DNA from: Beggiatoa leptomitoformis
GTDB lineage: Bacteria; Pseudomonadota; Gammaproteobacteria; Beggiatoales; Beggiatoaceae
Assembly (NCBI RefSeq): GCF_001305575.3
Contig: NZ_CP012373.2
Location: 930,001-994,000, forward strand
Direction of reading: 5' to 3'
Length of the DNA stretch: 64,000 nt
The notes beneath the pieces were generated by a model. That model saw only the letters and a list, made by a program, of their open reading frames with translations. It did no database searches and was not told the DNA's origin. This document shows positions 1-64,000 of this stretch, piece after piece; the stretch's first letter is position 1, and each line of letters opens with the position of its first letter. The position numbers were made by a program, and so were the translations under genes.

Positions 1-1920
1 CCCCAAGCAGAAGAAGAACAGTGGCAAAATCGCTTTAAACAAGCCTTGACAACCGCCCAAAAATATCAGCAAACTGCACAAACATTCCACAGCGTTACCC
101 AAGCACTTGAACGCATTTTGCGTCGCGCCGAAAACTTGTTAAAGAACCAACAAGACACACAAAAAGCCCAACATACAAAAGAATTAGAAAGCGCGTGGGA
201 AGCTGTTACCCAACCCGAAAACAAGCCAGAATTGTTGAAAACCCTCAACATTCGTTTCAATGACACTGTCAAAGCGTTAAAAACCTCTATGGAAGAACAG
301 AACGAACACCGTGAGCAAGCCGTAAAAACGCTGAAGCAAATTCTTAAAGATATTGAAACCGCTTTAGAAACAGGCGAATTGCACACCGCAATGCCCCTAG
401 AGCAACAAGCAAAAGACCTTGCTCAACAACATCCCGGATTGCTCAATCGCAACAAAAATTTAGAAGCGCGGCTACATGGTATTTCTGCCAAAATTCGTGA
501 ACTCCACAGCTGGGAACGTTGGGGCGACAATGTTGAGCGAGAACAGTTATGCGCAGAAATGGAAGAACTGGCAATTAATCCTGATGATGACCCAGAAGTA
601 ACAGCGCGTCTCATTCGTGAAGCCCAAGCAAAATGGAAAAGTTTAGGGACACATGGCTATCCACAAGCCCTGTGGGAACGGTTTAATAAAGCCTGCAATA
701 CCGCTTATAAACCTTGCCAAGAACATTTTGAAGTACAAGCGAAAGAACGAGAAAAGAATTATCAACAGAAACAAACCTTATGCGACCAGTTAGAAACATT
801 TGCCGCCCAAATAGATTGGCACAATCCCGACTGGAAACAGATTTACAACACCATTCGTGACATAGACAAAGCATGGCGACAATTAGGGCCGACGAATCGC
901 AAAGCCCGCAAAATCATCTCTACCCGCTATGAAAAAATGATGGGTAATATCGAGAAATATCTCGACGAAGAGCGTAAAGACAATCAAAAACAACGTGAAC
1001 AACTGATTGAGAAAGTCAAAGCCACACAAACTTATGATGATGTGGAAAAAGCCATTAATGAAGTCAAAGGCCTACAAGCAGAATGGCATGTAAGCGTTCC
1101 CGGCTCGCGTGGCAGAGAACGACAACTATGGAAAGCTTTCCGCAGTGCTTGCGATATAGTGTTTGAACGACGCAAAGAAAAACAAGATGCGTTTAAGAAA
1201 GAACTACAAACCCATTACGACGCGAAAGTAGCTGTCTGTGAAAAAATTGAAGCCCTCACCCAACTAGATGGGGAAGCATTTAAAGACGCAGTCGGACAAC
1301 TGAAAAAACTGCAAAAAGAATGGCATGATGTTGGTGAAGTGCCGAAAAAACAGAAAGATACCCTAGATGACCGCTACAAAAAAGTTTGCAAACAACTGGA
1401 ACAGAAATATCAAGCCCATTTAGTCTTAGAAAAACGGGCGCAATTACAACTGTTACGGCAAAAAGCTGCCTTGTGTATTCAACTGGAACGTGCGGAAATT
1501 ATTGATATAGACAGCCAGATTGCCGATGCACAAAACCAATGGGCTGCATTAGCAACACTGGAAAATATGCAGTTAGAGCAATCTATTACGATTCGTTTTG
1601 CAACTGCTAACGACATGGTTAAAACAGGTGAACAAGTTTATAACCCAGCCGTTTTGCAAGCGCAATCTGTTTTATGTTTGCGCCTAGAAATTTTGGCAGG
1701 TGTGCCTTCTCCACCTGAAGCCGCAGAAGCACGTATGGCGTATCAAGTTGCACGTTTATCACAAGTAATGAGTGGTGAAGCACAAGCACGTACAGATAAA
1801 TTCGCAGAAGTGCAAGAAATTGAACGCGCATGGCACTTAAGCGGTGCAACGGCGGGCGATGACGCGCTCAAATTAGAACAACGTTTTTATCATGCGTTAG
1901 AATCATTTTACGCAAGCTAA
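1..1920 (+). CDS. DUF349 domain protein, 5' end cut off by window
   Basis: The reading frame is open to base 1 (upstream in-frame residues PQAEEEQWQNRFKQA), so the true start lies before the window; the TTG at 46 is not a convincing start. The product is an Asp/Glu/Lys/Gln-rich, almost wholly helical soluble protein. It repeats a roughly 70-residue module with the pattern W..lG.......lw..F..ac, for example AKWKSLG, KAWRQLG, AEWHVSV, KEWHDVG and RAWHLSG. That is the DUF349 repeat signature. The family is widespread in gammaproteobacteria and has no established biochemical activity. No signal peptide or membrane segment is seen in the visible part. A hairpin follows 8 nt after the stop. Confidence 0.85.
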   Translation, partial: PQAEEEQWQNRFKQALTTAQKYQQTAQTFHSVTQALERILRRAENLLKNQQDTQKAQHTKELESAWEAVTQPENKPELLKTLNIRFNDTVKALKTSMEEQNEHREQAVKTLKQILKDIETALETGELHTAMPLEQQAKDLAQQHPGLLNRNKNLEARLHGISAKIRELHSWERWGDNVEREQLCAEMEELAINPDDDPEVTARLIREAQAKWKSLGTHGYPQALWERFNKACNTAYKPCQEHFEVQAKEREKNYQQKQTLCDQLETFAAQIDWHNPDWKQIYNTIRDIDKAWRQLGPTNRKARKIISTRYEKMMGNIEKYLDEERKDNQKQREQLIEKVKATQTYDDVEKAINEVKGLQAEWHVSVPGSRGRERQLWKAFRSACDIVFERRKEKQDAFKKELQTHYDAKVAVCEKIEALTQLDGEAFKDAVGQLKKLQKEWHDVGEVPKKQKDTLDDRYKKVCKQLEQKYQAHLVLEKRAQLQLLRQKAALCIQLERAEIIDIDSQIADAQNQWAALATLENMQLEQSITIRFATANDMVKTGEQVYNPAVLQAQSVLCLRLEILAGVPSPPEAAEARMAYQVARLSQVMSGEAQARTDKFAEVQEIERAWHLSGATAGDDALKLEQRFYHALESFYAS

Positions 1921-1927
1921 GATTATC

Positions 1928-1946
1928 GGGGCGACAAGTTCGCCCC
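1928..1946. terminator. GC-rich hairpin after the DUF349 gene
   Basis: A perfect 7-bp stem (GGGGCGA / TCGCCCC) with a 5-nt loop lies just after the DUF349 stop. There is no strong T tract, so it is either a weak terminator or a member of the GCGAA/TTCGC hairpin family seen at 35549 and 54376. Confidence 0.4.
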
Positions 1947-2170
1947 TCGTAAAACATGTGATAAAAAACACTGCATAGATAGCATGATAGAACAAATAAT
2001 CTCTATATTTTTTATCATCAGTGGATTATAAAGACTGGCTATGATTAATCATGATGCTTCAGCCTGATGCGCATGAACAAGCTAGAAATAACAATGTTGT
2101 GACAAAAATTGTTGAAATAGCTGAAAATTTCAGGCTCAAATACTCATAATCCTCGCGCTATAACCCAAAA

Positions 2171-2413
2171 ATGACCTTTTCCCTCTGGCACATTGCTCAA
2201 GCCGACAAAGTTGCTCGCCCTGTATGCGAAGCGGGTAATAAACACGTTGTATTTGATACATTAGGATTGGCACAAGATTTTATTCGTTTGTTGCCTGAAC
2301 CTACAATGGAAGGAGTCATCGTTATTATTAACGACGATAAAACTGAAATTGTTCATGCAGAAGATTGGCAGGCGTTATTGGCAATTACGCAACAAGACGA
2401 TTTGCAAACTTAG
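2171..2413 (+). CDS. small hypothetical protein, 80 aa
   Basis: Not recognised. The ORF is preceded by about 225 nt of AT-rich DNA without a gene, and its codon use resembles its neighbours. The product is small, acidic and probably soluble, with no signal peptide or membrane segment. The middle (EGVIVIINDDKTEIVHAEDW) looks like two beta strands flanking a turn, and the C-terminus is Gln/Asp-rich. It ends 47 nt before the convergent kinase gene. It could be a real orphan gene; its length and compact folded-looking composition favour that, but there is no family assignment. Confidence 0.5.
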   Translation: MTFSLWHIAQADKVARPVCEAGNKHVVFDTLGLAQDFIRLLPEPTMEGVIVIINDDKTEIVHAEDWQALLAITQQDDLQT

Positions 2414-2460
2414 ATGTAAAGTTAAAAACACCAAATAGATTAATTCTTTTTTAAACAATG

Positions 2461-3558
2461 CTATACAGCTTTTACAAGTTGTAAACTGACAGTTGTTCCA
2501 CCATTTTTGTCTTGTTGTGTATTCACTTGCGACTGAATATGAACCGTTCCCCCATAAGCATTAATCAGTCGTGCAACCAACGGCAAAGCGCAACCTGCCC
2601 CAACTTCTCCTGCTGTTCCCGCTCGTGTAGTGGTTTTGCTCAAATCAAAAAGATGTTGGCAAAGTTTTTCTGACATCCCCATCCCATAGTCATGAATGTT
2701 TAATGCAACAATATAATCATTGAGTGAATAGGCCTGAATCACGATTTGCGTATTAGGGTAAGAAAATTTAATTGCATTGTTTAATATGTAATTTATAACC
2801 TGTTTTGTAAAAGAAAAATTTTCAACCATAACATATAAATGCTCATCAACCTGTAAATCAAGAGTAATTTTTTTCTGATTTAAATTAGCTTGTTGTAAAA
2901 ACATCGCGGTTTTAATGGCTTCTTTTACAGAAACAGCCGATAGATGAACTTCTCTTTCTTGCAACTCACGAATTTCTCTTACATTATCAATTAACTGCAA
3001 TCCATTTTGTGCGGCGGTAAATAAAACATGCTGCATACGCATAAACATGTCATAAGAAAGATTTACACTTAATAATGAAACAATTGCGCTTAATGGTGTA
3101 GAAAGGTCATGACATAATAAATGTAATAAGGCTTTGCGGTCATGATTAATTTGTTGAAGCAACCTGTATGGCATTGTTGATGCCAGTTGTTTTTGTAAGC
3201 GAGCCAATAACTCCCATGATTTAATTGGTTTTACAACAAAATCATCTGCATTTAAATTTATTTCTGTTTGAATAAACGCACTATTTTCATCATCTGTCAT
3301 GAGCAAAATAATGGGAATATGTGCTGTTTTCTGAGTGGATTTTATGTGATTACAAATAGTTATATCGTTTTCTTTCGATGGTAAAATATCTAATAGAACT
3401 AAATCAGGTAATTGCTGGATAAATTGTTCTAAAATAGGTTGGTCTTTTTCTATCGCGTGAATCTGATAATGATTATTTTGCAACAGCGTAGTGATTGATT
3501 GTCGTGTTATTTCATCATTGCTAATCAATAAAATATGAGTCTGTTCAGGTGTTTTCAT
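2461..3558 (-). CDS. soluble response regulator-histidine kinase (REC-HisKA-HATPase)
   Basis: This is a 365-residue protein with no membrane segment. Residues 8-125 form a receiver domain with phospho-acceptor D57 (LVLLD) and the conserved lysine in VVKPI. Residues 139-205 form a HisKA dimerisation helix pair with H150 in CHDLSTPL. Residues 240-362 form the ATPase, with an N box (NYILNNAIKFS), a G1 box (DYGMGMS) and a G2-like loop (GEVGAGCALPL). REC domains placed N-terminal to a kinase are typical of cytoplasmic relay kinases that take phosphate from another kinase, as known for similar architectures. No cognate output regulator is adjacent. It diverges from mnmC, and the two probable start codons are only 33 nt apart, so their promoters must overlap the opposite coding ends. 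Confidence 0.85.
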   Translation of the reverse strand: MKTPEQTHILLISNDEITRQSITTLLQNNHYQIHAIEKDQPILEQFIQQLPDLVLLDILPSKENDITICNHIKSTQKTAHIPIILLMTDDENSAFIQTEINLNADDFVVKPIKSWELLARLQKQLASTMPYRLLQQINHDRKALLHLLCHDLSTPLSAIVSLLSVNLSYDMFMRMQHVLFTAAQNGLQLIDNVREIRELQEREVHLSAVSVKEAIKTAMFLQQANLNQKKITLDLQVDEHLYVMVENFSFTKQVINYILNNAIKFSYPNTQIVIQAYSLNDYIVALNIHDYGMGMSEKLCQHLFDLSKTTTRAGTAGEVGAGCALPLVARLINAYGGTVHIQSQVNTQQDKNGGTTVSLQLVKAV

Positions 3559-3591
3559 TCGTTAGCTAAGTCGGATAGTTGTACAGCAAAT

Positions 3592-5634
3592 ATGGGACAT
3601 TATAAAAATCTTTCTGTGAACAAACAATTATACAACGCAATTATTCAATGGGATGCGGACGAAAATCCTTATACCCCTCAATTTCAAGATATCTACTACG
3701 CACAACAAGGGGGATTAGCAGAAACTGAGTTTATTTTTTTATTGCATAATCAACTATATAAACGTTGGCTAACCCATGATTTTACCACTCGCCCGTTTGT
3801 GATTGCAGAAACAGGATTTGGAACAGGCTTGAATTTTTTAGCTACATGGCAAGCTTTTTTGCAACAGTGTTCTGATACAAACGGTATTTTACATTTTATT
3901 TCTGTAGAGCAATTTCCTTTATCGCAAGTTGACATAACCCGTTCATTGGCAAAATGGACAAGTCTTACTACTTATCGCGATGAATTATTAGCTGTTTACC
4001 CACTGGCAATTTATGGCTGGCATCGTTTTTCTTTTGCAAATGGTCGGGTCGTTTTAACGCTGGGTTTAGGGGATGTAAACGAATTGTTGCCTAGTTTATA
4101 TGCCAATACGGAAACAGGATTGGTGGATGCGTGGTATTTAGATGGTTTTTCCCCCGCAAAAAATCCAAGTATGTGGCAAGCCAGCTTGTTTGAGCAAATG
4201 CAACGCTTAAGCCGAGCAGATGCCAGTTTTAGCACCTTTACCGCTGCGGGTTCAGTTCGGCGTGGATTGCAAGCAGTCGGGTTTTGCGTCAATAAAGTTG
4301 CGGGTTTTGCGGATAAACGGGAAATGCTTTGCGGTCATGCCCCTAATCCAAAACAACCAATACTATCTACAAAATCCACCATGCCCGCATGGTTTCGCTA
4401 CCCCGCTTTAACGACGGATAAACACCATGCCGTTATCATCGGCGCGGGATTAGCAGGAACAGCAACCGCGCAAGCACTGAGTCAACGGGGTTGGCATTGC
4501 ACCTTGCTTGAGGCGCAAGCGGAAATTGCTTTGGGTGGCTCAGGCAATCGGCAAGGAATTTTATATCCTTTACTTTCTGCAAGTTGGGATGATTTACCAA
4601 CCCAGTTTTATCTTACCGCTTATCAATACGCAAGGTATCTTTTACAGCAGTTAAATAAACAAGCCTTTGTTTTTGAAGCCTGTGGGGTTTTACAGTTAGC
4701 AGGTGATGTAACGGCACAAATGCGTTTTGAGAAAATTGTACAAACCTTGCAACTCCCGCCTGCATTTGTTCAGTGTGTATCAGCAACACAAGCACGATTA
4801 TTAGCGGGTGTAGAACTGACACAAGCAGGTTTATTTTTCCCGCAAGCGGGTTGGGTTGCAACGGCGACCGTTTGTCAGCAACTTTTAAACAAAGCCCGCC
4901 AACAGGCAGATGTCCAATTAAAATTAAATAGTTATGTTGCCAATTTACAGCGGACAACAGAGGGGTGGCAAGTGCTGGATGCCGAAGGGCAGCTATTGGC
5001 ACACGCGCCAACGGTTATTTTTACTAATGCGAGTGGTTTTCAAGCCTTACCGTATGCTCAGGCGTTGCCTTTACAAACAGTACGCGGACAGGTGAGCTAT
5101 GTAGCATCAACAATGACGAGCCAAACATTAGCAACCGCTGTTTGTTATGACGGTTTTATAACGCCTGCATGGCAAGCACAGCATGTTGTGGGAGCAAGTT
5201 ATGATGTGAACGCCAGTCGTGCGTTTATTTCGGCTGCGGATAATCAAGCGAATTTGGCTAAGTTGCGGGCGGTATTACCTGATGTCGCAGCCAGTATTGG
5301 TTCGTTTGTTTCTGCACGCAGTGCTGTCCGTTGTAGCAGTCTTGACCATTTGCCATTAATTGGAGCATTACCTGATTATGCGCTATTTATGCAAAATTAC
5401 GCAGATTTACAACAGGGTAAACGAGCATCTTGTTATACCGCGCCTGTGTATCATCAAGGTTTATATGTAAATCTAGCGCATGGTTCGCGCGGTTTATTGT
5501 CGGCTTTATTTGGTGCAGAAATAATAGCGAGTTTGTTAAACCATGAGCCGTTACCGCTTTCGCAGCGGGTTTTAGAAGCCCTTGCGCCACAACGTTTTTG
5601 GGTAAGGCAGTTAAAACGCGGCTCATCGGCTTGA
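3592..5634 (+). CDS. mnmC: bifunctional tRNA mnm5s2U34 biosynthesis protein MnmC
   Basis: MnmC finishes the wobble modification 5-methylaminomethyl-2-thiouridine. The FAD-dependent C-terminal half removes the carboxymethyl group, and the N-terminal half methylates with SAM. The N-terminal methyltransferase shows the glycine-rich motif ETGFGTGLNFLA and the catalytic-region sequence WYLDGFSPAKNP. The C-terminal half opens with the dinucleotide-binding motif VIIGAGLAGTATA and ends with the DAAO-type segment GLYVNLAHGSRGL. The frame is open upstream to an ATG at 3535, but that lies inside the divergent kinase gene. The ATG at 3592 (MGHYKNLSVN) matches where the family normally begins and is preferred, giving 680 residues, the usual size for a fused MnmC. 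Confidence 0.93.
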   Translation: MGHYKNLSVNKQLYNAIIQWDADENPYTPQFQDIYYAQQGGLAETEFIFLLHNQLYKRWLTHDFTTRPFVIAETGFGTGLNFLATWQAFLQQCSDTNGILHFISVEQFPLSQVDITRSLAKWTSLTTYRDELLAVYPLAIYGWHRFSFANGRVVLTLGLGDVNELLPSLYANTETGLVDAWYLDGFSPAKNPSMWQASLFEQMQRLSRADASFSTFTAAGSVRRGLQAVGFCVNKVAGFADKREMLCGHAPNPKQPILSTKSTMPAWFRYPALTTDKHHAVIIGAGLAGTATAQALSQRGWHCTLLEAQAEIALGGSGNRQGILYPLLSASWDDLPTQFYLTAYQYARYLLQQLNKQAFVFEACGVLQLAGDVTAQMRFEKIVQTLQLPPAFVQCVSATQARLLAGVELTQAGLFFPQAGWVATATVCQQLLNKARQQADVQLKLNSYVANLQRTTEGWQVLDAEGQLLAHAPTVIFTNASGFQALPYAQALPLQTVRGQVSYVASTMTSQTLATAVCYDGFITPAWQAQHVVGASYDVNASRAFISAADNQANLAKLRAVLPDVAASIGSFVSARSAVRCSSLDHLPLIGALPDYALFMQNYADLQQGKRASCYTAPVYHQGLYVNLAHGSRGLLSALFGAEIIASLLNHEPLPLSQRVLEALAPQRFWVRQLKRGSSA

Positions 5635-5639
5635 GTTTA

Positions 5640-5772
5640 TGATAGTGCCAAATCAAGCTTACGATTTTGTCACTATCAATGTTAGAAATAAACCAGATAT
5701 TACTGTTTTAAAAGATATTGCACGATTTTTGCGGATGGTTTAATTCCGAAAATACCAATTCGGACAATTTTT
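5640..5772. terminator. two hairpins between the convergent genes mnmC and 5775-6713
   Basis: An imperfect hairpin with 8-bp outer arms (TGATAGTG at 5640, CACTATCA at 5671) is followed by a smaller stem (TCCGAA at 5745, TTCGGA at 5759) and then CAATTTTTC. The second, followed by a T run on the plus strand, could end mnmC transcription. Both calls come from inspection only. Confidence 0.4.
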
Positions 5773-5774
5773 CT

Positions 5775-6713
5775 TTACAACTGTTTAATTGCCTTACTTA
5801 TCAATCGTATTCGTGCAATATTCCATTCTAAAATTTGTAGTGTATCTGCTGGGATTTTTCCTTGATAAATCTGTGCAACAGGTGTAATGACATTGGTTAA
5901 TCCTAAATAGGCTTTAATAACTTGTAATTCCGCAAGGACAAAACCTGTCATTCCAAAGGTTTCTGTCGGTGTAATTTGTTGAATAGAGTTTCTTTGATAA
6001 ACATTGATATTAAGGTTTATTTTGTTTATGTTCAAATGGGTTTGAATTTCTTGCATTTCTTTAATGAGTGTTAATCCTGCATTGAAAACATCGACTGGAA
6101 GAACGTTATCTTTTTTAGGGGGTGGCAAGGTACTATCCGTTAATTCTAAGGCATACAACAGGGCATCAATATCGTAATGAATACGCATTGCTTGCCCGAA
6201 AACGTGAGACGGTAAGAAGCTTGTGCCAGTGAATGCGTCTAATTCATAAAGTATTTGATTCAGCGCGTTGTAATTATCCAACTGGGTTTTTTTGGTAAAA
6301 ACAGGCGGTGGGGGGATTTCTGTTTTTATATCAAAAACGCGCTTTAACAAAAATAGTTCTGTCCGAATACGACAAACTTGTTCATAAATAACCGCTGTTG
6401 ATACGTCCTTTTCAGGTTCTCGAGAAGGAATATTCAATCGTGGTAAATTATATTTTTCATGGATATGATCTAGTTTGAAAAGTATTTGGTAGGTTTTTTG
6501 CCACGTGAGGCGTGGAACAACTTGTAGGGTAACTTGTGGTGGTATAATTTCTTTATCTATTTTAAGATATTGTTTTATAATGTTTAATTCTTGTTGTACA
6601 TTATAAATTTCTGTATAAGTGTCGTCTATACTGATTTCGCTAGCCTTTGCAACGGATAAGATAGCCAGTAATAGACAAGTGGTAAAAAATCTCAATTGGG
6701 TAATATCAATCAT
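5775..6713 (-). CDS. secreted protein of four helical repeats, unknown function
   Basis: Not recognised. The ATG at 6713 begins MIDITQLRFF and is followed by a hydrophobic stretch ending VAKAS, a plausible Sec signal peptide. An in-frame upstream ATG at 6743 lies inside the preceding gene, and an AAGGGG ribosome site precedes 6713. The mature part appears to be four copies of a roughly 65-75 residue helical unit, at about 25-95, 100-165, 170-235 and 245-312. Each has the pattern h..El..iK..L.i, then an IPP/LPP turn, then a helix ending in ..iL.eLd. Examples are NIIKQYLKI, FLLKRVFDI, LLYALEL and QVIKAYLGL. The start lies 1 nt after the stop of the upstream 161-aa gene, so the two are co-transcribed. 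Confidence 0.65.
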   Translation of the reverse strand: MIDITQLRFFTTCLLLAILSVAKASEISIDDTYTEIYNVQQELNIIKQYLKIDKEIIPPQVTLQVVPRLTWQKTYQILFKLDHIHEKYNLPRLNIPSREPEKDVSTAVIYEQVCRIRTELFLLKRVFDIKTEIPPPPVFTKKTQLDNYNALNQILYELDAFTGTSFLPSHVFGQAMRIHYDIDALLYALELTDSTLPPPKKDNVLPVDVFNAGLTLIKEMQEIQTHLNINKINLNINVYQRNSIQQITPTETFGMTGFVLAELQVIKAYLGLTNVITPVAQIYQGKIPADTLQILEWNIARIRLISKAIKQL

Positions 6714-6714
6714 T

Positions 6715-7200
6715 CTAAAACCCCTTTTCTTTGCATAGTACATCTAATTCTCGCCATTTTTTTCCCCGACTATAATTAGCCGCAATGTTTGGTGCTATTT
6801 GTTCTATAAGTGTTTGGTGCATTCCTAAGCGTTTAATTCTTTTCTTGAGAATAGCCCCCTGTTTATTTTCTTCAGCAACCATACCCGCATAAATAACGGT
6901 AAACCAAATCGCAATTTCTAAACTATCTACTTGATATTTTTCTGTTAATTGTAATATTAGGGATAGCACATCAGGGTTAATTTGTGCATTTGTTTTTTCA
7001 TAAATCGCTATATAATCATCATATAAAGATTGAAAACCATATAATTTTCCTAATATTTGCAATCTTGCAAAATAGTATGTATCTGATGGTGCATAACGCC
7101 GTTGAGCAGGACGGTGTAAATAAACGCACCAATCATCAAAGCGTCCACTGTCAAAGGCAACAGTGCTGCCATCATTAAATGTTTGAATCAATCTTTGCAT
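6715..7200 (-). CDS. hypothetical protein, 161 aa, first gene of a two-gene operon
   Basis: Not recognised with certainty. It is a soluble-looking alpha/beta protein with no signal peptide. The N-terminus MQRLIQTFNDGSTVAFDSGRFDDWCVYL reads like a short beta-rich head that recognises its own product, a style seen in small DUF families. It is followed by helices through YYFARLQILGKLYGFQSLYDDY and a basic region near the C-terminus (KKRIKRLGMHQ). It is tightly coupled (1-nt gap) to the secreted repeat protein downstream. The pair has no other gene on the same strand nearby. Confidence 0.6.
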   Translation of the reverse strand: MQRLIQTFNDGSTVAFDSGRFDDWCVYLHRPAQRRYAPSDTYYFARLQILGKLYGFQSLYDDYIAIYEKTNAQINPDVLSLILQLTEKYQVDSLEIAIWFTVIYAGMVAEENKQGAILKKRIKRLGMHQTLIEQIAPNIAANYSRGKKWRELDVLCKEKGF

Positions 7201-7468
7201 ATTTTTATGCCTAACAGGTTATTTTTCATGTAAGGTAGTATTTTTTTTGAAGTTATGCAATAACTCAGATGATTTATTGACGGTTTATTTCACATCTTAT
7301 TGTAGAAATTGAGGAATGAGAAAACGGGGTGGTTTAAGCATGGTAGCTTAAAATGGGTTGGTAATTTGGTTGACTATTTATTTTTCTAGTCTATCTTCCC
7401 TTGAAATTATACAGACAGTAATTTACTTTATATACTAACTAGTTACTAATTTTTTATCGAGAATTAAA

Positions 7469-8695
7469 ATGTTACGTTTTGGTGTTAAATATTTAATTAG
7501 CAGTTATTGCTTATGTTTTTCGCTCATTGTGTCTGCTGAATGTTTGTTCACAACGACAACGGGTGTCACTGTAGATGGACATTATCCGCGTTTTGCGGAG
7601 TTGTCTGATGGGAGTGTGTTGATGTCTGCAGACCGCTATATTGTCAATGAACAAGGACAAGGCGGACAGGCCATTGTTATTTTTCGGGGTGACAAAAATT
7701 TGTTAGTTTGGGAGGAGGTGGTGATTGCTGCTTATAACCCGCCTGCGAATTTTAGTAATGCTTACTTGACCGTTTTAAAGGCAAAAGGCAGTCGTCCTGA
7801 AACCATTTTATTGGCATTGCGTGCGTGGGAAGGGATAAATTCTCATATTGATGTTATTCAAAGTACGGATAAGGGCAAAACATGGCAATTCCGTTCACAA
7901 GCCTTTGGTGAAAATATGGGGAATTTGACCAATGGGGAAAGTGATGATGGGAGTACGGTGAGTGATGTGGGTGTCTATGAACCCAGTTTGTGGGTTTCAC
8001 ACGACGGTTATAACGCGAGCGGTAATGAAACTTTGTTCATTACGTATGCGTCAGAAGTGTCAGCAACGGCTGACCATGCTTATGAAAATGAACAAGTTAT
8101 TTTATTACAACGCTCGGATGATTTAGGCTTGTCATGGTCAGCCCCCGTTGTTGTTACAGAAAATGAGCCTTATCAACGATTTGGTATGCCTGCGATTATT
8201 GCGGTTGATAATTTAATGGCGGTTTTTTATGAGCAGGTTGATTTAACCCCTGAGCGGGTTTATTCGTGGTGGGATTTTAAAACCCGCCCTGCTTGGAAAT
8301 GGTCAATTCGTTCTGCATTGTCGGTGGACGGGGGACATTCGTGGAATAGTGGCTATATGATGTTTGATAGCCGTTTAGGCTATGTGGATAACGAGGGTAA
8401 AAGTATTAATTATTCGGGCGCGCCTGTGGTTCGCTTCTTGCGTTTTCCAAATAGTAGTGTCGATACCATCGGACTCATTTTTCAAGTTGCGAATATTCCA
8501 ACTTATGCAGACCGCAACACAGCAAAAGTCAGCCCTTATTATATTGGTTTAACCAAAGAAGGGATTGAATTTTATCGTGGCCCTTTACCCGAACCGCTGT
8601 CCGCATGGTGGGCAAGTAGTTTTCAACACAGTATTAGCGGTAAGATTATCTTAGCAGGCGATAAAGAGGGTTGTATGCAGGCAGGATTTTATTAA
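7469..8695 (+). CDS. secreted Asp-box (BNR) beta-propeller protein, sialidase-like
   Basis: The N-terminus has a basic start and a hydrophobic core ending VSAECLF, consistent with a signal peptide or, given the Cys, possibly a lipoprotein-like processing site. Three Asp-box motifs (S-x-D-x-G-x-[ST]-W) are visible: STDKGKTW (residues 132-139), SDDLGLSW (216-223) and SVDGGHSW (285-292). They are spaced as in six-bladed sialidase propellers. FVVN/RYIVN and PRFAELSDG near the N-terminus resemble the first blade of exo-alpha-sialidase-like proteins. The catalytic arginine triad cannot be assigned by eye, so sialidase activity is not claimed; many members of this fold are glycan-binding or have other hydrolase roles. 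Monocistronic. Confidence 0.75.
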   Translation: MLRFGVKYLISSYCLCFSLIVSAECLFTTTTGVTVDGHYPRFAELSDGSVLMSADRYIVNEQGQGGQAIVIFRGDKNLLVWEEVVIAAYNPPANFSNAYLTVLKAKGSRPETILLALRAWEGINSHIDVIQSTDKGKTWQFRSQAFGENMGNLTNGESDDGSTVSDVGVYEPSLWVSHDGYNASGNETLFITYASEVSATADHAYENEQVILLQRSDDLGLSWSAPVVVTENEPYQRFGMPAIIAVDNLMAVFYEQVDLTPERVYSWWDFKTRPAWKWSIRSALSVDGGHSWNSGYMMFDSRLGYVDNEGKSINYSGAPVVRFLRFPNSSVDTIGLIFQVANIPTYADRNTAKVSPYYIGLTKEGIEFYRGPLPEPLSAWWASSFQHSISGKIILAGDKEGCMQAGFY

Positions 8696-8796
8696 AAATT
8701 AGTATATTGTATGCTTAATTACTCAGGTGCAAACGCTATTGCACCTGTTAGTCTGGCGGTTCGTTTGGCAATATCTGCTTTATTTATGATGACTGC

Positions 8797-8825
8797 TTGA
8801 CAAAGAGACTGATTAGGTGTTTAAT
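8797..8825 (+). promoter_or_regulatory. sigma70-type promoter of tRNA-Phe
   Basis: TTGACA (8797-8802) is separated by exactly 17 nt from TTTAAT (8820-8825). This puts the transcription start near 8832, about 13 nt before the mature tRNA 5' end. The -35 box is a perfect consensus match. Confidence 0.7.
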
Positions 8826-8844
8826 ACGTGCCTTCAAACCGTGT

Positions 8845-8920
8845 GGCCAGATAGCTCAGTCGGTAGAGCAGGGGACTGAAAATCCCCGTGTCGTTGGTTC
8901 GATTCCGACTCTGGCCACCA
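8845..8920 (+). tRNA. tRNA-Phe (GAA)
   Basis: A full cloverleaf can be drawn over 76 nt. The acceptor stem is GGCCAGA/TCTGGCC, the D arm GCTC...GAGC, and the anticodon stem GGGGA/TCCCC with loop CTGAAAA (anticodon GAA). The T arm is GTTGG/CCGAC with loop TTCGATT, and the discriminator A and CCA end are encoded. The sequence is very close to the standard bacterial tRNA-Phe. Confidence 0.97.
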
Positions 8921-8995
8921 TCTTTATCTGCAAAACCTTCTGTTGTCCTAATCCCCTTCGTCGTTTTCTTCTGTTAGTGTTTTAATCTATTTGGA

Positions 8996-9694
8996 TTACC
9001 ACATATCTGCACGGCTGTTAATGAACTTTTGTAACGCTCGCGCATCACACAAAGTTATCTGTCCTTTTTCCAGTAATAGCCAACCGTTGTCCCGCCAATA
9101 ATGTAATTGTTTAGTCACTTCTGTACGGGTTGTACCTAAGCGTTGTGCGAGTTCATCGTGTGAAAGTAGCGGTAAACGAATACCTTCATCCATTTTCTCG
9201 CCTTCTCGAGACGCATTAAGTAGGTGTTTTGCAAGCCGACGAGATATGTCTAAAAAAGTGAGGTCTTCAATATATTCATTGCTTTGTCTAACACGTTCGC
9301 AGAGTAATCTTATCATTTGTAATGCTAACATCGGTTCTTGTTGTAACAACAAGGTAAAATCACGATGACGAATCATCAGTAATTGACTGTCTTCTGATGC
9401 GACTGCATCGGCTGTGCGTGGGCTACCGTCTAACAGGGCAATTTCTCCGAAGATATCACTTTTCTCCATGATTTTTAAAATCAGTTCTTGCCCTTCCAAA
9501 GAACGATTACTGATTCGAATACGTCCTGCTAACACGCCATAAAGTGCATCACCCGCTTCGTCTTTTACAAATAAAACTTCGCCCTTTTTAAGATGACGAA
9601 TGCTACTGATGGATAAAATCCGTTCAACTAATTTTTTGTTTAAATGACGGAACAACGCATGTTCTCTTAGCATTATTTCTTGTGTTGCTAACAT
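8996..9694 (-). CDS. CRP/FNR-family transcriptional regulator
   Basis: This is a 232-residue regulator. Residues 15-135 form a cyclic-nucleotide-binding beta barrel with the phosphate-binding cassette FGEIALLDGSPRTADAV, which has the Glu, Arg and Thr positions used by CRP to hold cAMP. A long dimer helix follows. The C-terminal winged helix includes LSHDELAQRLGTTRTEVTKQLHYW, the recognition-helix pattern of the Crp family. The N-terminal cysteine cluster of FNR is absent, so it is not an Fe-S oxygen sensor. A class III adenylate cyclase is encoded at 52422-54350, which makes cAMP a reasonable ligand (inference). Monocistronic; convergent with tRNA-Phe. Confidence 0.85.
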   Translation of the reverse strand: MLATQEIMLREHALFRHLNKKLVERILSISSIRHLKKGEVLFVKDEAGDALYGVLAGRIRISNRSLEGQELILKIMEKSDIFGEIALLDGSPRTADAVASEDSQLLMIRHRDFTLLLQQEPMLALQMIRLLCERVRQSNEYIEDLTFLDISRRLAKHLLNASREGEKMDEGIRLPLLSHDELAQRLGTTRTEVTKQLHYWRDNGWLLLEKGQITLCDARALQKFINSRADMW

Positions 9695-9781
9695 AATTTT
9701 TTCACTTTAAAAATATCAAGTCACAATTGGAGCTGACGCAATAAACCCAGCGTATTGCGTTTGTAAGTTCTAACATCAGTA

Positions 9782-9802
9782 AGGTGTGTGGCTAACACAC
9801 CT
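9782..9802 (-). terminator. hairpin after hemB
   Basis: A perfect 8-bp stem (AGGTGTGT / ACACACCT) with a 5-nt loop lies 16 nt beyond the hemB stop. There is no T run, so terminator function is uncertain. Confidence 0.35.
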
Positions 9803-9817
9803 CTAACTTGAAAAATA

Positions 9818-10849
<1,032 letters not shown>

Positions 10850-11030
10850 TTAAAAAATAGAGTGTAGCTGAATTGGAGGGAACTTTGAACAGCGGGGGAT
10901 GAGCACTTATTTTCTGGAATTTATGTCATTCAAAAAAGTTATGTTGAATGAAGAAGAAAGGACAAAACATTTTTCTTGATTAAATATTATCCAAATTAAA
11001 CCCCATTAATTATAAGAAATGAGGGCGCGT

Positions 11031-11080
11031 TTTTTGTCTTTTTCGCCTGTTAATACAGATTCAGACAAAAAAGACAAAAA
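11031..11080. repeat. 13-bp AT-rich inverted repeat
   Basis: The arms TTTTTGTCTTTTT (11031-11043) and AAAAAGACAAAAA (11068-11080) are perfectly complementary around a 24-nt loop that contains GATTCAGAC, a motif of the repeat family at 17091-17250. It lies between the rhodanese stop and hemB and may be a terminator or a remnant of that family. Confidence 0.5.
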
Positions 11081-11113
11081 CCGTGTGTAACACTAAAAGG
11101 TTAAAGAAAAAAT

Positions 11114-11554
11114 CTAAATCTGTTCCCAAGGTAAGCCATGAAATCGCCAACCGCTGATGGTGCTGCGATGATGCTCATGGTCTAATGGTCCTTCAAATCC
11201 TTCTATCACATTATAAACATTTGAAAACCCTTTTCTTACCAATTCTTTACCGGCCTCTAAAGAGCGATTTCCGCTACGACAAATTAATAAAATAGGAATG
11301 CTATCAATGGGATGTTCTACATCATCATGGTCAGTAATTACTCCACCTAACAACAGTTTGCGAACTTCAGCGGCAAAGTGAGGATTTACTGTCCAATCAG
11401 GCTCATCAATCCAAGGAATATGAATTGCCCCTTTTGGATGTCCTATCCATAAATATTCCATTTCTGCACGAACATCAATCAAAATGGCTTTTGGGTTTTC
11501 TTCAAGTAATCGCCACGCTTCTCTAGGGGCGATAGAATGGACTATTTCTGTCAT
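11114..11554 (-). CDS. rhodanese-like domain protein
   Basis: This is a single-domain rhodanese of 146 residues without a signal peptide. The active-site loop is CRSGNRS with the sulfur-carrying cysteine at C92. The upstream CH2A-like segment is ILIDVRAEMEYLWIGHPKGAIHIPW, which carries the usual DVR motif. Such small proteins transfer sulfane sulfur from a donor to an acceptor such as a thiol or cyanide; the physiological substrate cannot be read from the sequence. It stands alone. A bidirectional hairpin terminator lies about 40 nt upstream, separating it from nfeD. Confidence 0.88.
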   Translation of the reverse strand: MTEIVHSIAPREAWRLLEENPKAILIDVRAEMEYLWIGHPKGAIHIPWIDEPDWTVNPHFAAEVRKLLLGGVITDHDDVEHPIDSIPILLICRSGNRSLEAGKELVRKGFSNVYNVIEGFEGPLDHEHHRSTISGWRFHGLPWEQI

Positions 11555-11596
11555 TTTTATGGGTTATTTACGTATAAAGTGAAGTATCAGAGAAAT

Positions 11597-11628
11597 AAAA
11601 AACGGGTTGCATTATTACCCCGTTTTTT
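11597..11628. terminator. bidirectional rho-independent terminator
   Basis: A 10-bp stem AAAAAACGGG / CCCGTTTTTT with a 12-nt loop gives a U tract on either strand. On the minus strand it lies downstream of nfeD (stop at 11739). A second hairpin without a T tract, TGATTCTAC / GTAGAATCA, lies at 11691-11718. Confidence 0.65.
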
Positions 11629-11738
11629 GTTCATTATAGTCAAATATCTATATTCTTGACTCAATGATTATTGAATAGGCGTAGTTGATATGATTCTACC
11701 TTAACCAAAGTAGAATCATTGTATTTTGAATTCAGCAG

Positions 11739-12191
11739 CTAATTTTCTTCAACAAGCGGTTCTACTTTCAGACGCACACCATCAACACTTATCACCTTTA
11801 CTTTTGTACCAACAGGACAATCCGAGCCTTCTACCCGCCAATAACCATCGCCAATTCGTACCTTACCAACCCCATCATTAATAGCTTCTGTGACAGAAAA
11901 AATACGCCCTATATACTCACTACCCCGTTGATTAAGCAAGGGCTGGTCGGTTTTAGTCGGATACTTAGCCTGCAAAGAACGCCCCAGCCAAACAATAAAA
12001 ATAGACAACAGAGAAAAAAGGATAAGCTGTATTTCAATCCCCATTTGAGGAAAGACTAATACCACAAAACCCGTTACAACTGCTGCGGCTGCCGACCAAA
12101 TAAATAGCGTTGTAGGCACGACCAACTCTATGATGCTTAAAAGAATAGCGAGAATCCACCAATACCAAAAATTAACATATAAACTACTCAT
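11739..12191 (-). CDS. NfeD family membrane protein
   Basis: The 150-residue product has two to three hydrophobic helices in the first 75 residues (YWWILAILLSIIELV, AAAVVTGFVVLVF, LILFSLLSIFIVWL). A C-terminal OB-fold domain (GRIFSVTEAINDGVGKVRIGDGYWRVEG...GTKVKVISVDGVRLKVEPL) follows. This is the short NfeD form, without the serine protease domain. NfeD proteins are known partners of SPFH/stomatin proteins, and here the gene follows the SPFH gene by 6 nt on the same strand. The pair probably acts in membrane quality control or microdomain organisation (family knowledge). Confidence 0.9.
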   Translation of the reverse strand: MSSLYVNFWYWWILAILLSIIELVVPTTLFIWSAAAAVVTGFVVLVFPQMGIEIQLILFSLLSIFIVWLGRSLQAKYPTKTDQPLLNQRGSEYIGRIFSVTEAINDGVGKVRIGDGYWRVEGSDCPVGTKVKVISVDGVRLKVEPLVEEN

Positions 12192-12197
12192 GATATT

Positions 12198-13154
12198 TTA
12201 ACTACTTGTCCCTGCTGGTGGTATAGTCGGACTGGGATTACGCTTGCTAATCGCCTCTTTGGCAAGCTCACCAATCCCTGCAATAGAACCAATCACGCTA
12301 GCGGCCTCTAACGGCATCATGATCACTTTTTGATTGTCCGCGCTAGCAATTTGTCCCAACGCTTTTACATAATCCTGCGCAATAAAATAATTAATTGCCT
12401 GTACATTACCCTTTGATATTGCCTGTGAAAGCATCATAGTTGCTTTTGCTTCCGCTTCCGCTTCCCGTTCCCGCGCCTCTGCATCACGAAAAGCGGCTTC
12501 TTTACGTCCCTCAGCAGCGAGAATAATAGATTGTTTTTCCCCTTCCGCTTTTAAAATATCCGCTTGACGTTCCCCTTCCGCTTCCAAAATAGAAGCCCGT
12601 TTGTCACGCTCAGCTTTCATCTGTCGCGCCATAGAATCAATCAAATCCTTTGGCGGCGCAATATCTTTAATTTCAATACGGAGAATTTTTATTCCCCAAG
12701 GCGTTGTCGCCTCATCCACAACACGTAACAACTGATGATTGATTTCATCCCGTTTCGACAACAACTCATCTAAATCCATAGACCCCATGACAGTACGAAT
12801 GTTTGTCATGGTGAGATTCAAAATTGCGTCCATCAAATTTTGCACTTGATAAGCCGCTTCTGAAGCATTCATAATTTGAAAGAAGGCAACGCCATCCACC
12901 CGTACCATCGCATTATCTTTCGTGATAATTTCTTGAGAAGGCACGTCCATGACTTGTTCCATCATGCTCAATTTTTTCGATACATTCTCAATGATGGGAA
13001 TGATAAAATTTAATCCAGGGGAAAGCGTGCGGATGTATTTACCAAACCGTTCAACCGTCCAATTACTCCCTTGTGGCACTGATTTAATACTCATCAAAAT
13101 CAGCGTAAACGCGAGTCCTGTAAATAGCGCGGCAAAAATAAAGAATTGTCCCAC
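12198..13154 (-). CDS. SPFH/stomatin-family membrane protein (QmcA-like)
   Basis: It starts with GTG at 13154, supported by a strong AGGAGC site 8 nt upstream. An N-terminal hydrophobic anchor ([20 protein letters not shown]) is followed by the SPFH/band 7 domain (residues 25-190, with [23 protein letters not shown] in pieces). A long charged coiled coil follows ([19 protein letters not shown], then [10 protein letters not shown] and [13 protein letters not shown]). The C-terminus is Pro/Ser-rich. At 318 residues it matches the QmcA/paraslipin group, which forms oligomeric membrane scaffolds and is usually paired with NfeD, as here. Confidence 0.92.
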
Positions 13155-13401
13155 TTTTTATGCTCCTGAATAAAACAACATCTACATAGTTAGATAACGA
13201 GTAGTCTTACATAATACAATGATTTCAGCACGAACATTCTGTACAAAAAAATCACCAAATGCATATTTTTCGCCCTAAAGATTAACCCCGTTTCAAACCC
13301 CTTATTTAAAACGGACTAAATTTCAATGCAAATACCTTGCGTACTTACCCAAACCTGTTTAAGACTACGCCATTATTACTATAATTCTAGTGACAAAAAA
13401 C

Positions 13402-14163
13402 ATGAATCAATTGATAAAACCCCCTAAATCATTACTACGCTGTGTTGGGCGTGCGATTGGCGATTATGCCATGATTAAAGCCAATGATAGGGTTTTGTTA
13501 GGCTTATCGGGCGGGAAAGACTCCCTTTCTCTCCTCCACATTCTGGCGCACCTCAAACGTCACGCGCCAATTCATTTCAACCTAGGCGTTATCACAGTTG
13601 ACCCGCTGATTTCTGGTTTTGACCCATCCCCCTTAAAAACCTATTTAGCCGACTTAAATATCCCTTATTTTTACCAACAACAACCGATTATGGAAGAAGC
13701 CTTACGCCATATTCGCGGCGACTCCTTTTGCGCCTACTGCTCCCGCATGAAACGCGGAATAATGTACAGCACCGCTCGCAAAGAAGGCTACAACGTACTT
13801 GCCCTTGCACAACATCTGGACGACTTAGCCGAAAGTTTTTTAATGTCCGCCTTTCACGGTGGACGGCTACAAACCATGAAAGCACATTACACCAATGATG
13901 CAGGCGATATTCGCGTCATCCGTCCGCTAATCTATGCACGTGAACGCCAAACCGCAGACTTTGCCAAAGCCACACAACTTCCTGTTATTTTTGATAACTG
14001 CCCTGCCTGCTTTAGCAAACCGACCCAACGGCATCACATCAAACAACTCCTAGCAACCGAAGAACTTGCCTATAAACAAATTTTTAGAAACCTACTCCAC
14101 GCGATGCGCCCGCTTATGCAAGGCAACCAACCCGCGCTACAAGAAACAGATGACGACTCGTAA
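13402..14163 (+). CDS. ttcA: tRNA 2-thiocytidine(32) synthetase TtcA
   Basis: TtcA adds sulfur to cytidine 32 of some tRNAs using ATP and an Fe-S cluster. The PP-loop motif LSGGKDS is at the N-terminus. Two CxxC pairs, CAYC and CPAC, supply cysteines for the 4Fe-4S cluster, and ALAQHLDDLAES matches the family's GHHxDD-like segment (here Gln replaces the first His). A GTG at 13390 and an ATG at 13402 are both possible starts and neither has a clear ribosome site. The ATG gives 253 residues, shorter than the roughly 310-residue E. coli protein but typical of the short TtcA group. Confidence 0.88.
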   Translation: MNQLIKPPKSLLRCVGRAIGDYAMIKANDRVLLGLSGGKDSLSLLHILAHLKRHAPIHFNLGVITVDPLISGFDPSPLKTYLADLNIPYFYQQQPIMEEALRHIRGDSFCAYCSRMKRGIMYSTARKEGYNVLALAQHLDDLAESFLMSAFHGGRLQTMKAHYTNDAGDIRVIRPLIYARERQTADFAKATQLPVIFDNCPACFSKPTQRHHIKQLLATEELAYKQIFRNLLHAMRPLMQGNQPALQETDDDS

Positions 14164-14247
14164 CCTACCCCGTAAAGCAACTGAAACATGGCATAATATT
14201 GTTATGCACACCCCAGAAACAACACCATAATGCCTTTAGGAAAAACC

Positions 14248-14868
14248 ATGAAACTCTGTGTTTTTGATTTTGATTCAACCCTTATGGACGGGGAAACCAT
14301 TGATGAAATTGCGGCAGCCTGTGGCAAAAAAAATGCAGTTGCACACATTACCGAACAAGCCATGCAAGGAAAACTAGATTTTTTTGAAGCCCTTACCCAA
14401 CGTGTTGCCATGCTTGCAGGGACATCCTACACAAAAGTTATCGATGTTTGCCAACACCTTCCCCTAATGAATGGCGCACTAGAAACCGTACAAGGCTTAC
14501 AACAACAAGGCTATAAAGTTGTGATTCTCTCTGGCGGATTTCACGAAGCAACGGCATACTTAGGAAAACAACTAGGCGTTGATGGCGAATTTGCCAACTT
14601 CCTACATCATAAAGAAAATGTTTTAACAGGCAAGGTTGGTGGCGAAATGATGCAAAGCACCTCAAAAGGTGACATGCTTGCACGATTACAAAAACTCCTA
14701 GGGGCAGAAAAAGCCAACACCATCGTTGTCGGAGATGGTGCGAATGATGCCTCCATGTTTCCCTATGCCGACAAAAAAGTAGCCTTCTGCGCTAAACCAA
14801 TTTTAAAACAACAAGCTAATATTATTATTGACCATAAAGATTTACGGGAACTACTGCAACACATATAA
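14248..14868 (+). CDS. serB: phosphoserine phosphatase-like HAD hydrolase
   Basis: SerB removes phosphate from L-phosphoserine in the last step of serine synthesis. HAD motif I is FDFDSTLMDGET, with the nucleophile Asp and the acid Asp two residues later. Motif II is VVILSGGFHEA, and motif III/IV is SKGDMLARLQ...VVGDGANDASM. The E following DG in motif I is part of the SerB-specific cap region. The product lacks the N-terminal ACT-like extension of E. coli SerB and corresponds to the short form of about 207 residues. The ATG at 14248 has AGGA 8 nt upstream, favouring it over the one at 14230. Confidence 0.88.
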   Translation: MKLCVFDFDSTLMDGETIDEIAAACGKKNAVAHITEQAMQGKLDFFEALTQRVAMLAGTSYTKVIDVCQHLPLMNGALETVQGLQQQGYKVVILSGGFHEATAYLGKQLGVDGEFANFLHHKENVLTGKVGGEMMQSTSKGDMLARLQKLLGAEKANTIVVGDGANDASMFPYADKKVAFCAKPILKQQANIIIDHKDLRELLQHI

Positions 14869-14971
14869 AATGATGACATCCCCCGTTTCAACTCTTAGAC
14901 TTAATGAGACAACGTTTTTTTTAACGCCTTAATGGCAACACACACATCACAGAATAATGAGGAGTATCTGC

Positions 14972-16099
14972 ATGAGTAAAAAAGGATATTGGGCTTTATG
15001 GGCGATATTACTCTTACCACTATCAATGCCCCTGTATGCAGATAAAAATGACGACGAGGCAGACCCAGAAATTGTCAAAAAAGCCGTGACTTGGGCAAAT
15101 GGTGACTATTTTGATGGTGAATATGAAGGTAAAGAACGCTCTGGCTCAGGCGTTTATATCTGGGCAAATGGCGACAAATTTAAAGGCGACTTCTACGAAG
15201 GCAAGCGTGATGGCTCAGGGGTTTATACATGGGCAAATGGCGACAAATATGAAGGCGACTATGCTGAAGATAAACGCGATGGAGAAGGCACTTACACATG
15301 GGCAAATGGCGACCAGTTTAAAGGCGAATTTAGCGAAGGCAAACGTGGACAAGGTAAACTCACCAAATCAGCCGTTCCCCCTGTAAAACCCGCACCCGTT
15401 GCAGAAAAACCCGCCGCAACAACCCCACCTGTTACAACAGCCGCCAAAGAAACCCCCGAAACCAAAGAGACCAAAGACCCCAGTGCCTCCACAAAACCGA
15501 TAGAACCCAACAAATCAACGCCCCCCCCTGTCGTTGCTAAAGTCACGCCACCAGTTGCCAATAAACCAATTACCGAAGCGAAAACCACCAACGACAACAT
15601 CGTCAAATTCACCTGGCCCAATGGCGACAGCTACGAAGGTGAAATAGTTGACGGTCAACGCACAGGCAGAGGCATTTATACATGGAAAAACGGAGATAGC
15701 TATCAAGGCGACTTCACCAATGGTATTCGTGAAGGAGAAGGCATTTACCTCTGGAAAAATGGCGACCGCTACGAAGGCGATTTTGCAGCTAACCGTCGCG
15801 AAGGTAAAGGCACTTACCTGTGGACAAACGGCGACCGCTACGAAGGCGACTTTATTAACGGCACACGTCATGGCAAAGGCATTTTAACTTGGGCAGATGG
15901 CGACCGCTATGAAGGCGAATTTTCCAAAGGAAAGCGCACAGGACAAGGCATTTACACCTCATCAACAGGTGACCGTTATGAAGGGGGTTTTGTAGATGGA
16001 AAACGACACGGCAAAGGCAAACTCATTACAGATGGTGTTGAAGAAGCCGTAGAATACAAAAATGGTATTTTAACTGACCATGCAAAAGCTGAGAAATAA
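14972..16099 (+). CDS. secreted MORN-repeat protein (ten repeats)
   Basis: The ATG at 14972 is preceded by GAGGAG and begins a signal peptide (KKGYWALWAILLLPLSMPLYA). Four MORN repeats of 23 residues with the pattern WaNGDkyeGdf..GkRdG.G.Y lie at about 40-130. A Pro/Thr/Lys-rich linker (about 135-205) and six more repeats (about 210-350) follow. Because all repeats share WxNGD and YEGDF codons, the DNA itself is a 69-bp near-repeat. MORN sheets usually bind lipids or act as structural scaffolds; a periplasmic or cell-surface scaffold is inferred here. The stop is 1 nt before the ispH start, so the two genes are co-transcribed. Confidence 0.85.
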   Translation: MSKKGYWALWAILLLPLSMPLYADKNDDEADPEIVKKAVTWANGDYFDGEYEGKERSGSGVYIWANGDKFKGDFYEGKRDGSGVYTWANGDKYEGDYAEDKRDGEGTYTWANGDQFKGEFSEGKRGQGKLTKSAVPPVKPAPVAEKPAATTPPVTTAAKETPETKETKDPSASTKPIEPNKSTPPPVVAKVTPPVANKPITEAKTTNDNIVKFTWPNGDSYEGEIVDGQRTGRGIYTWKNGDSYQGDFTNGIREGEGIYLWKNGDRYEGDFAANRREGKGTYLWTNGDRYEGDFINGTRHGKGILTWADGDRYEGEFSKGKRTGQGIYTSSTGDRYEGGFVDGKRHGKGKLITDGVEEAVEYKNGILTDHAKAEK

Positions 16100-16100
16100 C

Positions 16101-17048
16101 ATGAATGTCATTCTTGCCCAACCACGAGGCTTTTGTGCAGGCGTTGTCCGCGCGATTGAAATCGTAGAACAGGCACTGATGGTTTATCCATCCCCCGTTT
16201 ATGTACTACACGAAATTGTCCACAACCGCTATGTCGTAGATGACTTACGACAACGCGGCGCGGTATTTGTTGAAACCTTAGACGAAGTACCATTAGGGGC
16301 TGTGTGTATTTTCAGCGCGCATGGCGTAGCACAAGCTGTGGTTAAAAATGCTGAACTGCGCCAGTTAGAAGTGATTGATGCAACCTGTCCACTGGTTACT
16401 AAAGTACACCAACAAGCCCAACGTTATGTGCAACAAGGTGCTGAAATAGTGATTATTGGACATGCAGGACACCCTGAAGTAGAAGGTACACGTGGACGCA
16501 TTGATGGCATTGTACACATCCTTTCTACCGTTGCTGAAGCACAAGCCCTACAAGTGCGTGACCCTGAAAAACTGGCCTACGTTACACAAACAACGCTTAG
16601 TGTAGATGATACCAAAGATGTAATTGCCGTCTTAAGCCAACGTTTTCCCACAATTCAAGGGCCGCAACTAAGCGATATATGCTATGCCACCCAAAACCGC
16701 CAAAATGCCGTCCGTGAATTAGCAACAAAAGTGAATTTATTACTGGTGGTTGGCGCACAAAACAGCTCAAATTCTAATCGGTTACGTGAAGCGGGTGAAC
16801 AAGCAGGTGTAACATCTTATCTTATTCAAGACGCGCACGATTTAAACCCCGAATGGTTTACAGGCGACCAACAAATTGGTGTTACAGCAGGTGCATCTGC
16901 CCCTGAAATATTAATACAAGGCGTATTAGACCGACTAAAAACGTTTGGTGTACAAACGATTAGCATTATGGATGGTCAGCCAGAAAATACCACATTCAAA
17001 TTGCCATTGGCTTTATTAGAAAAGGTAAAACAAAAAGAGGTTGTTTGA
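16101..17048 (+). CDS. ispH: 4-hydroxy-3-methylbut-2-enyl diphosphate reductase
   Basis: IspH (LytB) makes IPP and DMAPP in the last step of the MEP pathway using a 4Fe-4S cluster. The three cluster cysteines are seen in RGFCAGV (C12 from this start), DATCPLVTKVH and SDICYATQNRQ. The acid/base Glu is in the family segment GHPEVEGTRG, and the substrate-binding SSNSNRL loop is present. Starting at 16101 puts the first cysteine at position 12, exactly as in E. coli IspH, so the 7-residue in-frame extension beginning at 16080 is rejected. It directly follows the MORN gene. Confidence 0.96.
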   Translation: MNVILAQPRGFCAGVVRAIEIVEQALMVYPSPVYVLHEIVHNRYVVDDLRQRGAVFVETLDEVPLGAVCIFSAHGVAQAVVKNAELRQLEVIDATCPLVTKVHQQAQRYVQQGAEIVIIGHAGHPEVEGTRGRIDGIVHILSTVAEAQALQVRDPEKLAYVTQTTLSVDDTKDVIAVLSQRFPTIQGPQLSDICYATQNRQNAVRELATKVNLLLVVGAQNSSNSNRLREAGEQAGVTSYLIQDAHDLNPEWFTGDQQIGVTAGASAPEILIQGVLDRLKTFGVQTISIMDGQPENTTFKLPLALLEKVKQKEVV

Positions 17049-17055
17049 GCAGACG

Positions 17056-17088
17056 GATAACACCGCTTTAAACGGTGTTATCTATTTT
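17056..17088 (+). terminator. rho-independent terminator of ispH (REP-like palindrome)
   Basis: A perfect 10-bp stem GATAACACCG / CGGTGTTATC with a CTTTAAA loop is followed by TATTTTTA. It lies 8 nt after the ispH stop. The arm sequence is the best copy of a dispersed palindrome family also seen at 26451, 33344, 50424 and 50509. Confidence 0.8.
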
Positions 17089-17090
17089 TA

Positions 17091-17252
17091 AAGATTGTCT
17101 GAATCCTGATTCAGACAATCTTCAATTCTAAAAAGCCTGTCTAAACCAGAATTCACTGAATTACCAGCCATCAGAATTTTAAAAACAACATTCCTTGCCT
17201 TTTAATTCTGGAAATTCCGTTAATTCTGAAAATCCTGATTCAGACAATCTTT
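17091..17252. repeat. GATTCAGACAATC repeat cluster
   Basis: It starts with a perfect palindrome of 15-bp arms (AAGATTGTCTGAATC / GATTCAGACAATCTT) around CT (17091-17122). AATCCTGATTCAGACAATCTT-like sequence recurs at 17233-17252. The middle holds GTCTAAACCAGAATTC (17139 on) and GTTAATTCTGAAAA (17219 on), both of which recur in the gap at 59162-59217. A shorter relative is CCTGATTCAGACAGG at 34524-34538. This fills most of the 306-nt gap between ispH and the nucleotidase gene. Confidence 0.65.
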
Positions 17253-17270
17253 GAAAACAGATACCATCCG

Positions 17271-17288
17271 CCGTCATTGCCTTGTCAT
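17271..17288 (+). promoter_or_regulatory. Pho-box-like site upstream of the secreted nucleotidase
   Basis: CCGTCAT (17271-17277), four bases, then TTGTCAT (17282-17288) reproduces the PhoB architecture of two 7-bp direct repeats at an 11-bp period. Each half differs from CTGTCAT at one base. TAAAAA at 17299, 10 nt downstream, could be the -10. Placement 66 nt before a secreted phosphatase gene fits PhoB control (inference). Confidence 0.5.
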
Positions 17289-17292
17289 GTTT

Positions 17293-17336
17293 AATTGGTA
17301 AAAAGTGAAGTTTGTTTATTTAACACTTTTCCAATT
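17293..17336 (+). promoter_or_regulatory. inverted repeat in the nucleotidase leader
   Basis: The arms AATTGGTAAAAAGTG (17293-17307) and CACTTTTCCAATT (17324-17336) pair with two bulged bases around a 16-nt loop. The structure sits between the Pho-box-like site and the ribosome site of the 17355 gene and could be an mRNA leader hairpin or an operator. Confidence 0.35.
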
Positions 17337-17354
17337 ATCAAGTAGGATTTATTT

Positions 17355-20300
17355 ATGACTCAAGGCATTATGAGAAAACAGGCTTGGCAATGGTTAATCA
17401 CAAGCGGTTTGCTTGCGTTTGCCCCTGTAAGCCTTGCCGAGATGACGATAACAGAAGTAGGACGTTATCAAAGCAATTTATTTGCGCAGGGCGGCGCGGA
17501 GATTGTCGCGTTTGATTCAGTGAATAAACAAGTGTTTGTGGTGAATTCTGGTCTGGCTCAAATAGACGTATTGAGTTTAAACACCATAGCAACCCCACAA
17601 AAAATTAGCACGATTGATGCGAAAGCGTTAGGCGCGGGCGCAAATAGCGTGGCAGTGAAAAATGGGATTGTTGCAGTTGCCATTGAAAACGTGGATAAAC
17701 AAGCGAATGGTCTCGTGGCTTTTTATGACAGCACTACCTTAAAACTGCTAAAAACCGTCACCGTTGGCGCGTTGCCTGATATGGTAACTTTCAGCCCCGA
17801 TGGTAAAACGGTATTAGTTGCCAATGAAGGCGAACCAAACGCCGATTATACCGTTGACCCTGAAGGCTCTGTTAGTATCATCGATATTAGTCATGGCGTG
17901 GAAAATGCCGTTGCCAAAATTGCGGATTTCTCTGCTTTTAATACGCAAAAACAGCGATTATTAAACAAAGGCGTGCGGATTTTTGGAAAAGGTGCAAATG
18001 TCGCTCAAGACCTTGAACCTGAATATATTACCGTAACAGCCGATAGCAAAACCGCGTATGTCAGTTTACAAGAAGCTAACGCGCTAGCAATTATAGACAT
18101 CGCCAATGCAAAAGTGTTGGATGTCGTGCCATTAGGTTATAAAGACCATAATCAAGGTGCGCCCAGTTTACAAACGTTCAACTTTCCCGAAATGCCTGAT
18201 TTAAATACCAGTGCAATGGGCGAAACGGTAAAATTAGGCGGTTTTTCGGGCCTACATTTTGAAGGTGTAGATAGTGCGACGGGCAATTATAAGTTTGTCA
18301 CCATTCCCGATAGAGGACCTGATGCAGGTTTAGTTGATGTAGATGGTGATGGTGTACAAGAGCGGATTTTTACCATTCCGCAGTATCAAATCCGCGTCGT
18401 GCGTTTTGAAGTTAATCCACAAACGGGTGTCGTACAAATCACCCAACAAATCCCCCTAACTCGCCAAGACGGCACGACCCCCATTACAGGATTACCCAAT
18501 ATTGCAGGCGCAGATGAATCCCCCGCCGAGCAAGTACCCAGTAATGGACAGTTTACCATTGAGGGCAAACAGTATAATAAACTAGACTACGATATCTTTG
18601 GTGCTGATTTGGAAGGTATCGTGATTAATCCCGTAGATAACTCATTCTGGATGGTTGACGAACAACGTCCTGCCATTTATCACTTTTTAGCAGATGGCAA
18701 ATTAGCGAATCGTTTTGTACCACAAGGCACAGACCCTGAAGGACAAGCGCGTTATGGTGCAGAAACGTTACCTGCAGTTTATCGTAAACGGGTAAATAAT
18801 CGCGGGTTTGAAGCGGTTGCGTTAGATACTGAACAAAATATTCTTTACGCCTTTATTCAAACACCTTTAGCCAATCCAAACATGGCTGCGTCGAATGCTT
18901 CTACCGTTATTCGCATGTTAGGCATTAATCCTGATACGGGTGAAACCGTTGCAGAGTATGTGTATTTATTAGAAAAACCTGTGGTACGTGGAAGCGTAGT
19001 TGACAAAATTGGTGATGCAACCTATGCAGGCAATGGTCAATTTTATGTGGTAGAACGCGATTCTGATTTAACGGCCAACAGTATTAAACCTGTGTATAAA
19101 ATTGATTTAAAAGGGGCAACAAATTTATTAACCAGTAATATCAATTTATTACCTGATTTAACTTTAGAACAACATACGCCCGACCAATTATCTAGCGTGG
19201 GTATTCAAGCAGTACACAAACGCAAAATACTCAATTTACCCTCTATAGGCTATTTACCCAGTGATAAATCCGAAGGCTTAACTGTTTTACCCGATGGAAA
19301 ATTAGCCGTATTAAGTGATAACGATTTTGCTGCAAACCCAGAAACAGCACAAATTCAAATGGGTCTTATCAGTTTTGGCACAAATTACGGATTAGATGCC
19401 AGTGATAAAGACGGGATGATTAATATCCGTAATTGGCCAGTGTTAGGCAGCTATATGCCTGACTCTTTAGCGAATATTGTTATCAATGGTAATACCTATA
19501 TTGTCACTGCAAACGAAGGCGATTCGCGTGATTACGCAGGTTTTAGCGAAGAGGTTCGTATCGGCAGCAGTAAAGTGGTGTTAGACCCCATTGTCTTTCC
19601 TAATGCCAGTGATTTAAAAACCGATGAACAACTGGGACGCTTAAAAATCACCAATACACAAGGTGATATAGACGGCGATGGCGATTATGATGAACTCTAT
19701 GCTTTTGGTGCGCGTTCATTTTCTGTATGGGACAATCGCGGCAATTTAGTGTACGACAGTGGCGACCAGTTTGAACGCTTTACCGCCGAATTACTGCCAG
19801 ACTTTTTTAATACCAGCCATGACAACAACAAATTTGATGACCGTAGTGACGACAAAGGTGTAGAACCTGAAGCCATTGCCGTTGGAGAAGTAAACGGACA
19901 ACCTTACGCATTCATAGGCTTTGAACGCTTAGGTGGAGTAGCTGTGTATAACCTCAGCAATCCACACGCGCCCCAATTTGTTGATTATGTCAATAACCGC
20001 CACTTTGCAGTTACCCCTGAAGCAGGTGCAGATACAGGCGATTTAGGCCCTGAAGGTTTTTCATTTGTTCATGCCTCACAAAGTCCCACAGGACAAGCCC
20101 TATTAATTATTGGTAATGAAATCAGTGGTTCAACAACTTTATACCAATTGGGCGACAGTGCAACAGCCGTTACATTACCCAATTTAAACACGGGTGTTGC
20201 GACAGATGCGCAAGGGCAACATGTTGATAAACAGACAAGTTTTGCGGGTGGTATTTCCGTTAAACAAACCGCGTTTGACAAGGCTGTTGGACAAAAATTA

Positions 20301-22349
20301 GCGGATAAAGCAACCGTGCGTGGACGGATTTATGTCGACCCCGCCGATGTGGGTAAAGTTGCAGATATTGTGGTGTACGCAGCTTATAAACCCATTTTAG
20401 CGGCTAATTCGCCCACTGTGCCCGCTAACTATTTTATGCTAAATGCCCAAAACCAAATTGTGACATGGGATGGCAAACTCAGCACATTAAGCGCGTATCA
20501 AACTAATCTCACCCTGAGTGCGCAACAAGATGTTTTACTTTACGATGCGAATTGGCTGGTTTCAGGCTATTTAGAACTATCATTCGGCTACCGTTTACAA
20601 GATGGAACATTAGTTTTAAGTGGCACACCCATTACTACAACCATTAACGACACACCTGTCGTTGCACTACGGACTAGTTTGATTCACATCAACGATTCCC
20701 ATTCCCACTTAACCGAAGAAACCATCGATTTAAATCTGAATGGCAAAACAACACGGGTCAACATGGGCGGTTTCGCACGGGTAGCGACTAAAATTAATGC
20801 CCTGCGGAAAACAGCAGAAAATCCACTAGTGTTGCACATAGGCGATGCGGTAGTAGGTACTTTGTACTACTCCTTATTCAAAGGTGCAGCAGATGCAGCC
20901 GCTTTAAATACCATCAAATTTGACGCATTAACACTGGGAAATCACGAATTTGATGATGGCAATGCTAATCTTGCCCAATTCCTCAAGCAACTCGACAATA
21001 TTCCTGCCTTATCCGCCAATATCGATGTCTCCCAAAGTGCTGACTTAAAAGACTTGGTTAAACCTTATTTAATTAAAGAAATCAATGGACAAAAAGTTGC
21101 CTTAGTAGGGATTACCACATTAAAAACCCTCGTCAGTTCTTCACCCGGTGCAGATATTACTTTCAGTAACGAAGTAGAAGCTGCAAAACAAGTGGTTGCT
21201 GAACTAGAAGGCATGGGGATTAATAAAATTATCTTCATGACCCATTATGGCTACACACAAGATATTGAACTGGCTAAACAAGTATCAGGTATAGATGTTA
21301 TTTTGGGGGGTGATTCCCATACATTACTTGGTAACTTTAGCAATATAGGCTTAAGTTCCGAAGGTGCGTATCCCACCATTGCACGCACACCCGCAGGCGA
21401 AAAAGTGTGTATTGGGCAAGCATGGCAATATGCTTATGTTGTGGGTTTTATGACGGTTGATTTTGATGATGCGGGCAATGTGCTGTATTGCGATGGTAAT
21501 CCAACCCTATTGTTAGGAGATAATTTCTTACAAGCGGATGCCGCAGGCACTTTTGTTGCGGTTTCTGACGCAATGAAAACACAATTAAGTCAACTGATTA
21601 ATACCCAGTACACCGCTGAAATTGTGCCAGAAAATAGCGATATGGCAGGTGTTTTATCCCTATTTAGCGAACAAGTTAATGTTCTAAAACAATCTGTTAT
21701 TGGTAAGGCAACGGATAGTTTATTACACATTCGCATACCGGGGAAACACACTTCAGGCGTAGAACTGTCACACGGTAGCATGATTGCACCTGTGGTTGCT
21801 GAAGGTTTTTATCAACAACTGAAAACCCGCAACTATAACCCTGATTTGATACTCCAAAATGCAGGGGGTGTCCGTGTTGACCTGCCACAAGGTGACATTA
21901 CAGTTGCAACAGCTTACACGCTCTTACCGTTTGGCAATACGATTTATGTCTTAGACATGACAGGCGCGGAAGTAAAACAAGCGATAGAAGACGGCTTGAG
22001 CAATTATTTTGACAATGCAGGCTCAAGCGGTTCATTTCCATACGCTTATGGGATTCATTACACGGTTGACATGAACAAAGCCAACGGCGAGCGCGTCACC
22101 AGTTTAGAAGTGATGAGTAAAACGGATGGGACATATAGCGTAATAAACCCAGAAAGTTTATATCGGGTTGGCGTAAATTCATTTATGGCAACAGGCGGAG
22201 ATGGTTATACCACCTTGAAAAAGGTAGCGGCTGACCGTCGTACCGATACCTACTTTGATTATGCAGAATCATTTGTGAATTATATGAAAGCTGTTGGCAC
22301 AATCAGTGCGCCAACTAGCTATAATTTAACCTATATTCCCAAACAATAA
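17355..22349 (+). CDS. secreted choice-of-anchor I / phytase-like / 5'-nucleotidase fusion
   Basis: This is a 1664-residue protein with a signal peptide (cleavage near A28; an alternative ATG at 17370 also works). Residues 30-265 and about 679-930 read as one choice-of-anchor I propeller (LPDMVTFSPDGKTVLVANEG; later GLDASDKDG...TANEGDSRDY). The two parts are split by a roughly 410-residue esterase-like phytase domain (GGFSGLHFEG, FVTIPDRGPDAG). Residues 1108-1400 form a calcineurin-type phosphoesterase with metal ligands in NDSHSH (D1114, H1116), HIGDAV, GNHEFD (N1196, H1197), FMTHYG and GGDSHT. Residues 1450-1660 form the 5'-nucleotidase C-terminal domain (LQNAGGVRVDLPQGDIT, LPFGNTIY). It probably releases phosphate from extracellular nucleotides and other esters. 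No C-terminal anchor motif is seen. Monocistronic, with its own terminator. Confidence 0.85.
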   Translation: MTQGIMRKQAWQWLITSGLLAFAPVSLAEMTITEVGRYQSNLFAQGGAEIVAFDSVNKQVFVVNSGLAQIDVLSLNTIATPQKISTIDAKALGAGANSVAVKNGIVAVAIENVDKQANGLVAFYDSTTLKLLKTVTVGALPDMVTFSPDGKTVLVANEGEPNADYTVDPEGSVSIIDISHGVENAVAKIADFSAFNTQKQRLLNKGVRIFGKGANVAQDLEPEYITVTADSKTAYVSLQEANALAIIDIANAKVLDVVPLGYKDHNQGAPSLQTFNFPEMPDLNTSAMGETVKLGGFSGLHFEGVDSATGNYKFVTIPDRGPDAGLVDVDGDGVQERIFTIPQYQIRVVRFEVNPQTGVVQITQQIPLTRQDGTTPITGLPNIAGADESPAEQVPSNGQFTIEGKQYNKLDYDIFGADLEGIVINPVDNSFWMVDEQRPAIYHFLADGKLANRFVPQGTDPEGQARYGAETLPAVYRKRVNNRGFEAVALDTEQNILYAFIQTPLANPNMAASNASTVIRMLGINPDTGETVAEYVYLLEKPVVRGSVVDKIGDATYAGNGQFYVVERDSDLTANSIKPVYKIDLKGATNLLTSNINLLPDLTLEQHTPDQLSSVGIQAVHKRKILNLPSIGYLPSDKSEGLTVLPDGKLAVLSDNDFAANPETAQIQMGLISFGTNYGLDASDKDGMINIRNWPVLGSYMPDSLANIVINGNTYIVTANEGDSRDYAGFSEEVRIGSSKVVLDPIVFPNASDLKTDEQLGRLKITNTQGDIDGDGDYDELYAFGARSFSVWDNRGNLVYDSGDQFERFTAELLPDFFNTSHDNNKFDDRSDDKGVEPEAIAVGEVNGQPYAFIGFERLGGVAVYNLSNPHAPQFVDYVNNRHFAVTPEAGADTGDLGPEGFSFVHASQSPTGQALLIIGNEISGSTTLYQLGDSATAVTLPNLNTGVATDAQGQHVDKQTSFAGGISVKQTAFDKAVGQKLADKATVRGRIYVDPADVGKVADIVVYAAYKPILAANSPTVPANYFMLNAQNQIVTWDGKLSTLSAYQTNLTLSAQQDVLLYDANWLVSGYLELSFGYRLQDGTLVLSGTPITTTINDTPVVALRTSLIHINDSHSHLTEETIDLNLNGKTTRVNMGGFARVATKINALRKTAENPLVLHIGDAVVGTLYYSLFKGAADAAALNTIKFDALTLGNHEFDDGNANLAQFLKQLDNIPALSANIDVSQSADLKDLVKPYLIKEINGQKVALVGITTLKTLVSSSPGADITFSNEVEAAKQVVAELEGMGINKIIFMTHYGYTQDIELAKQVSGIDVILGGDSHTLLGNFSNIGLSSEGAYPTIARTPAGEKVCIGQAWQYAYVVGFMTVDFDDAGNVLYCDGNPTLLLGDNFLQADAAGTFVAVSDAMKTQLSQLINTQYTAEIVPENSDMAGVLSLFSEQVNVLKQSVIGKATDSLLHIRIPGKHTSGVELSHGSMIAPVVAEGFYQQLKTRNYNPDLILQNAGGVRVDLPQGDITVATAYTLLPFGNTIYVLDMTGAEVKQAIEDGLSNYFDNAGSSGSFPYAYGIHYTVDMNKANGERVTSLEVMSKTDGTYSVINPESLYRVGVNSFMATGGDGYTTLKKVAADRRTDTYFDYAESFVNYMKAVGTISAPTSYNLTYIPKQ

Positions 22350-22375
22350 TCTGTTAGTTCAGTCCAGTTAAACCC

Positions 22376-22410
22376 AAAGGAGCTACCTTGTATAAGATAG
22401 CTCCTTTTTT
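22376..22410 (+). terminator. rho-independent terminator
   Basis: A perfect 10-bp stem AAAGGAGCTA / TAGCTCCTTT with a 12-nt loop runs into a T tract. It lies 27 nt after the nucleotidase stop and is the clearest terminator in the window. Confidence 0.88.
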
Positions 22411-22484
22411 ACAACCTGATTTTAAAAATAAAAGTCCGTTTGCTATACAAATACCATCCTTTCAAACGGAAATATTCAGCAGAT

Positions 22485-23831
22485 TTAAACATTTAATAAC
22501 AAAAAATCCCTTTCCCATGAACTAATGACTGCAAGAAATGTTTCATACTCCTTGAGCTTAATAGCTCGATAGGCTTTTACAAACCGTTCGCCTAATATCT
22601 CGCGCAAAGGAATGGATTCGGGTTCACTCAGAAAACGTAGCGATTCTTCTAAATTTCTAGGTAACTCATAAGGCATATCATAAGCACTGCCTTCAATCGC
22701 AGGACGTGGTTTGAGTCCTTGCATCATCCCCAAATAACCACACGCTAACGATGCGGCAAAAACAATGTAAGGATTTGTATCTGCACCTGCAACCCGATTT
22801 TCTATGCGTCGAGATTTAGGGTCAGAATAAGGAACACGTAAACCAACCGTACGATTGTCATAACCCCACTGAACATTAATGGGTGCAGAGTTATAGCGTG
22901 CAATCCGTCGGTAAGAATTGACATTAGGCGCGAGAAACGACATAGCTGATGGCAAATAGGTTTGTAAACCCGCGATATGCGACAAAAATAAATCCGTCAT
23001 TTCGGGTTTATCATTACTGAATAAATTAACCCCTGTTTCCTTATCGACAAGGCTTTGGTGAATGTGCATTGCACTACCTGCCTCTTTTTCCATGGGTTTT
23101 GCCATAAATGTGGCATAAATATCATGGCGCATAGCAGCTTCGCGCACAGTGCGTTTAAAGAGAAAAACTTGGTCGGCTAACTCTAAAGGGTCGCCGTGAA
23201 GAAAATTGATTTCCATTTGTGCAGCACCCGCTTCATGAATAAGCGTGTCGATGTTTAACTCTTGTGCTTCACAAAAATCGTAAATCTCCTCGAATAAAGG
23301 GTCAAACTCATTGACTGCATCAATACCATAGGCTTGTCTAGCCCGTTCTGGTCTGCCTGAGCGTCCTATCGGTGGTTCTAGGGAATAATCGGGGTCGATA
23401 TTTTTCTTCACCAAAAAAAATTCTAATTCGGGTGCAATTATCGGTTTCCAGCCTTGTTCGTCATAGCGTTTTAATACCCGTTTTAATACAGTTCTCGGGG
23501 CTAAATCAACCTCGCTACCATCTCTATAAAAACAGTCATGAATGACTTGGGCTGTTGGTTCTGTCGCCCATGGCACTAAACGAATGGTGCTTGGGTCGGG
23601 TTGTAAAATCATGTCAATCTCGGCAGGGTCTATAGCACTTTCATCTTCGGGATAATCACCTGTAATCGTTTGAATAAAGATGATTTCTGGCAAGCGCATT
23701 CCTTCTTCTTTGCAAAATTTGCTAGCAGGAATAATTTTGCCGCGAGCGACACCAGAAATATCAGGCACTAAACACTCTACTTCGGTAATGTGACGTGTTT
23801 CAAGCCATTCTTTTAAGTAGTCGAAACTCAT
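22485..23831 (-). CDS. glutamine synthetase family protein, gamma-glutamylpolyamine synthetase-like
   Basis: The ATP-grasp-like glutamine synthetase fold is complete. It shows the beta-grasp N-terminus (ECLVPDISGVARGKIIP), the ATP/metal residues in APELEFF, GAAQMEINF and GSAMHIHQSL, the glutamate loop NVNSYRR, and YDNRTVGLRVP with RIENRVAGADTNPY. The sequence style follows the Pseudomonas glutamylpolyamine (SpuI/PauA) group rather than housekeeping GlnA. It would therefore ligate glutamate to putrescine or a similar amine as the first step of polyamine breakdown (family inference). The ATG at 23831 (MSFDYLKEWL) matches the family start; an upstream ATG at 23867 adds 12 unusual residues. No other polyamine genes are adjacent. 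Confidence 0.85.
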   Translation of the reverse strand: MSFDYLKEWLETRHITEVECLVPDISGVARGKIIPASKFCKEEGMRLPEIIFIQTITGDYPEDESAIDPAEIDMILQPDPSTIRLVPWATEPTAQVIHDCFYRDGSEVDLAPRTVLKRVLKRYDEQGWKPIIAPELEFFLVKKNIDPDYSLEPPIGRSGRPERARQAYGIDAVNEFDPLFEEIYDFCEAQELNIDTLIHEAGAAQMEINFLHGDPLELADQVFLFKRTVREAAMRHDIYATFMAKPMEKEAGSAMHIHQSLVDKETGVNLFSNDKPEMTDLFLSHIAGLQTYLPSAMSFLAPNVNSYRRIARYNSAPINVQWGYDNRTVGLRVPYSDPKSRRIENRVAGADTNPYIVFAASLACGYLGMMQGLKPRPAIEGSAYDMPYELPRNLEESLRFLSEPESIPLREILGERFVKAYRAIKLKEYETFLAVISSWERDFLLLNV

Positions 23832-23906
23832 AAATTGATGTGGTGTGTGGTGGAAAAAAGTGGGCATAAAATAGGGGTTGCTCTGTATTTTTAGGACGGT
23901 AAGTAT

Positions 23907-23956
23907 GAATTTATTCGCGTATTTTGAGCTGTTGCGCAGTACGTGCGAATAAATTC
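23907..23956. repeat. inverted repeat GAATTTATTCGC / GCGAATAAATTC
   Basis: 12-bp perfect arms (23907-23918 and 23945-23956) surround a 26-nt spacer in the gap between two divergent genes. The arm matches the hairpin at 35549-35566, so it belongs to a dispersed family. Its location upstream of both genes excludes a terminator role for them. Confidence 0.5.
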
Positions 23957-24158
23957 GTAGCTATTTTCCATACAACAAGTCCCATTTAGAATAATAGCGG
24001 ATTCTTATCATCAGGGCGGGTGCATATCTTTTTTAATTGATTTATGCAAAATGGGGTTGTCAGTCATCACACAAGCGATTAGATAAGTTATGTTAAAATG
24101 AGGTCAAAGACTCGTTGCAAATTGGTTTATATCAGTTTATCAAAGTGGTTATGTTACT

Positions 24159-24524
24159 ATGTCACAATCTGTCGCCCAACGCCTTAGCGATATTCTGATA
24201 ACGCTTCCTGAAGCAGAACAGAAAAACGTCCTTGCTTTTGCTGAGTTTCTTCATGCGCGTGTTCGTGCAGAACATCCTTTAACCCTGCCACTGCCTGAAT
24301 TACTTGAGCCTCCTCAAGGAGAATCGGTGGTTGCCGCTATTAAACGGCTTTCACGTAGTTACGCGATGTTAGATAAAACCAAAATGTTAGGGCAAACCGC
24401 AGAATTAATGACACAACACGTTGTTTATGGTCGCACGGCAGAAGAGATTATCCCACTGCTGGAGACCTTATTTATGCAACACTATCAATCATTTGTCGAA
24501 CATTATAATAAGCAGATAGGATAA
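24159..24524 (+). CDS. hypothetical protein with DUF2281-like N-terminus
   Basis: This is a 121-residue soluble protein. The N-terminal segment RLSDILITLPEAEQKNVLAF, followed by AEFLHAR, has the short helical pattern of DUF2281-like proteins (LP...q.evldFaefL), some of which are antitoxin-like. The remainder (SVVAAIKRLSRSYAMLDKTK, then HVVYGRTAEEIIPLLETLF) is helical and reads as an independent module. No toxin gene follows. Instead the PerM-family exporter starts 4 nt after the stop, so the small protein is co-expressed with it and may serve it in some way. Confidence 0.65.
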   Translation: MSQSVAQRLSDILITLPEAEQKNVLAFAEFLHARVRAEHPLTLPLPELLEPPQGESVVAAIKRLSRSYAMLDKTKMLGQTAELMTQHVVYGRTAEEIIPLLETLFMQHYQSFVEHYNKQIG

Positions 24525-24528
24525 CCCG

Positions 24529-25617
24529 ATGGTTCAAGTGCTTAGTCGTTGGTTTCACCGCTATTTTTCTGACCCCCAAGCCGTCTTTTTAGCGATTTTG
24601 CTGGTTGGTAGTCTGACGGTTTTGATGACCATGGGGGAAATTCTCGCACCATTACTAGCGAGTATCGTGATTGCTTATTTATTAGAAGGATTGGTAAAAA
24701 ATTTACAGCAGTGGCGAGTTGCCCGCTTACCTGCGGTTATCATTGTTTATTCATGTTTTTTGGCATTTTTGATTTTTGTCTTAGTCATTTTATTGCCCTT
24801 GTTATCTAATCAGTTAAGCCAGCTTTTTCAAGAGTTACCTAATAAACTCACAAAATGGCAAGAATTATTAATGGCATTACCACAACGCTACCCCGGTTTT
24901 ATCTCTAACGAACAGGTGGACAGCTTATTAAATTCCATCCGTGTGGGTTTACGCAGCATAGGACAAATCGCGCTCTCTTATTCCATTGCATCGTTAGGCG
25001 TGGTTATCATGCTAATGGTTTATTCTGTCCTTGTGCCTTTTTTAGTCTTTTTCTTATTGAAAGATAAAGAAGTTATTATTCGTTGGGCATTAAGTTTTTT
25101 ACCACAAAATCGCCATGCCGCTAGCCAGTTATGGGTAGAAATGGATGCACAAATTGGTAATTATGTGCGCGGTAAAGTCTATGAAATCTTTATTGTCGGC
25201 ATCGCAACCTATATTCCATTAGCCATTTTAGGAATGAATTACGCCTCTTTATTAGCGGTACTGGTCGGTCTATCGGTCATTGTGCCATACATTGGTGCTG
25301 TTGTTGTGACAATCCCTGTGGTAATGGTTGCTTATATACAATGGGGATTTAACAGCGATTTTATTTGGGCGATGTCTGCCTATACCGTAATACAATTTAT
25401 TGACGGTAATATTATTGTTCCGTTGTTATTTTCTGAAGCGGTTAATTTACACCCTGTGGCAATTATTGTTTCGGTGTTGGTATTTGGTGGCTTATGGGGA
25501 TTTTGGGGCGTATTTTTTGCCATTCCGTTGGCTACCTTAGTTAAAGCATTATTAGTTGCTTGGCCCCGTATGCCTGACCATGATATGGAAAAGCGGCAGA
25601 TGGATTCACTTTATTAA
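24529..25617 (+). CDS. AI-2E/PerM family transporter
   Basis: The 362-residue product has about seven to eight membrane helices. The N-terminal pair is AVFLAILLVGSLTVLM and LAPLLASIVIAYLLEGL; a helical soluble section at about residues 105-150 follows, then several C-terminal helices. The signature region includes LVPFLVFFLLKDKEVI (the family's F-L-kD motif), GKVYEIFIVGIATYIPL, LSVIVPYIGAVVVTIP and HPVAIIVSVLVFGGLWGFWGVFFAIPLATL. Members export autoinducer-2 or other small solutes or act as antiporters; the substrate cannot be told. It is preceded with a 4-nt gap by the DUF2281-like gene and followed 24 nt later by a binding-protein gene. Confidence 0.9.
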   Translation: MVQVLSRWFHRYFSDPQAVFLAILLVGSLTVLMTMGEILAPLLASIVIAYLLEGLVKNLQQWRVARLPAVIIVYSCFLAFLIFVLVILLPLLSNQLSQLFQELPNKLTKWQELLMALPQRYPGFISNEQVDSLLNSIRVGLRSIGQIALSYSIASLGVVIMLMVYSVLVPFLVFFLLKDKEVIIRWALSFLPQNRHAASQLWVEMDAQIGNYVRGKVYEIFIVGIATYIPLAILGMNYASLLAVLVGLSVIVPYIGAVVVTIPVVMVAYIQWGFNSDFIWAMSAYTVIQFIDGNIIVPLLFSEAVNLHPVAIIVSVLVFGGLWGFWGVFFAIPLATLVKALLVAWPRMPDHDMEKRQMDSLY

Positions 25618-25641
25618 TAAGTCTTTTAAGGAGAATTACGC

Positions 25642-26415
25642 ATGAAAAAAGTGTTCAGTGCAGTTTGTTTAATTTTATGTTTATTGGGAACACAAGCGAG
25701 TTATGCAGAAAAACTACGTTTTGGCGTAGAAGGCGCGTATCCACCGTTTAGCCTGATAGACACTCAAGGGGAATTGCAAGGTTTTGACATTGATATTGCA
25801 AAAGCCTTATGTCATGCCATTAATGTTGAATGTGTGCTAGTCCAAAATGATTTTGACGGTTTGATTCCTGCGTTATTAGCGAAAAAATTTGATGCAATTA
25901 TTGCATCAGTTTCTATTACCGAAGAACGGAAAAAATCCGTTGATTTTACTAAAAAATATTACAACACGCCCGCCCGTTTCGTGCGGAAAAAAGACTCAGG
26001 CATTGAAGCAACGGCTGAAGGGATAAAAGGTAAAGTGGTTGGTGTACAAAGAGCAACCACGCATGACAAATACCTAACAGATAATTACGACACGACAATA
26101 GACATCAAGCGTTATGTCACGCTAGACGATGCCTATTTAGACTTGCAAGCGGGACGTATAGACTTATTACTTGCGGATTCTATCCCATTAGCGGACGGAT
26201 TTTTAAACAAACCTGATGGTAAAGCGTATGAATTTACAGGTGAACCCATTACCGACCCAAAATGGTTTGGTGAAGGCGTTGGCATTGCCGTGCGAAAAGG
26301 TGACAACGAATTACGCGAGAAATTAAATCAAGCCATTGCAAAAATTCGGGCGGATGGCACTTATAAGACAATACAAGATAAATATTTTCAGTTTGATGTT
26401 TATGGCGATGAATAA
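25642..26415 (+). CDS. periplasmic amino-acid-binding protein (SBP family 3)
   Basis: An AAGGAG ribosome site precedes the ATG. A signal peptide (KKVFSAVCLILCLLGTQASYAE) leads into a family 3 solute-binding domain. Diagnostic pieces are LRFGVEGAYPPFSLID, QGFDIDIAKALC, FDAIIASVSITEERKKSVDFT, GVQRATTHDKYL and GVGIAVRKGDNELREKLNQAIAKIRADGTY. This pattern is typical of lysine/arginine/ornithine or histidine ABC binding proteins. No permease or ATPase of that system is next to it, so it either serves a transporter elsewhere or acts as a sensor partner. It shares a strand and short spacing with perM, with a REP-like hairpin 36 nt downstream. Confidence 0.92.
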   Translation: MKKVFSAVCLILCLLGTQASYAEKLRFGVEGAYPPFSLIDTQGELQGFDIDIAKALCHAINVECVLVQNDFDGLIPALLAKKFDAIIASVSITEERKKSVDFTKKYYNTPARFVRKKDSGIEATAEGIKGKVVGVQRATTHDKYLTDNYDTTIDIKRYVTLDDAYLDLQAGRIDLLLADSIPLADGFLNKPDGKAYEFTGEPITDPKWFGEGVGIAVRKGDNELREKLNQAIAKIRADGTYKTIQDKYFQFDVYGDE

Positions 26416-26450
26416 CCAATAGCACCGTCTGAACGTTTAAAATCCATCAT

Positions 26451-26479
26451 GGATAGTACCGCTTGAAGCAGTGCTATCC
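26451..26479 (+). terminator. REP-like hairpin between the binding protein and murD
   Basis: A 13-bp imperfect stem GGATAGTACCGCT / AGCAGTGCTATCC with one G.T pair and one mismatch. It is a copy of the palindrome family at 17056-17082 and could terminate the upstream operon. Confidence 0.5.
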
Positions 26480-26628
26480 AGACTATCTTAATAAGTGGTC
26501 TGATAAATCCTTTTGTAAAGGCAGTTCTGTATGAACTACCTATTTTGTGAATAAAGATTATTGCTGTACAAAAACTTATGTTGTTTCAAAATAATAACGT
26601 TACACTAGCCACTCACCTCAATATAAAT

Positions 26629-27996
26629 ATGTCAAACCCGACTTCAAGTATCCCTACACAAACTAATTCTTATACCGCCATCATGGGCATGGGTAAAACG
26701 GGCGTATCTTGTGTTCATTTTCTGGTGAAACAAGGCATCCAACTGTATATTATGGATAATCGCGCCGAACCGCCTTATTTTAATACCTTACAACAAACCT
26801 ATCCGCAACTAACCTATTTAACAGGGCATTTTGACCCTGATATTCTCGCTAACGCACAAGAAATTATCATAAGCCCCGGTATTTCACTAGAAAACGAAGC
26901 ATTACAACTAGCGCGTCAAGCGGGAGTTCCCATTATTGGCGACATTGAATTATTTGCCCGCCATGTAACCGCCCCCGTTGTTGGGATTACAGGTTCTAAT
27001 GGAAAAAGCACCGTCACAACCATGCTGGGCGAAATGGCAAAACAAGCAGGACGCGCTGTGCAAGTGGGTGGTAATTTGGGACAACCTGCCCTCGATTTAC
27101 TCAGTACCGCCGCCGATTTATATGTTTTAGAATTATCCAGTTTTCAATTAGAAACAACACATTCATTACGTCCAAAAGTCGCGGTTGTACTCAATGTGTG
27201 TGCAGACCATTTAGACCGTTATGCAGACATGCAGGCTTATGCTGTTGCGAAACAACGTATTTATCAATATGCAGAAACTTGCGTTTTAAACGCAGATGAC
27301 CCCATTGTGATGGCAATGGCTCCTACAGATAAACCAATTATTACCTTTAGCTTACAAGCAGATAAAGGTGATTTTCGCGTCGCCACCTATCAAGGACAAG
27401 CGCATTTAGTCCGTGTTAAACAAGGGCAAATTATCCCGTTAATAGCCACAGCAGAGCTAGCCTTAAAAAGTGCCTTTATGCGTGCAAATGCACTAGCCGC
27501 ACTAGCGTTAGGCGAAGTCCTAGGATTACCGCTCGACTCAATGATACTCATCCTAAAAACCTTTAAAGGCTTACATCATCGTTGCGAATTAGTCACTACA
27601 ATCAATCAAGTGGAATGGTTTAACGACTCTAAGGGAACAAATATAGGCGCGTCTATTGCGGCTATTCAAGGGTTAGAAAACCCGAAAAAAATCATTTTGA
27701 TTGCAGGTGGCGATGGCAAGGGTGCAGATTTTAGCCCCTTAGCAGCCGTTGCCCATGAACACTTAAAAGCCTGCGTTTTAATTGGACGTGATGCACCATT
27801 AATTGAAATAGCCTTGCAAGGCATTATTCCCTTATCACATGCACACAGTTTAGAAGCCGCCGTAAAACAGTGCGCCGAGCTAGCAGACGCTGGGGATATT
27901 GTATTGTTATCGCCCGCCTGTGCGAGTTTAGATATGTTTAAAAATTACGAACACCGTGGACAAGTCTTTACTGATGCGGTTCATGGTTTAGTTTAA
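26629..27996 (+). CDS. murD: UDP-N-acetylmuramoylalanine-D-glutamate ligase
   Basis: MurD adds D-glutamate to UDP-MurNAc-L-Ala in the cytoplasmic stage of peptidoglycan synthesis. The N-terminal Rossmann-like domain (YTAIMGMGKTGVSCVHFL) is followed by the ATP-binding P loop GITGSNGKSTVTTM. The central region (LELSSFQLETTH, LNVCADHLDRY) and the C-terminal domain (WFNDSKGTNIGASIAA, LIAGGDGKG, LLSPACASLDMFKNYEHRG) complete the family signature. The ATG at 26578 would add 17 residues not typical of the family, so 26629 is chosen, giving 455 residues. It stands outside any division cluster, unlike the usual mur/fts operon position. Confidence 0.95.
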   Translation: MSNPTSSIPTQTNSYTAIMGMGKTGVSCVHFLVKQGIQLYIMDNRAEPPYFNTLQQTYPQLTYLTGHFDPDILANAQEIIISPGISLENEALQLARQAGVPIIGDIELFARHVTAPVVGITGSNGKSTVTTMLGEMAKQAGRAVQVGGNLGQPALDLLSTAADLYVLELSSFQLETTHSLRPKVAVVLNVCADHLDRYADMQAYAVAKQRIYQYAETCVLNADDPIVMAMAPTDKPIITFSLQADKGDFRVATYQGQAHLVRVKQGQIIPLIATAELALKSAFMRANALAALALGEVLGLPLDSMILILKTFKGLHHRCELVTTINQVEWFNDSKGTNIGASIAAIQGLENPKKIILIAGGDGKGADFSPLAAVAHEHLKACVLIGRDAPLIEIALQGIIPLSHAHSLEAAVKQCAELADAGDIVLLSPACASLDMFKNYEHRGQVFTDAVHGLV

Positions 27997-28031
27997 GCCC
28001 CAGTAGTGATAAACAAGACAGGACAAAGCAG

Positions 28032-28076
28032 ATTCCCCCGAATCGCCCCATTTATGGAAGGATTCGGGGGAATATT
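28032..28076 (+). terminator. strong hairpin after murD
   Basis: A perfect 13-bp stem ATTCCCCCGAATC / GATTCGGGGGAAT with a 16-nt loop is followed by ATTTCT. It lies 35 nt past the murD stop and is a likely terminator, convergent with the giant membrane protein gene. A degenerate copy of the REP-like palindrome (CCACCGCTTTCAGCAGTGC) lies at 28097-28115. Confidence 0.6.
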
Positions 28077-28182
28077 TCTATAGCACGCCCTAAAAACCAC
28101 CGCTTTCAGCAGTGCTATCTATTTTAAAAAACTATCTAAATCAAGATTCTCAACACTTAAAGACGAGAAAAATACTTTCTGT

Positions 28183-31100
28183 TTACCGCCACTCCGCCAA
28201 ATCAGCACGCATAATGCGAATTTTCTGCAACAACATTTCTCGTTTCAGATTAAAGAAAATCATACTCACCGTAATACCACCTCCTAATAAAATCAGAATA
28301 ATGGCTTTGCTTAAACGGTCTTCTGGGTAAAACTGCACGAGTTGTCCTAACACATTAATCATCAAAAATACGATACCTGCATACAAAAAAGCACGGGTAC
28401 GTAAAGCGATACCTAAAATAATTCCGCCCATACTTAAGCCTAACGCCAATATAAAAAAACTCAATTCAGGACGTAAAAACACATCCGTTGTTGCGCTGGT
28501 ATAAAGGACAGTTAAAGCAAGCAATCTCAAATTATGATTAATAGTCGTTCTTAACTCTTGCGTGTGAATATACGTCATTATCAACACAGTAATTGCCGCT
28601 GGGAGTACGTATAGTTGAACTAAATGCTGTTGCTGTGCTAATGCAGGTATCCAAAGATAAAGTGCGATATTTAATAAAATCATCGCTAAATAAAGCGGTA
28701 AAACCGTTTTCATCTGATTTTGCAAGAAAAAATAATAGACTGCTCCCGTAAATAATAATAACGTGATAGCGGTTGAATCGCTCACAGTCAATAAGGGAAC
28801 AAGCGCAATACAGGGCAACAACAGATTAAGTCTATCCAAGACTTTTAACTGAATGAAATAACGACTAAATAAACTACCATAAGCGGCAAGCATCAACGCA
28901 ACGCTGTCCCACAACGTTAATGAGCTAAATCCAAAAAGCGACATACGGCTATAAATGGCTAAAATTGTTATTAAAAATACAATGCCAATAAACTTCTCTG
29001 TTGGTTCTACCCTATACGCTTGCCAAAGCGCGATAAAAATCCCCCCCGTTAAAAATAATATTCCACTGTCAACGACTCCAAAAAGAGGCTGATTTACCAG
29101 TAAATTCGCAACCAACCCAACAGCCCATAAAACCAGCGTGCTAGCGGTTATAAAAGGAATTAACCATTCCAGTTTTAACTGATTAAACCAATTATCTTCC
29201 GTCGCTTTTAGCATAGGAAATAGTGTAAGTAGCACACACAACAGCACGGCATTTTGTAGCGCGTAATAAGGCAACACTGCCCACAACGTTGTTGCAGGAA
29301 GGAAAAACCAAAGCAGATGTAAGGCGACCAATCCCCCCAAAATCCCTACATTAAACCACGTTGTATCACGCTGCTGCCCACCAATAGTTAAGGCTATCCC
29401 ACTGATAATGCTAAATGTAATTAATTGCTGTGGCAAACTGACCGCCAATAAAAATAGACTAATGATTGCCATGATTAAAGTCAGAAATAACCATACTTCA
29501 CATTCTTTTATCCGATAGCCTAACTGTAATAATCCGAATAATAACAATGCCCATAAGGCAAAAATACTCGGCGCGGTCAGGACAAACAAGGTAACACTCA
29601 AACTATAAAACGTACCAAACAACGCAAGAAATAAAAGATGCGTAAATAAAGAACGATTATTCTCTGCATGACTTTGTTGTTGCAGTAACCAAAAATAGGC
29701 GGCGACAGTCAACATAATTTGCCATGCAATCTGTCCTGTTTGTAAAAAATTCACCACAGGTAATGCAAAGAGAACAAAGAAACTAAGCATAAATGTGATG
29801 GTTGGGTCAATCGCCCATAAAGCAAACAATCGGTTAAACCAAGGCAAACCGTAATAAGCCAAGCCCAACAAAACAAAAGGCAGTATTAACCAAGCAAATT
29901 CATTACCTTGTGGAAATAAAACTAACACAATCGCCAATAATTGCAACGGTAAGAAAATACCGCGCCAATGTAGCGCATCTTTTGCTAACCATTGAAAAAT
30001 AGGTAGTTGCGCGACAACCAAACCGCCAAAAACATACGCCAACCAGATTGAAGTCATTGGAAATTGCCACACTAACAAACTCAGCGCGTGCAACAAGACA
30101 TAAGCATATAATAAGGTTGCTGTATAATATAAAGGCTTATAATACAAATCACTAAAAACAGGGGATAAGCGTAATGGATACGTCACGCCGACTAAAGCGA
30201 CGGCAATGCCTAACAGAATGGTGAGAACTTGCGCAAGGTCTAAGGCAAATAGCGTGGGTAAGCCGATAAAACTTAATAAACTAATGGTAATCGTCAATAA
30301 TGCAGCATAACTCAATGCAATATAACGATAATATCTACCTAAAATCACAAAATAAAGCGTACTCAGTATAAAAATAGCGGTTAGTACCCCATCCCCAAGG
30401 TGTGGAAAAAGGAGCGCGTAACTTAAAGAAGCCCCTTGCACGCCAATCAATAAGAACAGCGTGCTATAAAACACCCATTGCATGGCTCGTGTGTATCCAC
30501 CACGTTGTCCGTACCCACCTTGCCAACAGAGTAACTGCGTGAGGCGTGGATGAAAAAATTGTAAGCCAATGAGTGCCGTTAACCACGCGCCCAAGGCATA
30601 GCAAGCCAAGAAGAAACAAAAAACCAGCGGTTGCACATCACTAAAAATCGGCACAAGCACTAATCCCAACCAGAACAAAACCGCAGGTAAAAGCCATAAT
30701 TGGCGCGTTTGCCCCGCCATTAATAAGGTAATAACCGCTTCTAAAACCAGTAACAAACTCCCTGTAGATAAAATGGAAAGGGGCAACAGCAAATAATGCA
30801 ATAATCCAAAAATACCAACGCCCCATAAAATTATCGTACTGATTTGGCAAGGCGGAATTAATAACGTAAAACGGTCTGCTGTGCGAGCTAAAGGCATCCC
30901 TAAGAATAACAATGGCTCTAAATGAATATCATGCACTAACAAGCGTTGTTGCAAGCGTTGTAATCCCCAAGTTACCCACCACAAAACCAATGTTACTAGC
31001 AACAAAGCGAGTAAATTCGTCTGTGGGAAGAACAACAACTTACTAACCACAACAACGCCCGTGATAAACAATAACCCGCTGTAAAAAAATGCCCTAACCC

Positions 31101-33249
31101 GCACAATCCAGCCAATACTCAATAATAAACTGGCAAATCCACTAGTAACCGCTAACGATAATAAAATATCGTGTGTATTAAGGCTGATAAAAATACTGAT
31201 TAAACCACTAAGTATGCCTGCCTGCATAAACCACACGGGGGCATAAGCGGGTTTAAGCCACTTAGAAAGACTAATAACCGTCCATATCAGGCTTAATAAC
31301 AAGAAAAGTAAGGTAAATTGTACAGATACGGTTAAGGTGGGTAATAATGGAAAATAAATGCCATTCAAAGTCACTGCACCAATAAACCCTAATGTTTTCA
31401 TATAAGGCGAAGTGTTTCTGCCTTTAGATAACAAGAAAATTAACAACGATGCGGACAAACTGGTGATTAACCCGATAACGCTAGGGTGAGCGTAGTACAA
31501 ACTCCAAGCCAATACACTGAATAATAAAACTAATAAGGTACGATACGTGATAACAATAAATCGTGGTGACTCACGGCGACAGGCTAAACGGTACAACTGC
31601 CACAAAGCGACAAATAACGGTACGCTGGCTAAAAAATGTTCATCAGGGGTGAAATGCACTAACACCACCTGCCAATACCAAACAACGCTTGCAGCAAGCA
31701 GTAAATACAGTGGCGATAACGTCAAATACCGCCAAACCATTGCCGCATACAGCCCAATGGCTAAAGATAAAGTCGGGATAAACCACGCGCTGGAGTAACT
31801 TAACACAATGGCAGTGACTGACAGGGCATAAATCAAAAACGTAAAATAATTAATAATAGTTTGTTTAAATTCATCACGATTCGCACAACTGTCCACATAA
31901 AATAACAACACACAAACCAACATCAACAAACCACCTGCATAACCCACAGGTAAGGTTAAACCACTGCTAACGGTCAAATGAACGAATGAAATCAACGCCG
32001 CATACAACAAACTGCCAACAGTAAAATACGTTAATAAATCGGCATCTAAAAATAAGGCTTTTAACCAACCCTGCGTAAAGCGTAAAAAAGCGTAACTTAA
32101 GCCCGCTAATAACAAAATATGTAAAACTGCCAAGAAATACCAAGAATTCATACTACTAACTAACGGTAATGCAAATTGTAAGCCCGCTAAAAATAAGAAT
32201 AAACGTGGATATTCTTTTAAAGACTGCCGTTCTAAACTACCGCTTGCAATTTTTAGGGCAAACAAAAATCCCCCCCACAAACCCACAGCACAGAGTGTTG
32301 CAACGGCTAATAATGCAAAGTTTCCATCACTAGTCATAAATAAACGCACAGCGGCGGCAAAATTTAGCGGAATTAAGAAAATCCCTAAAAAATTTAAAAC
32401 TTGATGGGAAATTAATAATTCAGGACGCTGGCGACGAATCTGATAAGCTCCCCATAAAATCAAGAGCGTATATAATGCCAAACAAAACAACACGGCTAAC
32501 CCGTTTGCAAATCCATCGGTATAAGCAACCAATAAACCAGAACCTGACACAAAACAAAAACCACCAACGAACCAGCCGATATTTTGCCAAATGAAAGGCA
32601 ATAAAATTTGACGTGTAAAGACCTGCAACCGATTGATTAATGATGGTGTTGTCGGAGTTGTTTTTGGAGAGGGTAATGGTTTTACAATGCGCGGTTTTAC
32701 AGTTGCTACGGTTTGTTTAATCACAACAGGATTAACACGGGGTTTAGGAATAACAACCGATGCAGGCAAAGTAACGGCGGGCGGTAAGGTAACAGGCGCA
32801 AGCGTATTGTCAAGTTCCTTAATTAAATCATCAATATGCTGAGTATTTGTCTGGGGCGACTCTGTCTCAAGCGTTGCTTGCTGCTCCCAACAAGGTGTTT
32901 GTTGTGGTCTTAATAATTGCCAAGCATCTGTTAGACGACGATTTTTTTCTATTTCATCAATATAATGATAATGGACAAGACTTTTACAACGTGCTTCAAT
33001 CTTCGTTAATAAGTCTTGATACTCAGCAGGCGTTACTCGCCATTGCTTATGATTGCTACGTAATTCAAAGTAGAACGTTAATAAGTCAAATAGTTCTCGT
33101 CGTTCAGGCGCAGTTTTCGGTTTTTCATTAACGCCTGATTTAGTGCTTGATTGCCAAAAAAAGGTAATCAGCCCTAATGGGATAGCAATTTGTATGGGTA
33201 ATAGCGAAAAGTAGAGGAAAATAAAGATAAATTTACAAAGCCATTGCAT
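28183..33249 (-). CDS. giant polytopic membrane protein, 1688 aa, unknown function
   Basis: Not recognised. It is one uninterrupted frame. A hydrophobic N-terminus (LCKFIFIFLYFSLLPIQIAIP) is followed by a soluble section. This is charged helices at 35-145 (ERRELFDLLTFYFELRSNHK) with a Pro/Val/Lys-rich linker (about 165-215; KPRIVKPLPSPKTTP). From about residue 220 to 1670 the sequence is almost continuous hydrophobic segments of 18-22 residues with very short polar turns, probably more than 40 membrane helices. No signature of permeases, polymerases or known channels is evident. Leu, aromatic and Trp content is high. The C-terminus is basic (KREMLLQKIRIMRADLAEWR). Long runs of helices suggest an internally duplicated architecture. 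It is flanked by hairpins and is monocistronic. Confidence 0.75.
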   Translation of the reverse strand: MQWLCKFIFIFLYFSLLPIQIAIPLGLITFFWQSSTKSGVNEKPKTAPERRELFDLLTFYFELRSNHKQWRVTPAEYQDLLTKIEARCKSLVHYHYIDEIEKNRRLTDAWQLLRPQQTPCWEQQATLETESPQTNTQHIDDLIKELDNTLAPVTLPPAVTLPASVVIPKPRVNPVVIKQTVATVKPRIVKPLPSPKTTPTTPSLINRLQVFTRQILLPFIWQNIGWFVGGFCFVSGSGLLVAYTDGFANGLAVLFCLALYTLLILWGAYQIRRQRPELLISHQVLNFLGIFLIPLNFAAAVRLFMTSDGNFALLAVATLCAVGLWGGFLFALKIASGSLERQSLKEYPRLFLFLAGLQFALPLVSSMNSWYFLAVLHILLLAGLSYAFLRFTQGWLKALFLDADLLTYFTVGSLLYAALISFVHLTVSSGLTLPVGYAGGLLMLVCVLLFYVDSCANRDEFKQTIINYFTFLIYALSVTAIVLSYSSAWFIPTLSLAIGLYAAMVWRYLTLSPLYLLLAASVVWYWQVVLVHFTPDEHFLASVPLFVALWQLYRLACRRESPRFIVITYRTLLVLLFSVLAWSLYYAHPSVIGLITSLSASLLIFLLSKGRNTSPYMKTLGFIGAVTLNGIYFPLLPTLTVSVQFTLLFLLLSLIWTVISLSKWLKPAYAPVWFMQAGILSGLISIFISLNTHDILLSLAVTSGFASLLLSIGWIVRVRAFFYSGLLFITGVVVVSKLLFFPQTNLLALLLVTLVLWWVTWGLQRLQQRLLVHDIHLEPLLFLGMPLARTADRFTLLIPPCQISTIILWGVGIFGLLHYLLLPLSILSTGSLLLVLEAVITLLMAGQTRQLWLLPAVLFWLGLVLVPIFSDVQPLVFCFFLACYALGAWLTALIGLQFFHPRLTQLLCWQGGYGQRGGYTRAMQWVFYSTLFLLIGVQGASLSYALLFPHLGDGVLTAIFILSTLYFVILGRYYRYIALSYAALLTITISLLSFIGLPTLFALDLAQVLTILLGIAVALVGVTYPLRLSPVFSDLYYKPLYYTATLLYAYVLLHALSLLVWQFPMTSIWLAYVFGGLVVAQLPIFQWLAKDALHWRGIFLPLQLLAIVLVLFPQGNEFAWLILPFVLLGLAYYGLPWFNRLFALWAIDPTITFMLSFFVLFALPVVNFLQTGQIAWQIMLTVAAYFWLLQQQSHAENNRSLFTHLLFLALFGTFYSLSVTLFVLTAPSIFALWALLLFGLLQLGYRIKECEVWLFLTLIMAIISLFLLAVSLPQQLITFSIISGIALTIGGQQRDTTWFNVGILGGLVALHLLWFFLPATTLWAVLPYYALQNAVLLCVLLTLFPMLKATEDNWFNQLKLEWLIPFITASTLVLWAVGLVANLLVNQPLFGVVDSGILFLTGGIFIALWQAYRVEPTEKFIGIVFLITILAIYSRMSLFGFSSLTLWDSVALMLAAYGSLFSRYFIQLKVLDRLNLLLPCIALVPLLTVSDSTAITLLLFTGAVYYFFLQNQMKTVLPLYLAMILLNIALYLWIPALAQQQHLVQLYVLPAAITVLIMTYIHTQELRTTINHNLRLLALTVLYTSATTDVFLRPELSFFILALGLSMGGIILGIALRTRAFLYAGIVFLMINVLGQLVQFYPEDRLSKAIILILLGGGITVSMIFFNLKREMLLQKIRIMRADLAEWR

Positions 33250-33343
33250 GATGATTCACCATTGTGAATGCGGTTCAATCGGGAAAGGTTTTTATTAGAC
33301 GGTTTGCAAAAAAAGCAATTATGGCGTGCGTTAGTATTGCTAC

Positions 33344-33372
33344 GGACAGCACTGCTTAAAGCTGTGTTATCC
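33344..33372. repeat. REP-like palindrome copy
   Basis: GGACAGCACTGCT, a three-base loop, then AGCTGTGTTATCC: an imperfect copy of the dispersed palindrome family. It lies about 95 nt upstream of the giant protein start and downstream of pspA. Confidence 0.5.
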
Positions 33373-33401
33373 GTTGTTTATCTGTTGCAATCTAAACTGG
33401 T

Positions 33402-33435
33402 TATAAACCCCCTTCATTGATGAAGAGGGTTTATA
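33402..33435 (-). terminator. hairpin after pspA
   Basis: 15-bp arms TATAAACCCCCTTCA / TGAAGAGGGTTTATA pair with one mismatch around a TTGA loop. It begins 24 nt beyond the pspA stop. No T tract follows on the minus strand, so a terminator role is only moderately supported. Confidence 0.45.
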
Positions 33436-33458
33436 GCGAGAATAACGTATTTAATGGC

Positions 33459-34133
33459 TTATTTTTGTTGAATTTTAATTTTTAATTCTGCCATTAATGT
33501 ATCCACTTCTTGAGTAGATTCTAACTTAGCGAATTCTTTATCTAACTCGCTTTGTGTGTCGTCAACCTCTGCCATTGCCTCGCTGTAGGCTTCCATTTCG
33601 CCGATACGGTCTTCTAAGCGGTCAAAACGGCTTTGTGTGTCTAACCCTTGTTGAAAACGGTCTAGGGTTTTGCCCATTTGTTGGCGGGCTTGTGCTGCCC
33701 GTTGGCGTGCAACTAACGCGCCTTGTTTACGTTTGGTTTCTTCAACCTTGTTTTCTAATTGACGCAGTTGATTTTTTAACCGTTCACTAGTAGTTTTTGC
33801 CGTTTGCCAAGCGGGTTCTAAATTACGAATAACATTATCAATTTCTGTTTTCCGTTGTAATGCAGAACGGGCTAAATCTTCTTTATAGGCGCGCAGTGCG
33901 GTTTCTGCTTTATTTTGCCACTCGGCAGATTGGGCTTTCTGCTGTTCTAGTTCACGCAACAATTGTTTTTCACTTGCAATAGCATGAACAACGCCATCTT
34001 TAGCGGAGGCAATTTGCTCCTCCATTTCCCGAATCAGTTGTTTAATCATCCGCTCAGGGTCTTCAACTTTATCCAGTAAATCGTTGACGTTGGCGTTTAA
34101 AATGTCATTTACCCGACGAAAAATGCTAAACAT
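33459..34133 (-). CDS. pspA: phage-shock protein A / IM30 family
   Basis: This is a 224-residue, entirely coiled-coil protein. The amphipathic N-terminal helix MFSIFRRVNDILNANVNDLL is followed by LDKVEDPERMIKQLIREMEE, the family's most conserved segment. A long hairpin of helices and the C-terminal helix QSELDKEFAKLESTQEVD follow. PspA polymerises on damaged inner membranes to preserve the proton gradient. No pspF, pspB or pspC lies alongside, so the E. coli sigma54/PspF circuit is unlikely here. The upstream region instead has a sigma70-type promoter bracketed by two matching palindromes. The ATG has TCCTCC-complement GGAGGA just upstream. Confidence 0.92.
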   Translation of the reverse strand: MFSIFRRVNDILNANVNDLLDKVEDPERMIKQLIREMEEQIASAKDGVVHAIASEKQLLRELEQQKAQSAEWQNKAETALRAYKEDLARSALQRKTEIDNVIRNLEPAWQTAKTTSERLKNQLRQLENKVEETKRKQGALVARQRAAQARQQMGKTLDRFQQGLDTQSRFDRLEDRIGEMEAYSEAMAEVDDTQSELDKEFAKLESTQEVDTLMAELKIKIQQK

Positions 34134-34166
34134 AATATCCTCCGTATCGCACGTATTGTGCTTTAA

Positions 34167-34181
34167 TTAAACAGTGTTCAA
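34167..34181 (-). promoter_or_regulatory. operator-like palindrome at the pspA start site
   Basis: TTAAACAGTGTTCAA, one base short of a perfect palindrome around a central G, overlaps the predicted transcription start. It matches the site at 34228-34242, 61 bp away centre to centre. Confidence 0.6.
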
Positions 34182-34185
34182 TTTA

Positions 34186-34213
34186 AGTATGTACAAAAAA
34201 CGCATTTAGTCAA
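34186..34213 (-). promoter_or_regulatory. predicted sigma70-type promoter of pspA
   Basis: Read on the minus strand, TTGACT (34213-34208) is separated by 16 nt from CATACT (34191-34186). The start would fall near 34179, inside the downstream palindrome. No GG-N10-GC sigma54 pair was seen nearby. Confidence 0.5.
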
Positions 34214-34227
34214 ACTATAGCACAAAA

Positions 34228-34242
34228 TTGAACAGTGTTCAA
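34228..34242 (-). promoter_or_regulatory. second operator-like palindrome upstream of pspA
   Basis: TTGAACAGTGTTCAA is a perfect 15-bp palindrome around a central G, about 50-63 nt upstream of the predicted start. Two like-sequence sites bracketing one promoter suggest binding by a dimeric repressor; the protein is not identified. Confidence 0.6.
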
Positions 34243-34357
34243 AAAAATTTAGTACGTTGATATTTTAATTAAGCAACAGATAACGTTGCTCAACGCGGCG
34301 GTATTTATGTTATTTTTGCGCGTGGATTATTAAGCATTAATAAAATTTTTCTAAATA

Positions 34358-34463
34358 ACCTGAGTTCGGGATAAGAAATAGGGAAAAATTAATAAATTTA
34401 ATTGGTTTATCTCGTTCCCACGCTCCAGCGTGGGAACGAGAATTTCTTATCCCGAACTCAGGT
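34358..34463. mobile_element. 106-bp MITE-like element, copy 1
   Basis: 22-bp perfect terminal inverted repeats begin ACCTGAGTTCGGGATAAG. The core contains a 30-bp palindrome at 34411-34440 (CTCGTTCCCACGCT, CC, then its complement). The direct repeat TAAATA flanks both ends, consistent with a target-site duplication. A copy differing at one base lies at 50608-50713. There is no coding capacity, so it would be moved by a transposase encoded elsewhere. Confidence 0.85.
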
Positions 34464-34598
34464 TAAATAATGTTGGTTATGTTTCAATAAAGGGGTACTA
34501 AAAAAGTAAGAATGCGTCATTTTCCTGATTCAGACAGGTTTTAAGCAACTATCAAGATACTCATTAGATTCACCAATTAACCGCAAAAGACGTGGATT

Positions 34599-35537
34599 AT
34601 GGAAGAAATTGCAGCATTAATTTTAAAATCAGGCAGGGCGGGCGTAGAGTTAGCATTATTTGTTCTATTACCCGTTATGGTTGTTATGTTGACGCTTATG
34701 CGTTTGTTAGAAGCAGAAAATATTTTGGACCGCATTGTGAATTGGATTACGCCAATTTTTCGTCCATTAGGTATTCCGGGATTGGGTATTTTCGCGCTAA
34801 TTCAAACGCTATTTGTGAGTTTTGCCGCGCCACTCGCCACGTTAGCGATGATGGATAAAAGTGGTACATCGCGCCGCCATATTGCCGCAACATTAGCAAT
34901 GGTGTTTACCGTTGCCCAAGCGAATGTCACTTTTCCAATGGCAACCTTAGGCTTACATGTTGGAACAACAATTCTCGTATCACTTATCGCAGGTTTATTA
35001 AGTGCCACAGTAACGTATCATGTATTTGCACGTCATTTACCCAATGAATCAGAACCACCAGAACCTGCATTAAACCACCCACAAGCGGCAAATGTGAAAG
35101 GGGTTTTACACGTTATTAATCGTGCTGGACGAGAAGCCTTTGAAATTGCGATTGCTTCTATTCCTATGTTAATTCTAGCATTATTATTGGTAAATAGTTT
35201 GCAAGCCATTGGAATTATGGGGTGGTTAGAAACACTTTTAGCACCTGTTTTTGCGTGGTTTAACTATCCAAGTGCTTCTGTCTTATTGATTATTACCAAG
35301 TATATTGCAGGTGGGACGGCAATGATGGGGGTTAGTGCGGACGCATTACAACACGGCACAATCACCATTGTAGAATTTAACCGCATGGCAGGTTTACTAA
35401 TCAGTCCCTTTGATGTTGCGGGGGTTGCGATTTTAATATCTGCAGGACCGCACGTTGCTTCCGTCTTAAAACCTGCGGCGTATGGGGCAATTGTAGGCAC
35501 GTTGATAAAAATGATTTTGCATGGGCTTTTGTTTTAA
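34599..35537 (+). CDS. nucleoside-recognition (Gate) domain membrane protein
   Basis: This is a 312-residue integral membrane protein with about eight helices and two Gate domains. The N-terminal one is GRAGVELALFVLLPVMVVML, followed by ENILDRIVNWITPIFRPLGIPG. The C-terminal one is NRAGREAFEIAIASIPMLIL, with LETLLAPVFAWFNYPSASVL. The segment GGTAMMGVSADALQHG and the DVAGVAILISAGPHVASVLKP ending are also family-like. Related proteins (SpmA/SpmB-like and NupC gate) move nucleosides or act in unknown transport. A soluble stretch (NESEPPEPALNHPQAANV) separates the halves. It is convergent with the 35557 kinase, and a shared hairpin covers both 3' ends. Confidence 0.85.
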   Translation: MEEIAALILKSGRAGVELALFVLLPVMVVMLTLMRLLEAENILDRIVNWITPIFRPLGIPGLGIFALIQTLFVSFAAPLATLAMMDKSGTSRRHIAATLAMVFTVAQANVTFPMATLGLHVGTTILVSLIAGLLSATVTYHVFARHLPNESEPPEPALNHPQAANVKGVLHVINRAGREAFEIAIASIPMLILALLLVNSLQAIGIMGWLETLLAPVFAWFNYPSASVLLIITKYIAGGTAMMGVSADALQHGTITIVEFNRMAGLLISPFDVAGVAILISAGPHVASVLKPAAYGAIVGTLIKMILHGLLF

Positions 35538-35548
35538 AAGGGTTTTAG

Positions 35549-35566
35549 GTGCGAATTTATTCGCAC
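35549..35566. terminator. shared hairpin overlapping a convergent stop codon
   Basis: A perfect 7-bp stem GTGCGAA / TTCGCAC with a TTTA loop lies between the two convergent genes. It includes the last codons (KCE-stop) of the kinase on the minus strand. It belongs to the GCGAATAAATTCGC family also at 23907-23956. Confidence 0.55.
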
Positions 35567-37845
35567 TTATCATCTACCCAGCGTTCTAAAATAACTTTTA
35601 ATTGTTGTTTATTAACAGGTTTGCTTAAGTAGTCGTCCATTCCGATACTTAAGCAATATTCGCGGTCTCCCTCCATTGCATGTGCGGTTAATGCAATAAT
35701 TGGAACAGCACGTGTTTTTTTGGTGTTCATATAACCTTGTTGACGAATGATTTTCGTTGCGGCGAAGCCATCCATATTAGGCATTTGGCAATCCATCAGA
35801 ATTACATCATAGTGTTGATGTATCAAGCGTTGTAATACCTGTACGCCATCACTAACTAACTCTACACAACAGCCAAAATCTTCTAGCACTAAGCGGGCAT
35901 ATTGTTGATTTATTAAATTATCTTCGGCTAATAAAATATGCAGATTAAATTGCTTATCCGTATTTTCTGTTGACTCAACAAGTTGTGGGGGAAATGGTTG
36001 ATTAATGACCATTAATAAACATTGATGTAAGCGGGCTTGCCGAATAGGTTTATGCAAAATGGCAGAAATATTAGCTTGTTGCAAATCCTCTTTGCGGATT
36101 TGCTCTATACTTGCCATGATGATGATGTGTGTCGTTTGTGATTGATTTTTAATCTGTTTAGCCAGTAAAAAACTGTCCGTTTTTGCGGGTAATAATCCTA
36201 ACATCACCACTGCATAAGGATTTCCTGTCGCTATTGCGGTTTGAATTTGCGTTAAAACGACGCTGGCATCTGTGCAAATATCCGCTTTAATACCCCAACC
36301 TGATAAATAATAACAAATAATATTACAATAACAACTATTTGTGTCTAAAATCAAAATTCTAATGGCGGGTAAAGGTTCTACAGGAGGGATAGGTGTTGTA
36401 GGATTGACTTTGTCTAGCCATGCGGTAAACCAAAATTGTGAACCTTTACCCTCTTCGCTTTCAACGTCTATTTCACCATTCATTAAATGCGTCAGTTGTT
36501 TGCTGATAGCTAAGCCTAGCCCTGTTCCACCATAACGACGCGACATTGAACCATCTGCCTGTGTAAATGGTTGAAATAAAATAGTTTGTTTAGGTGCGGG
36601 AATGCCTATTCCTGTATCACGTACCGTAAATTTAATTAACACTTGCTCGGCAATTTCTGCCATTTGCGTCACGATAACAACAACTTCACCAGATTCAGTA
36701 AATTTAACGGCATTATTCACCAAATTAGATAAAATTTGCCGTAATCGAACCACATCGCCTGACAATATTAATGGAACATCACATGTCAGTTGGCTACACA
36801 GGGCAATTTTTTTCTGATAAATTGCGCCCGCAAATAAATCAACGGTTTCTTCTACTAAGACATGTAAATTAAATTCACTTTTGTACAGTTCTACGTGTCC
36901 CGCTTCTATTTTAGAAAAGTCTAATACGTCATTAATAATACTCATTAATGTCTGCCCAGAATTTTGTACTGTTTCTGCGAGGTGGCGTTGGCGTTCATTG
37001 AGACCTGTACCTAACAATAATTCTGTCATTCCTAATACACCATTCATGGGTGTACGGATTTCGTGGCTCATGGTGGCCAGAAATTGCGATTTTGCTTGGC
37101 TTGCAGATTCTGCTAACTCTTTTGCTTGTTCTAACTCACCATCACGTTTTTGAATCTGCGCCAACATATCGTTAAAACCGTCAATTAATATGCCTAACTC
37201 ATCAGGTTTTTGTTGTACTGCCCGTAACGCATAGTTTTTTTCTTTAGAAACTTGTTGCATGACACGCACAAGGTGCAACACAGGACGCGAGATAATTCTT
37301 TGTAATAAACTTGAAAAAATGAAGGCGGTTATCATTGCCGCAATAAATACTAAAAAAGCAAACAGTGCATATTCATGTAATTGACTGGTCATCGAACTTA
37401 ATTCATTACGCAAATAAATCCAGCCGATAAGCTCTTTATTGATAAAAATAGGATGACTGAGAACTAATTCTGTTGAGGAGAAAACATAGCTACGTTGACG
37501 TAAATGTATTTCTAGCTGCGGGGTACAATAATTAAGCGGGTCATATTTGGCGAAAATTTTATGTTCTACATCATAAATACAAGCAGAAACAATGTCTGTT
37601 TGCGAATGTAGCGTACTCAATATTTCGTTAGCATCTTTTTCATTTCGAAACACAATTGCTGCGTTGGAATTTGCCCCTAGGATATCCGCAAGACTGGTTA
37701 AATGACGAACCATTGCTAATTTTGCAGATTCGTTTTCTCGATAAAGAAAAAAACCTGATGCAACCAGTAAAGAAACGCCACTGGTAAACATGATAATTAA
37801 CAACAATTTTTCTTTGATAGAAATAAATCGTAAAAAAGACAACAT
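35557..37845 (-). CDS. membrane hybrid sensor kinase with a pseudo-receiver
   Basis: Three in-frame ATGs are possible (37881, 37857, 37845). The last has GGAG six bases upstream and starts a natural kinase N-terminus ([19 protein letters not shown]), so 762 residues are assumed. Two membrane helices enclose a periplasmic sensor of about 130 residues with CHASE8-like features ([18 protein letters not shown]). HAMP follows, then HisKA with H261 in MSHEIRTP and an ATPase domain ([22 protein letters not shown]). The first receiver has Gly (G550) where the phosphorylated Asp should be (VVMLGLLP), so it is a pseudo-receiver. The second is intact (D685 in VILMDCQMP). A YfiR-type periplasmic protein gene lies 260 nt upstream on the same strand. 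Confidence 0.88.
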
Positions 37846-38050
37846 AGGCAACTCCATCCCCACCACCTCAAGCAACGCCATTATTTGGCTTATCGTTTTT
37901 ATGTTTTTTAAAAATTGGCTGAATAATAAAAAAGGTAGTGCTAGAAAAGTGAGGATAAGCCAATTTAAAATTAGCGTACCCGTTTAGTCCTCACTTCTCA
38001 TTCAGTTATCTTTTTTTAACAGTACGTTACGCTATCACTAATGCGTCCTA

Positions 38051-38080
38051 ATAACCACTTCGAGCGGTGTTATCCGTTTC
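38051..38080. repeat. degenerate REP-like palindrome
   Basis: ATAACCACTTCGAGCGGTGTTATCCGTTT keeps the right arm of the family seen at 17056 and 50424, but the left arm has decayed. It lies between the YfiR-type gene and the kinase. Confidence 0.4.
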
Positions 38081-38104
38081 TGTTTAGCACAACCAAACTA
38101 TAAA

Positions 38105-38626
38105 TTATTTATCAATAACACGAACAGACTGTCTTAAGAGTTTAGAACTAATAGGCAACCCTTTCATTTTTGCAACTAACTGATTTATTTCAAAAAGTAA
38201 TTTGTTATTTTGATAGGTAAAACCGATGGTTCCTCCACTATCAATGAAATTTGGAATAGTGCTTACTGTTAGCACACTGCGGTTTTTTAAAATAGTCAGA
38301 ATACGTGTCAACTGTTGTTCTTGACTTTCATCAATATAAATAACATGACAAGTATTTAATTTATAGATATTTGCCTCTTGCCTAACAACAATAGCACGCG
38401 ATTCAACTTGTCGCCCTACAGCGATTTTTTCAAAAAGATTCTGAAACTGTGCATTGCCAAATATACAGATTTCTAACGGGGATGCCATAGTAGAAAAAAA
38501 CTGCGGTGACCACGTTACAAATTGGGTTATCCTGATAAGATAATCTGCTTCTGTTTCTGGGGAGTTTGCCATAACTCGCGGAGCGGGAAGCATATAGAGT
38601 ATTGTTAAAAATAATAAGTTATACAT
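38105..38626 (-). CDS. YfiR/DUF4154 family periplasmic protein
   Basis: This is a 173-residue protein with a signal peptide (LLFLTILYMLPAPRVMA). The mature domain matches the YfiR family: an N-terminal YLIRITQFVTWSPQFF followed by LEICIFGN. A central HVIYIDESQEQQ follows, and the C-terminus FIDSGGTIGFTYQNNKLLFEIN carries the diagnostic GG.IgF....n...FeiN. Two cysteines are present (in EICIFG and NTCHVIY). In Pseudomonas YfiR controls a membrane diguanylate cyclase. Here the downstream same-strand gene is instead a membrane hybrid kinase, making that kinase the likely partner (inference from position). Confidence 0.85.
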   Translation of the reverse strand: MYNLLFLTILYMLPAPRVMANSPETEADYLIRITQFVTWSPQFFSTMASPLEICIFGNAQFQNLFEKIAVGRQVESRAIVVRQEANIYKLNTCHVIYIDESQEQQLTRILTILKNRSVLTVSTIPNFIDSGGTIGFTYQNNKLLFEINQLVAKMKGLPISSKLLRQSVRVIDK

Positions 38627-38898
38627 ATCAACTCGGACTTATAATAAGTGGTTTCCATTGTTTTTAGAAAAATAACAATCACTGAAAAAAAGAACGTGCA
38701 ACACAAAAAAACTTGTTTGTCCTGTATCATTCACGTGATGGTCAGCCGTTATTTTATGAGGCTTCATCGGTTTATTAAATGCAAATTACCAACAGCTAAT
38801 AACATTACAAATCACGAACAGATAGAAAATAAGGGATACAATAAAGCGAGAATAATAACCCTACTTTCTTAAACCACCACATAAAGAGCCTAAAATAT

Positions 38899-39903
38899 AT
38901 GTTTTCTCCTTTTTCCAAGCGATTTTTATACCGTTTTCTTGCAGTTTTACTGCCTATGCTGTTTATTTCTCCCTACGCCTCATTTGCCGCTGAGTCACAC
39001 ATCCGTGTGGGGGTTTTACAATTTGGAACAGTTAATTGGGAAATGGATGTATTACAAACACATCAACTCACACAACAAGCGGGTGTTACCGTTGAGGTGG
39101 TTCCTTTTGCAGCGAATAATGCATTAATGGTTGCGTTGCAAGGTCATGCAGTTGATGTTGTCGTGGGTGACTGGTTGTGGGTTTCTCGACAACGCGCAGA
39201 ACAACGGCTTTATACAGCAGTTCCCTACTCTTTAGCCATTGGGCATTTATTAACCCGTCCTGATGCCAATATCAAAACATTGGCCGATTTGCGTGGGAAA
39301 AAATTGGGGATTGCGGGCGGAGCGGTTGATAAAAATTGGTTATTGATGCGTGCTTATAGCCGTAAAAACTTAGGGGAAGATTTAAATACGGTCGTTGAAC
39401 CTGTTTTTGGCGCGCCGCCTTTATTAAACCAACTCATGCTACGGGGTGAACTGCCTGCGGTTATTAATTTCTGGAACTTTGCTACCCGTTTAGAAGTGGC
39501 TGGTATGCAACCCTTGTTGAATGTTGCCGATGTGTTGCCCGCATTAGGGATTGAAAAACCAATTCCCCTCTTAGTCTGGATTTTTGACGAACAATGGGCA
39601 AATCAACAACCTGAAACGATAAAGGCTTTTTTATCAGCGACTTATCAAGTAAAAACGCAATTAGCAACCGATGACAAAGAATGGGAACGGATTAGACCCC
39701 TAATGCAAGCCGAAGATGATGCAACCTTTCAAGCCTTAAAACAAGGTTATCGCGCTGGTATTCCTCGCCATTTTGGCACGGAAGAACAAGCCGCAGTAAC
39801 GCGGGCATTTGCGGTATTAGCAGAAGAAGGTGGGGAAGAAGTCGTTGGTAAAACCCATGAACTCAGCGCGGGTACATTTTGGCAAGGGTTCACTTTACCT
39901 TAA
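38899..39903 (+). CDS. ABC transporter substrate-binding protein, NitT/TauT type
   Basis: This is a 334-residue secreted protein; the signal peptide ends near SFAAES. It reads IRVGVLQFGTVNWEMDVLQTH, GVTVEVVPFAANNALMVALQ, DVVVGDWLWVSRQRA, GKKLGIAGGAVDKNWLLM. These are the segments of type 2 periplasmic binding proteins of the nitrate/sulfonate/taurine group. The ligand cannot be read from the sequence. It is first in a four-gene same-strand run: the permease starts 3 nt after its stop, then the ATPase, then a second unrelated-type ATPase. Binding proteins of this style are also found near PQQ-alcohol-dehydrogenase genes, which is relevant because the last ATPase resembles PedC. Confidence 0.88.
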   Translation: MFSPFSKRFLYRFLAVLLPMLFISPYASFAAESHIRVGVLQFGTVNWEMDVLQTHQLTQQAGVTVEVVPFAANNALMVALQGHAVDVVVGDWLWVSRQRAEQRLYTAVPYSLAIGHLLTRPDANIKTLADLRGKKLGIAGGAVDKNWLLMRAYSRKNLGEDLNTVVEPVFGAPPLLNQLMLRGELPAVINFWNFATRLEVAGMQPLLNVADVLPALGIEKPIPLLVWIFDEQWANQQPETIKAFLSATYQVKTQLATDDKEWERIRPLMQAEDDATFQALKQGYRAGIPRHFGTEEQAAVTRAFAVLAEEGGEEVVGKTHELSAGTFWQGFTLP

Positions 39904-39905
39904 AG

Positions 39906-40661
39906 ATGATGCAAATCTCGTTATCAGATAACTGGTTAAGAACACTATCACTATTAGGGTTTCTCTTGGGTTGGCAATTGCTAGCAATGCAGTTAGCTGA
40001 CCCTTTATTTCCCAGTCCTTTAGCAGTATTGGTGCGTTTTTGGACACACTTAACGCAAGGTGAACTGCTTTATCATCTGAGTATTACCCTATTGCGTGTG
40101 ATGGTTATTTTTATCATTGCGATGACACTTGGTACGGTTTTAGGCATACTCATGGGACACTATCCGCGCCTAGATGCTTTACTAGACAACCTCTTAGTAC
40201 TAACCCTTAATATTCCCGCCTTAGTCATTATTCTCTTGTGTTATATTTGGTTAGGATTAACGGAAACGGCAGCAATTATGGCAGTTGTATTAAATAAAGT
40301 CCCTAATGTTATCGTTACTGTGCGGGAAGGCGCGCGTGCAATTGACAAAAAACTAATGGAAGTTGCCTATATTTTCCGTGTTTCTCGCGTGCATACCTTT
40401 CGCTATGTCTATTTGCCACAACTTTACCCCTACTTATTAGTAGCCGCGCGCTCTGGCTTGGCATTAATTTGGAAAATTGTGTTAGTTGTTGAACTATTGG
40501 GACGTAGTCAAGGCATGGGGTTTCAACTGCATACCTATTTTCAATTTTTTGATATTCAAAGTATTCTGGCTTATACACTTGCTTTTGTCGGCGTGATGCT
40601 AATGGTAGAAGGCTTACTATTGCGTCCTTTAGAACGCTATTTATCCCGCTGGCGACCCTAA
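39906..40661 (+). CDS. ABC transporter permease, NitT/TauT type
   Basis: The 251-residue permease has six membrane helices. Its EAA cytoplasmic loop EGARAIDKKLMEVAYIFRVS, followed by FRYVYLPQLYPYL, is the contact for the ATPase. The ATG at 39906 (MMQISLSDN) lies 3 nt after the stop of the binding-protein gene. An earlier in-frame ATG at 39879 overlaps that gene and would add nine atypical residues, so it is not used. Its stop overlaps the ATPase start by one base (TAATG), showing tight translational coupling. Confidence 0.92.
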   Translation: MMQISLSDNWLRTLSLLGFLLGWQLLAMQLADPLFPSPLAVLVRFWTHLTQGELLYHLSITLLRVMVIFIIAMTLGTVLGILMGHYPRLDALLDNLLVLTLNIPALVIILLCYIWLGLTETAAIMAVVLNKVPNVIVTVREGARAIDKKLMEVAYIFRVSRVHTFRYVYLPQLYPYLLVAARSGLALIWKIVLVVELLGRSQGMGFQLHTYFQFFDIQSILAYTLAFVGVMLMVEGLLLRPLERYLSRWRP

Positions 40662-41410
40662 TGCTTACCGTTACCGTTACCCATAAAGCCTATCCTCACG
40701 CGACACATCCCGCCTTAACGGATTTACACTTATCCGTTGCAGATGGCGAATTTGTCGCATTAGTAGGACCATCAGGGTGTGGAAAAAGCACGTTATTAAA
40801 TATAATTAGTGGACTAGATAAAAATGCAACGTTTAGCCTACAACTGGACAAGCAACACCTAACCGTACAACAACGTTTCCCTTTAAATATGGGATTTATG
40901 TTTCAAGAATCACGGTTAATGCCTTGGCTCACTGTGCTAGACAATTTACTGTTAGTTTTAGATAAATCTAAACAATCTCGTGAACAAGCCTTACATTATT
41001 TAGCCGCAGTTGGGTTAGCTGACCATGCCCAACAGTTTCCCGCCCAATTATCAGGCGGTATGCAGCGACGAGTTGCATTAGCCCGTGCTTTTGTTGTACA
41101 ACCGCGTTTACTGTTAATGGATGAACCCTTTATTTCTGTTGATGCGCCAACCGCAGAGCGGTTACGCAGCGTGTTACTGGCATTGTGGGAAACGTCGCGT
41201 CCAATGGTGTTATTCGTCACCCATGATTTGCGTGAAGCCTTAAGCCTTGCTGACCGTGTTTTGTTCTTATCAGCAAGCCCCGCACGGGTTATTTTAGAAC
41301 AAACGATAAATCTTGCGCGTCCGCGAGAAATGCAAATGGACGCATTACAAACCATTTATAATCAACTACTAACCACTCATCCTGACTTACTGTCAGGGAT
41401 TTGCCGATAG
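40661..41410 (+). CDS. ABC transporter ATP-binding protein, NitT/TauT type
   Basis: This is a 249-residue ATPase with Walker A GPSGCGKST, the Q-loop region FMFQESRLMPWLTVLDN, signature LSGGMQRRVALARA, Walker B LLLMDEPF and the switch His in VTHDLREAL. The D-loop reads SVDAPTAERL. It starts inside the permease stop codon (TAATG). The combination matches transporters for aliphatic sulfonates, taurine, nitrate or pyrimidine precursors; the true substrate is unknown. Confidence 0.93.
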   Translation: MLTVTVTHKAYPHATHPALTDLHLSVADGEFVALVGPSGCGKSTLLNIISGLDKNATFSLQLDKQHLTVQQRFPLNMGFMFQESRLMPWLTVLDNLLLVLDKSKQSREQALHYLAAVGLADHAQQFPAQLSGGMQRRVALARAFVVQPRLLLMDEPFISVDAPTAERLRSVLLALWETSRPMVLFVTHDLREALSLADRVLFLSASPARVILEQTINLARPREMQMDALQTIYNQLLTTHPDLLSGICR

Positions 41411-41423
41411 GAGCATTAATTAG

Positions 41424-42185
41424 ATGTCACTCGCTTCCTTGCCTGTTTCCACCGACCCTGTGTTACGGGTGGAAAATGTTGCAAAATCATACGGCACACT
41501 CAAAGCCTTAGATGATGTTAGTCTTACATTAAAAGCGGGTGAGTTTGTTGCCTTATTGGGATTAAACGGTGCAGGTAAAAGTACACTTTTTCAGTTGTTG
41601 AGTGGCTTATTTGCTGCTGATGCAGGACAAATTGTCATCAGTGGTCATGATATTTCCCAATCGGCTATTCCTGCATTAGCTGGCATGGGTATTGTGTTTC
41701 AACAGCCTACCTTAGATTTAAGCATGAGCGTGTATGCAAATCTTATTTTTCATGCCCGCTTACACGGTATGGGTAGCGCAACAAAACCGCGTATTCAAGC
41801 TGAATTAAATCGTTTAGGCTTATCAGAACAGACAAAAACTACCTGCATTAAACTCAGCGGTGGTAATCGGCGTAAGGTTGAATTAGCGCGCGCTTTACTA
41901 CACGAACCCCGTTTATTACTGATGGATGAAGCAACCGTTGGATTAGACCCTGCTTCACGCAAGGGATTAGTCGATTATGTGCATCAACTGTGTCGTGAAC
42001 GCGGAATGGGCGTTTTATGGGCAACACATTTAGTTGACGAAGTAGAAGACGTAGAACGGGTTATTATCCTGCATAAAGGCAAAGTGTTAGCGACGGGTAC
42101 GCCTGCCGATTTATTGCAACAAACGGGTAAAATAAGATTAGCTGACGCATTCTTAGAATTAACCGCAACGCCAAAATCGTCCTAA
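41424..42185 (+). CDS. PedC-like ABC-2 type ATP-binding protein without a permease
   Basis: An AGGAG site precedes the ATG, 13 nt after the previous gene. It is a 253-residue ATPase with Walker A GLNGAGKST, the Q-loop region GIVFQQPTLDLSMSVYANL, signature LSGGNRRKVELARA, Walker B LLLMDEATVGLDP and switch ATHLVDEVED. The 'QPTLDLSMSVYANLIFHARLHGM' region and the drug/NatA-like switch resemble the ATPases of PQQ-alcohol-dehydrogenase clusters (PedC group) and NosF. ABC-2 ATPases normally have their own permease, yet none follows; the next gene is yhdP. It either pairs with a distant permease or replaces or supplements the preceding ATPase. Confidence 0.85.
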   Translation: MSLASLPVSTDPVLRVENVAKSYGTLKALDDVSLTLKAGEFVALLGLNGAGKSTLFQLLSGLFAADAGQIVISGHDISQSAIPALAGMGIVFQQPTLDLSMSVYANLIFHARLHGMGSATKPRIQAELNRLGLSEQTKTTCIKLSGGNRRKVELARALLHEPRLLLMDEATVGLDPASRKGLVDYVHQLCRERGMGVLWATHLVDEVEDVERVIILHKGKVLATGTPADLLQQTGKIRLADAFLELTATPKSS

Positions 42186-42202
42186 ATATCCTATCAAGCT
42201 GC

Positions 42203-42236
42203 AAGGGGCGAATTGCCTGAATCGTCCCTTCCTTTT
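42203..42236 (+). terminator. hairpin with T run after the ABC operon
   Basis: The 9-bp arms AAGGGGCGA / TCGTCCCTT (one G.T pair) with a 10-nt loop are followed by CCTTTTT. It sits between the ABC genes and yhdP and is a plausible terminator. Confidence 0.55.
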
Positions 42237-42247
42237 TATAAAACATA

Positions 42248-45200
42248 ATGTTTTTTCGCTATAGCTTATTTTTCATTTGTTTTTTAAGAAAAACCATCCT
42301 TGTTATCAGCGGATTATTTGCTGTTGGCATATTCATTGTTTATTTACTGTTTCCCTATAGCACTTACTATAAAACGGACATAGAACAATGGTTATCTGAG
42401 CAATTACAACAATCTGTAACCATAGGACAATTAGAAACCCGCTGGCTTGAAGGTCAGCCCGTTTTACATTTAGAACAAGTACAGTTAAAAAATACCCACA
42501 ACAAGGCAAGTTTTATCATTCAATCGGTTGATGTGTTTTTTAATCTGTGGGCGTCCATCACAGAAAAAACCGCCATCACGGCTGAAATTCGCCTGCATAT
42601 TCCACAACTAGCCGTTACAAGCGATACAGCAGGGCAATTTTCTATAGCAGGATTTCCCTTACCTGCGACAACCACAACAAACGACCCAGATTATTCACCC
42701 CATTGGTTGCAATGGCTTTGGCAGCAAGCATTTGTCGTGGTAAAAGTAGATAATTTTTCAGAATCCTCCGCAACAAATCCTCCCGTCACCTTCTCCGCAC
42801 TGACATTACGGCTCACCCCACAAGACACGCAACAACAAATACAACTTGCATTAACCATCCCATCACAACCCCGTTTCCCGCTAGCCACCACGCATATAAC
42901 GCTTGTTGGAATGATGCAATTGCAGACAACCCGCCTGCCCGATATTCAAGTCCATTTTGCGTTACAACCACAAAAGACAAGCACTCGCTTACAAGGTGCG
43001 ATGCAATTCACCCAATCGCCCGATGCCTCACAACGGCTGACAATAAACGCCTTACAACTGCAAACAACACAACATAAATGGTTATTACCTAATATTTATT
43101 TACATCAACATCAACAAAAAATAGATGTCAACCTTCGCCCCTTTTCCGTCACAATTCTTTCACCATTACTTGATTTCTTACCATTAAACAATCCATTACG
43201 ACAAACAATTGCACAAGCCCATTTCTCAGGGGAATTAGACGACATCAACGCACATTATTCACCTGCGTTAGGCTGGGTACTGCTTACTGATTTTAAAAAT
43301 TTGTCTATACAATGGCTTAACACATTACCGCGCCTAATTAATGCCCGTGGTCAGATTAAACTGGCGGAAACACAAGGTTATTTAGCCTTACAACAAGCAG
43401 GGTTAGCTCTGCATAATACTGATTGGTTTAGTCAAGGATTAGTAGTTAATCAATTACAGGGGGAATGGTCGTGGTATCGCACGGCAGAAGCGTGGCAGTG
43501 GGCAACAACAGGTTTTCGGGTCGCTGATGCGTTTACAAGCGTTAAGCTAATTGGCAATATTACCTTGCCCTTAAAAAGCAAAATACCCAGCAGTGATTTA
43601 CAATTAACGATAGAAAAAGGACAAGTTAATCAAGCCTATCGTTATGTTCCCGATAAACTCGTTCCCATCACCAGTGCTTGGTTAAAAAAAGCCCTCGTCA
43701 GTGGTGTTATTGAGTCCGCACAGATTGATATTCGCGGACGATGGGACGCGCTATTTACAGATAAAAATCCGTTATGGCGCGTCAGCGCGCAAATTGATAA
43801 CGCCTATTTACAGTATGGTGAACAGTATCCACCGATTGAAAAAATTTCTGCTGAATTAACCATGCACGGGCGCGAAATGGTTATTACTGCAAATAAAGGA
43901 CTTATTTTTACCAGCCAATTGCAAGCAGTAACCGTCATTATCGACGACATTGCGGCAAAAATACCCGTATTGACAATTATGGGGGAAATGTCAGGCAGTG
44001 TGGCAGATGGTTTACGGTTTTTACAAGACAGCCCACTCCATAAAACGGTAGTGTTAGGTGATGAATTACAGCTAGCGGGCGAGTTAGGGCTTAAGCTAGA
44101 TATGCAATTACCACTTGCTGCGAATGTGCCTGCAACCACACGTGGTGAGTTGCGTTTTCGGCATACCGATTTTACGCATAAACGGTTAAATATTACCTTG
44201 CGACAATTACAAGGCAGCGTTTTTTTTGATGATAATTCATTATTAGCGCAAAAATTGCAGGGGTTTCTATACGATATGCCCATTAGCCTTGCCTTTCAAG
44301 AAAATAGGCAAGCCGTGCCTAAACGTATTCAAGCGCAATTGTCAGGGCGAGCAGATGCCAATTTTATTCGTCAACAACTAAGTGCATTAAATTCAAGCCT
44401 TGCTGATTTACCCTATCATCAATGGTTTACTGGGGAAACAACGTGGCAAGCCGCCCTAGATTTACCCGTGCAGGCAAAAGCAAATAGTGAACAGCAAATT
44501 ACGATTACATCGGATTTAAAAGGCTTAGCGGTACAACTACCTGCACCATTAGCAAAAAAAGCCAGTAAAAATCAGCCGTTGTATATTAATACCACACGTA
44601 ATCAATTAACGATTCGTTATGGCGATATTTTTAATGCGTTGCTACAACTAGATGAGCAAGGGATTGAACAAGGTAGTATTTATTTTGGTGCAGAAAAAGC
44701 AATTTTACCCGCCACACAAAAACTGCAAATACAAGGAGAATTGTCCGAATTTTCTTTACTCGCATGGCAAGAACTACTAAATACCCTCCCACAAGGCAAT
44801 ATGGCACGTGCGCTACCGTTGGATACAAACTTAGTCATTGAACAATTATCAGGATTAGGCTATGAAACAACAGGGTTAATATTGGACGCACAATATAAAA
44901 AACCTTTATTACAAATGCAGGTCAAAAATTCACAAATTGATGGACAAATCAAATGGGATGAAACCCAGAAACAATTAAATATTGATTTTAATGAATTATA
45001 TTTAACAGCGGACAATTCAACCGCATCAAAAAACCCGCAATTATCAAAAAAACCTAACTATCATTTAAATCCTCATGACTTACCTTCAATTGCTTTTCAT
45101 GCAGATGATCTACACTTAGGACAAGTACGTTTAGGTAATGTTAATTTTTTTACCCGCCCAAGCACACAAGGTTTAATACTAGATTTATTTGAAGCAAAGA

Positions 45201-45916
45201 ATGCGGGTTTTAGTTTGCATGTTGAAGGCGAATGGCAAGCCCAAGCGCAACAACAGCGAACAGCCTTGCAAATTGACTTAAACAGCACCGATTTTAGCCA
45301 ATTAATGCAACAGCTAGGTTATACCGATTCCCCCATCAGTGGCGGTACATTACAAGCAAATTTACGCACTGAATGGCAAGATACCCCCCTGCGTTTTACG
45401 CTGGCGGCGGCGCAAGGACAACTCAGTTTATTATTGGTTGACGGACATTTAGTGGATATGGAACCCGGTGTTGGACGATTGCTAGGCTTATTTGATTTAC
45501 AAACATTACCACGCCGTTTAGCCATGGATTTTAGTGATGTATTCGCCGTAGGATTTGGTTTTAATCAGATTTTTGGCGAATTTACTTTTAAAAAGGGCAT
45601 TGCACAAACAGACAAAGTGGTGATTCAAGCACCTGCGGCACAAGTGGAAATTAAAGGCGAAACAGATTTACTTAAACAAACCTATCAACAGCAAGTTACA
45701 GTAATGCCACATATTTCCAACACCTTACCTATTGCCGGTACATTAGTTGGTGGCTTAGGGGTTGGTGCGGTGGTGATGATAGTGCAAAAATTACTCGAGG
45801 CAGAAATAGAGAAAACAATTAATTATCAATATATAATTTCAGGAGATTGGAAAAATCCACAAATAACACCAATCACGAAAGAATCACCTGCTTATCAAAA
45901 ACAATCAGAACCATAA
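42248..45916 (+). CDS. yhdP: YhdP family AsmA-like envelope protein
   Basis: This is a 1222-residue protein with one N-terminal membrane helix (TILVISGLFAVGIFIVYLLF) and a huge periplasmic repeat of beta strands, the RBG groove fold of AsmA-like lipid-transport proteins. The family ending is clear: LAAAQGQLSLLLVDGHLVDMEPG, then VGRLLGLFDLQTLPRRLAMDFSDVFAVGFGF, and the C-terminal AGTLVGGLGVGAVVMIVQKLLE amphipathic segment. In E. coli YhdP carries phospholipid from the inner to the outer membrane. The usual neighbour rng is not adjacent. It starts 62 nt after the PedC-like gene. Confidence 0.92.
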   Translation: MFFRYSLFFICFLRKTILVISGLFAVGIFIVYLLFPYSTYYKTDIEQWLSEQLQQSVTIGQLETRWLEGQPVLHLEQVQLKNTHNKASFIIQSVDVFFNLWASITEKTAITAEIRLHIPQLAVTSDTAGQFSIAGFPLPATTTTNDPDYSPHWLQWLWQQAFVVVKVDNFSESSATNPPVTFSALTLRLTPQDTQQQIQLALTIPSQPRFPLATTHITLVGMMQLQTTRLPDIQVHFALQPQKTSTRLQGAMQFTQSPDASQRLTINALQLQTTQHKWLLPNIYLHQHQQKIDVNLRPFSVTILSPLLDFLPLNNPLRQTIAQAHFSGELDDINAHYSPALGWVLLTDFKNLSIQWLNTLPRLINARGQIKLAETQGYLALQQAGLALHNTDWFSQGLVVNQLQGEWSWYRTAEAWQWATTGFRVADAFTSVKLIGNITLPLKSKIPSSDLQLTIEKGQVNQAYRYVPDKLVPITSAWLKKALVSGVIESAQIDIRGRWDALFTDKNPLWRVSAQIDNAYLQYGEQYPPIEKISAELTMHGREMVITANKGLIFTSQLQAVTVIIDDIAAKIPVLTIMGEMSGSVADGLRFLQDSPLHKTVVLGDELQLAGELGLKLDMQLPLAANVPATTRGELRFRHTDFTHKRLNITLRQLQGSVFFDDNSLLAQKLQGFLYDMPISLAFQENRQAVPKRIQAQLSGRADANFIRQQLSALNSSLADLPYHQWFTGETTWQAALDLPVQAKANSEQQITITSDLKGLAVQLPAPLAKKASKNQPLYINTTRNQLTIRYGDIFNALLQLDEQGIEQGSIYFGAEKAILPATQKLQIQGELSEFSLLAWQELLNTLPQGNMARALPLDTNLVIEQLSGLGYETTGLILDAQYKKPLLQMQVKNSQIDGQIKWDETQKQLNIDFNELYLTADNSTASKNPQLSKKPNYHLNPHDLPSIAFHADDLHLGQVRLGNVNFFTRPSTQGLILDLFEAKNAGFSLHVEGEWQAQAQQQRTALQIDLNSTDFSQLMQQLGYTDSPISGGTLQANLRTEWQDTPLRFTLAAAQGQLSLLLVDGHLVDMEPGVGRLLGLFDLQTLPRRLAMDFSDVFAVGFGFNQIFGEFTFKKGIAQTDKVVIQAPAAQVEIKGETDLLKQTYQQQVTVMPHISNTLPIAGTLVGGLGVGAVVMIVQKLLEAEIEKTINYQYIISGDWKNPQITPITKESPAYQKQSEP

Positions 45917-46136
45917 ACCACATGCTACTACTATAAGCGACATTATCCATCTGCTTATCGTTAAAAATTAAAACCCGTCTGATTAGACCGTTTATAAAGA
46001 CAACAGACCACTCACAAAAATGGTGCTGATAACCCACAATTCTACTCACAAAAAAAGAACTTAACATCCATACATGCGTGTGTTCTATGGTGTTAAGGTA
46101 GGATGCTGTGTGCCACAAAAATACAGGACAAACAAG

Positions 46137-46304
46137 ATGACATCAACACACACACAACCTTGTCGATGGTGTGACGTGCCAACCGACACCCAGCAATTAC
46201 ATACAGTCAAGATTACGCGGTCATTACAAAATCCGCCACCGCCAGATTCAATTGAAGAATGGTCACTCTGCCCAAGATGTTTTGAACAATATGAAAAGAT
46301 GTAA
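46137..46304 (+). CDS. small CxxC/CxxC zinc-ribbon-like protein, 55 aa
   Basis: The in-frame ORF begins at 46074, but the ATG at 46137 has AGGA nine bases upstream and begins MTSTHTQPCRWCDVPTD. The product has two CxxC pairs, CRWC and LCPRCFEQY, 35 residues apart, the arrangement of a short zinc ribbon. No family recognised. A 60-nt gap separates it from the large kinase gene downstream, so it could be the first gene of that transcript. Confidence 0.6.
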   Translation: MTSTHTQPCRWCDVPTDTQQLHTVKITRSLQNPPPPDSIEEWSLCPRCFEQYEKM

Positions 46305-46365
46305 AAAACAGCATTTGAGCATAACCCTTGCATAAAATTTGTGAAAACCATTACGACAAAACCTC

Positions 46366-49300
46366 ATGACAGACTCAAACGATAATATGGCTATCGTGAC
46401 ATGTCCAGACTCATTAATGGGTACATTAAATCGTCAAGGACAATGGGTTCAACTTAACAGTATAGGACAGCGTTTATTGGGAAAAACGGTTGTAAATCTG
46501 CCACTATCTGCATGTATTCATCCCGATGATTACCTGTTGATACAACAAGCCTTACAACAAGTTCACCTACATGCGCCTTCTATTGCTTTTGAAGCCCGTG
46601 TGCGTCACATCAATACCGAAAAATATATTGAATTTGCATGGATTCTTTGCTACCAGACAGAAGATACGTTGCAAGTCATTGCAGCACCACTCATGCAACA
46701 ACACTTGTTAGCCCAACAAGCGATTAAACAAAATGCCCAACGCACAGAAAAACGCTACCAAACCATTTTTAGCAATGCGGCTGTCGGCATCGCGCTCGTC
46801 GATAAAAACGGATACTACCTAGACTGTAATGAACGCTGGGAACAAATGTTTGGCTATTCAGTTGATGAATTACGGCGGATGAAAAACACCGATTTATCCC
46901 CCCCTGCTGACCGTGATTCTGTTGAAAATCGATTGGAACAAATGAAACATGGCGAGGCAACAGATTATCGGGTAGAAAAACGATTTGTTCATAAAAATGG
47001 ACAAATTTTATGGGGGGAACTGTCCGCCTCTGCCCTACGCAATCAACAGGGAGAGCTAGAATCACTAATAGGCATTGTTGTAGATATTACCGAGCGCAAA
47101 CGTGCTGAAGAAGCCCTAAAAGCCGCTCATGAAAGATTATTAACGGTTTTAGATAGTTTACAATCAATAGTTTATGTTGCAGATTTAAAAACAAATGAAT
47201 TACTTTATGTCAATAAACACGGGCAAGATGCATTTAACAAATTATATTGGCAAGACTTTTTCCCACTCACAGAAACCCAATACACAGGACGGGATTATTA
47301 TCAGTTACTGATGCACGATGATAAACCGGGTAATGTTTGCAATACCGAGTATCAAGATACAATCACAAAAAAATGGTATTTAATACAAGACAGTGCCATC
47401 CATTGGATTGATGGACGCTGGGTGCGTTTACAAATTGCAACAGACATCAGCGATTTAAAACACACAGAAGAAGCCCTGCGTATTAATGAAGAACGCTATC
47501 GCGCTATTGTTCAAGACCAAACAGAATTAATCTGTCGTTATCGCCCTGACGGACGGATTAACTTTGTGAATGAAGCCTATTGTCGTTATTTTGATAAAAC
47601 TGCGGATGAACTCATGGGTGAATGTTTTGTACCCATGATTATTCAAGAAGATAAATCAAGAACTGAAGAAATTTTAAATCATTTATGCCGTGAAAACCCC
47701 GTCGTCGAAATTGAACACCGCGTGATTCTACCCAATGGCGAAATTCGTTGGCAACACTGGATAGACCGCGTTTTATATGATACTAACGATCAAGTTTTTG
47801 AATACCAAGCAGTCGGACGCGATATTACCGAACGTAAACAAACAGAAAAAGCCCTAGTCCGCGCAAAAGAAGCCGCCGAAGAAGCCACAAGAGCAAAAAG
47901 CGAATTTCTTGCCAATATGAGCCATGAAATCCGTACCCCCATGAATGGCGTAATGGGCATGACGGAATTACTCCTAAATACGACTTTAACAGTACAACAA
48001 CGTGAATATGCCTCTATTATTCGCAATTCTACCAATGCGTTACAAACATTACTTAATGATATTTTAGACTTTTCTAAAATTGAAGCAGGCAAATTAACCC
48101 TAGAACCAATCCCCTTTGACTTAGAAGCCGCAACCCTAGAAATTGCGCGCTTACTATCCATTACCGCATCAAGTAAAGGCTTTGATTTAATCGTTCGTTA
48201 CTCCCCAACTGCACCGCGCCATGTGATTGGCGATGCAGGACGCATACGCCAAATCCTAACAAATTTAACAGGTAATGCCGTTAAGTTTACCCAACGCGGC
48301 TATGTTTTTGCCAATGTCGACTGTCTTGAACAAACCGCTGACACAGCCATTATGCGCTTTCAAATTCAAGACACAGGCGTAGGCATTGCACCAGATAAAT
48401 TAGACAGTATTTTTGACAAATTCACCCAAGCAGATACATCTACTACGCGCAAATTTGGTGGTACAGGTTTAGGGCTTGCCATCACAAAACAGCTAACAAC
48501 CCTGATGAATGGAAAAATAAGCGTTATCAGTGATATGGGCAAAGGCTCAATGTTTACGGTAACGATACCCTTCCCCTTGGTTAAAACGGCTGTTGAACAA
48601 CCTCAACGCCAACAGATTGCAATGCCTGTTTCCCTAAAAAATACCCGCGTGTTAGTTGTGGATGATAACGCGGTTAATCAACAAGTTTTACAAGAACAAC
48701 TAGAAAGCTTTTCCATTCGTTGTGATGTTACCAATAACGCAAAAACCGCACTCGCCTACTTAGAAAACAGCTATTTAGAAAATGACCCCTACTGGTTGGT
48801 TGTTTTAGATTATTTAATGGCAGACATGAATGGTGAATTACTCGGCGAAAAAATCAGAGAAGATGAAAAATATAACAACACTTTATTGATATTACTTTCC
48901 TCAGCGGGCTATCAATATGACAGCCATCTTCTTCAAGAAAAAGGCTTTTCTGCTTATTTATTAAAACCACTTCCCATGCGACATCTAAGACAAACACTTA
49001 TTGCGCTATGGTCAGATTATCAAAATAAATATGCACAAACCTTTATTAGAATTGATAATTCTCAAAATATTTCTACCCAAAATAATTCAACCGTAGCCCC
49101 ACACAAATCAACCCCTCGTGTTCCCATGGGAACAACTGTATTACTTGTAGAAGATAATGATGTTAATCGCCTAGTTGCAACTAACATGTTACAAGAATTG
49201 GGTTGTCAAGTGGTTGAAGCGGTTAACGGCAAAATAGCCGTAGAAAAAATATTAGACAATGATTGCGACTACAACCTTGTACTAATGGATGTACAAATGC

Positions 49301-50415
49301 CTGAAATGGATGGGATTGAAGCGACTCGCTTGATTCGGGAACTAGAATATGCAGATAAACACCTAACCATTGTCGCCATGACAGCCAGCGCGATGAAAGG
49401 GGACGCGGAACGTTGTTTAAAAGCAGGTATGGATGACTATATTTCCAAACCCATAACCCTAGAACGTATCACCGATTTAGTCGGCAAATATATTCACTTA
49501 CACCCCATTCCCCCCCAACCACAGGCATCCTCTACACAGGCTAACAGAGATAATCCTGTGTTAAACCAACGGAAAATTCTGCTTGTAGAAGATAATGAAG
49601 TCAACAACCTCGTCGCAACAACCATGCTAGAACAGCTAGGTTATCAAGTAGAATCTGTTGTCAATGGCAAGGAAGCCGTGATAATTTGCAAAGAAAAACA
49701 TTATGATGTCATTCTAATGGATATCAGAATGCCTGTGATGGACGGTGTAGAAGCTACCAAACAAATTCGCTTGCAAGAAGGCGATACGCAACATACCCCC
49801 ATTATTGCACTCACCGCTAACACCCAACCGCATGAAGTAATGCACTACCGTGAAGTCGGTATGAATGACTGTTTAGGAAAACCTTTTTCGCTAGAAGGGT
49901 TACAACAAATCCTCAAACGATATACGACAACGCTCGTACCAACCAAAAAAATTAAAACACCCTTAGTAACCGTTAGTAATGCCCCCCCACGACAGCTAGA
50001 ACAAAAAACCACCGAAGATGAATCTGTTACCAAACCCATTAAAATAACAGTAGAAAATAATATTCTGCCTATTTTTGATGAAAACCAACTCAAACGAGCC
50101 GCGATTGGTAATCTCGTTATTTTAGAAAAATTGGTTCAAGCCTTTCGTGCAGATACACCAAAACAACTGGACAAACTACAAGATGCCTTACACGCACAGG
50201 CACAAAAAGATATAGAACGCATCGCCCATTCCATCAAAGGCAGTGCTAGAAGCATAGGCGCGCTACGATTGGGTGAAGTTGCTTTTAATGCCGAACGCAC
50301 GGCAGCACAAGGACAATTAGCCGAAGTAGAAAAACTCTACATCCGCCTACAAGAGGAATATACCCACTTAGAAAACACGTGGGATAACATAGAATGGCAA
50401 CGTTTTTTAATTTAA
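46366..50415 (+). CDS. cytoplasmic multi-PAS hybrid kinase with three receivers and HPt
   Basis: This is a 1349-residue protein with no membrane helices. An N-terminal PAS-like region (1-100) is followed by three PAS domains at about 125-245 (IFSNAAVGIALVDKNGYYLD), 255-370 and 375-490, each ending in an ITERK/ISDLKH linker. HisKA has H520 (NMSHEIRTP), and the ATPase lies at about 630-745 ([28 protein letters not shown]). Three receivers follow with acceptors D815 (VVLDYLM), D975 (LVLMDVQMP) and D1119 (VILMDIRMP). The C-terminal HPt has H1288 in IAHSIKGSAR. It is a full phosphorelay in one chain. All signal input is from the PAS domains; ligand unknown. Three intact receivers and an HPt mean the output could go to a separate regulator. 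Confidence 0.93.
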   Translation: MTDSNDNMAIVTCPDSLMGTLNRQGQWVQLNSIGQRLLGKTVVNLPLSACIHPDDYLLIQQALQQVHLHAPSIAFEARVRHINTEKYIEFAWILCYQTEDTLQVIAAPLMQQHLLAQQAIKQNAQRTEKRYQTIFSNAAVGIALVDKNGYYLDCNERWEQMFGYSVDELRRMKNTDLSPPADRDSVENRLEQMKHGEATDYRVEKRFVHKNGQILWGELSASALRNQQGELESLIGIVVDITERKRAEEALKAAHERLLTVLDSLQSIVYVADLKTNELLYVNKHGQDAFNKLYWQDFFPLTETQYTGRDYYQLLMHDDKPGNVCNTEYQDTITKKWYLIQDSAIHWIDGRWVRLQIATDISDLKHTEEALRINEERYRAIVQDQTELICRYRPDGRINFVNEAYCRYFDKTADELMGECFVPMIIQEDKSRTEEILNHLCRENPVVEIEHRVILPNGEIRWQHWIDRVLYDTNDQVFEYQAVGRDITERKQTEKALVRAKEAAEEATRAKSEFLANMSHEIRTPMNGVMGMTELLLNTTLTVQQREYASIIRNSTNALQTLLNDILDFSKIEAGKLTLEPIPFDLEAATLEIARLLSITASSKGFDLIVRYSPTAPRHVIGDAGRIRQILTNLTGNAVKFTQRGYVFANVDCLEQTADTAIMRFQIQDTGVGIAPDKLDSIFDKFTQADTSTTRKFGGTGLGLAITKQLTTLMNGKISVISDMGKGSMFTVTIPFPLVKTAVEQPQRQQIAMPVSLKNTRVLVVDDNAVNQQVLQEQLESFSIRCDVTNNAKTALAYLENSYLENDPYWLVVLDYLMADMNGELLGEKIREDEKYNNTLLILLSSAGYQYDSHLLQEKGFSAYLLKPLPMRHLRQTLIALWSDYQNKYAQTFIRIDNSQNISTQNNSTVAPHKSTPRVPMGTTVLLVEDNDVNRLVATNMLQELGCQVVEAVNGKIAVEKILDNDCDYNLVLMDVQMPEMDGIEATRLIRELEYADKHLTIVAMTASAMKGDAERCLKAGMDDYISKPITLERITDLVGKYIHLHPIPPQPQASSTQANRDNPVLNQRKILLVEDNEVNNLVATTMLEQLGYQVESVVNGKEAVIICKEKHYDVILMDIRMPVMDGVEATKQIRLQEGDTQHTPIIALTANTQPHEVMHYREVGMNDCLGKPFSLEGLQQILKRYTTTLVPTKKIKTPLVTVSNAPPRQLEQKTTEDESVTKPIKITVENNILPIFDENQLKRAAIGNLVILEKLVQAFRADTPKQLDKLQDALHAQAQKDIERIAHSIKGSARSIGALRLGEVAFNAERTAAQGQLAEVEKLYIRLQEEYTHLENTWDNIEWQRFLI

Positions 50416-50423
50416 ATTATGAC

Positions 50424-50452
50424 GGATATGACTGCTCCGAGCGGTGGTATCC
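50424..50452. repeat. REP-like palindrome, first of a pair
   Basis: GGATATGACTGCT, a short loop, then GAGCGGTGGTATCC, followed by GTTTTACTTTTT. It lies 9 nt after the kinase stop and could also terminate that gene. Confidence 0.55.
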
Positions 50453-50508
50453 GTTTTACTTTTTCAGTACTTGCTTTACTTACAACCAGATAAAGAAAGA
50501 TGAACAAC

Positions 50509-50537
50509 AGATACCACCGCTCGAAGCGATGTTATCC
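50509..50537. repeat. REP-like palindrome, second of a pair
   Basis: AGATACCACCGCT, a short loop, then AAGCGATGTTATCC: a second copy about 57 nt after the first, like a paired REP unit. Confidence 0.5.
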
Positions 50538-50607
50538 GTACTGCTTTCACCTAAAATTCACTGACACATTCATATAGCTAACGCAACTTAAAAAGCAGCT
50601 TAATGTA

Positions 50608-50713
50608 ACCTGAGTTCGGGATAAGAAATAGGGAAAAATTAATAAATTTAATTGGTTTATCTCGTTCCCACGCTCCAGCGTGGGAATGAGAATTTCTTAT
50701 CCCGAACTCAGGT
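50608..50713. mobile_element. 106-bp MITE-like element, copy 2
   Basis: It matches the copy at 34358-34463 at all but one base (T at 50687 for C at 34437). It has the same 22-bp terminal inverted repeats and is flanked by the 7-bp direct repeat TAATGTA. The right-hand repeat overlaps the first bases of the adjoining TGTAGGGTGG element, indicating insertion at its edge. Confidence 0.85.
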
Positions 50714-50716
50714 TAA

Positions 50717-50827
50717 TGTAGGGTGGAATAGCGTAGCGTATTCCACCATAAAACGCCAAAAATAGCTGAGTTTATGCAGAAAGCTTGCACTGTTGTGGAA
50801 TACGGCTTGCGCCTATTCCACCCTACA
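50717..50827. repeat. 111-bp double-hairpin repeat with TGTAGGGTGGAATA ends
   Basis: Terminal inverted repeats of 14 bp (TGTAGGGTGGAATA / TATTCCACCCTACA) enclose two hairpins, GGTGGAATA..GTATTCCACC on the left and GTGGAATA..TATTCCAC on the right. A degraded relative may remain at 59328-59338 (TCCACCCTATT). Confidence 0.65.
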
Positions 50828-50915
50828 ATAATCATTTTAAAGTGCGTTAGCTATAACACCACCGAATAAACCAACGGGTGGATAACACGATTAATCTTAA
50901 ATTCATTAGTGTTGC

Positions 50916-51542
50916 CTAAAAACGCGCTACCGTTCCATCTGCAAAGACAACCCGCCGAATCACCAACTGCGCAACAATATCCTTATCCTGTTTTTTTCGC
51001 ATCTCATGCTCCTCTCCAACCAAGCGATTATTATCTCGTGAGCCTAAGTCTATACGTGTTGTTCCTGCGGGAATACTAAGATTTCTTGATAAATTAATAC
51101 TATATAAATATCCACCCAATGCATCCCGAAAATTTAAACGCGCGTCAAATTCTACAATATCCTTACCACTATTATTTATTAACGCGACATCTATCGCATA
51201 ATACGTATTAAACTTTATTTTTTCAGGGCGATAAGACCAATTTTCCAACAATAACGGCGCGCCAGAAGGTTCATTAGCAGGAGAACTCTCCGTTTTCTGA
51301 TTACTGGTTTCCGTCTTTAACGTTGCAGACAACGCTTCTACTTGCAATTTCAACTGTTGCAACTCATCCAATACTTGCGTATTAACTGTTTGATTTAACT
51401 GCTCTACATGTGTTGTTACATCCGTTAGACGCTGTTCTAACTGCTCAACACGTTGTTCTAACGGTTCTGTCACGGTATCCGCCCACGTGGCACGATACGA
51501 TAATGCTGACAAAAGGCTCATAAAAACAATAAAAATACGCAT
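50916..51542 (-). CDS. secreted coiled-coil protein, unknown function
   Basis: A signal peptide (IFIVFMSLLSALSYRATWA) is followed by a Gln/Leu heptad coiled coil at about 28-85 (LEQRVEQLEQRLTDVTTHVE, LQQLKLQVEALSATLK) and a Ser/Pro/Asn linker. A C-terminal beta-rich domain follows at 100-208 (YAIDVALINNSGKDIVEFDARLNF, AGTTRIDLG). The latter has the look of a small immunoglobulin-like fold with an N-terminal trimerisation or attachment coil. No family was recognised. It is monocistronic and lies 43 nt downstream of elbB on the same strand. Confidence 0.6.
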   Translation of the reverse strand: MRIFIVFMSLLSALSYRATWADTVTEPLEQRVEQLEQRLTDVTTHVEQLNQTVNTQVLDELQQLKLQVEALSATLKTETSNQKTESSPANEPSGAPLLLENWSYRPEKIKFNTYYAIDVALINNSGKDIVEFDARLNFRDALGGYLYSINLSRNLSIPAGTTRIDLGSRDNNRLVGEEHEMRKKQDKDIVAQLVIRRVVFADGTVARF

Positions 51543-51585
51543 GATGACTCTTTCCCGCTAAAAATAAAAAAGTGTTAGACGAACA

Positions 51586-52281
51586 TTATGTGGCGGTTTC
51601 TCGAATCATTTCAACCAATGCCTTGCATGTTTTCTCAATGCCAATAAAGACTTGGGCAATAGATGCCTCCATCATATAACACGGAGACGTAATAATTTTA
51701 TTCACTTTATCAATCACAATACCATCAACTGTCATCATGACTGCCTCCGCCCCTGCACTGTTTAACCCCGCACTAATCCCAGCAATATCATAAGGAGAGC
51801 TTGCTTCCGTTGTTCCAACCGTCAACGTTGTAGTAATGCCACTGCCTTGTAAGGCTTTAGCAACAACAACGGGTGCGATACAAAGGGCAGCAATCGGTTT
51901 TTTCGCCTGAACCATTTCCACAATTAACTGTTGCACAGCGGGCAACACATGACCATCAGCACCCGCAAATGCCCATTGACTCAGGTTTTTTGCTGCACCA
52001 AACCCCCCTGCTAAAATTAATCCATCTAAATCCGTACTATTCACCAATTGCAACGCCTGAATATGACCGCGTGCAATGCGTGCGGCTTCCACCAACACAT
52101 TACGTTTTTCTACCATTTCCGCGCCGTTAAGGTGGTTAATAACATGATATTGTTCACTATCAGGCGCGATACATTGCACAGTTACCCCTAAACGGTCTAA
52201 AGCTAACAACGTTAGCACAGCCTCATGGATTTCTGAACCATCATAAACGCCACATCCTGACAATAAAACGCCAATTTTCAT
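51586..52281 (-). CDS. elbB: isoprenoid biosynthesis glyoxalase ElbB
   Basis: ElbB is a DJ-1/PfpI-family protein. The N-terminus KIGVLLSGCGVYDGSEIHEAV, the nucleophile region in AALCIAPVVVAKALQG (Cys in the elbow) and LILAGGFGAAKNLSQWAF are family features. The C-terminus includes VDKVNKIITSPCYMMEASI. The family shows glyoxalase III-type activity in vitro and was linked to isoprenoid metabolism in E. coli. At 231 residues it is slightly longer than E. coli ElbB. Confidence 0.93.
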   Translation of the reverse strand: MKIGVLLSGCGVYDGSEIHEAVLTLLALDRLGVTVQCIAPDSEQYHVINHLNGAEMVEKRNVLVEAARIARGHIQALQLVNSTDLDGLILAGGFGAAKNLSQWAFAGADGHVLPAVQQLIVEMVQAKKPIAALCIAPVVVAKALQGSGITTTLTVGTTEASSPYDIAGISAGLNSAGAEAVMMTVDGIVIDKVNKIITSPCYMMEASIAQVFIGIEKTCKALVEMIRETAT

Positions 52282-52421
52282 TACATATCCTCCTTAAAAT
52301 TATATTTAATCAACAAGATAATTTTTTTAATGTCGATAGTTTTTACGTTTATTTCTGCACAAGACCACCCGCAAAAGTAACATGAATACCCTGTTTTAAA
52401 TGCTATTATTTCTTATTTATC

Positions 52422-54350
52422 TTATTTTTCGTGAAACGTGTGAACCCCATCCCATGTAGGATTTATCGGTAATTGTCTATATTCCTCAATCCGTTGTAAA
52501 TAAATGGCATATAGCTTTGATTGCGGATTAATTTGTGTTAACTCAAGAAACAAACCGACTGATTTATCCCATTCTTGGGTACGAAAAACACTTAATGCGT
52601 TGTGAAATAGGGTTAATTCTTCCCGTTGAGCAGGCGTTATACTGTCAGTTGTGCCGATTAACTCATAAATACTCACGGATTCGGTTTTACCTTTTACCCG
52701 CACGCGGTCTAATTCACGATAAACAAATTCAGGGACAAGATTGCGTGTTGCCTCACTAACAATTGTTGCCACACCATATTGTTTTGTCAGGCTTTCTAAA
52801 CGAGAGGCTAAATTAACACCATCACCTATTGCCGTATAATTCAAACGCGTTTCTGACCCCATATTGCCTACCACAACTAACCCCGTGTGCAACCCTATCC
52901 CAATCTCTATTTTTGGCAATTTTTGCGCAACAAACTCTTGATTTAACTCTTTAACAACAGAAGACATTGCTAACGCCGTGCGTACCGCGCAATTAGCAGA
53001 ATCAGTGCGTTTTACAGGTGCGCCAAACAATGCCATTACCGCATCACCAATATATTTATCCACAACCCCGTGATTGCTTTCTATCGCTTCTGTGATTTTA
53101 GTTAAGCATTTATTTAATAGTGCTAAAATATCTCTCGGCGCGCGATTTTCACATAATGCTGTAAAACCCCGAATATCAGAAAATAAAATCGTAACAACGC
53201 GCTCTTCACCGCCTAATTCAATTTCTTTACTGTTTAACAATTCTTCAGCAATCGCGGTAGAAACAACTTTACCCAACAGGTTGCGGACTTTCTCTTTTTC
53301 TTCTAAACCTCGCGCCATATTGTTAAACGTGCGCGCAAGTTCACCGATTTCATCCTTTTGTCGTAATGAAATATGTTGTTTATAATCACCTTTCTCAATA
53401 CCTCTTGCAAATTGTGCCAAGGTCAATACAGGTTTAGTCACGGATTGGGCAATTAATACAACCCCCGTAATAGAAATAAATAAGCCAATAATAAATAAAA
53501 TAATTAAAGCATTACGTAATGTTTTATAAGGTTTTAAGGCTTCTTCTAAAGATTCTTGTAAAACCGCAATAACATAAATGTTTTGCTTATTAATTAAAGG
53601 CGTTGCTAACGAAAAATAATCCGCACCTGCCATGTTTAAAACAATACTATGATTTTGTTCCCAAACCTGCTGAGTTAAGGTATTAGGCAAAACGCTACGA
53701 ACCGTTTCAGGTAATGTACTGGCAACAGTCTGCCATTCTTGCTTACTATCTTGTTGTAAAATAGAAACATCTGCTAATAGTAAACGGCTCAAATCTGTTG
53801 CAAAATTATCATCAATAACAAAGCCGATTAAAATCCATGCTTCTAACTCGGGTGTTAGTAAAGGCACAACCATCATTTGGTAAGGGCGCGAATCAATCGC
53901 AACGATAGAAGAGGCTTCACCGTAGGGGTCATTTTCAGCCGCATGGAGCAAATACCCCCATTTCACAGGCGCATCCGTTATATCAGGGTGCATAGTATCC
54001 GCGATGATTTTACCCTCTAAAGAGACTAACATCATCACGTTAGCCCCTTCTAAACGGGCAAGATGATTTTGTGTCGCGGATAAAATAGTGCCGTGGGTGT
54101 GGGTGTGATAAGCCGCTTTAAAGGCGAAATCGCCAGAGAGTAAACGCGCGGCTTCTAAAAGGATTTTTACCCGTTCTTCAATCAGACGATTAAATACCTT
54201 AGCAGCCACGCTTAACGATTGATTCATCACTGAACGTGCATTTTCAATACTGGCATCGTTGACGGCAATAAAAGAAGCGGCTTGTACTAAAACCAATAAA
54301 CCCACAAAAAAAGTGAGTAAGCGATTACGAAATCGCCGAAAACGTAACAT
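52422..54350 (-). CDS. membrane class III adenylate cyclase with HAMP
   Basis: This is a 642-residue receptor cyclase. Residues 10-30 form a membrane helix, then a periplasmic dCache-like sensor of about 250 residues containing VLQESLEEALKPYKT near its end. A second helix (ILFIIGLFISITGVVLI) precedes HAMP (TKPVLTLAQFARGIEKGDYK), then a class III catalytic domain at about 390-570. Metal-binding Asp residues are in TILFSDIRGFTAL and VDKYIGDAVMALFG. The Lys in DKYIGD and the Thr in YTAIGDGVNLASRL fit an adenine-recognising (cAMP) rather than a guanylyl cyclase. A C-terminal tail includes tetratricopeptide-like helices. A CRP-type regulator is encoded at 8996-9694. Confidence 0.9.
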   Translation of the reverse strand: MLRFRRFRNRLLTFFVGLLVLVQAASFIAVNDASIENARSVMNQSLSVAAKVFNRLIEERVKILLEAARLLSGDFAFKAAYHTHTHGTILSATQNHLARLEGANVMMLVSLEGKIIADTMHPDITDAPVKWGYLLHAAENDPYGEASSIVAIDSRPYQMMVVPLLTPELEAWILIGFVIDDNFATDLSRLLLADVSILQQDSKQEWQTVASTLPETVRSVLPNTLTQQVWEQNHSIVLNMAGADYFSLATPLINKQNIYVIAVLQESLEEALKPYKTLRNALIILFIIGLFISITGVVLIAQSVTKPVLTLAQFARGIEKGDYKQHISLRQKDEIGELARTFNNMARGLEEKEKVRNLLGKVVSTAIAEELLNSKEIELGGEERVVTILFSDIRGFTALCENRAPRDILALLNKCLTKITEAIESNHGVVDKYIGDAVMALFGAPVKRTDSANCAVRTALAMSSVVKELNQEFVAQKLPKIEIGIGLHTGLVVVGNMGSETRLNYTAIGDGVNLASRLESLTKQYGVATIVSEATRNLVPEFVYRELDRVRVKGKTESVSIYELIGTTDSITPAQREELTLFHNALSVFRTQEWDKSVGLFLELTQINPQSKLYAIYLQRIEEYRQLPINPTWDGVHTFHEK

Positions 54351-54375
54351 TGAAGCCTCTCCTCTGAAACCGTAA

Positions 54376-54393
54376 GGGCGGATAAATCCGCCC
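54376..54393. terminator. hairpin GGGCGGAT / ATCCGCCC
   Basis: A perfect 8-bp stem with a 2-nt loop lies between the cysS stop and the cyclase start. It probably ends cysS on the minus strand. Its GCGGATAAATCCGC core echoes the GCGAATAAATTCGC hairpins elsewhere in the window. Confidence 0.5.
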
Positions 54394-54416
54394 CTGATGA
54401 GTTCTACTCCTGCTGC

Positions 54417-55805
54417 CTATGCCCCGCGTCGCCACGTTGTTATTCCTGCGGCATCTTCTAAAATAATTCCTTCTGCTTTCAAGACATCTCGAATACGGTC
54501 AGATTCTGCCCAATTTTTTGCCTGACGCACGGCTTGACGTTCTGCAATCAAATTTTCCACCGCTTCGTTGCTTAAACCATCACTAACAGCCCCTTTAAAC
54601 CATGTTTCGGGGTCAGCTTGTAAAATACCTAAAACTCCACCTAGCTGTTTTAATTGTTGTGCAAGTTGTGTGGCTTGTTCCATATCCTCTGTACGTAAAC
54701 GATTAATTTCACGAGTCAGTTCAAATAAAACCGCGACCGCTTCCGCCGTGTTAAAGTCATCATTCATTGCGGTTGCAAAACGGTGATAAAACGCATCGTT
54801 TTTATCTAATATCGCACCTGTGCCACTAAATCCCCGCAAAGCCGTATAAAGACGGGTTAAGGCTTGATGTGCTGCATCTAATTGCTGGTCACTATAATTT
54901 AATGGGCTTCGATAATGACTGTTTAAAATAAAATAGCGAATAACTTCAGCAGGATACTTTTTTAATACGTCTCGCAGGGTGAAGAAATTGCCCAACGATT
55001 TGGACATTTTTTCTTCATTCACACGCACAAATCCATTGTGCATCCAGACGTTGACGAATTGCTCACCTGTCGCCCCTTCTGACTGTGCAATTTCATTTTC
55101 ATGATGCGGAAACTGTAAATCCATACCACCGCCATGAATATCAAAATGATTACCTAAGCAGTGTGTCGACATTGCTGAGCATTCAATATGCCAACCGGGG
55201 CGACCTTTTCCCCACGGAGAATCCCAACTTGGTTCATTAACTTTTGCCGCTTTCCACAAAACAAAATCTAAAGGGTCTTGTTTAGCTTCATCAATATCCA
55301 CGCGCTCGCCCGCACGTAAATCTTCAATACGTTTGCCTGATAACTTGCCATAATTAGCAAATTTATTAACGGCATAATACACATCACCGTTATTAGCAGT
55401 GTAAGCATAACCCTGTGTTATGAGCCGTTGAGTTAAATCAATAATATGCTCAATATACTGTGTTGCACGCGGTTCATGGTCAGGACGCAACACACCGAGC
55501 GCATCCGCATCTTCATACATTGCTTGGATAAAGCGTTCTGTCAGGCTATAAATATCCTCACCATTTTCATTAGCACGATTGATAATTTTGTCGTCTATAT
55601 CAGTGATATTTCTAATATAAGTAACATCGTACTCTAACGCCCGCAACCACCGCGCCACCATGTCAAACACTACCATCACCCGTGCATGTCCAACATGACA
55701 GTAGTCATAAACGGTCATTCCGCAGACATACATGCGTACTTTGTTGGCTTCTATCGGTTTAAAGGGGGCTTTTTCTTTGGTGAGGGTGTTATAAATCGTG
55801 AGCAT
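54417..55805 (-). CDS. cysS: cysteinyl-tRNA synthetase
   Basis: CysS charges tRNA-Cys with cysteine. The HIGH-like motif is HVGHARV, the zinc-binding cysteine segment is [18 protein letters not shown], and KMSKSLGNF is the KMSKS loop. The substrate pocket segment includes [14 protein letters not shown] with [19 protein letters not shown]. The product has 462 residues, the standard size. The gene upstream on this strand is separated by 300 nt, so it has its own promoter. Confidence 0.97.
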
Positions 55806-56105
55806 ATTGATTGTCTTAAGTAGATTAAAAGGTTATTAATATAGACAATTTTAGCATTGATAGACTAGGAAAGGCGAATCGTGAGAAATTATCCGTGCGT
55901 ATTTGCCATATTTTCAGCATTGACGAGTTAGTAAATTATTTGCAAAAACAAAGAGACAGCATGAATATTCACGTTGTAAGCGATGTTATCCGTTTTAAAG
56001 TGTAGAGATTTGTTGAATTCACATTATTTAAAAAATGAAATGGAATTCTTTTATATCTGTAACTTAAGTAATTTTCGGGTTTATTTTTACGCTAATGACC
56101 CAAAA
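55806..56105. other. 300-nt gap between cysS and the squalene-synthase-like gene
   Basis: No coding sequence is convincing. A partial REP-like palindrome arm (AAGCGATGTTATCCGTTTTAA) lies near 55979-55999. The rest is AT-rich and should contain the cysS promoter; no clear -35/-10 pair was assigned. Confidence 0.4.
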
Positions 56106-56930
56106 CTACCGCATCCACCATGTCAACCATAATTTTCGCAAGGGTGTCAAGGTGATTCTATGTGCCAGCAGTTGATAGCCATCAGTTTCAAGTTCTTGTA
56201 GTGTTGCTAAAGCCAAGCGTGTGCGAATTCGTCCAAATCGTTGGGTGATGCAGTCGTCTTTTGCTAAATGTTTACTTGCACTGTGAAAATAAGCACGAAT
56301 ACGGGTTGCTTGAAACGCGAATAGGGCTTGCATGGTGTCAGAAAATTGTCCGTTAAATAAGGCTTCTTCGCTTACCACAAATTGGGCTAATTCTGTTTGT
56401 GGAATATAAACCCGTCCTTGTTGTAGATGTTTGTGTAAATTACGCAAAAAGTAGCTTAGTTGTAACGCAATACCCAATTGTTCAGCATATTTCAATGTAC
56501 TTTCATGTTGATAGCCTAGCGTTGCGGTGCATAATAATTGCAAAATACCTGCGGTGCGTTTGCAGTAAGTTTCTAATTGAGCAAAGGTCGCGTAACGAGG
56601 TTGATGCACATTATCAGCAATACCGTCTAATAACTCTTCAAAATAATGTAAAGGAAGTTGATAGCGTTCAATAGGTTGACTTAAGGCTAGGCAGACAGGA
56701 TGTTTAGCCGTGCCTTGTGCTAATGCGGCTAACTCGTTGCGCCACCAGTCTAATTTTAATTGGGCAAGGTGTGGTTCGTGGCATTCCTCAACAACATCAG
56801 ATAATTCAATGAATAAGGCGTGCAGCGCAATCAAGGCTTCACGTTGTGATGAGGGGATAAAGCGTAAACTGTAGTATAAACTAGACCCAGCGCGTAACAC
56901 TTTGTCATTGCAGTATGTTTGTGGATTCAT
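56106..56930 (-). CDS. squalene/phytoene synthase-like protein with degenerate Asp motifs
   Basis: This is a 274-residue all-helical protein of the squalene/phytoene synthase fold. The N-terminal region LYYSLRFIPSSQREALIALHAL is typical. Where active enzymes have DDxxD for diphosphate-magnesium binding, motif 1 reads SDVVEE (residues 44-49) and motif 2 reads RNLHKHL, giving Asn164 and His168 instead of two Asp. The rest of motif 2 (GRVYIPQTEL) is kept. It ends the ubiG-gph operon, overlapping gph by 4 nt. The loss of acidic ligands argues against condensation of isoprenoid diphosphates and for a divergent or non-catalytic role, as in the NDUFAF6-like relatives. Confidence 0.82.
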   Translation of the reverse strand: MNPQTYCNDKVLRAGSSLYYSLRFIPSSQREALIALHALFIELSDVVEECHEPHLAQLKLDWWRNELAALAQGTAKHPVCLALSQPIERYQLPLHYFEELLDGIADNVHQPRYATFAQLETYCKRTAGILQLLCTATLGYQHESTLKYAEQLGIALQLSYFLRNLHKHLQQGRVYIPQTELAQFVVSEEALFNGQFSDTMQALFAFQATRIRAYFHSASKHLAKDDCITQRFGRIRTRLALATLQELETDGYQLLAHRITLTPLRKLWLTWWMR

Positions 56931-57631
56931 AAAGCCTGTTCAACCGTTTGATAAGTCATCCATGCCAATAAATCTAAAGGTTCATCTAGTGTTGCTGTTG
57001 CGCCCCAATTTGCAGGGGTTTCATGTGCTTGAATATACCCATAATTTGCTAGTAGGGTACGCATACCTGCACATTGTCCTGCTTGTATATCCGTTTCTGC
57101 ATCACCGACATAAATGCAGGTTGTGGGTAGTACATCCATGTGTTGGCAGGCATGAAGCAAAGGGGCGGGGTGGGGCTTTTTGGTAGGGAGTGTATCGCCA
57201 CTAACCACGCAGGCAGCCCTGTTGTAAAGATTTAAGCGTTGTAATAAGGGAACGGTTAAAAAATGGGGTTTGTTGGTGACAATTCCCCATTTTATATCCC
57301 ATTTTTCAAGCGTATTTAACACTTCCGCCATGCCGTCAAATAAGCGACTGTAAGTATCTAAGTTAGCTGCGTAAAGGGTTAAAAATCGTTGACGTAAGGG
57401 TTCAAAATGGGGGTTATCGACGGTCATATTAAAACCGTGTTGTATCAGGGCGCGCGCGCCTTGTGAAACCAATGGACGCACGGATTCAAAAGGCAAGGTT
57501 GCATGTCCTTGTTCTTGTAGCACCGTATTTAGTGCAAAGGCTAAATCGGGCGCGGTATCTACAACAGTGCCATCTAAATCGAATAAAACAGTTGGCAATA
57601 ACCCTGTAGGATTATGCAGGGCGTTGGGCAT
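56927..57631 (-). CDS. gph: phosphoglycolate phosphatase (HAD family)
   Basis: Gph hydrolyses 2-phosphoglycolate, made by DNA repair or Rubisco oxygenation. HAD motif I is LFDLDGTVVDTAPD, motif II KWGIVTNKPHFL, and motif III/IV KPHPAPLLHACQHM...YVGDAETDIQAGQCAGM. The ATG at 57631 is chosen; the TTG at 57637 is an alternative. It overlaps the end of ubiG by 20 nt and the next gene by 4 nt. The ubiG-gph order is common in gammaproteobacteria. Confidence 0.9.
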   Translation of the reverse strand: MPNALHNPTGLLPTVLFDLDGTVVDTAPDLAFALNTVLQEQGHATLPFESVRPLVSQGARALIQHGFNMTVDNPHFEPLRQRFLTLYAANLDTYSRLFDGMAEVLNTLEKWDIKWGIVTNKPHFLTVPLLQRLNLYNRAACVVSGDTLPTKKPHPAPLLHACQHMDVLPTTCIYVGDAETDIQAGQCAGMRTLLANYGYIQAHETPANWGATATLDEPLDLLAWMTYQTVEQAL

Positions 57632-58310
57632 AAGCAAGGTAATTCACCGAAATATCAGCGTTTAGCCAATAGTGTTTTGTCAAAGGGTTATAGCTCATTC
57701 CTGTAAAGCCTTGTATATCTAAATCAGCTTCACGCGCCCAAGTAGCAAGTTCCGCAGGACGGATAAACTTGGCATAATCATGCGTTCCTTTAGGCAACAA
57801 GTTTAAAAGGTATTCCGCCCCTAAAATCGCAAACAGATAGGCTTTAGGATTGCGATTAATTGTTGAAAAGACAGTATAGCCATTAGGTTTCACTAGCTGA
57901 TGACAGGCTTGAATGATAGACGCAGGGGCTGGCACATGTTCTAACATTTCCATGCAGGTAACGACATCAAACTGTGCAGGTTGTTCTACTGCAAGTGCTT
58001 CAGCCGTGATTGCGCGATAAGTTACTTGTACTTGAGATTCATAAAGATGTAGCTTTGCAACACTTAATGCAGCTTCACTCATATCAATAGCAGTAACTAT
58101 CGCCCCTTTTTTTGCCATGCTCTCGCTGAGAATACCGCCACCACAACCAACATCTAATACTTGCTTGCCTGCAAAACCGCCAATTTTTTCTTCAATATAT
58201 TGTAAGCGAAGCGGATTTATATCATGCAATGGTTTGAATTCACTGTTTGCATCCCACCAACGAGCGGCAAGATTACCAAATTTCGCCAGTTCTTGTTGAT
58301 CAACGTTCAT
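57612..58310 (-). CDS. ubiG: ubiquinone O-methyltransferase UbiG
   Basis: UbiG performs both O-methylations in ubiquinone synthesis with SAM. The N-terminus EFKPLHDINPLRLQYIEEKIGG is the family signature, and the SAM motif is VLDVGCGGGILSESMA. TCMEMLEHVPAP and the C-terminal FIRPAELATWAREADLDIQGFTG segment follow. The 232-residue size is standard. It leads an operon with gph and the squalene-synthase-like gene. Confidence 0.96.
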   Translation of the reverse strand: MNVDQQELAKFGNLAARWWDANSEFKPLHDINPLRLQYIEEKIGGFAGKQVLDVGCGGGILSESMAKKGAIVTAIDMSEAALSVAKLHLYESQVQVTYRAITAEALAVEQPAQFDVVTCMEMLEHVPAPASIIQACHQLVKPNGYTVFSTINRNPKAYLFAILGAEYLLNLLPKGTHDYAKFIRPAELATWAREADLDIQGFTGMSYNPLTKHYWLNADISVNYLAYAQRPA

Positions 58311-58338
58311 GATGTAATCCTCTACAATGGGCTAAATT

Positions 58339-59046
58339 TTAACGCAAGAATGAAAAAAAGGTTTTTTTCGCTGTGGGTCGCTTCCGCGCCCAGCCAATAC
58401 GCCCATCATGGCTAATATGAAAATCGCAAAAATCGGGGTGTGTTTTAACCACAAGGTCATAAACCATCTGCATTTGGTAAGTATCTAATTCTTTATCAGA
58501 GTGATTTCCATGACTTTCTTGCCAATTTGGAATCATTCGTAGGCAGAAATTCAAATCATCAATCGCAACCCAACCATTAGGCTTAATTAACGGTGCAATG
58601 AGATTAAATGCGAGCGCGTCGGGTTCCCATTCATGCGCACCGTCAAGTAAACAAAAATCAAATCGGGGTTTACATATTCCATCTTGGGTTTGATGACGTA
58701 ATACTTCAGGTAAATACCAATTATAACCCAGTATATCGGCAACGATTTCTAGGCGTTTATCAGGTACATTTGCATGGTCTAACAACACTTTTACATTGAC
58801 GGGTTGGTGAAAATATCGGTCAATGGTGGTTAAGTGTCCCGCATTTAAAATTTCTAAGGCATCAACAATAACGCAACTGGTCGCGCCAAAGCCTGTTCCA
58901 AGCTCAACACAATCCACTAATTTGTTTTCTATAATAAATTGGTGAATGTAACGCATCGCATCTTCAGGTAACAAGAAAATGTTTCCTCCTTTCCAATCAG
59001 CAGGAGGAATATAGTTTTTTAAAGCGTTTAGCGTGTTTTCGAGCAT
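58339..59046 (-). CDS. SAM-dependent methyltransferase, class I
   Basis: This is a 235-residue cytosolic methyltransferase of the Methyltransf_24 type. The SAM pocket includes CVELGTGFGATSCVIVDAL and LTTIDRYFHQPVNVK, and the Asp-His-like active region is FDFCLLDGAHEWEPDALAF. The methyl acceptor is not known. It lies 28 nt before ubiG on the same strand, so it may be part of that operon. Confidence 0.8.
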   Translation of the reverse strand: MLENTLNALKNYIPPADWKGGNIFLLPEDAMRYIHQFIIENKLVDCVELGTGFGATSCVIVDALEILNAGHLTTIDRYFHQPVNVKVLLDHANVPDKRLEIVADILGYNWYLPEVLRHQTQDGICKPRFDFCLLDGAHEWEPDALAFNLIAPLIKPNGWVAIDDLNFCLRMIPNWQESHGNHSDKELDTYQMQMVYDLVVKTHPDFCDFHISHDGRIGWARKRPTAKKTFFSFLR

Positions 59047-59375
59047 GTTAGTTTGAGTTTTGAAAAGGGAATGGATGCTATTAAAGCACTTTTTTTATGA
59101 AAGCTCTATGGGAAACCATGAGGGAAATGAATTGTAAAGCAGTATTCTGTGGGTGAGAATGGTCTAAATTAGAATTCACTAAATGACCAGATACGAACAT
59201 ATTGTTAATTCTGAAAAATTGGATAATTCCCAAGATTTTGCCGCAAACGGGGTTTAATCTTGGGTGTTTAAGGCATAACACCTGCTAAAACGACAGTTTC
59301 CCATAGTCATTGCTTGGGTAACGTCCACCCTATTATATTGATTTTAAATAATTTAATGTGCTAGGCTTTATAAAA
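59047..59375. repeat. 329-nt gap with relatives of the 17139-17233 repeat
   Basis: GTCTAAATTAGAATTCACTA (59162 on) matches the 17139 copy at 25 of 29 bases, and GTTAATTCTGAAAA recurs at 59204 versus 17219. Spacing between the two blocks is 42 nt here and 80 nt at the other site. The sequence also has AATTCCCAAGATT / AATCTTGGG inverted arms and TCCACCCTATTATA near 59328. No gene is seen. Confidence 0.55.
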
Positions 59376-62300
59376 TTATTGATACAACCACACGCGCAAT
59401 AATGATAATAAACGGTTCATATCCACTGGTTTGGTTAGGTAATCGTTTGCCCCTGCCTTAATACATTTGGCTTTATCACCTTTCATCGCTTTGGCCGTCA
59501 GCGCGATAATGGGCAGTTTGCGGAAACGGGTTTGAGCGCGGATGCGTTGCATGGCTTCATAGCCGTCCATTTCTGGCATCATTACATCCATTAACACTAA
59601 TGATATATTTGGATTTTTTTCTAATAAAGCAAGTGCTTCTTTGCCGTTTTCAGCAATCAGAACATCCATGTCTTTACTTTCTAAAAAAGTCGTTAGGGCG
59701 AAACTATTGCGGACATCATCATCGGCAAGCAATACTTTTTTACCGATTAAAATAGCCTCTTTGTTATGCACCAGACGGAGCATTTGTTGTTTTTCAGGTG
59801 CAAGTTGTGTTTCTACTTGGTGCAAAAATAATGTAGCTTCATCTAGTAACCGTTCAGGCGAATGGACTTCTTTTATGGTGAGATATTCTGCGGCTTCTTG
59901 TATTATTAATTCTTCTGTTTCAGTGAGTTCCCGTTCAGCATAAATAATTAATGGGACTTGGACAATAATATCATTTTTATCCATTTGTTCTAATAACTTC
60001 AAGCTATTACCTGAATCTGTATCAACATCGATAATGACGCAATCAGGTTGTTTCTGATGTAGAAGTTGGTAGGCTTCTTCCACCGTTTGACTAATGATTG
60101 TATTGACATTGTTTTCCCCAACCAAGTCGAGAATTCTGGTTTGATGTTGCGGATTATCTTCTACCAATAATAGGGTTTTTATTTGTTTATCAACAAAGTG
60201 TTCAATTTTTTTGAACGAGTCGCTTAATTCATTCATGCTGACAGGTTTAAGCAGATAACCAATAGCACCTAATTTGCGTGCATCTTTGCTCTGTTCACTT
60301 GCTGACATAATGTGAATAGGAATATGGCGAGTGATGGCATTGTCTTTTAGCCGTTCCATGACCGTCCAGCCGTCTAGCAAGGGTAAACCAACATCTAAAA
60401 TAATCGCGCTGGGTAGATAGGTTTCTGCCAGTTGTAGGGCGGTTTTACCATCTTCCGCTAATAAGCATTTAAAGCCCTTTTCGACAGCAATCTCTTTGAG
60501 AATGGTAGAAAATTTACGGTCATCTTCTACGATTAATAAAACCCTATCACCTTCTTTAATCTGTTGGCGGTCATCTTGAAATTGGGGAGGACGTTGCAAA
60601 CCGTCTAAATTGGAAAACTCTTCTGTATTTAAGCTGGCTGTCGGAGTCGTTGAGTGTGGGAGCTGTTTGGGTTTAGATAAAGGCGTTGTCGTATTTGTTT
60701 GTAACGTCAACTTTTCTGGTAAATATAAAGTAAAGGTACTGCCTTTATTTTCTTCGCTTTGTAACGTGAGTTCTCCACCCAGTAAATGCGCTAATTGGCG
60801 CGAAATGGATAAACCAAGTCCCGTTCCTCCAAAACGACGGCTAGTTGTACCATCGGCCTGTTGAAAAGCTTCAAAAATAATAGCTTGTTTTTCTTGCGCA
60901 ACCCCAATTCCTGTGTCGATAACACTGAATGCAATGCTACTGTTTGTGGACAGTTGGGAGAGTTGTGCTTGTTCTAGTTCAACTTGACTGGGGCGGTAGG
61001 CTTTTGTCGTTATACTCCCCTGTGCAGTAAACTTAAACGCATTGGAAAGCAAATTGTTAAATATCTGCTTAAGTCTTTGTATATCGCTGTGAATAACTTG
61101 CGGCAATGGGTCTAGCAGTTGCGTTTGCAGTATCAGCCCTTTTTGTTCTGCAACATGGATAAATTTTTGTTCTGTCGTGTGCAAAAAATCCACCAGTGGC
61201 ACTTCTTCTATATTCGTTTCTAATTTTCCTGCTTCTACTTTTGCGAGGTCTAAAATTTCATTGATTAAATTCAATAAATCTTGTCCTGCGCTTTCAATCG
61301 TTTTTGCATAACTCACTTGTTTTTCAGTAAGATTACTGTCTTTATTTTCAATCAATAATCCTGCTAAAATCAATAAACTATTTAATGGCGTGCGTAGTTC
61401 ATGTGACATATTGGCGAGAAATTCGGATTTGTATTGACTGGCTAAGGTCAGTTCACGCGTTTGTCGTTCTAAATCGCGCTGGCTATCGGCAAGTTTTGTA
61501 TTTTGTTCTTGCATAACCTGTTTTTGTCTTTCTAATTCCCTCGAACGATTTTCCAACTCATCATTGGTTTGACGCAGTTCTTCTTGTTGGGTTTGCAATT
61601 CTTCATTACTGGCTTGTAGCTCTTCTTGTTGTAATTTTATCGCCTCTTCTGATTGTTTCCGCTCGGTAATGTCACGAATAACCCCCGTAAACAAGCGTTG
61701 TTTGCGCACCCACATTTCGCTAACAGATAATTCTGCCGGGAAGGTTGAACCATCTTTGCGTTTGCCACGAACTTCTCGAATACTGCCAATAATTCGAGAT
61801 TTTTGGGTAGTGACATAACTGTGCAAATAACGGTCATGTTCATCATGATACGGATTAGGCATTAACATATTGATATTGTGACCAACAACCTCATCCGCAC
61901 GATAACCAAAAATGTTTTCTGCCGCTTTATTGAACGAGTCAACCATACCACGTTCATCAATGGTAATAATTGCATCAACCACAGTGTCCACAATGGTGCG
62001 AATGCGTTCTTCTCGGGCAGCGACTTCTTCTTGTTGAACTTGTAAGGTTTGCGTTAATTGTTGCGACTCATCAAGTAACTCTTTCATGCGTAAGCGCGAT
62101 TTTGCTGAGTTCAACGCAATAGCAACATCTGGCGCAACCAGTTCAATAAATTTAATTTCTGTGCTGGTAAATGGACGAGCCGTTGCAAACTCTAACGCAC
62201 CTAATAAATTATCCTCATGCAATAAAGGCACAGCAAATACATGAATAGGCAGTGATTCCCCTAAACCTGAAACAATGGAGAGGGAAACATGTTCTTTCGC

Positions 62301-63608
62301 TAATTGGCTGAAAACAATATTTTTACGTTCTAAAGCCGCTTGTCCAATCAGACCTTCACCCACTTTAAAAGTGGTGTAATTGTGATGACGGACTTTATAG
62401 CCATAACTGCTGTATAAACGAAGTTGCTCTTGTTCGGCAACATAGAATACTGAAACAGGAATTTCAACATAACCCGTTATGTAATTGATAATATTTTGTG
62501 TGAGCATGAGTAAATCTTGTTCACCACGTACCACGCTCGCAAGTCCTGTTTGTCCTGTTTTTAACCAATTTTGAATGGCATTTTCATCCGTAACTTGGCG
62601 CAAGGTGCGACGCATTTGCGCTAAAGCGGTGCGTAACTCGTCGCGTTCAGACACGGCAACAATTTTGTGTTCATAATTGCCTGCGGTGATACTTTGAACA
62701 TATTGCACCATTTCGCGCAGGGTAAGTGTCATATCTTGTAATGCATTACCCATTTCATCATCAACAGATAATAGCTTGATTTCTCTATTACATTCTCCCG
62801 CAGCAATAAAGCGGGCTTGTTGAATTGCCGATTGAATTCCTTGTTTTAACTGTTGTAAGGCGCGAGCAATATCAGCAACCTCATCAGTGCCGATATAGGG
62901 GATATCATGTGCGGGTAATTTGCCTTGTTTTAATTGGTCTAAATAATCACGAATCAGGTGTAGTGGTTGGACAATTTGGCGTGCAACAAACCAATTTCCC
63001 ACACTGACAATAAGTATCCCAATTAAAATAATAATAAAGGTGATAGAAAAGAACGTGTAATAGTGCTGTTGGGCGTTTTGTTCGACAAGGACAACATCCT
63101 TTAATTTATCTGCAAGCCAAGCATTGATTTTTAAAGATAATAGTTGAAATGCATTATCACCCGATTCTTTTAGCGTGGAACGATAGGACGCATCTTGCAA
63201 TTGATTATTCTGATTATTTAATTGGCTAATAATTTCTTTATAAGATTGCCAAGCCGTACTAGCTTCTTGAAAAATAACTTTTTCTTCAATATGGAAAGTT
63301 TGCGATTGCCAAGTAAGAAAAGCATTGTCAACCATCTTAAGCGAAGAAAACAATGCAGAATGGCGTAGTTGCTGAGATTGTGGGGATTGGTCTTGTACTA
63401 AATACAGGAAATTATGATGAATTTGATAAATGGGATTAATAGCTTCTCGCTCAACTTGCGAGACAACAACCGTTGTTTGATAAACTTCATCTACATCTTT
63501 AAAAATTGAATGGGCTTGTAATAAGCTGTACAAACCTATTCCTAACACCACAAAAATGCAAACTAGGGATAAAAAAAGTAATTTAGATGAAATTCTGAAA
63601 TAGTGCAT
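59376..63608 (-). CDS. hybrid kinase with GAF, FixL-like heme PAS and three receivers
   Basis: This is a 1410-residue protein. Two membrane helices (13-33, 185-207) enclose a helical sensor. HAMP (IVQPLHLIRDYLDQLKQG) and a second HAMP-like region precede GAF (about 360-510). A PAS at about 530-650 reads NPYHDEHDRYLHSY then RIIGSIREVRGKRKDG. H591 and R611 match the FixL proximal heme histidine and distal arginine, with identical 20-residue spacing. A Gln-rich coiled coil (QEELQASNEELQTQQEELRQ) links to HisKA with H736 (NMSHELRTP) and the ATPase (NLLSNAFKF, DTGIGV, GGTGLGLS). Three receivers follow, each with an acceptor Asp (IILDVGLP, VIIDVDTD, LVLMDVMMP). Oxygen or redox is the likely PAS signal; GAF may add another input. 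Confidence 0.92.
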   Translation of the reverse strand: MHYFRISSKLLFLSLVCIFVVLGIGLYSLLQAHSIFKDVDEVYQTTVVVSQVEREAINPIYQIHHNFLYLVQDQSPQSQQLRHSALFSSLKMVDNAFLTWQSQTFHIEEKVIFQEASTAWQSYKEIISQLNNQNNQLQDASYRSTLKESGDNAFQLLSLKINAWLADKLKDVVLVEQNAQQHYYTFFSITFIIILIGILIVSVGNWFVARQIVQPLHLIRDYLDQLKQGKLPAHDIPYIGTDEVADIARALQQLKQGIQSAIQQARFIAAGECNREIKLLSVDDEMGNALQDMTLTLREMVQYVQSITAGNYEHKIVAVSERDELRTALAQMRRTLRQVTDENAIQNWLKTGQTGLASVVRGEQDLLMLTQNIINYITGYVEIPVSVFYVAEQEQLRLYSSYGYKVRHHNYTTFKVGEGLIGQAALERKNIVFSQLAKEHVSLSIVSGLGESLPIHVFAVPLLHEDNLLGALEFATARPFTSTEIKFIELVAPDVAIALNSAKSRLRMKELLDESQQLTQTLQVQQEEVAAREERIRTIVDTVVDAIITIDERGMVDSFNKAAENIFGYRADEVVGHNINMLMPNPYHDEHDRYLHSYVTTQKSRIIGSIREVRGKRKDGSTFPAELSVSEMWVRKQRLFTGVIRDITERKQSEEAIKLQQEELQASNEELQTQQEELRQTNDELENRSRELERQKQVMQEQNTKLADSQRDLERQTRELTLASQYKSEFLANMSHELRTPLNSLLILAGLLIENKDSNLTEKQVSYAKTIESAGQDLLNLINEILDLAKVEAGKLETNIEEVPLVDFLHTTEQKFIHVAEQKGLILQTQLLDPLPQVIHSDIQRLKQIFNNLLSNAFKFTAQGSITTKAYRPSQVELEQAQLSQLSTNSSIAFSVIDTGIGVAQEKQAIIFEAFQQADGTTSRRFGGTGLGLSISRQLAHLLGGELTLQSEENKGSTFTLYLPEKLTLQTNTTTPLSKPKQLPHSTTPTASLNTEEFSNLDGLQRPPQFQDDRQQIKEGDRVLLIVEDDRKFSTILKEIAVEKGFKCLLAEDGKTALQLAETYLPSAIILDVGLPLLDGWTVMERLKDNAITRHIPIHIMSASEQSKDARKLGAIGYLLKPVSMNELSDSFKKIEHFVDKQIKTLLLVEDNPQHQTRILDLVGENNVNTIISQTVEEAYQLLHQKQPDCVIIDVDTDSGNSLKLLEQMDKNDIIVQVPLIIYAERELTETEELIIQEAAEYLTIKEVHSPERLLDEATLFLHQVETQLAPEKQQMLRLVHNKEAILIGKKVLLADDDVRNSFALTTFLESKDMDVLIAENGKEALALLEKNPNISLVLMDVMMPEMDGYEAMQRIRAQTRFRKLPIIALTAKAMKGDKAKCIKAGANDYLTKPVDMNRLLSLLRVWLYQ

Positions 63609-63775
63609 AACTTAACCCCTCAACACGACGCTTCATTAGGTAAGGCAAAGAGCGTGCCTTTATATTGCAGGGCATTATATACGGCATTGTGTGACAAACT
63701 TAAGGGAAATAATGCACCAAATGATTACAAATAAGAAAGAATGTATAAATTTAACTTTATTTACAATAGATTATA

Positions 63776-64000
63776 TTAACTATGTAAATCTGTCGGATGT
63801 GGATGTACTAACGCGCAAATTTCCTCAACTTCAAAGTTACGAGCTAATTCACAAATTCTTTCCATAAATGGAAGTAAATGGTTATCATATTTACCTAAAT
63901 CTGTTGCATATTTAATAAGATGCTGTACATCACCCAACATCGCTAAATTAAATAAAGTGTCTGCCTGTTCTGGGGTGAGTTGTTGCAATAAACTTTCTAA
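63776..64000 (-). CDS. 3' end of another gene, C-terminal kinase-like tail
   Basis: The minus-strand frame is open to the window edge (upstream residues LESLLQQ), so this is a partial gene. The visible 75 residues end in a helical domain with LTPEQADTLFNLAMLGDVQ, LIKYATDLGKYDNHLLPF and CELARNFEVEEICALV. This is the usual C-terminal tail of bacterial hybrid histidine kinases rather than a separate protein. It supports another signalling gene upstream in this direction. Confidence 0.65.
   Translation of the reverse strand, partial: LESLLQQLTPEQADTLFNLAMLGDVQHLIKYATDLGKYDNHLLPFMERICELARNFEVEEICALVHPHPTDLHS

Follow-up and report, generated by a model that had tools for sequence, protein, structure and literature searches.

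The locus lies in a 64,000-nucleotide stretch of the Beggiatoa leptomitoformis genome (contig NZ_CP012373.2, positions 930,001 to 994,000), which we call the window; the genome itself is 4.27 Mb in one contig. The list of open reading frames confirms a 1664-residue frame with the coordinates and length first noted, and its parts are collected in Table 1. Elsewhere in the window, positions 14957-16099 encode a protein whose WxNGDxYEG repeats, resembling MORN units by eye, form two blocks separated by a Pro/Thr/Lys-rich linker, and a 1688-residue frame on the minus strand (28183-33249) consists, by eye, largely of hydrophobic membrane spans.

Table 1. Features of the nested-propeller gene and its upstream region (positions in the window; residue numbers refer to the encoded protein)
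Feature	Position	Strand	Basis
Pho-box-like direct repeat, two 7-mers with a 4-base spacer	17271..17288	+	Consensus match
Open reading frame, nested propellers and NadN-type nucleotidase	17355..22349	+	ORF list, Pfam, NCBIfam
Likely Sec signal peptide, residues 1-28	17355..17438	+	Read by eye
Outer choice-of-anchor I propeller, N-terminal half, residues 29-264	17439..18146	+	PF22494/NF038117, model, fold search
Inserted Phytase-like propeller (PF13449), residues 266-678	18150..19388	+	Pfam, model, fold search
Outer propeller, C-terminal half, residues 679-935	19389..20159	+	PF22494; forms a single 7-bladed propeller together with the N-terminal half
Linker or undescribed domain, residues 936-1103	20160..20663	+	No Pfam match, low pLDDT
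NadN-type NAD/5'-nucleotidase module, residues 1104-1660	20664..22334	+	TIGR01530, PDB 3ztv alignment

The N-terminus, read from the sequence, has a basic start, a hydrophobic core and SLA before E29. The outer propeller scores far above the cut-offs of both family models, Pfam choice_anch_I (PF22494; E 1.1e-136, 457 against a cut-off of 32) and NCBIfam choice-of-anchor I (NF038117; 570.9 bits against 300). The match does not form one continuous domain and falls in two stretches split by the insert, making this a nested variant of the family. The Phytase-like family PF13449 is matched at residues 293-658 (E 2.2e-47, 162.7 against a gathering threshold of 27.6) over profile positions 2-284 of 284, followed by Metallophos at 1109-1323 (E 7e-10) and 5_nucleotid_C at 1473-1622 (E 1.8e-32). 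All three families that the earlier note had named for searching are thus matched. Its placing of the insert between two propeller motifs also stands: LGYKDH occupies residues 260-265 and GLDASDKDG residues 679-687, with 413 residues between them. That the two motifs otherwise follow each other directly is nearly exact, since un-nested relatives mostly join them by a loop of 5-8 residues (for example LGFKD-HSLPG-NGLDASD), and nested relatives usually carry 400-450 residues at this loop. A stretch of about 170 residues (936-1103) separates the outer propeller from the nucleotidase module; Pfam finds nothing in it up to E 0.01, AlphaFold2 gives it a pLDDT mostly below 50, and among the relative loci searched phmmer matches it only in the orthologue from the same genus.

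Structure prediction, which the earlier note had proposed as a check, favours the nesting. AlphaFold2, run on residues 29-1104 together with 42 nested relatives, produced a model with a mean pLDDT of 81.8; residues 29-934 mostly exceed 85, and the part beyond them lies largely below 50. The best structural matches of this model by VIA-align are single propellers, most of them presumably 7-bladed. YncE (7seu_D) aligns over 292 residues of its 315-residue chain (Z 32.4, rmsd 2.3), and WDR5 over about 294 of its roughly 305 residues, with the aligned range of the model running from 1 to about 906. Since a single propeller of about 300 residues uses both ends of a 906-residue stretch, the middle must be looped out. 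The model therefore supports a discontinuous propeller of the 7-bladed type over residues 29-934, with the insert nested in it, and not one non-nested fold. Modelled alone (266-678), the insert reaches a pLDDT of 91.6 and a pTM of 0.92. Among the small propellers that VIA-align matches to it are YjiK (226 residues aligned at Z 20.2 and rmsd 2.6) and glutaminyl cyclases (Z 17.1-19.4); lower in the list stand the human calcium-activated nucleotidase/apyrase (232 residues at Z 13.8) and DFPase (Z 13.2-13.4). We read these as likeness of fold only. Foldseek gives low TM-scores for the whole two-propeller model and for the insert alone (0.2-0.6), and a search of PDB sequences with the insert profile returns no related chain (best E 0.45). 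PhoX does not appear among the 50 matches that VIA-align lists for each model, that of residues 29-1104 and that of the insert, which is an absence only.

The name Phytase-like calls for care. We tried the insert as a true beta-propeller phytase and rejected it, as PF02333, the family of proven phytases, is not matched at E up to 1. The same Pfam library does find PF02333 in one relative locus (L098), where a true phytase sits between the propeller and the phytase-like domain. 'Phytase' is thus a family name here, and true phytase activity of the insert is unsupported by its sequence; our literature search found no test of phytate as a substrate of PF13449 proteins, nor any biochemistry of that family. 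The insert is 45-61 % identical over 58 aligned relatives, 50 of which are nested, and many of its Asp, Glu and Arg residues are invariant across 59 sequences. The host genome also encodes a second, stand-alone phytase-like protein in a 350-residue frame (PF13449, 136.8 bits; L032:3766-4815).

The C-terminal module can be named more exactly. Both a metallophosphatase and a nucleotidase C-domain are present, as first described, and together they correspond to an NAD nucleotidase of the NadN type, scoring 462.3 bits against the TIGR01530 equivalog cut-off of 436 (E 2e-138); the same-genus orthologue scores 465.6 bits. NadN uses two metals, cuts NAD to NMN and AMP and then dephosphorylates mononucleotides. 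The module aligns over 556 residues, nearly end to end, with PDB 3ztv (E 5e-112), NadN of Haemophilus influenzae, and HINDSHS, GDA, GNHEFD, the His of THYGY, GDSH and NAGGVR, motifs whose residues have catalytic or metal-binding roles in NadN, align with it. Despite this near-full-length likeness the contexts differ, 3ztv being a nucleotidase alone and the Beggiatoa module being fused behind a nested propeller and lying behind a Pho box. Two other proteins of the host's family combine a NadN module above the cut-off with an un-nested propeller and a phytase-like domain that is a distant relative of the insert in the window. Their order is phytase-like, propeller, NadN in L028 (495.9 bits; frame 1911-6935) and phytase-like, NadN, propeller in L027 (482.7 bits; frame 1359-6572).

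To estimate how widespread the nesting is, we scanned genome contigs of 84,980 species with the junction as query and kept the best 80 of 165 relatives. Among these 80, 60 are nested, a count biased towards nesting because the query held the junction, 6 are tandem (propeller, then phytase-like domain), 11 have the phytase-like domain but no match to the propeller, and 3 are incomplete. The nested proteins come from seven phyla (37 Cyanobacteriota, 9 Bacteroidota, 5 Pseudomonadota, 4 Planctomycetota, 3 Chloroflexota, 1 Verrucomicrobiota and 1 Ignavibacteriota), and they share with the Beggiatoa protein the same insertion site and the same insert family. An artefact of one assembly is rejected by these relatives and by the same 1664-residue protein in a second genome of the genus. 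The propeller profile, used without the junction, gives a different picture within the host's class, where 40 of 369 genomes match. By our reading of the match rows, 3 of the 40 are nested, the propeller falling into two parts separated by 1.1-1.3 kb within a single long frame (G000, G184, G295). In 29 the propeller runs through without a break or with one of no more than about 0.2 kb, in contrast to the 413-residue break at the KD-LDAS loop in the window, and the remaining 8 are too fragmentary or weak to classify. Seven of 36 genomes drawn from the host's family (25 genera, the figure also given for Beggiatoaceae in GTDB by PMC11172852) have the propeller, nested in two, both of the host genus. 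From these sequence comparisons the nested design is widespread in bacteria and rare in the host's class, and the fusion, called unusual in the earlier note, is unusual within that class but not in general.

We scanned 48 of the 60 nested proteins for fusion partners, setting aside 12 that were near-duplicates, ran into a contig end, were split or were leftovers by length. All 48 match PF22494 and PF13449. A 5'-nucleotidase C-domain occurs in 20, Exo_endo_phos in 16, PhoD in 3 and PhoX in 3, and RTX repeats are present in 20. The extra modules of the relatives thus differ from the one in the window: their best-scoring nucleotidase models are PRK09419, and the best NadN E-values in the 48 are 3e-26 and 2e-35 compared to 2e-138 in the window, so that their nucleotidases are of other kinds. 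As judged from these matches, the combination of nesting and a NadN-type module is seen only in this genus, in two genomes. One architecture found along the way (L069:5173-10896, L072:4797-10517) has, in one chain, a nested propeller and behind it another propeller of that family, this one un-nested.

A single scan of viral contigs with a 93-residue junction query returned no relative, and no link to a phage or virus is supported. Of 72,556 plasmid records, 455 hold a match, none covering 80 % of the query. On plasmids we observed an un-nested choice-of-anchor I gene near genes for a RelE/ParE-family toxin and an HTH regulator on a 19.7-kb mobilizable Acinetobacter baumannii plasmid (L161:1836-3725), and a Deinococcus propeller that looks circularly permuted, with the second part of the profile coming first (L157:2124-3725).

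Trees were built separately for the outer propeller (73, 48 and 27 of 84 rows after thinning) and for the insert (78 and 43 of 96). In the insert tree the nested rows cluster, and a single nested clade is not rejected (quick tree, p-AU 0.71). In the 48-row outer-propeller tree, nested proteins as one clade are rejected (lnL 119 lower, p-AU 6e-5) and the starred branches force at least three changes between the nested and un-nested states. It is the wider family that drives this rejection; architecture defined which rows were labelled nested, and the quick tree had been seen before the test. Together these results suggest that insertion or loss at this site probably took place more than once in the family, gain and loss being indistinguishable on an unrooted tree.

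The position of the Beggiatoa gene itself is less clear-cut. In the first quick outer tree it fell inside un-nested, mostly gammaproteobacterial rows (SH-aLRT 96). In the careful tree, grouping eight un-nested rows without it costs nothing (p-AU 0.535), and in the 27-row tree six un-nested rows lie on one side of a branch supported at 73/72, while the six together with the gene and its orthologue are supported at 99/99. The careful trees leave the gene at the edge of the un-nested group, and both gain and loss are possible for it; the idea that its outer propeller is demonstrably foreign to the insert is weakened accordingly. We tentatively hypothesize, giving the idea somewhat less than an even chance, that one phytase-like domain has repeatedly used the LGxKD-LDASD loop to enter or leave the propeller. 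The inserts would form one family and the outer propellers would be mixed with un-nested ones, the domain having moved in or out of this exact site several times and rebuilt exported multi-phosphatases. In the host genus it would have entered, or stayed in, a propeller near the local un-nested type, joined to a NadN module that also stands beside un-nested propellers of the host's family.

Upstream of the gene, the candidate Pho box agrees with the consensus CTGTCAT-N4-CTGTCAT at 12 of 14 positions, ends 66 bases ahead of the ATG, and is the only match with at most two mismatches in the window. The same-genus orthologue has a Pho box 62 bases before its ATG, likewise with 12 of 14 positions, and the genes around the two loci differ. 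Dinucleotide shuffling gives p 0.005 for each gene, the floor with 200 shuffles. Genome-wide we counted 40 matches with at most two mismatches in the host compared to 21 for the reversed pattern, and 27 compared to 18 in the same-genus genome; half to two thirds of such matches may therefore be due to chance. We opened nine stretches around 13 of the 67 sites. Two lead into PhoX, one per genome, with overlapping matches that form three repeats each, and one leads, in the host, into a gene like those for phosphate-binding proteins (PF12849); these three served as positive controls for the box. Two more, one per genome, lead into a CBS-histidine kinase (L150:618-1952 (-), L153:1616-2962 (+)), and the other four show no evident phosphate gene, one of them (L155) having a two-component pair at the site.

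Among the relatives, none of five pseudomonadotal genes has a significant Pho box upstream, and four upstream regions from Planctomycetota have none. Cyanobacteria have their own Pho-box-like consensus of three repeats, which reaches p<=0.05 in 13 of 36 cyanobacterial upstream regions (7 nested, 6 tandem), giving a Fisher value of 1e-10 in which near relatives are not independent; the proteobacterial pattern is found in 1 of the 36. The cyanobacterial pattern is not fully specific, as it also occurs in 2 of 9 Bacteroidota regions (Fisher 0.003) and in the sole Verrucomicrobiota region (p 0.02).

Taken together, we consider it likely that the gene encodes an exported protein with several enzyme modules, which belongs to the phosphate-starvation (Pho) response and scavenges organic phosphate. 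Phosphate limitation would lead a PhoB-type activator to the upstream repeat and switch the gene on, and the protein would be exported by its putative Sec signal, to judge by the look of its N-terminus. If it works like the known enzyme, the NadN-type module would split NAD into NMN and AMP with two metals and then take phosphate off mononucleotides. The inserted propeller, rich in invariant acidic residues, may be a second, probably metal-dependent phosphoesterase acting on other organic phosphates, and the outer 7-bladed propeller would serve as the scaffold that displays it, possibly with a catalytic or substrate-binding role of its own. Freed phosphate would then enter through a Pst-type uptake system. 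The proposal starts from what is observed, namely the domain content, the nesting, the NadN match with its motifs, the Pho box in two orthologues and the repeated fusions to phosphoesterases. We also count in its favour that the two boxes lie in differing neighbourhoods, the reshuffling of modules in the host's family, the cyanobacterial boxes and Nodularia nsp7010 (below). The scavenging role put forward in the earlier note thus appears supported, now with a conserved Pho box as well. Against it we count the unmatched PF02333, the chance Pho hits, the four opened stretches with no evident phosphate gene, the exact architecture being found in two genomes only, the five pseudomonadotal relatives and the incomplete specificity of the cyanobacterial pattern. 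Haemophilus NadN also counts against it, serving NAD salvage rather than phosphate supply.

In an alternative, the protein would mainly salvage NAD and nucleosides: NadN would supply nicotinamide riboside or adenosine to be taken up, with the propellers holding or concentrating substrate. A module above a curated cut-off with conserved motifs, fused to a propeller in L027 and L028 as well, fits such a role. The Pho box in both orthologues does not, nor do the 48 nested relatives scanned, whose partners are nucleotidases of other kinds, nucleases, PhoD or PhoX, with no NadN near the cut-off, and we regard salvage as unlikely to be the main function. We think it less probable still that the propellers are non-catalytic, forming a calcium-binding surface or a part for adhesion or matrix, with NadN as the sole enzyme. 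Propellers are common binding folds, the fold matches include binding proteins as well as enzymes, calcium-binding RTX repeats accompany 20 of the 48 nested relatives, and the literature found holds no proven enzyme activity for choice-of-anchor I. However, the invariant Asp, Glu and Arg residues of the insert speak more for an active site than for a passive surface, and many of the fused partners are phosphoesterases.

Scavenging under phosphate limitation has possible parallels elsewhere. An atypical alkaline phosphatase of Synechococcus elongatus was reportedly described by Ray in 1991. The PF22494 search matches S. elongatus, and that enzyme may be of the choice-of-anchor I kind; S. elongatus is not among the PF13449 matches, so that a nested insert is not indicated there. 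In the available parts of two reports, Nodularia nsp7010, annotated as an atypical alkaline phosphatase or as esterase-like activity of phytase family protein, shows raised expression in the stimulon of phosphorus limitation (PMC9846622; PMC3610870). It resembles the present protein in its phytase-family annotation and in being raised under phosphorus limitation. Psip1 represents a family of propeller phosphatases in which some members carry a phytase-like domain (PMC11098088). This combination of a propeller phosphatase with an added phytase-like domain is similar, although the family is a separate one and the available part of the paper does not mention nesting. We found no description of the nested design in the open-licence PMC literature on these domains and their fusion, and no papers there on 'choice-of-anchor I'.

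Present in seven phyla and often joined to partners that release phosphate, the design of one propeller threaded whole into another seems to represent a large class of exported phosphatases that is undescribed in the literature found. It allows the function of two uncharacterised domains to be tested directly, and it bears on which organic phosphates filamentous sulfur bacteria can use.
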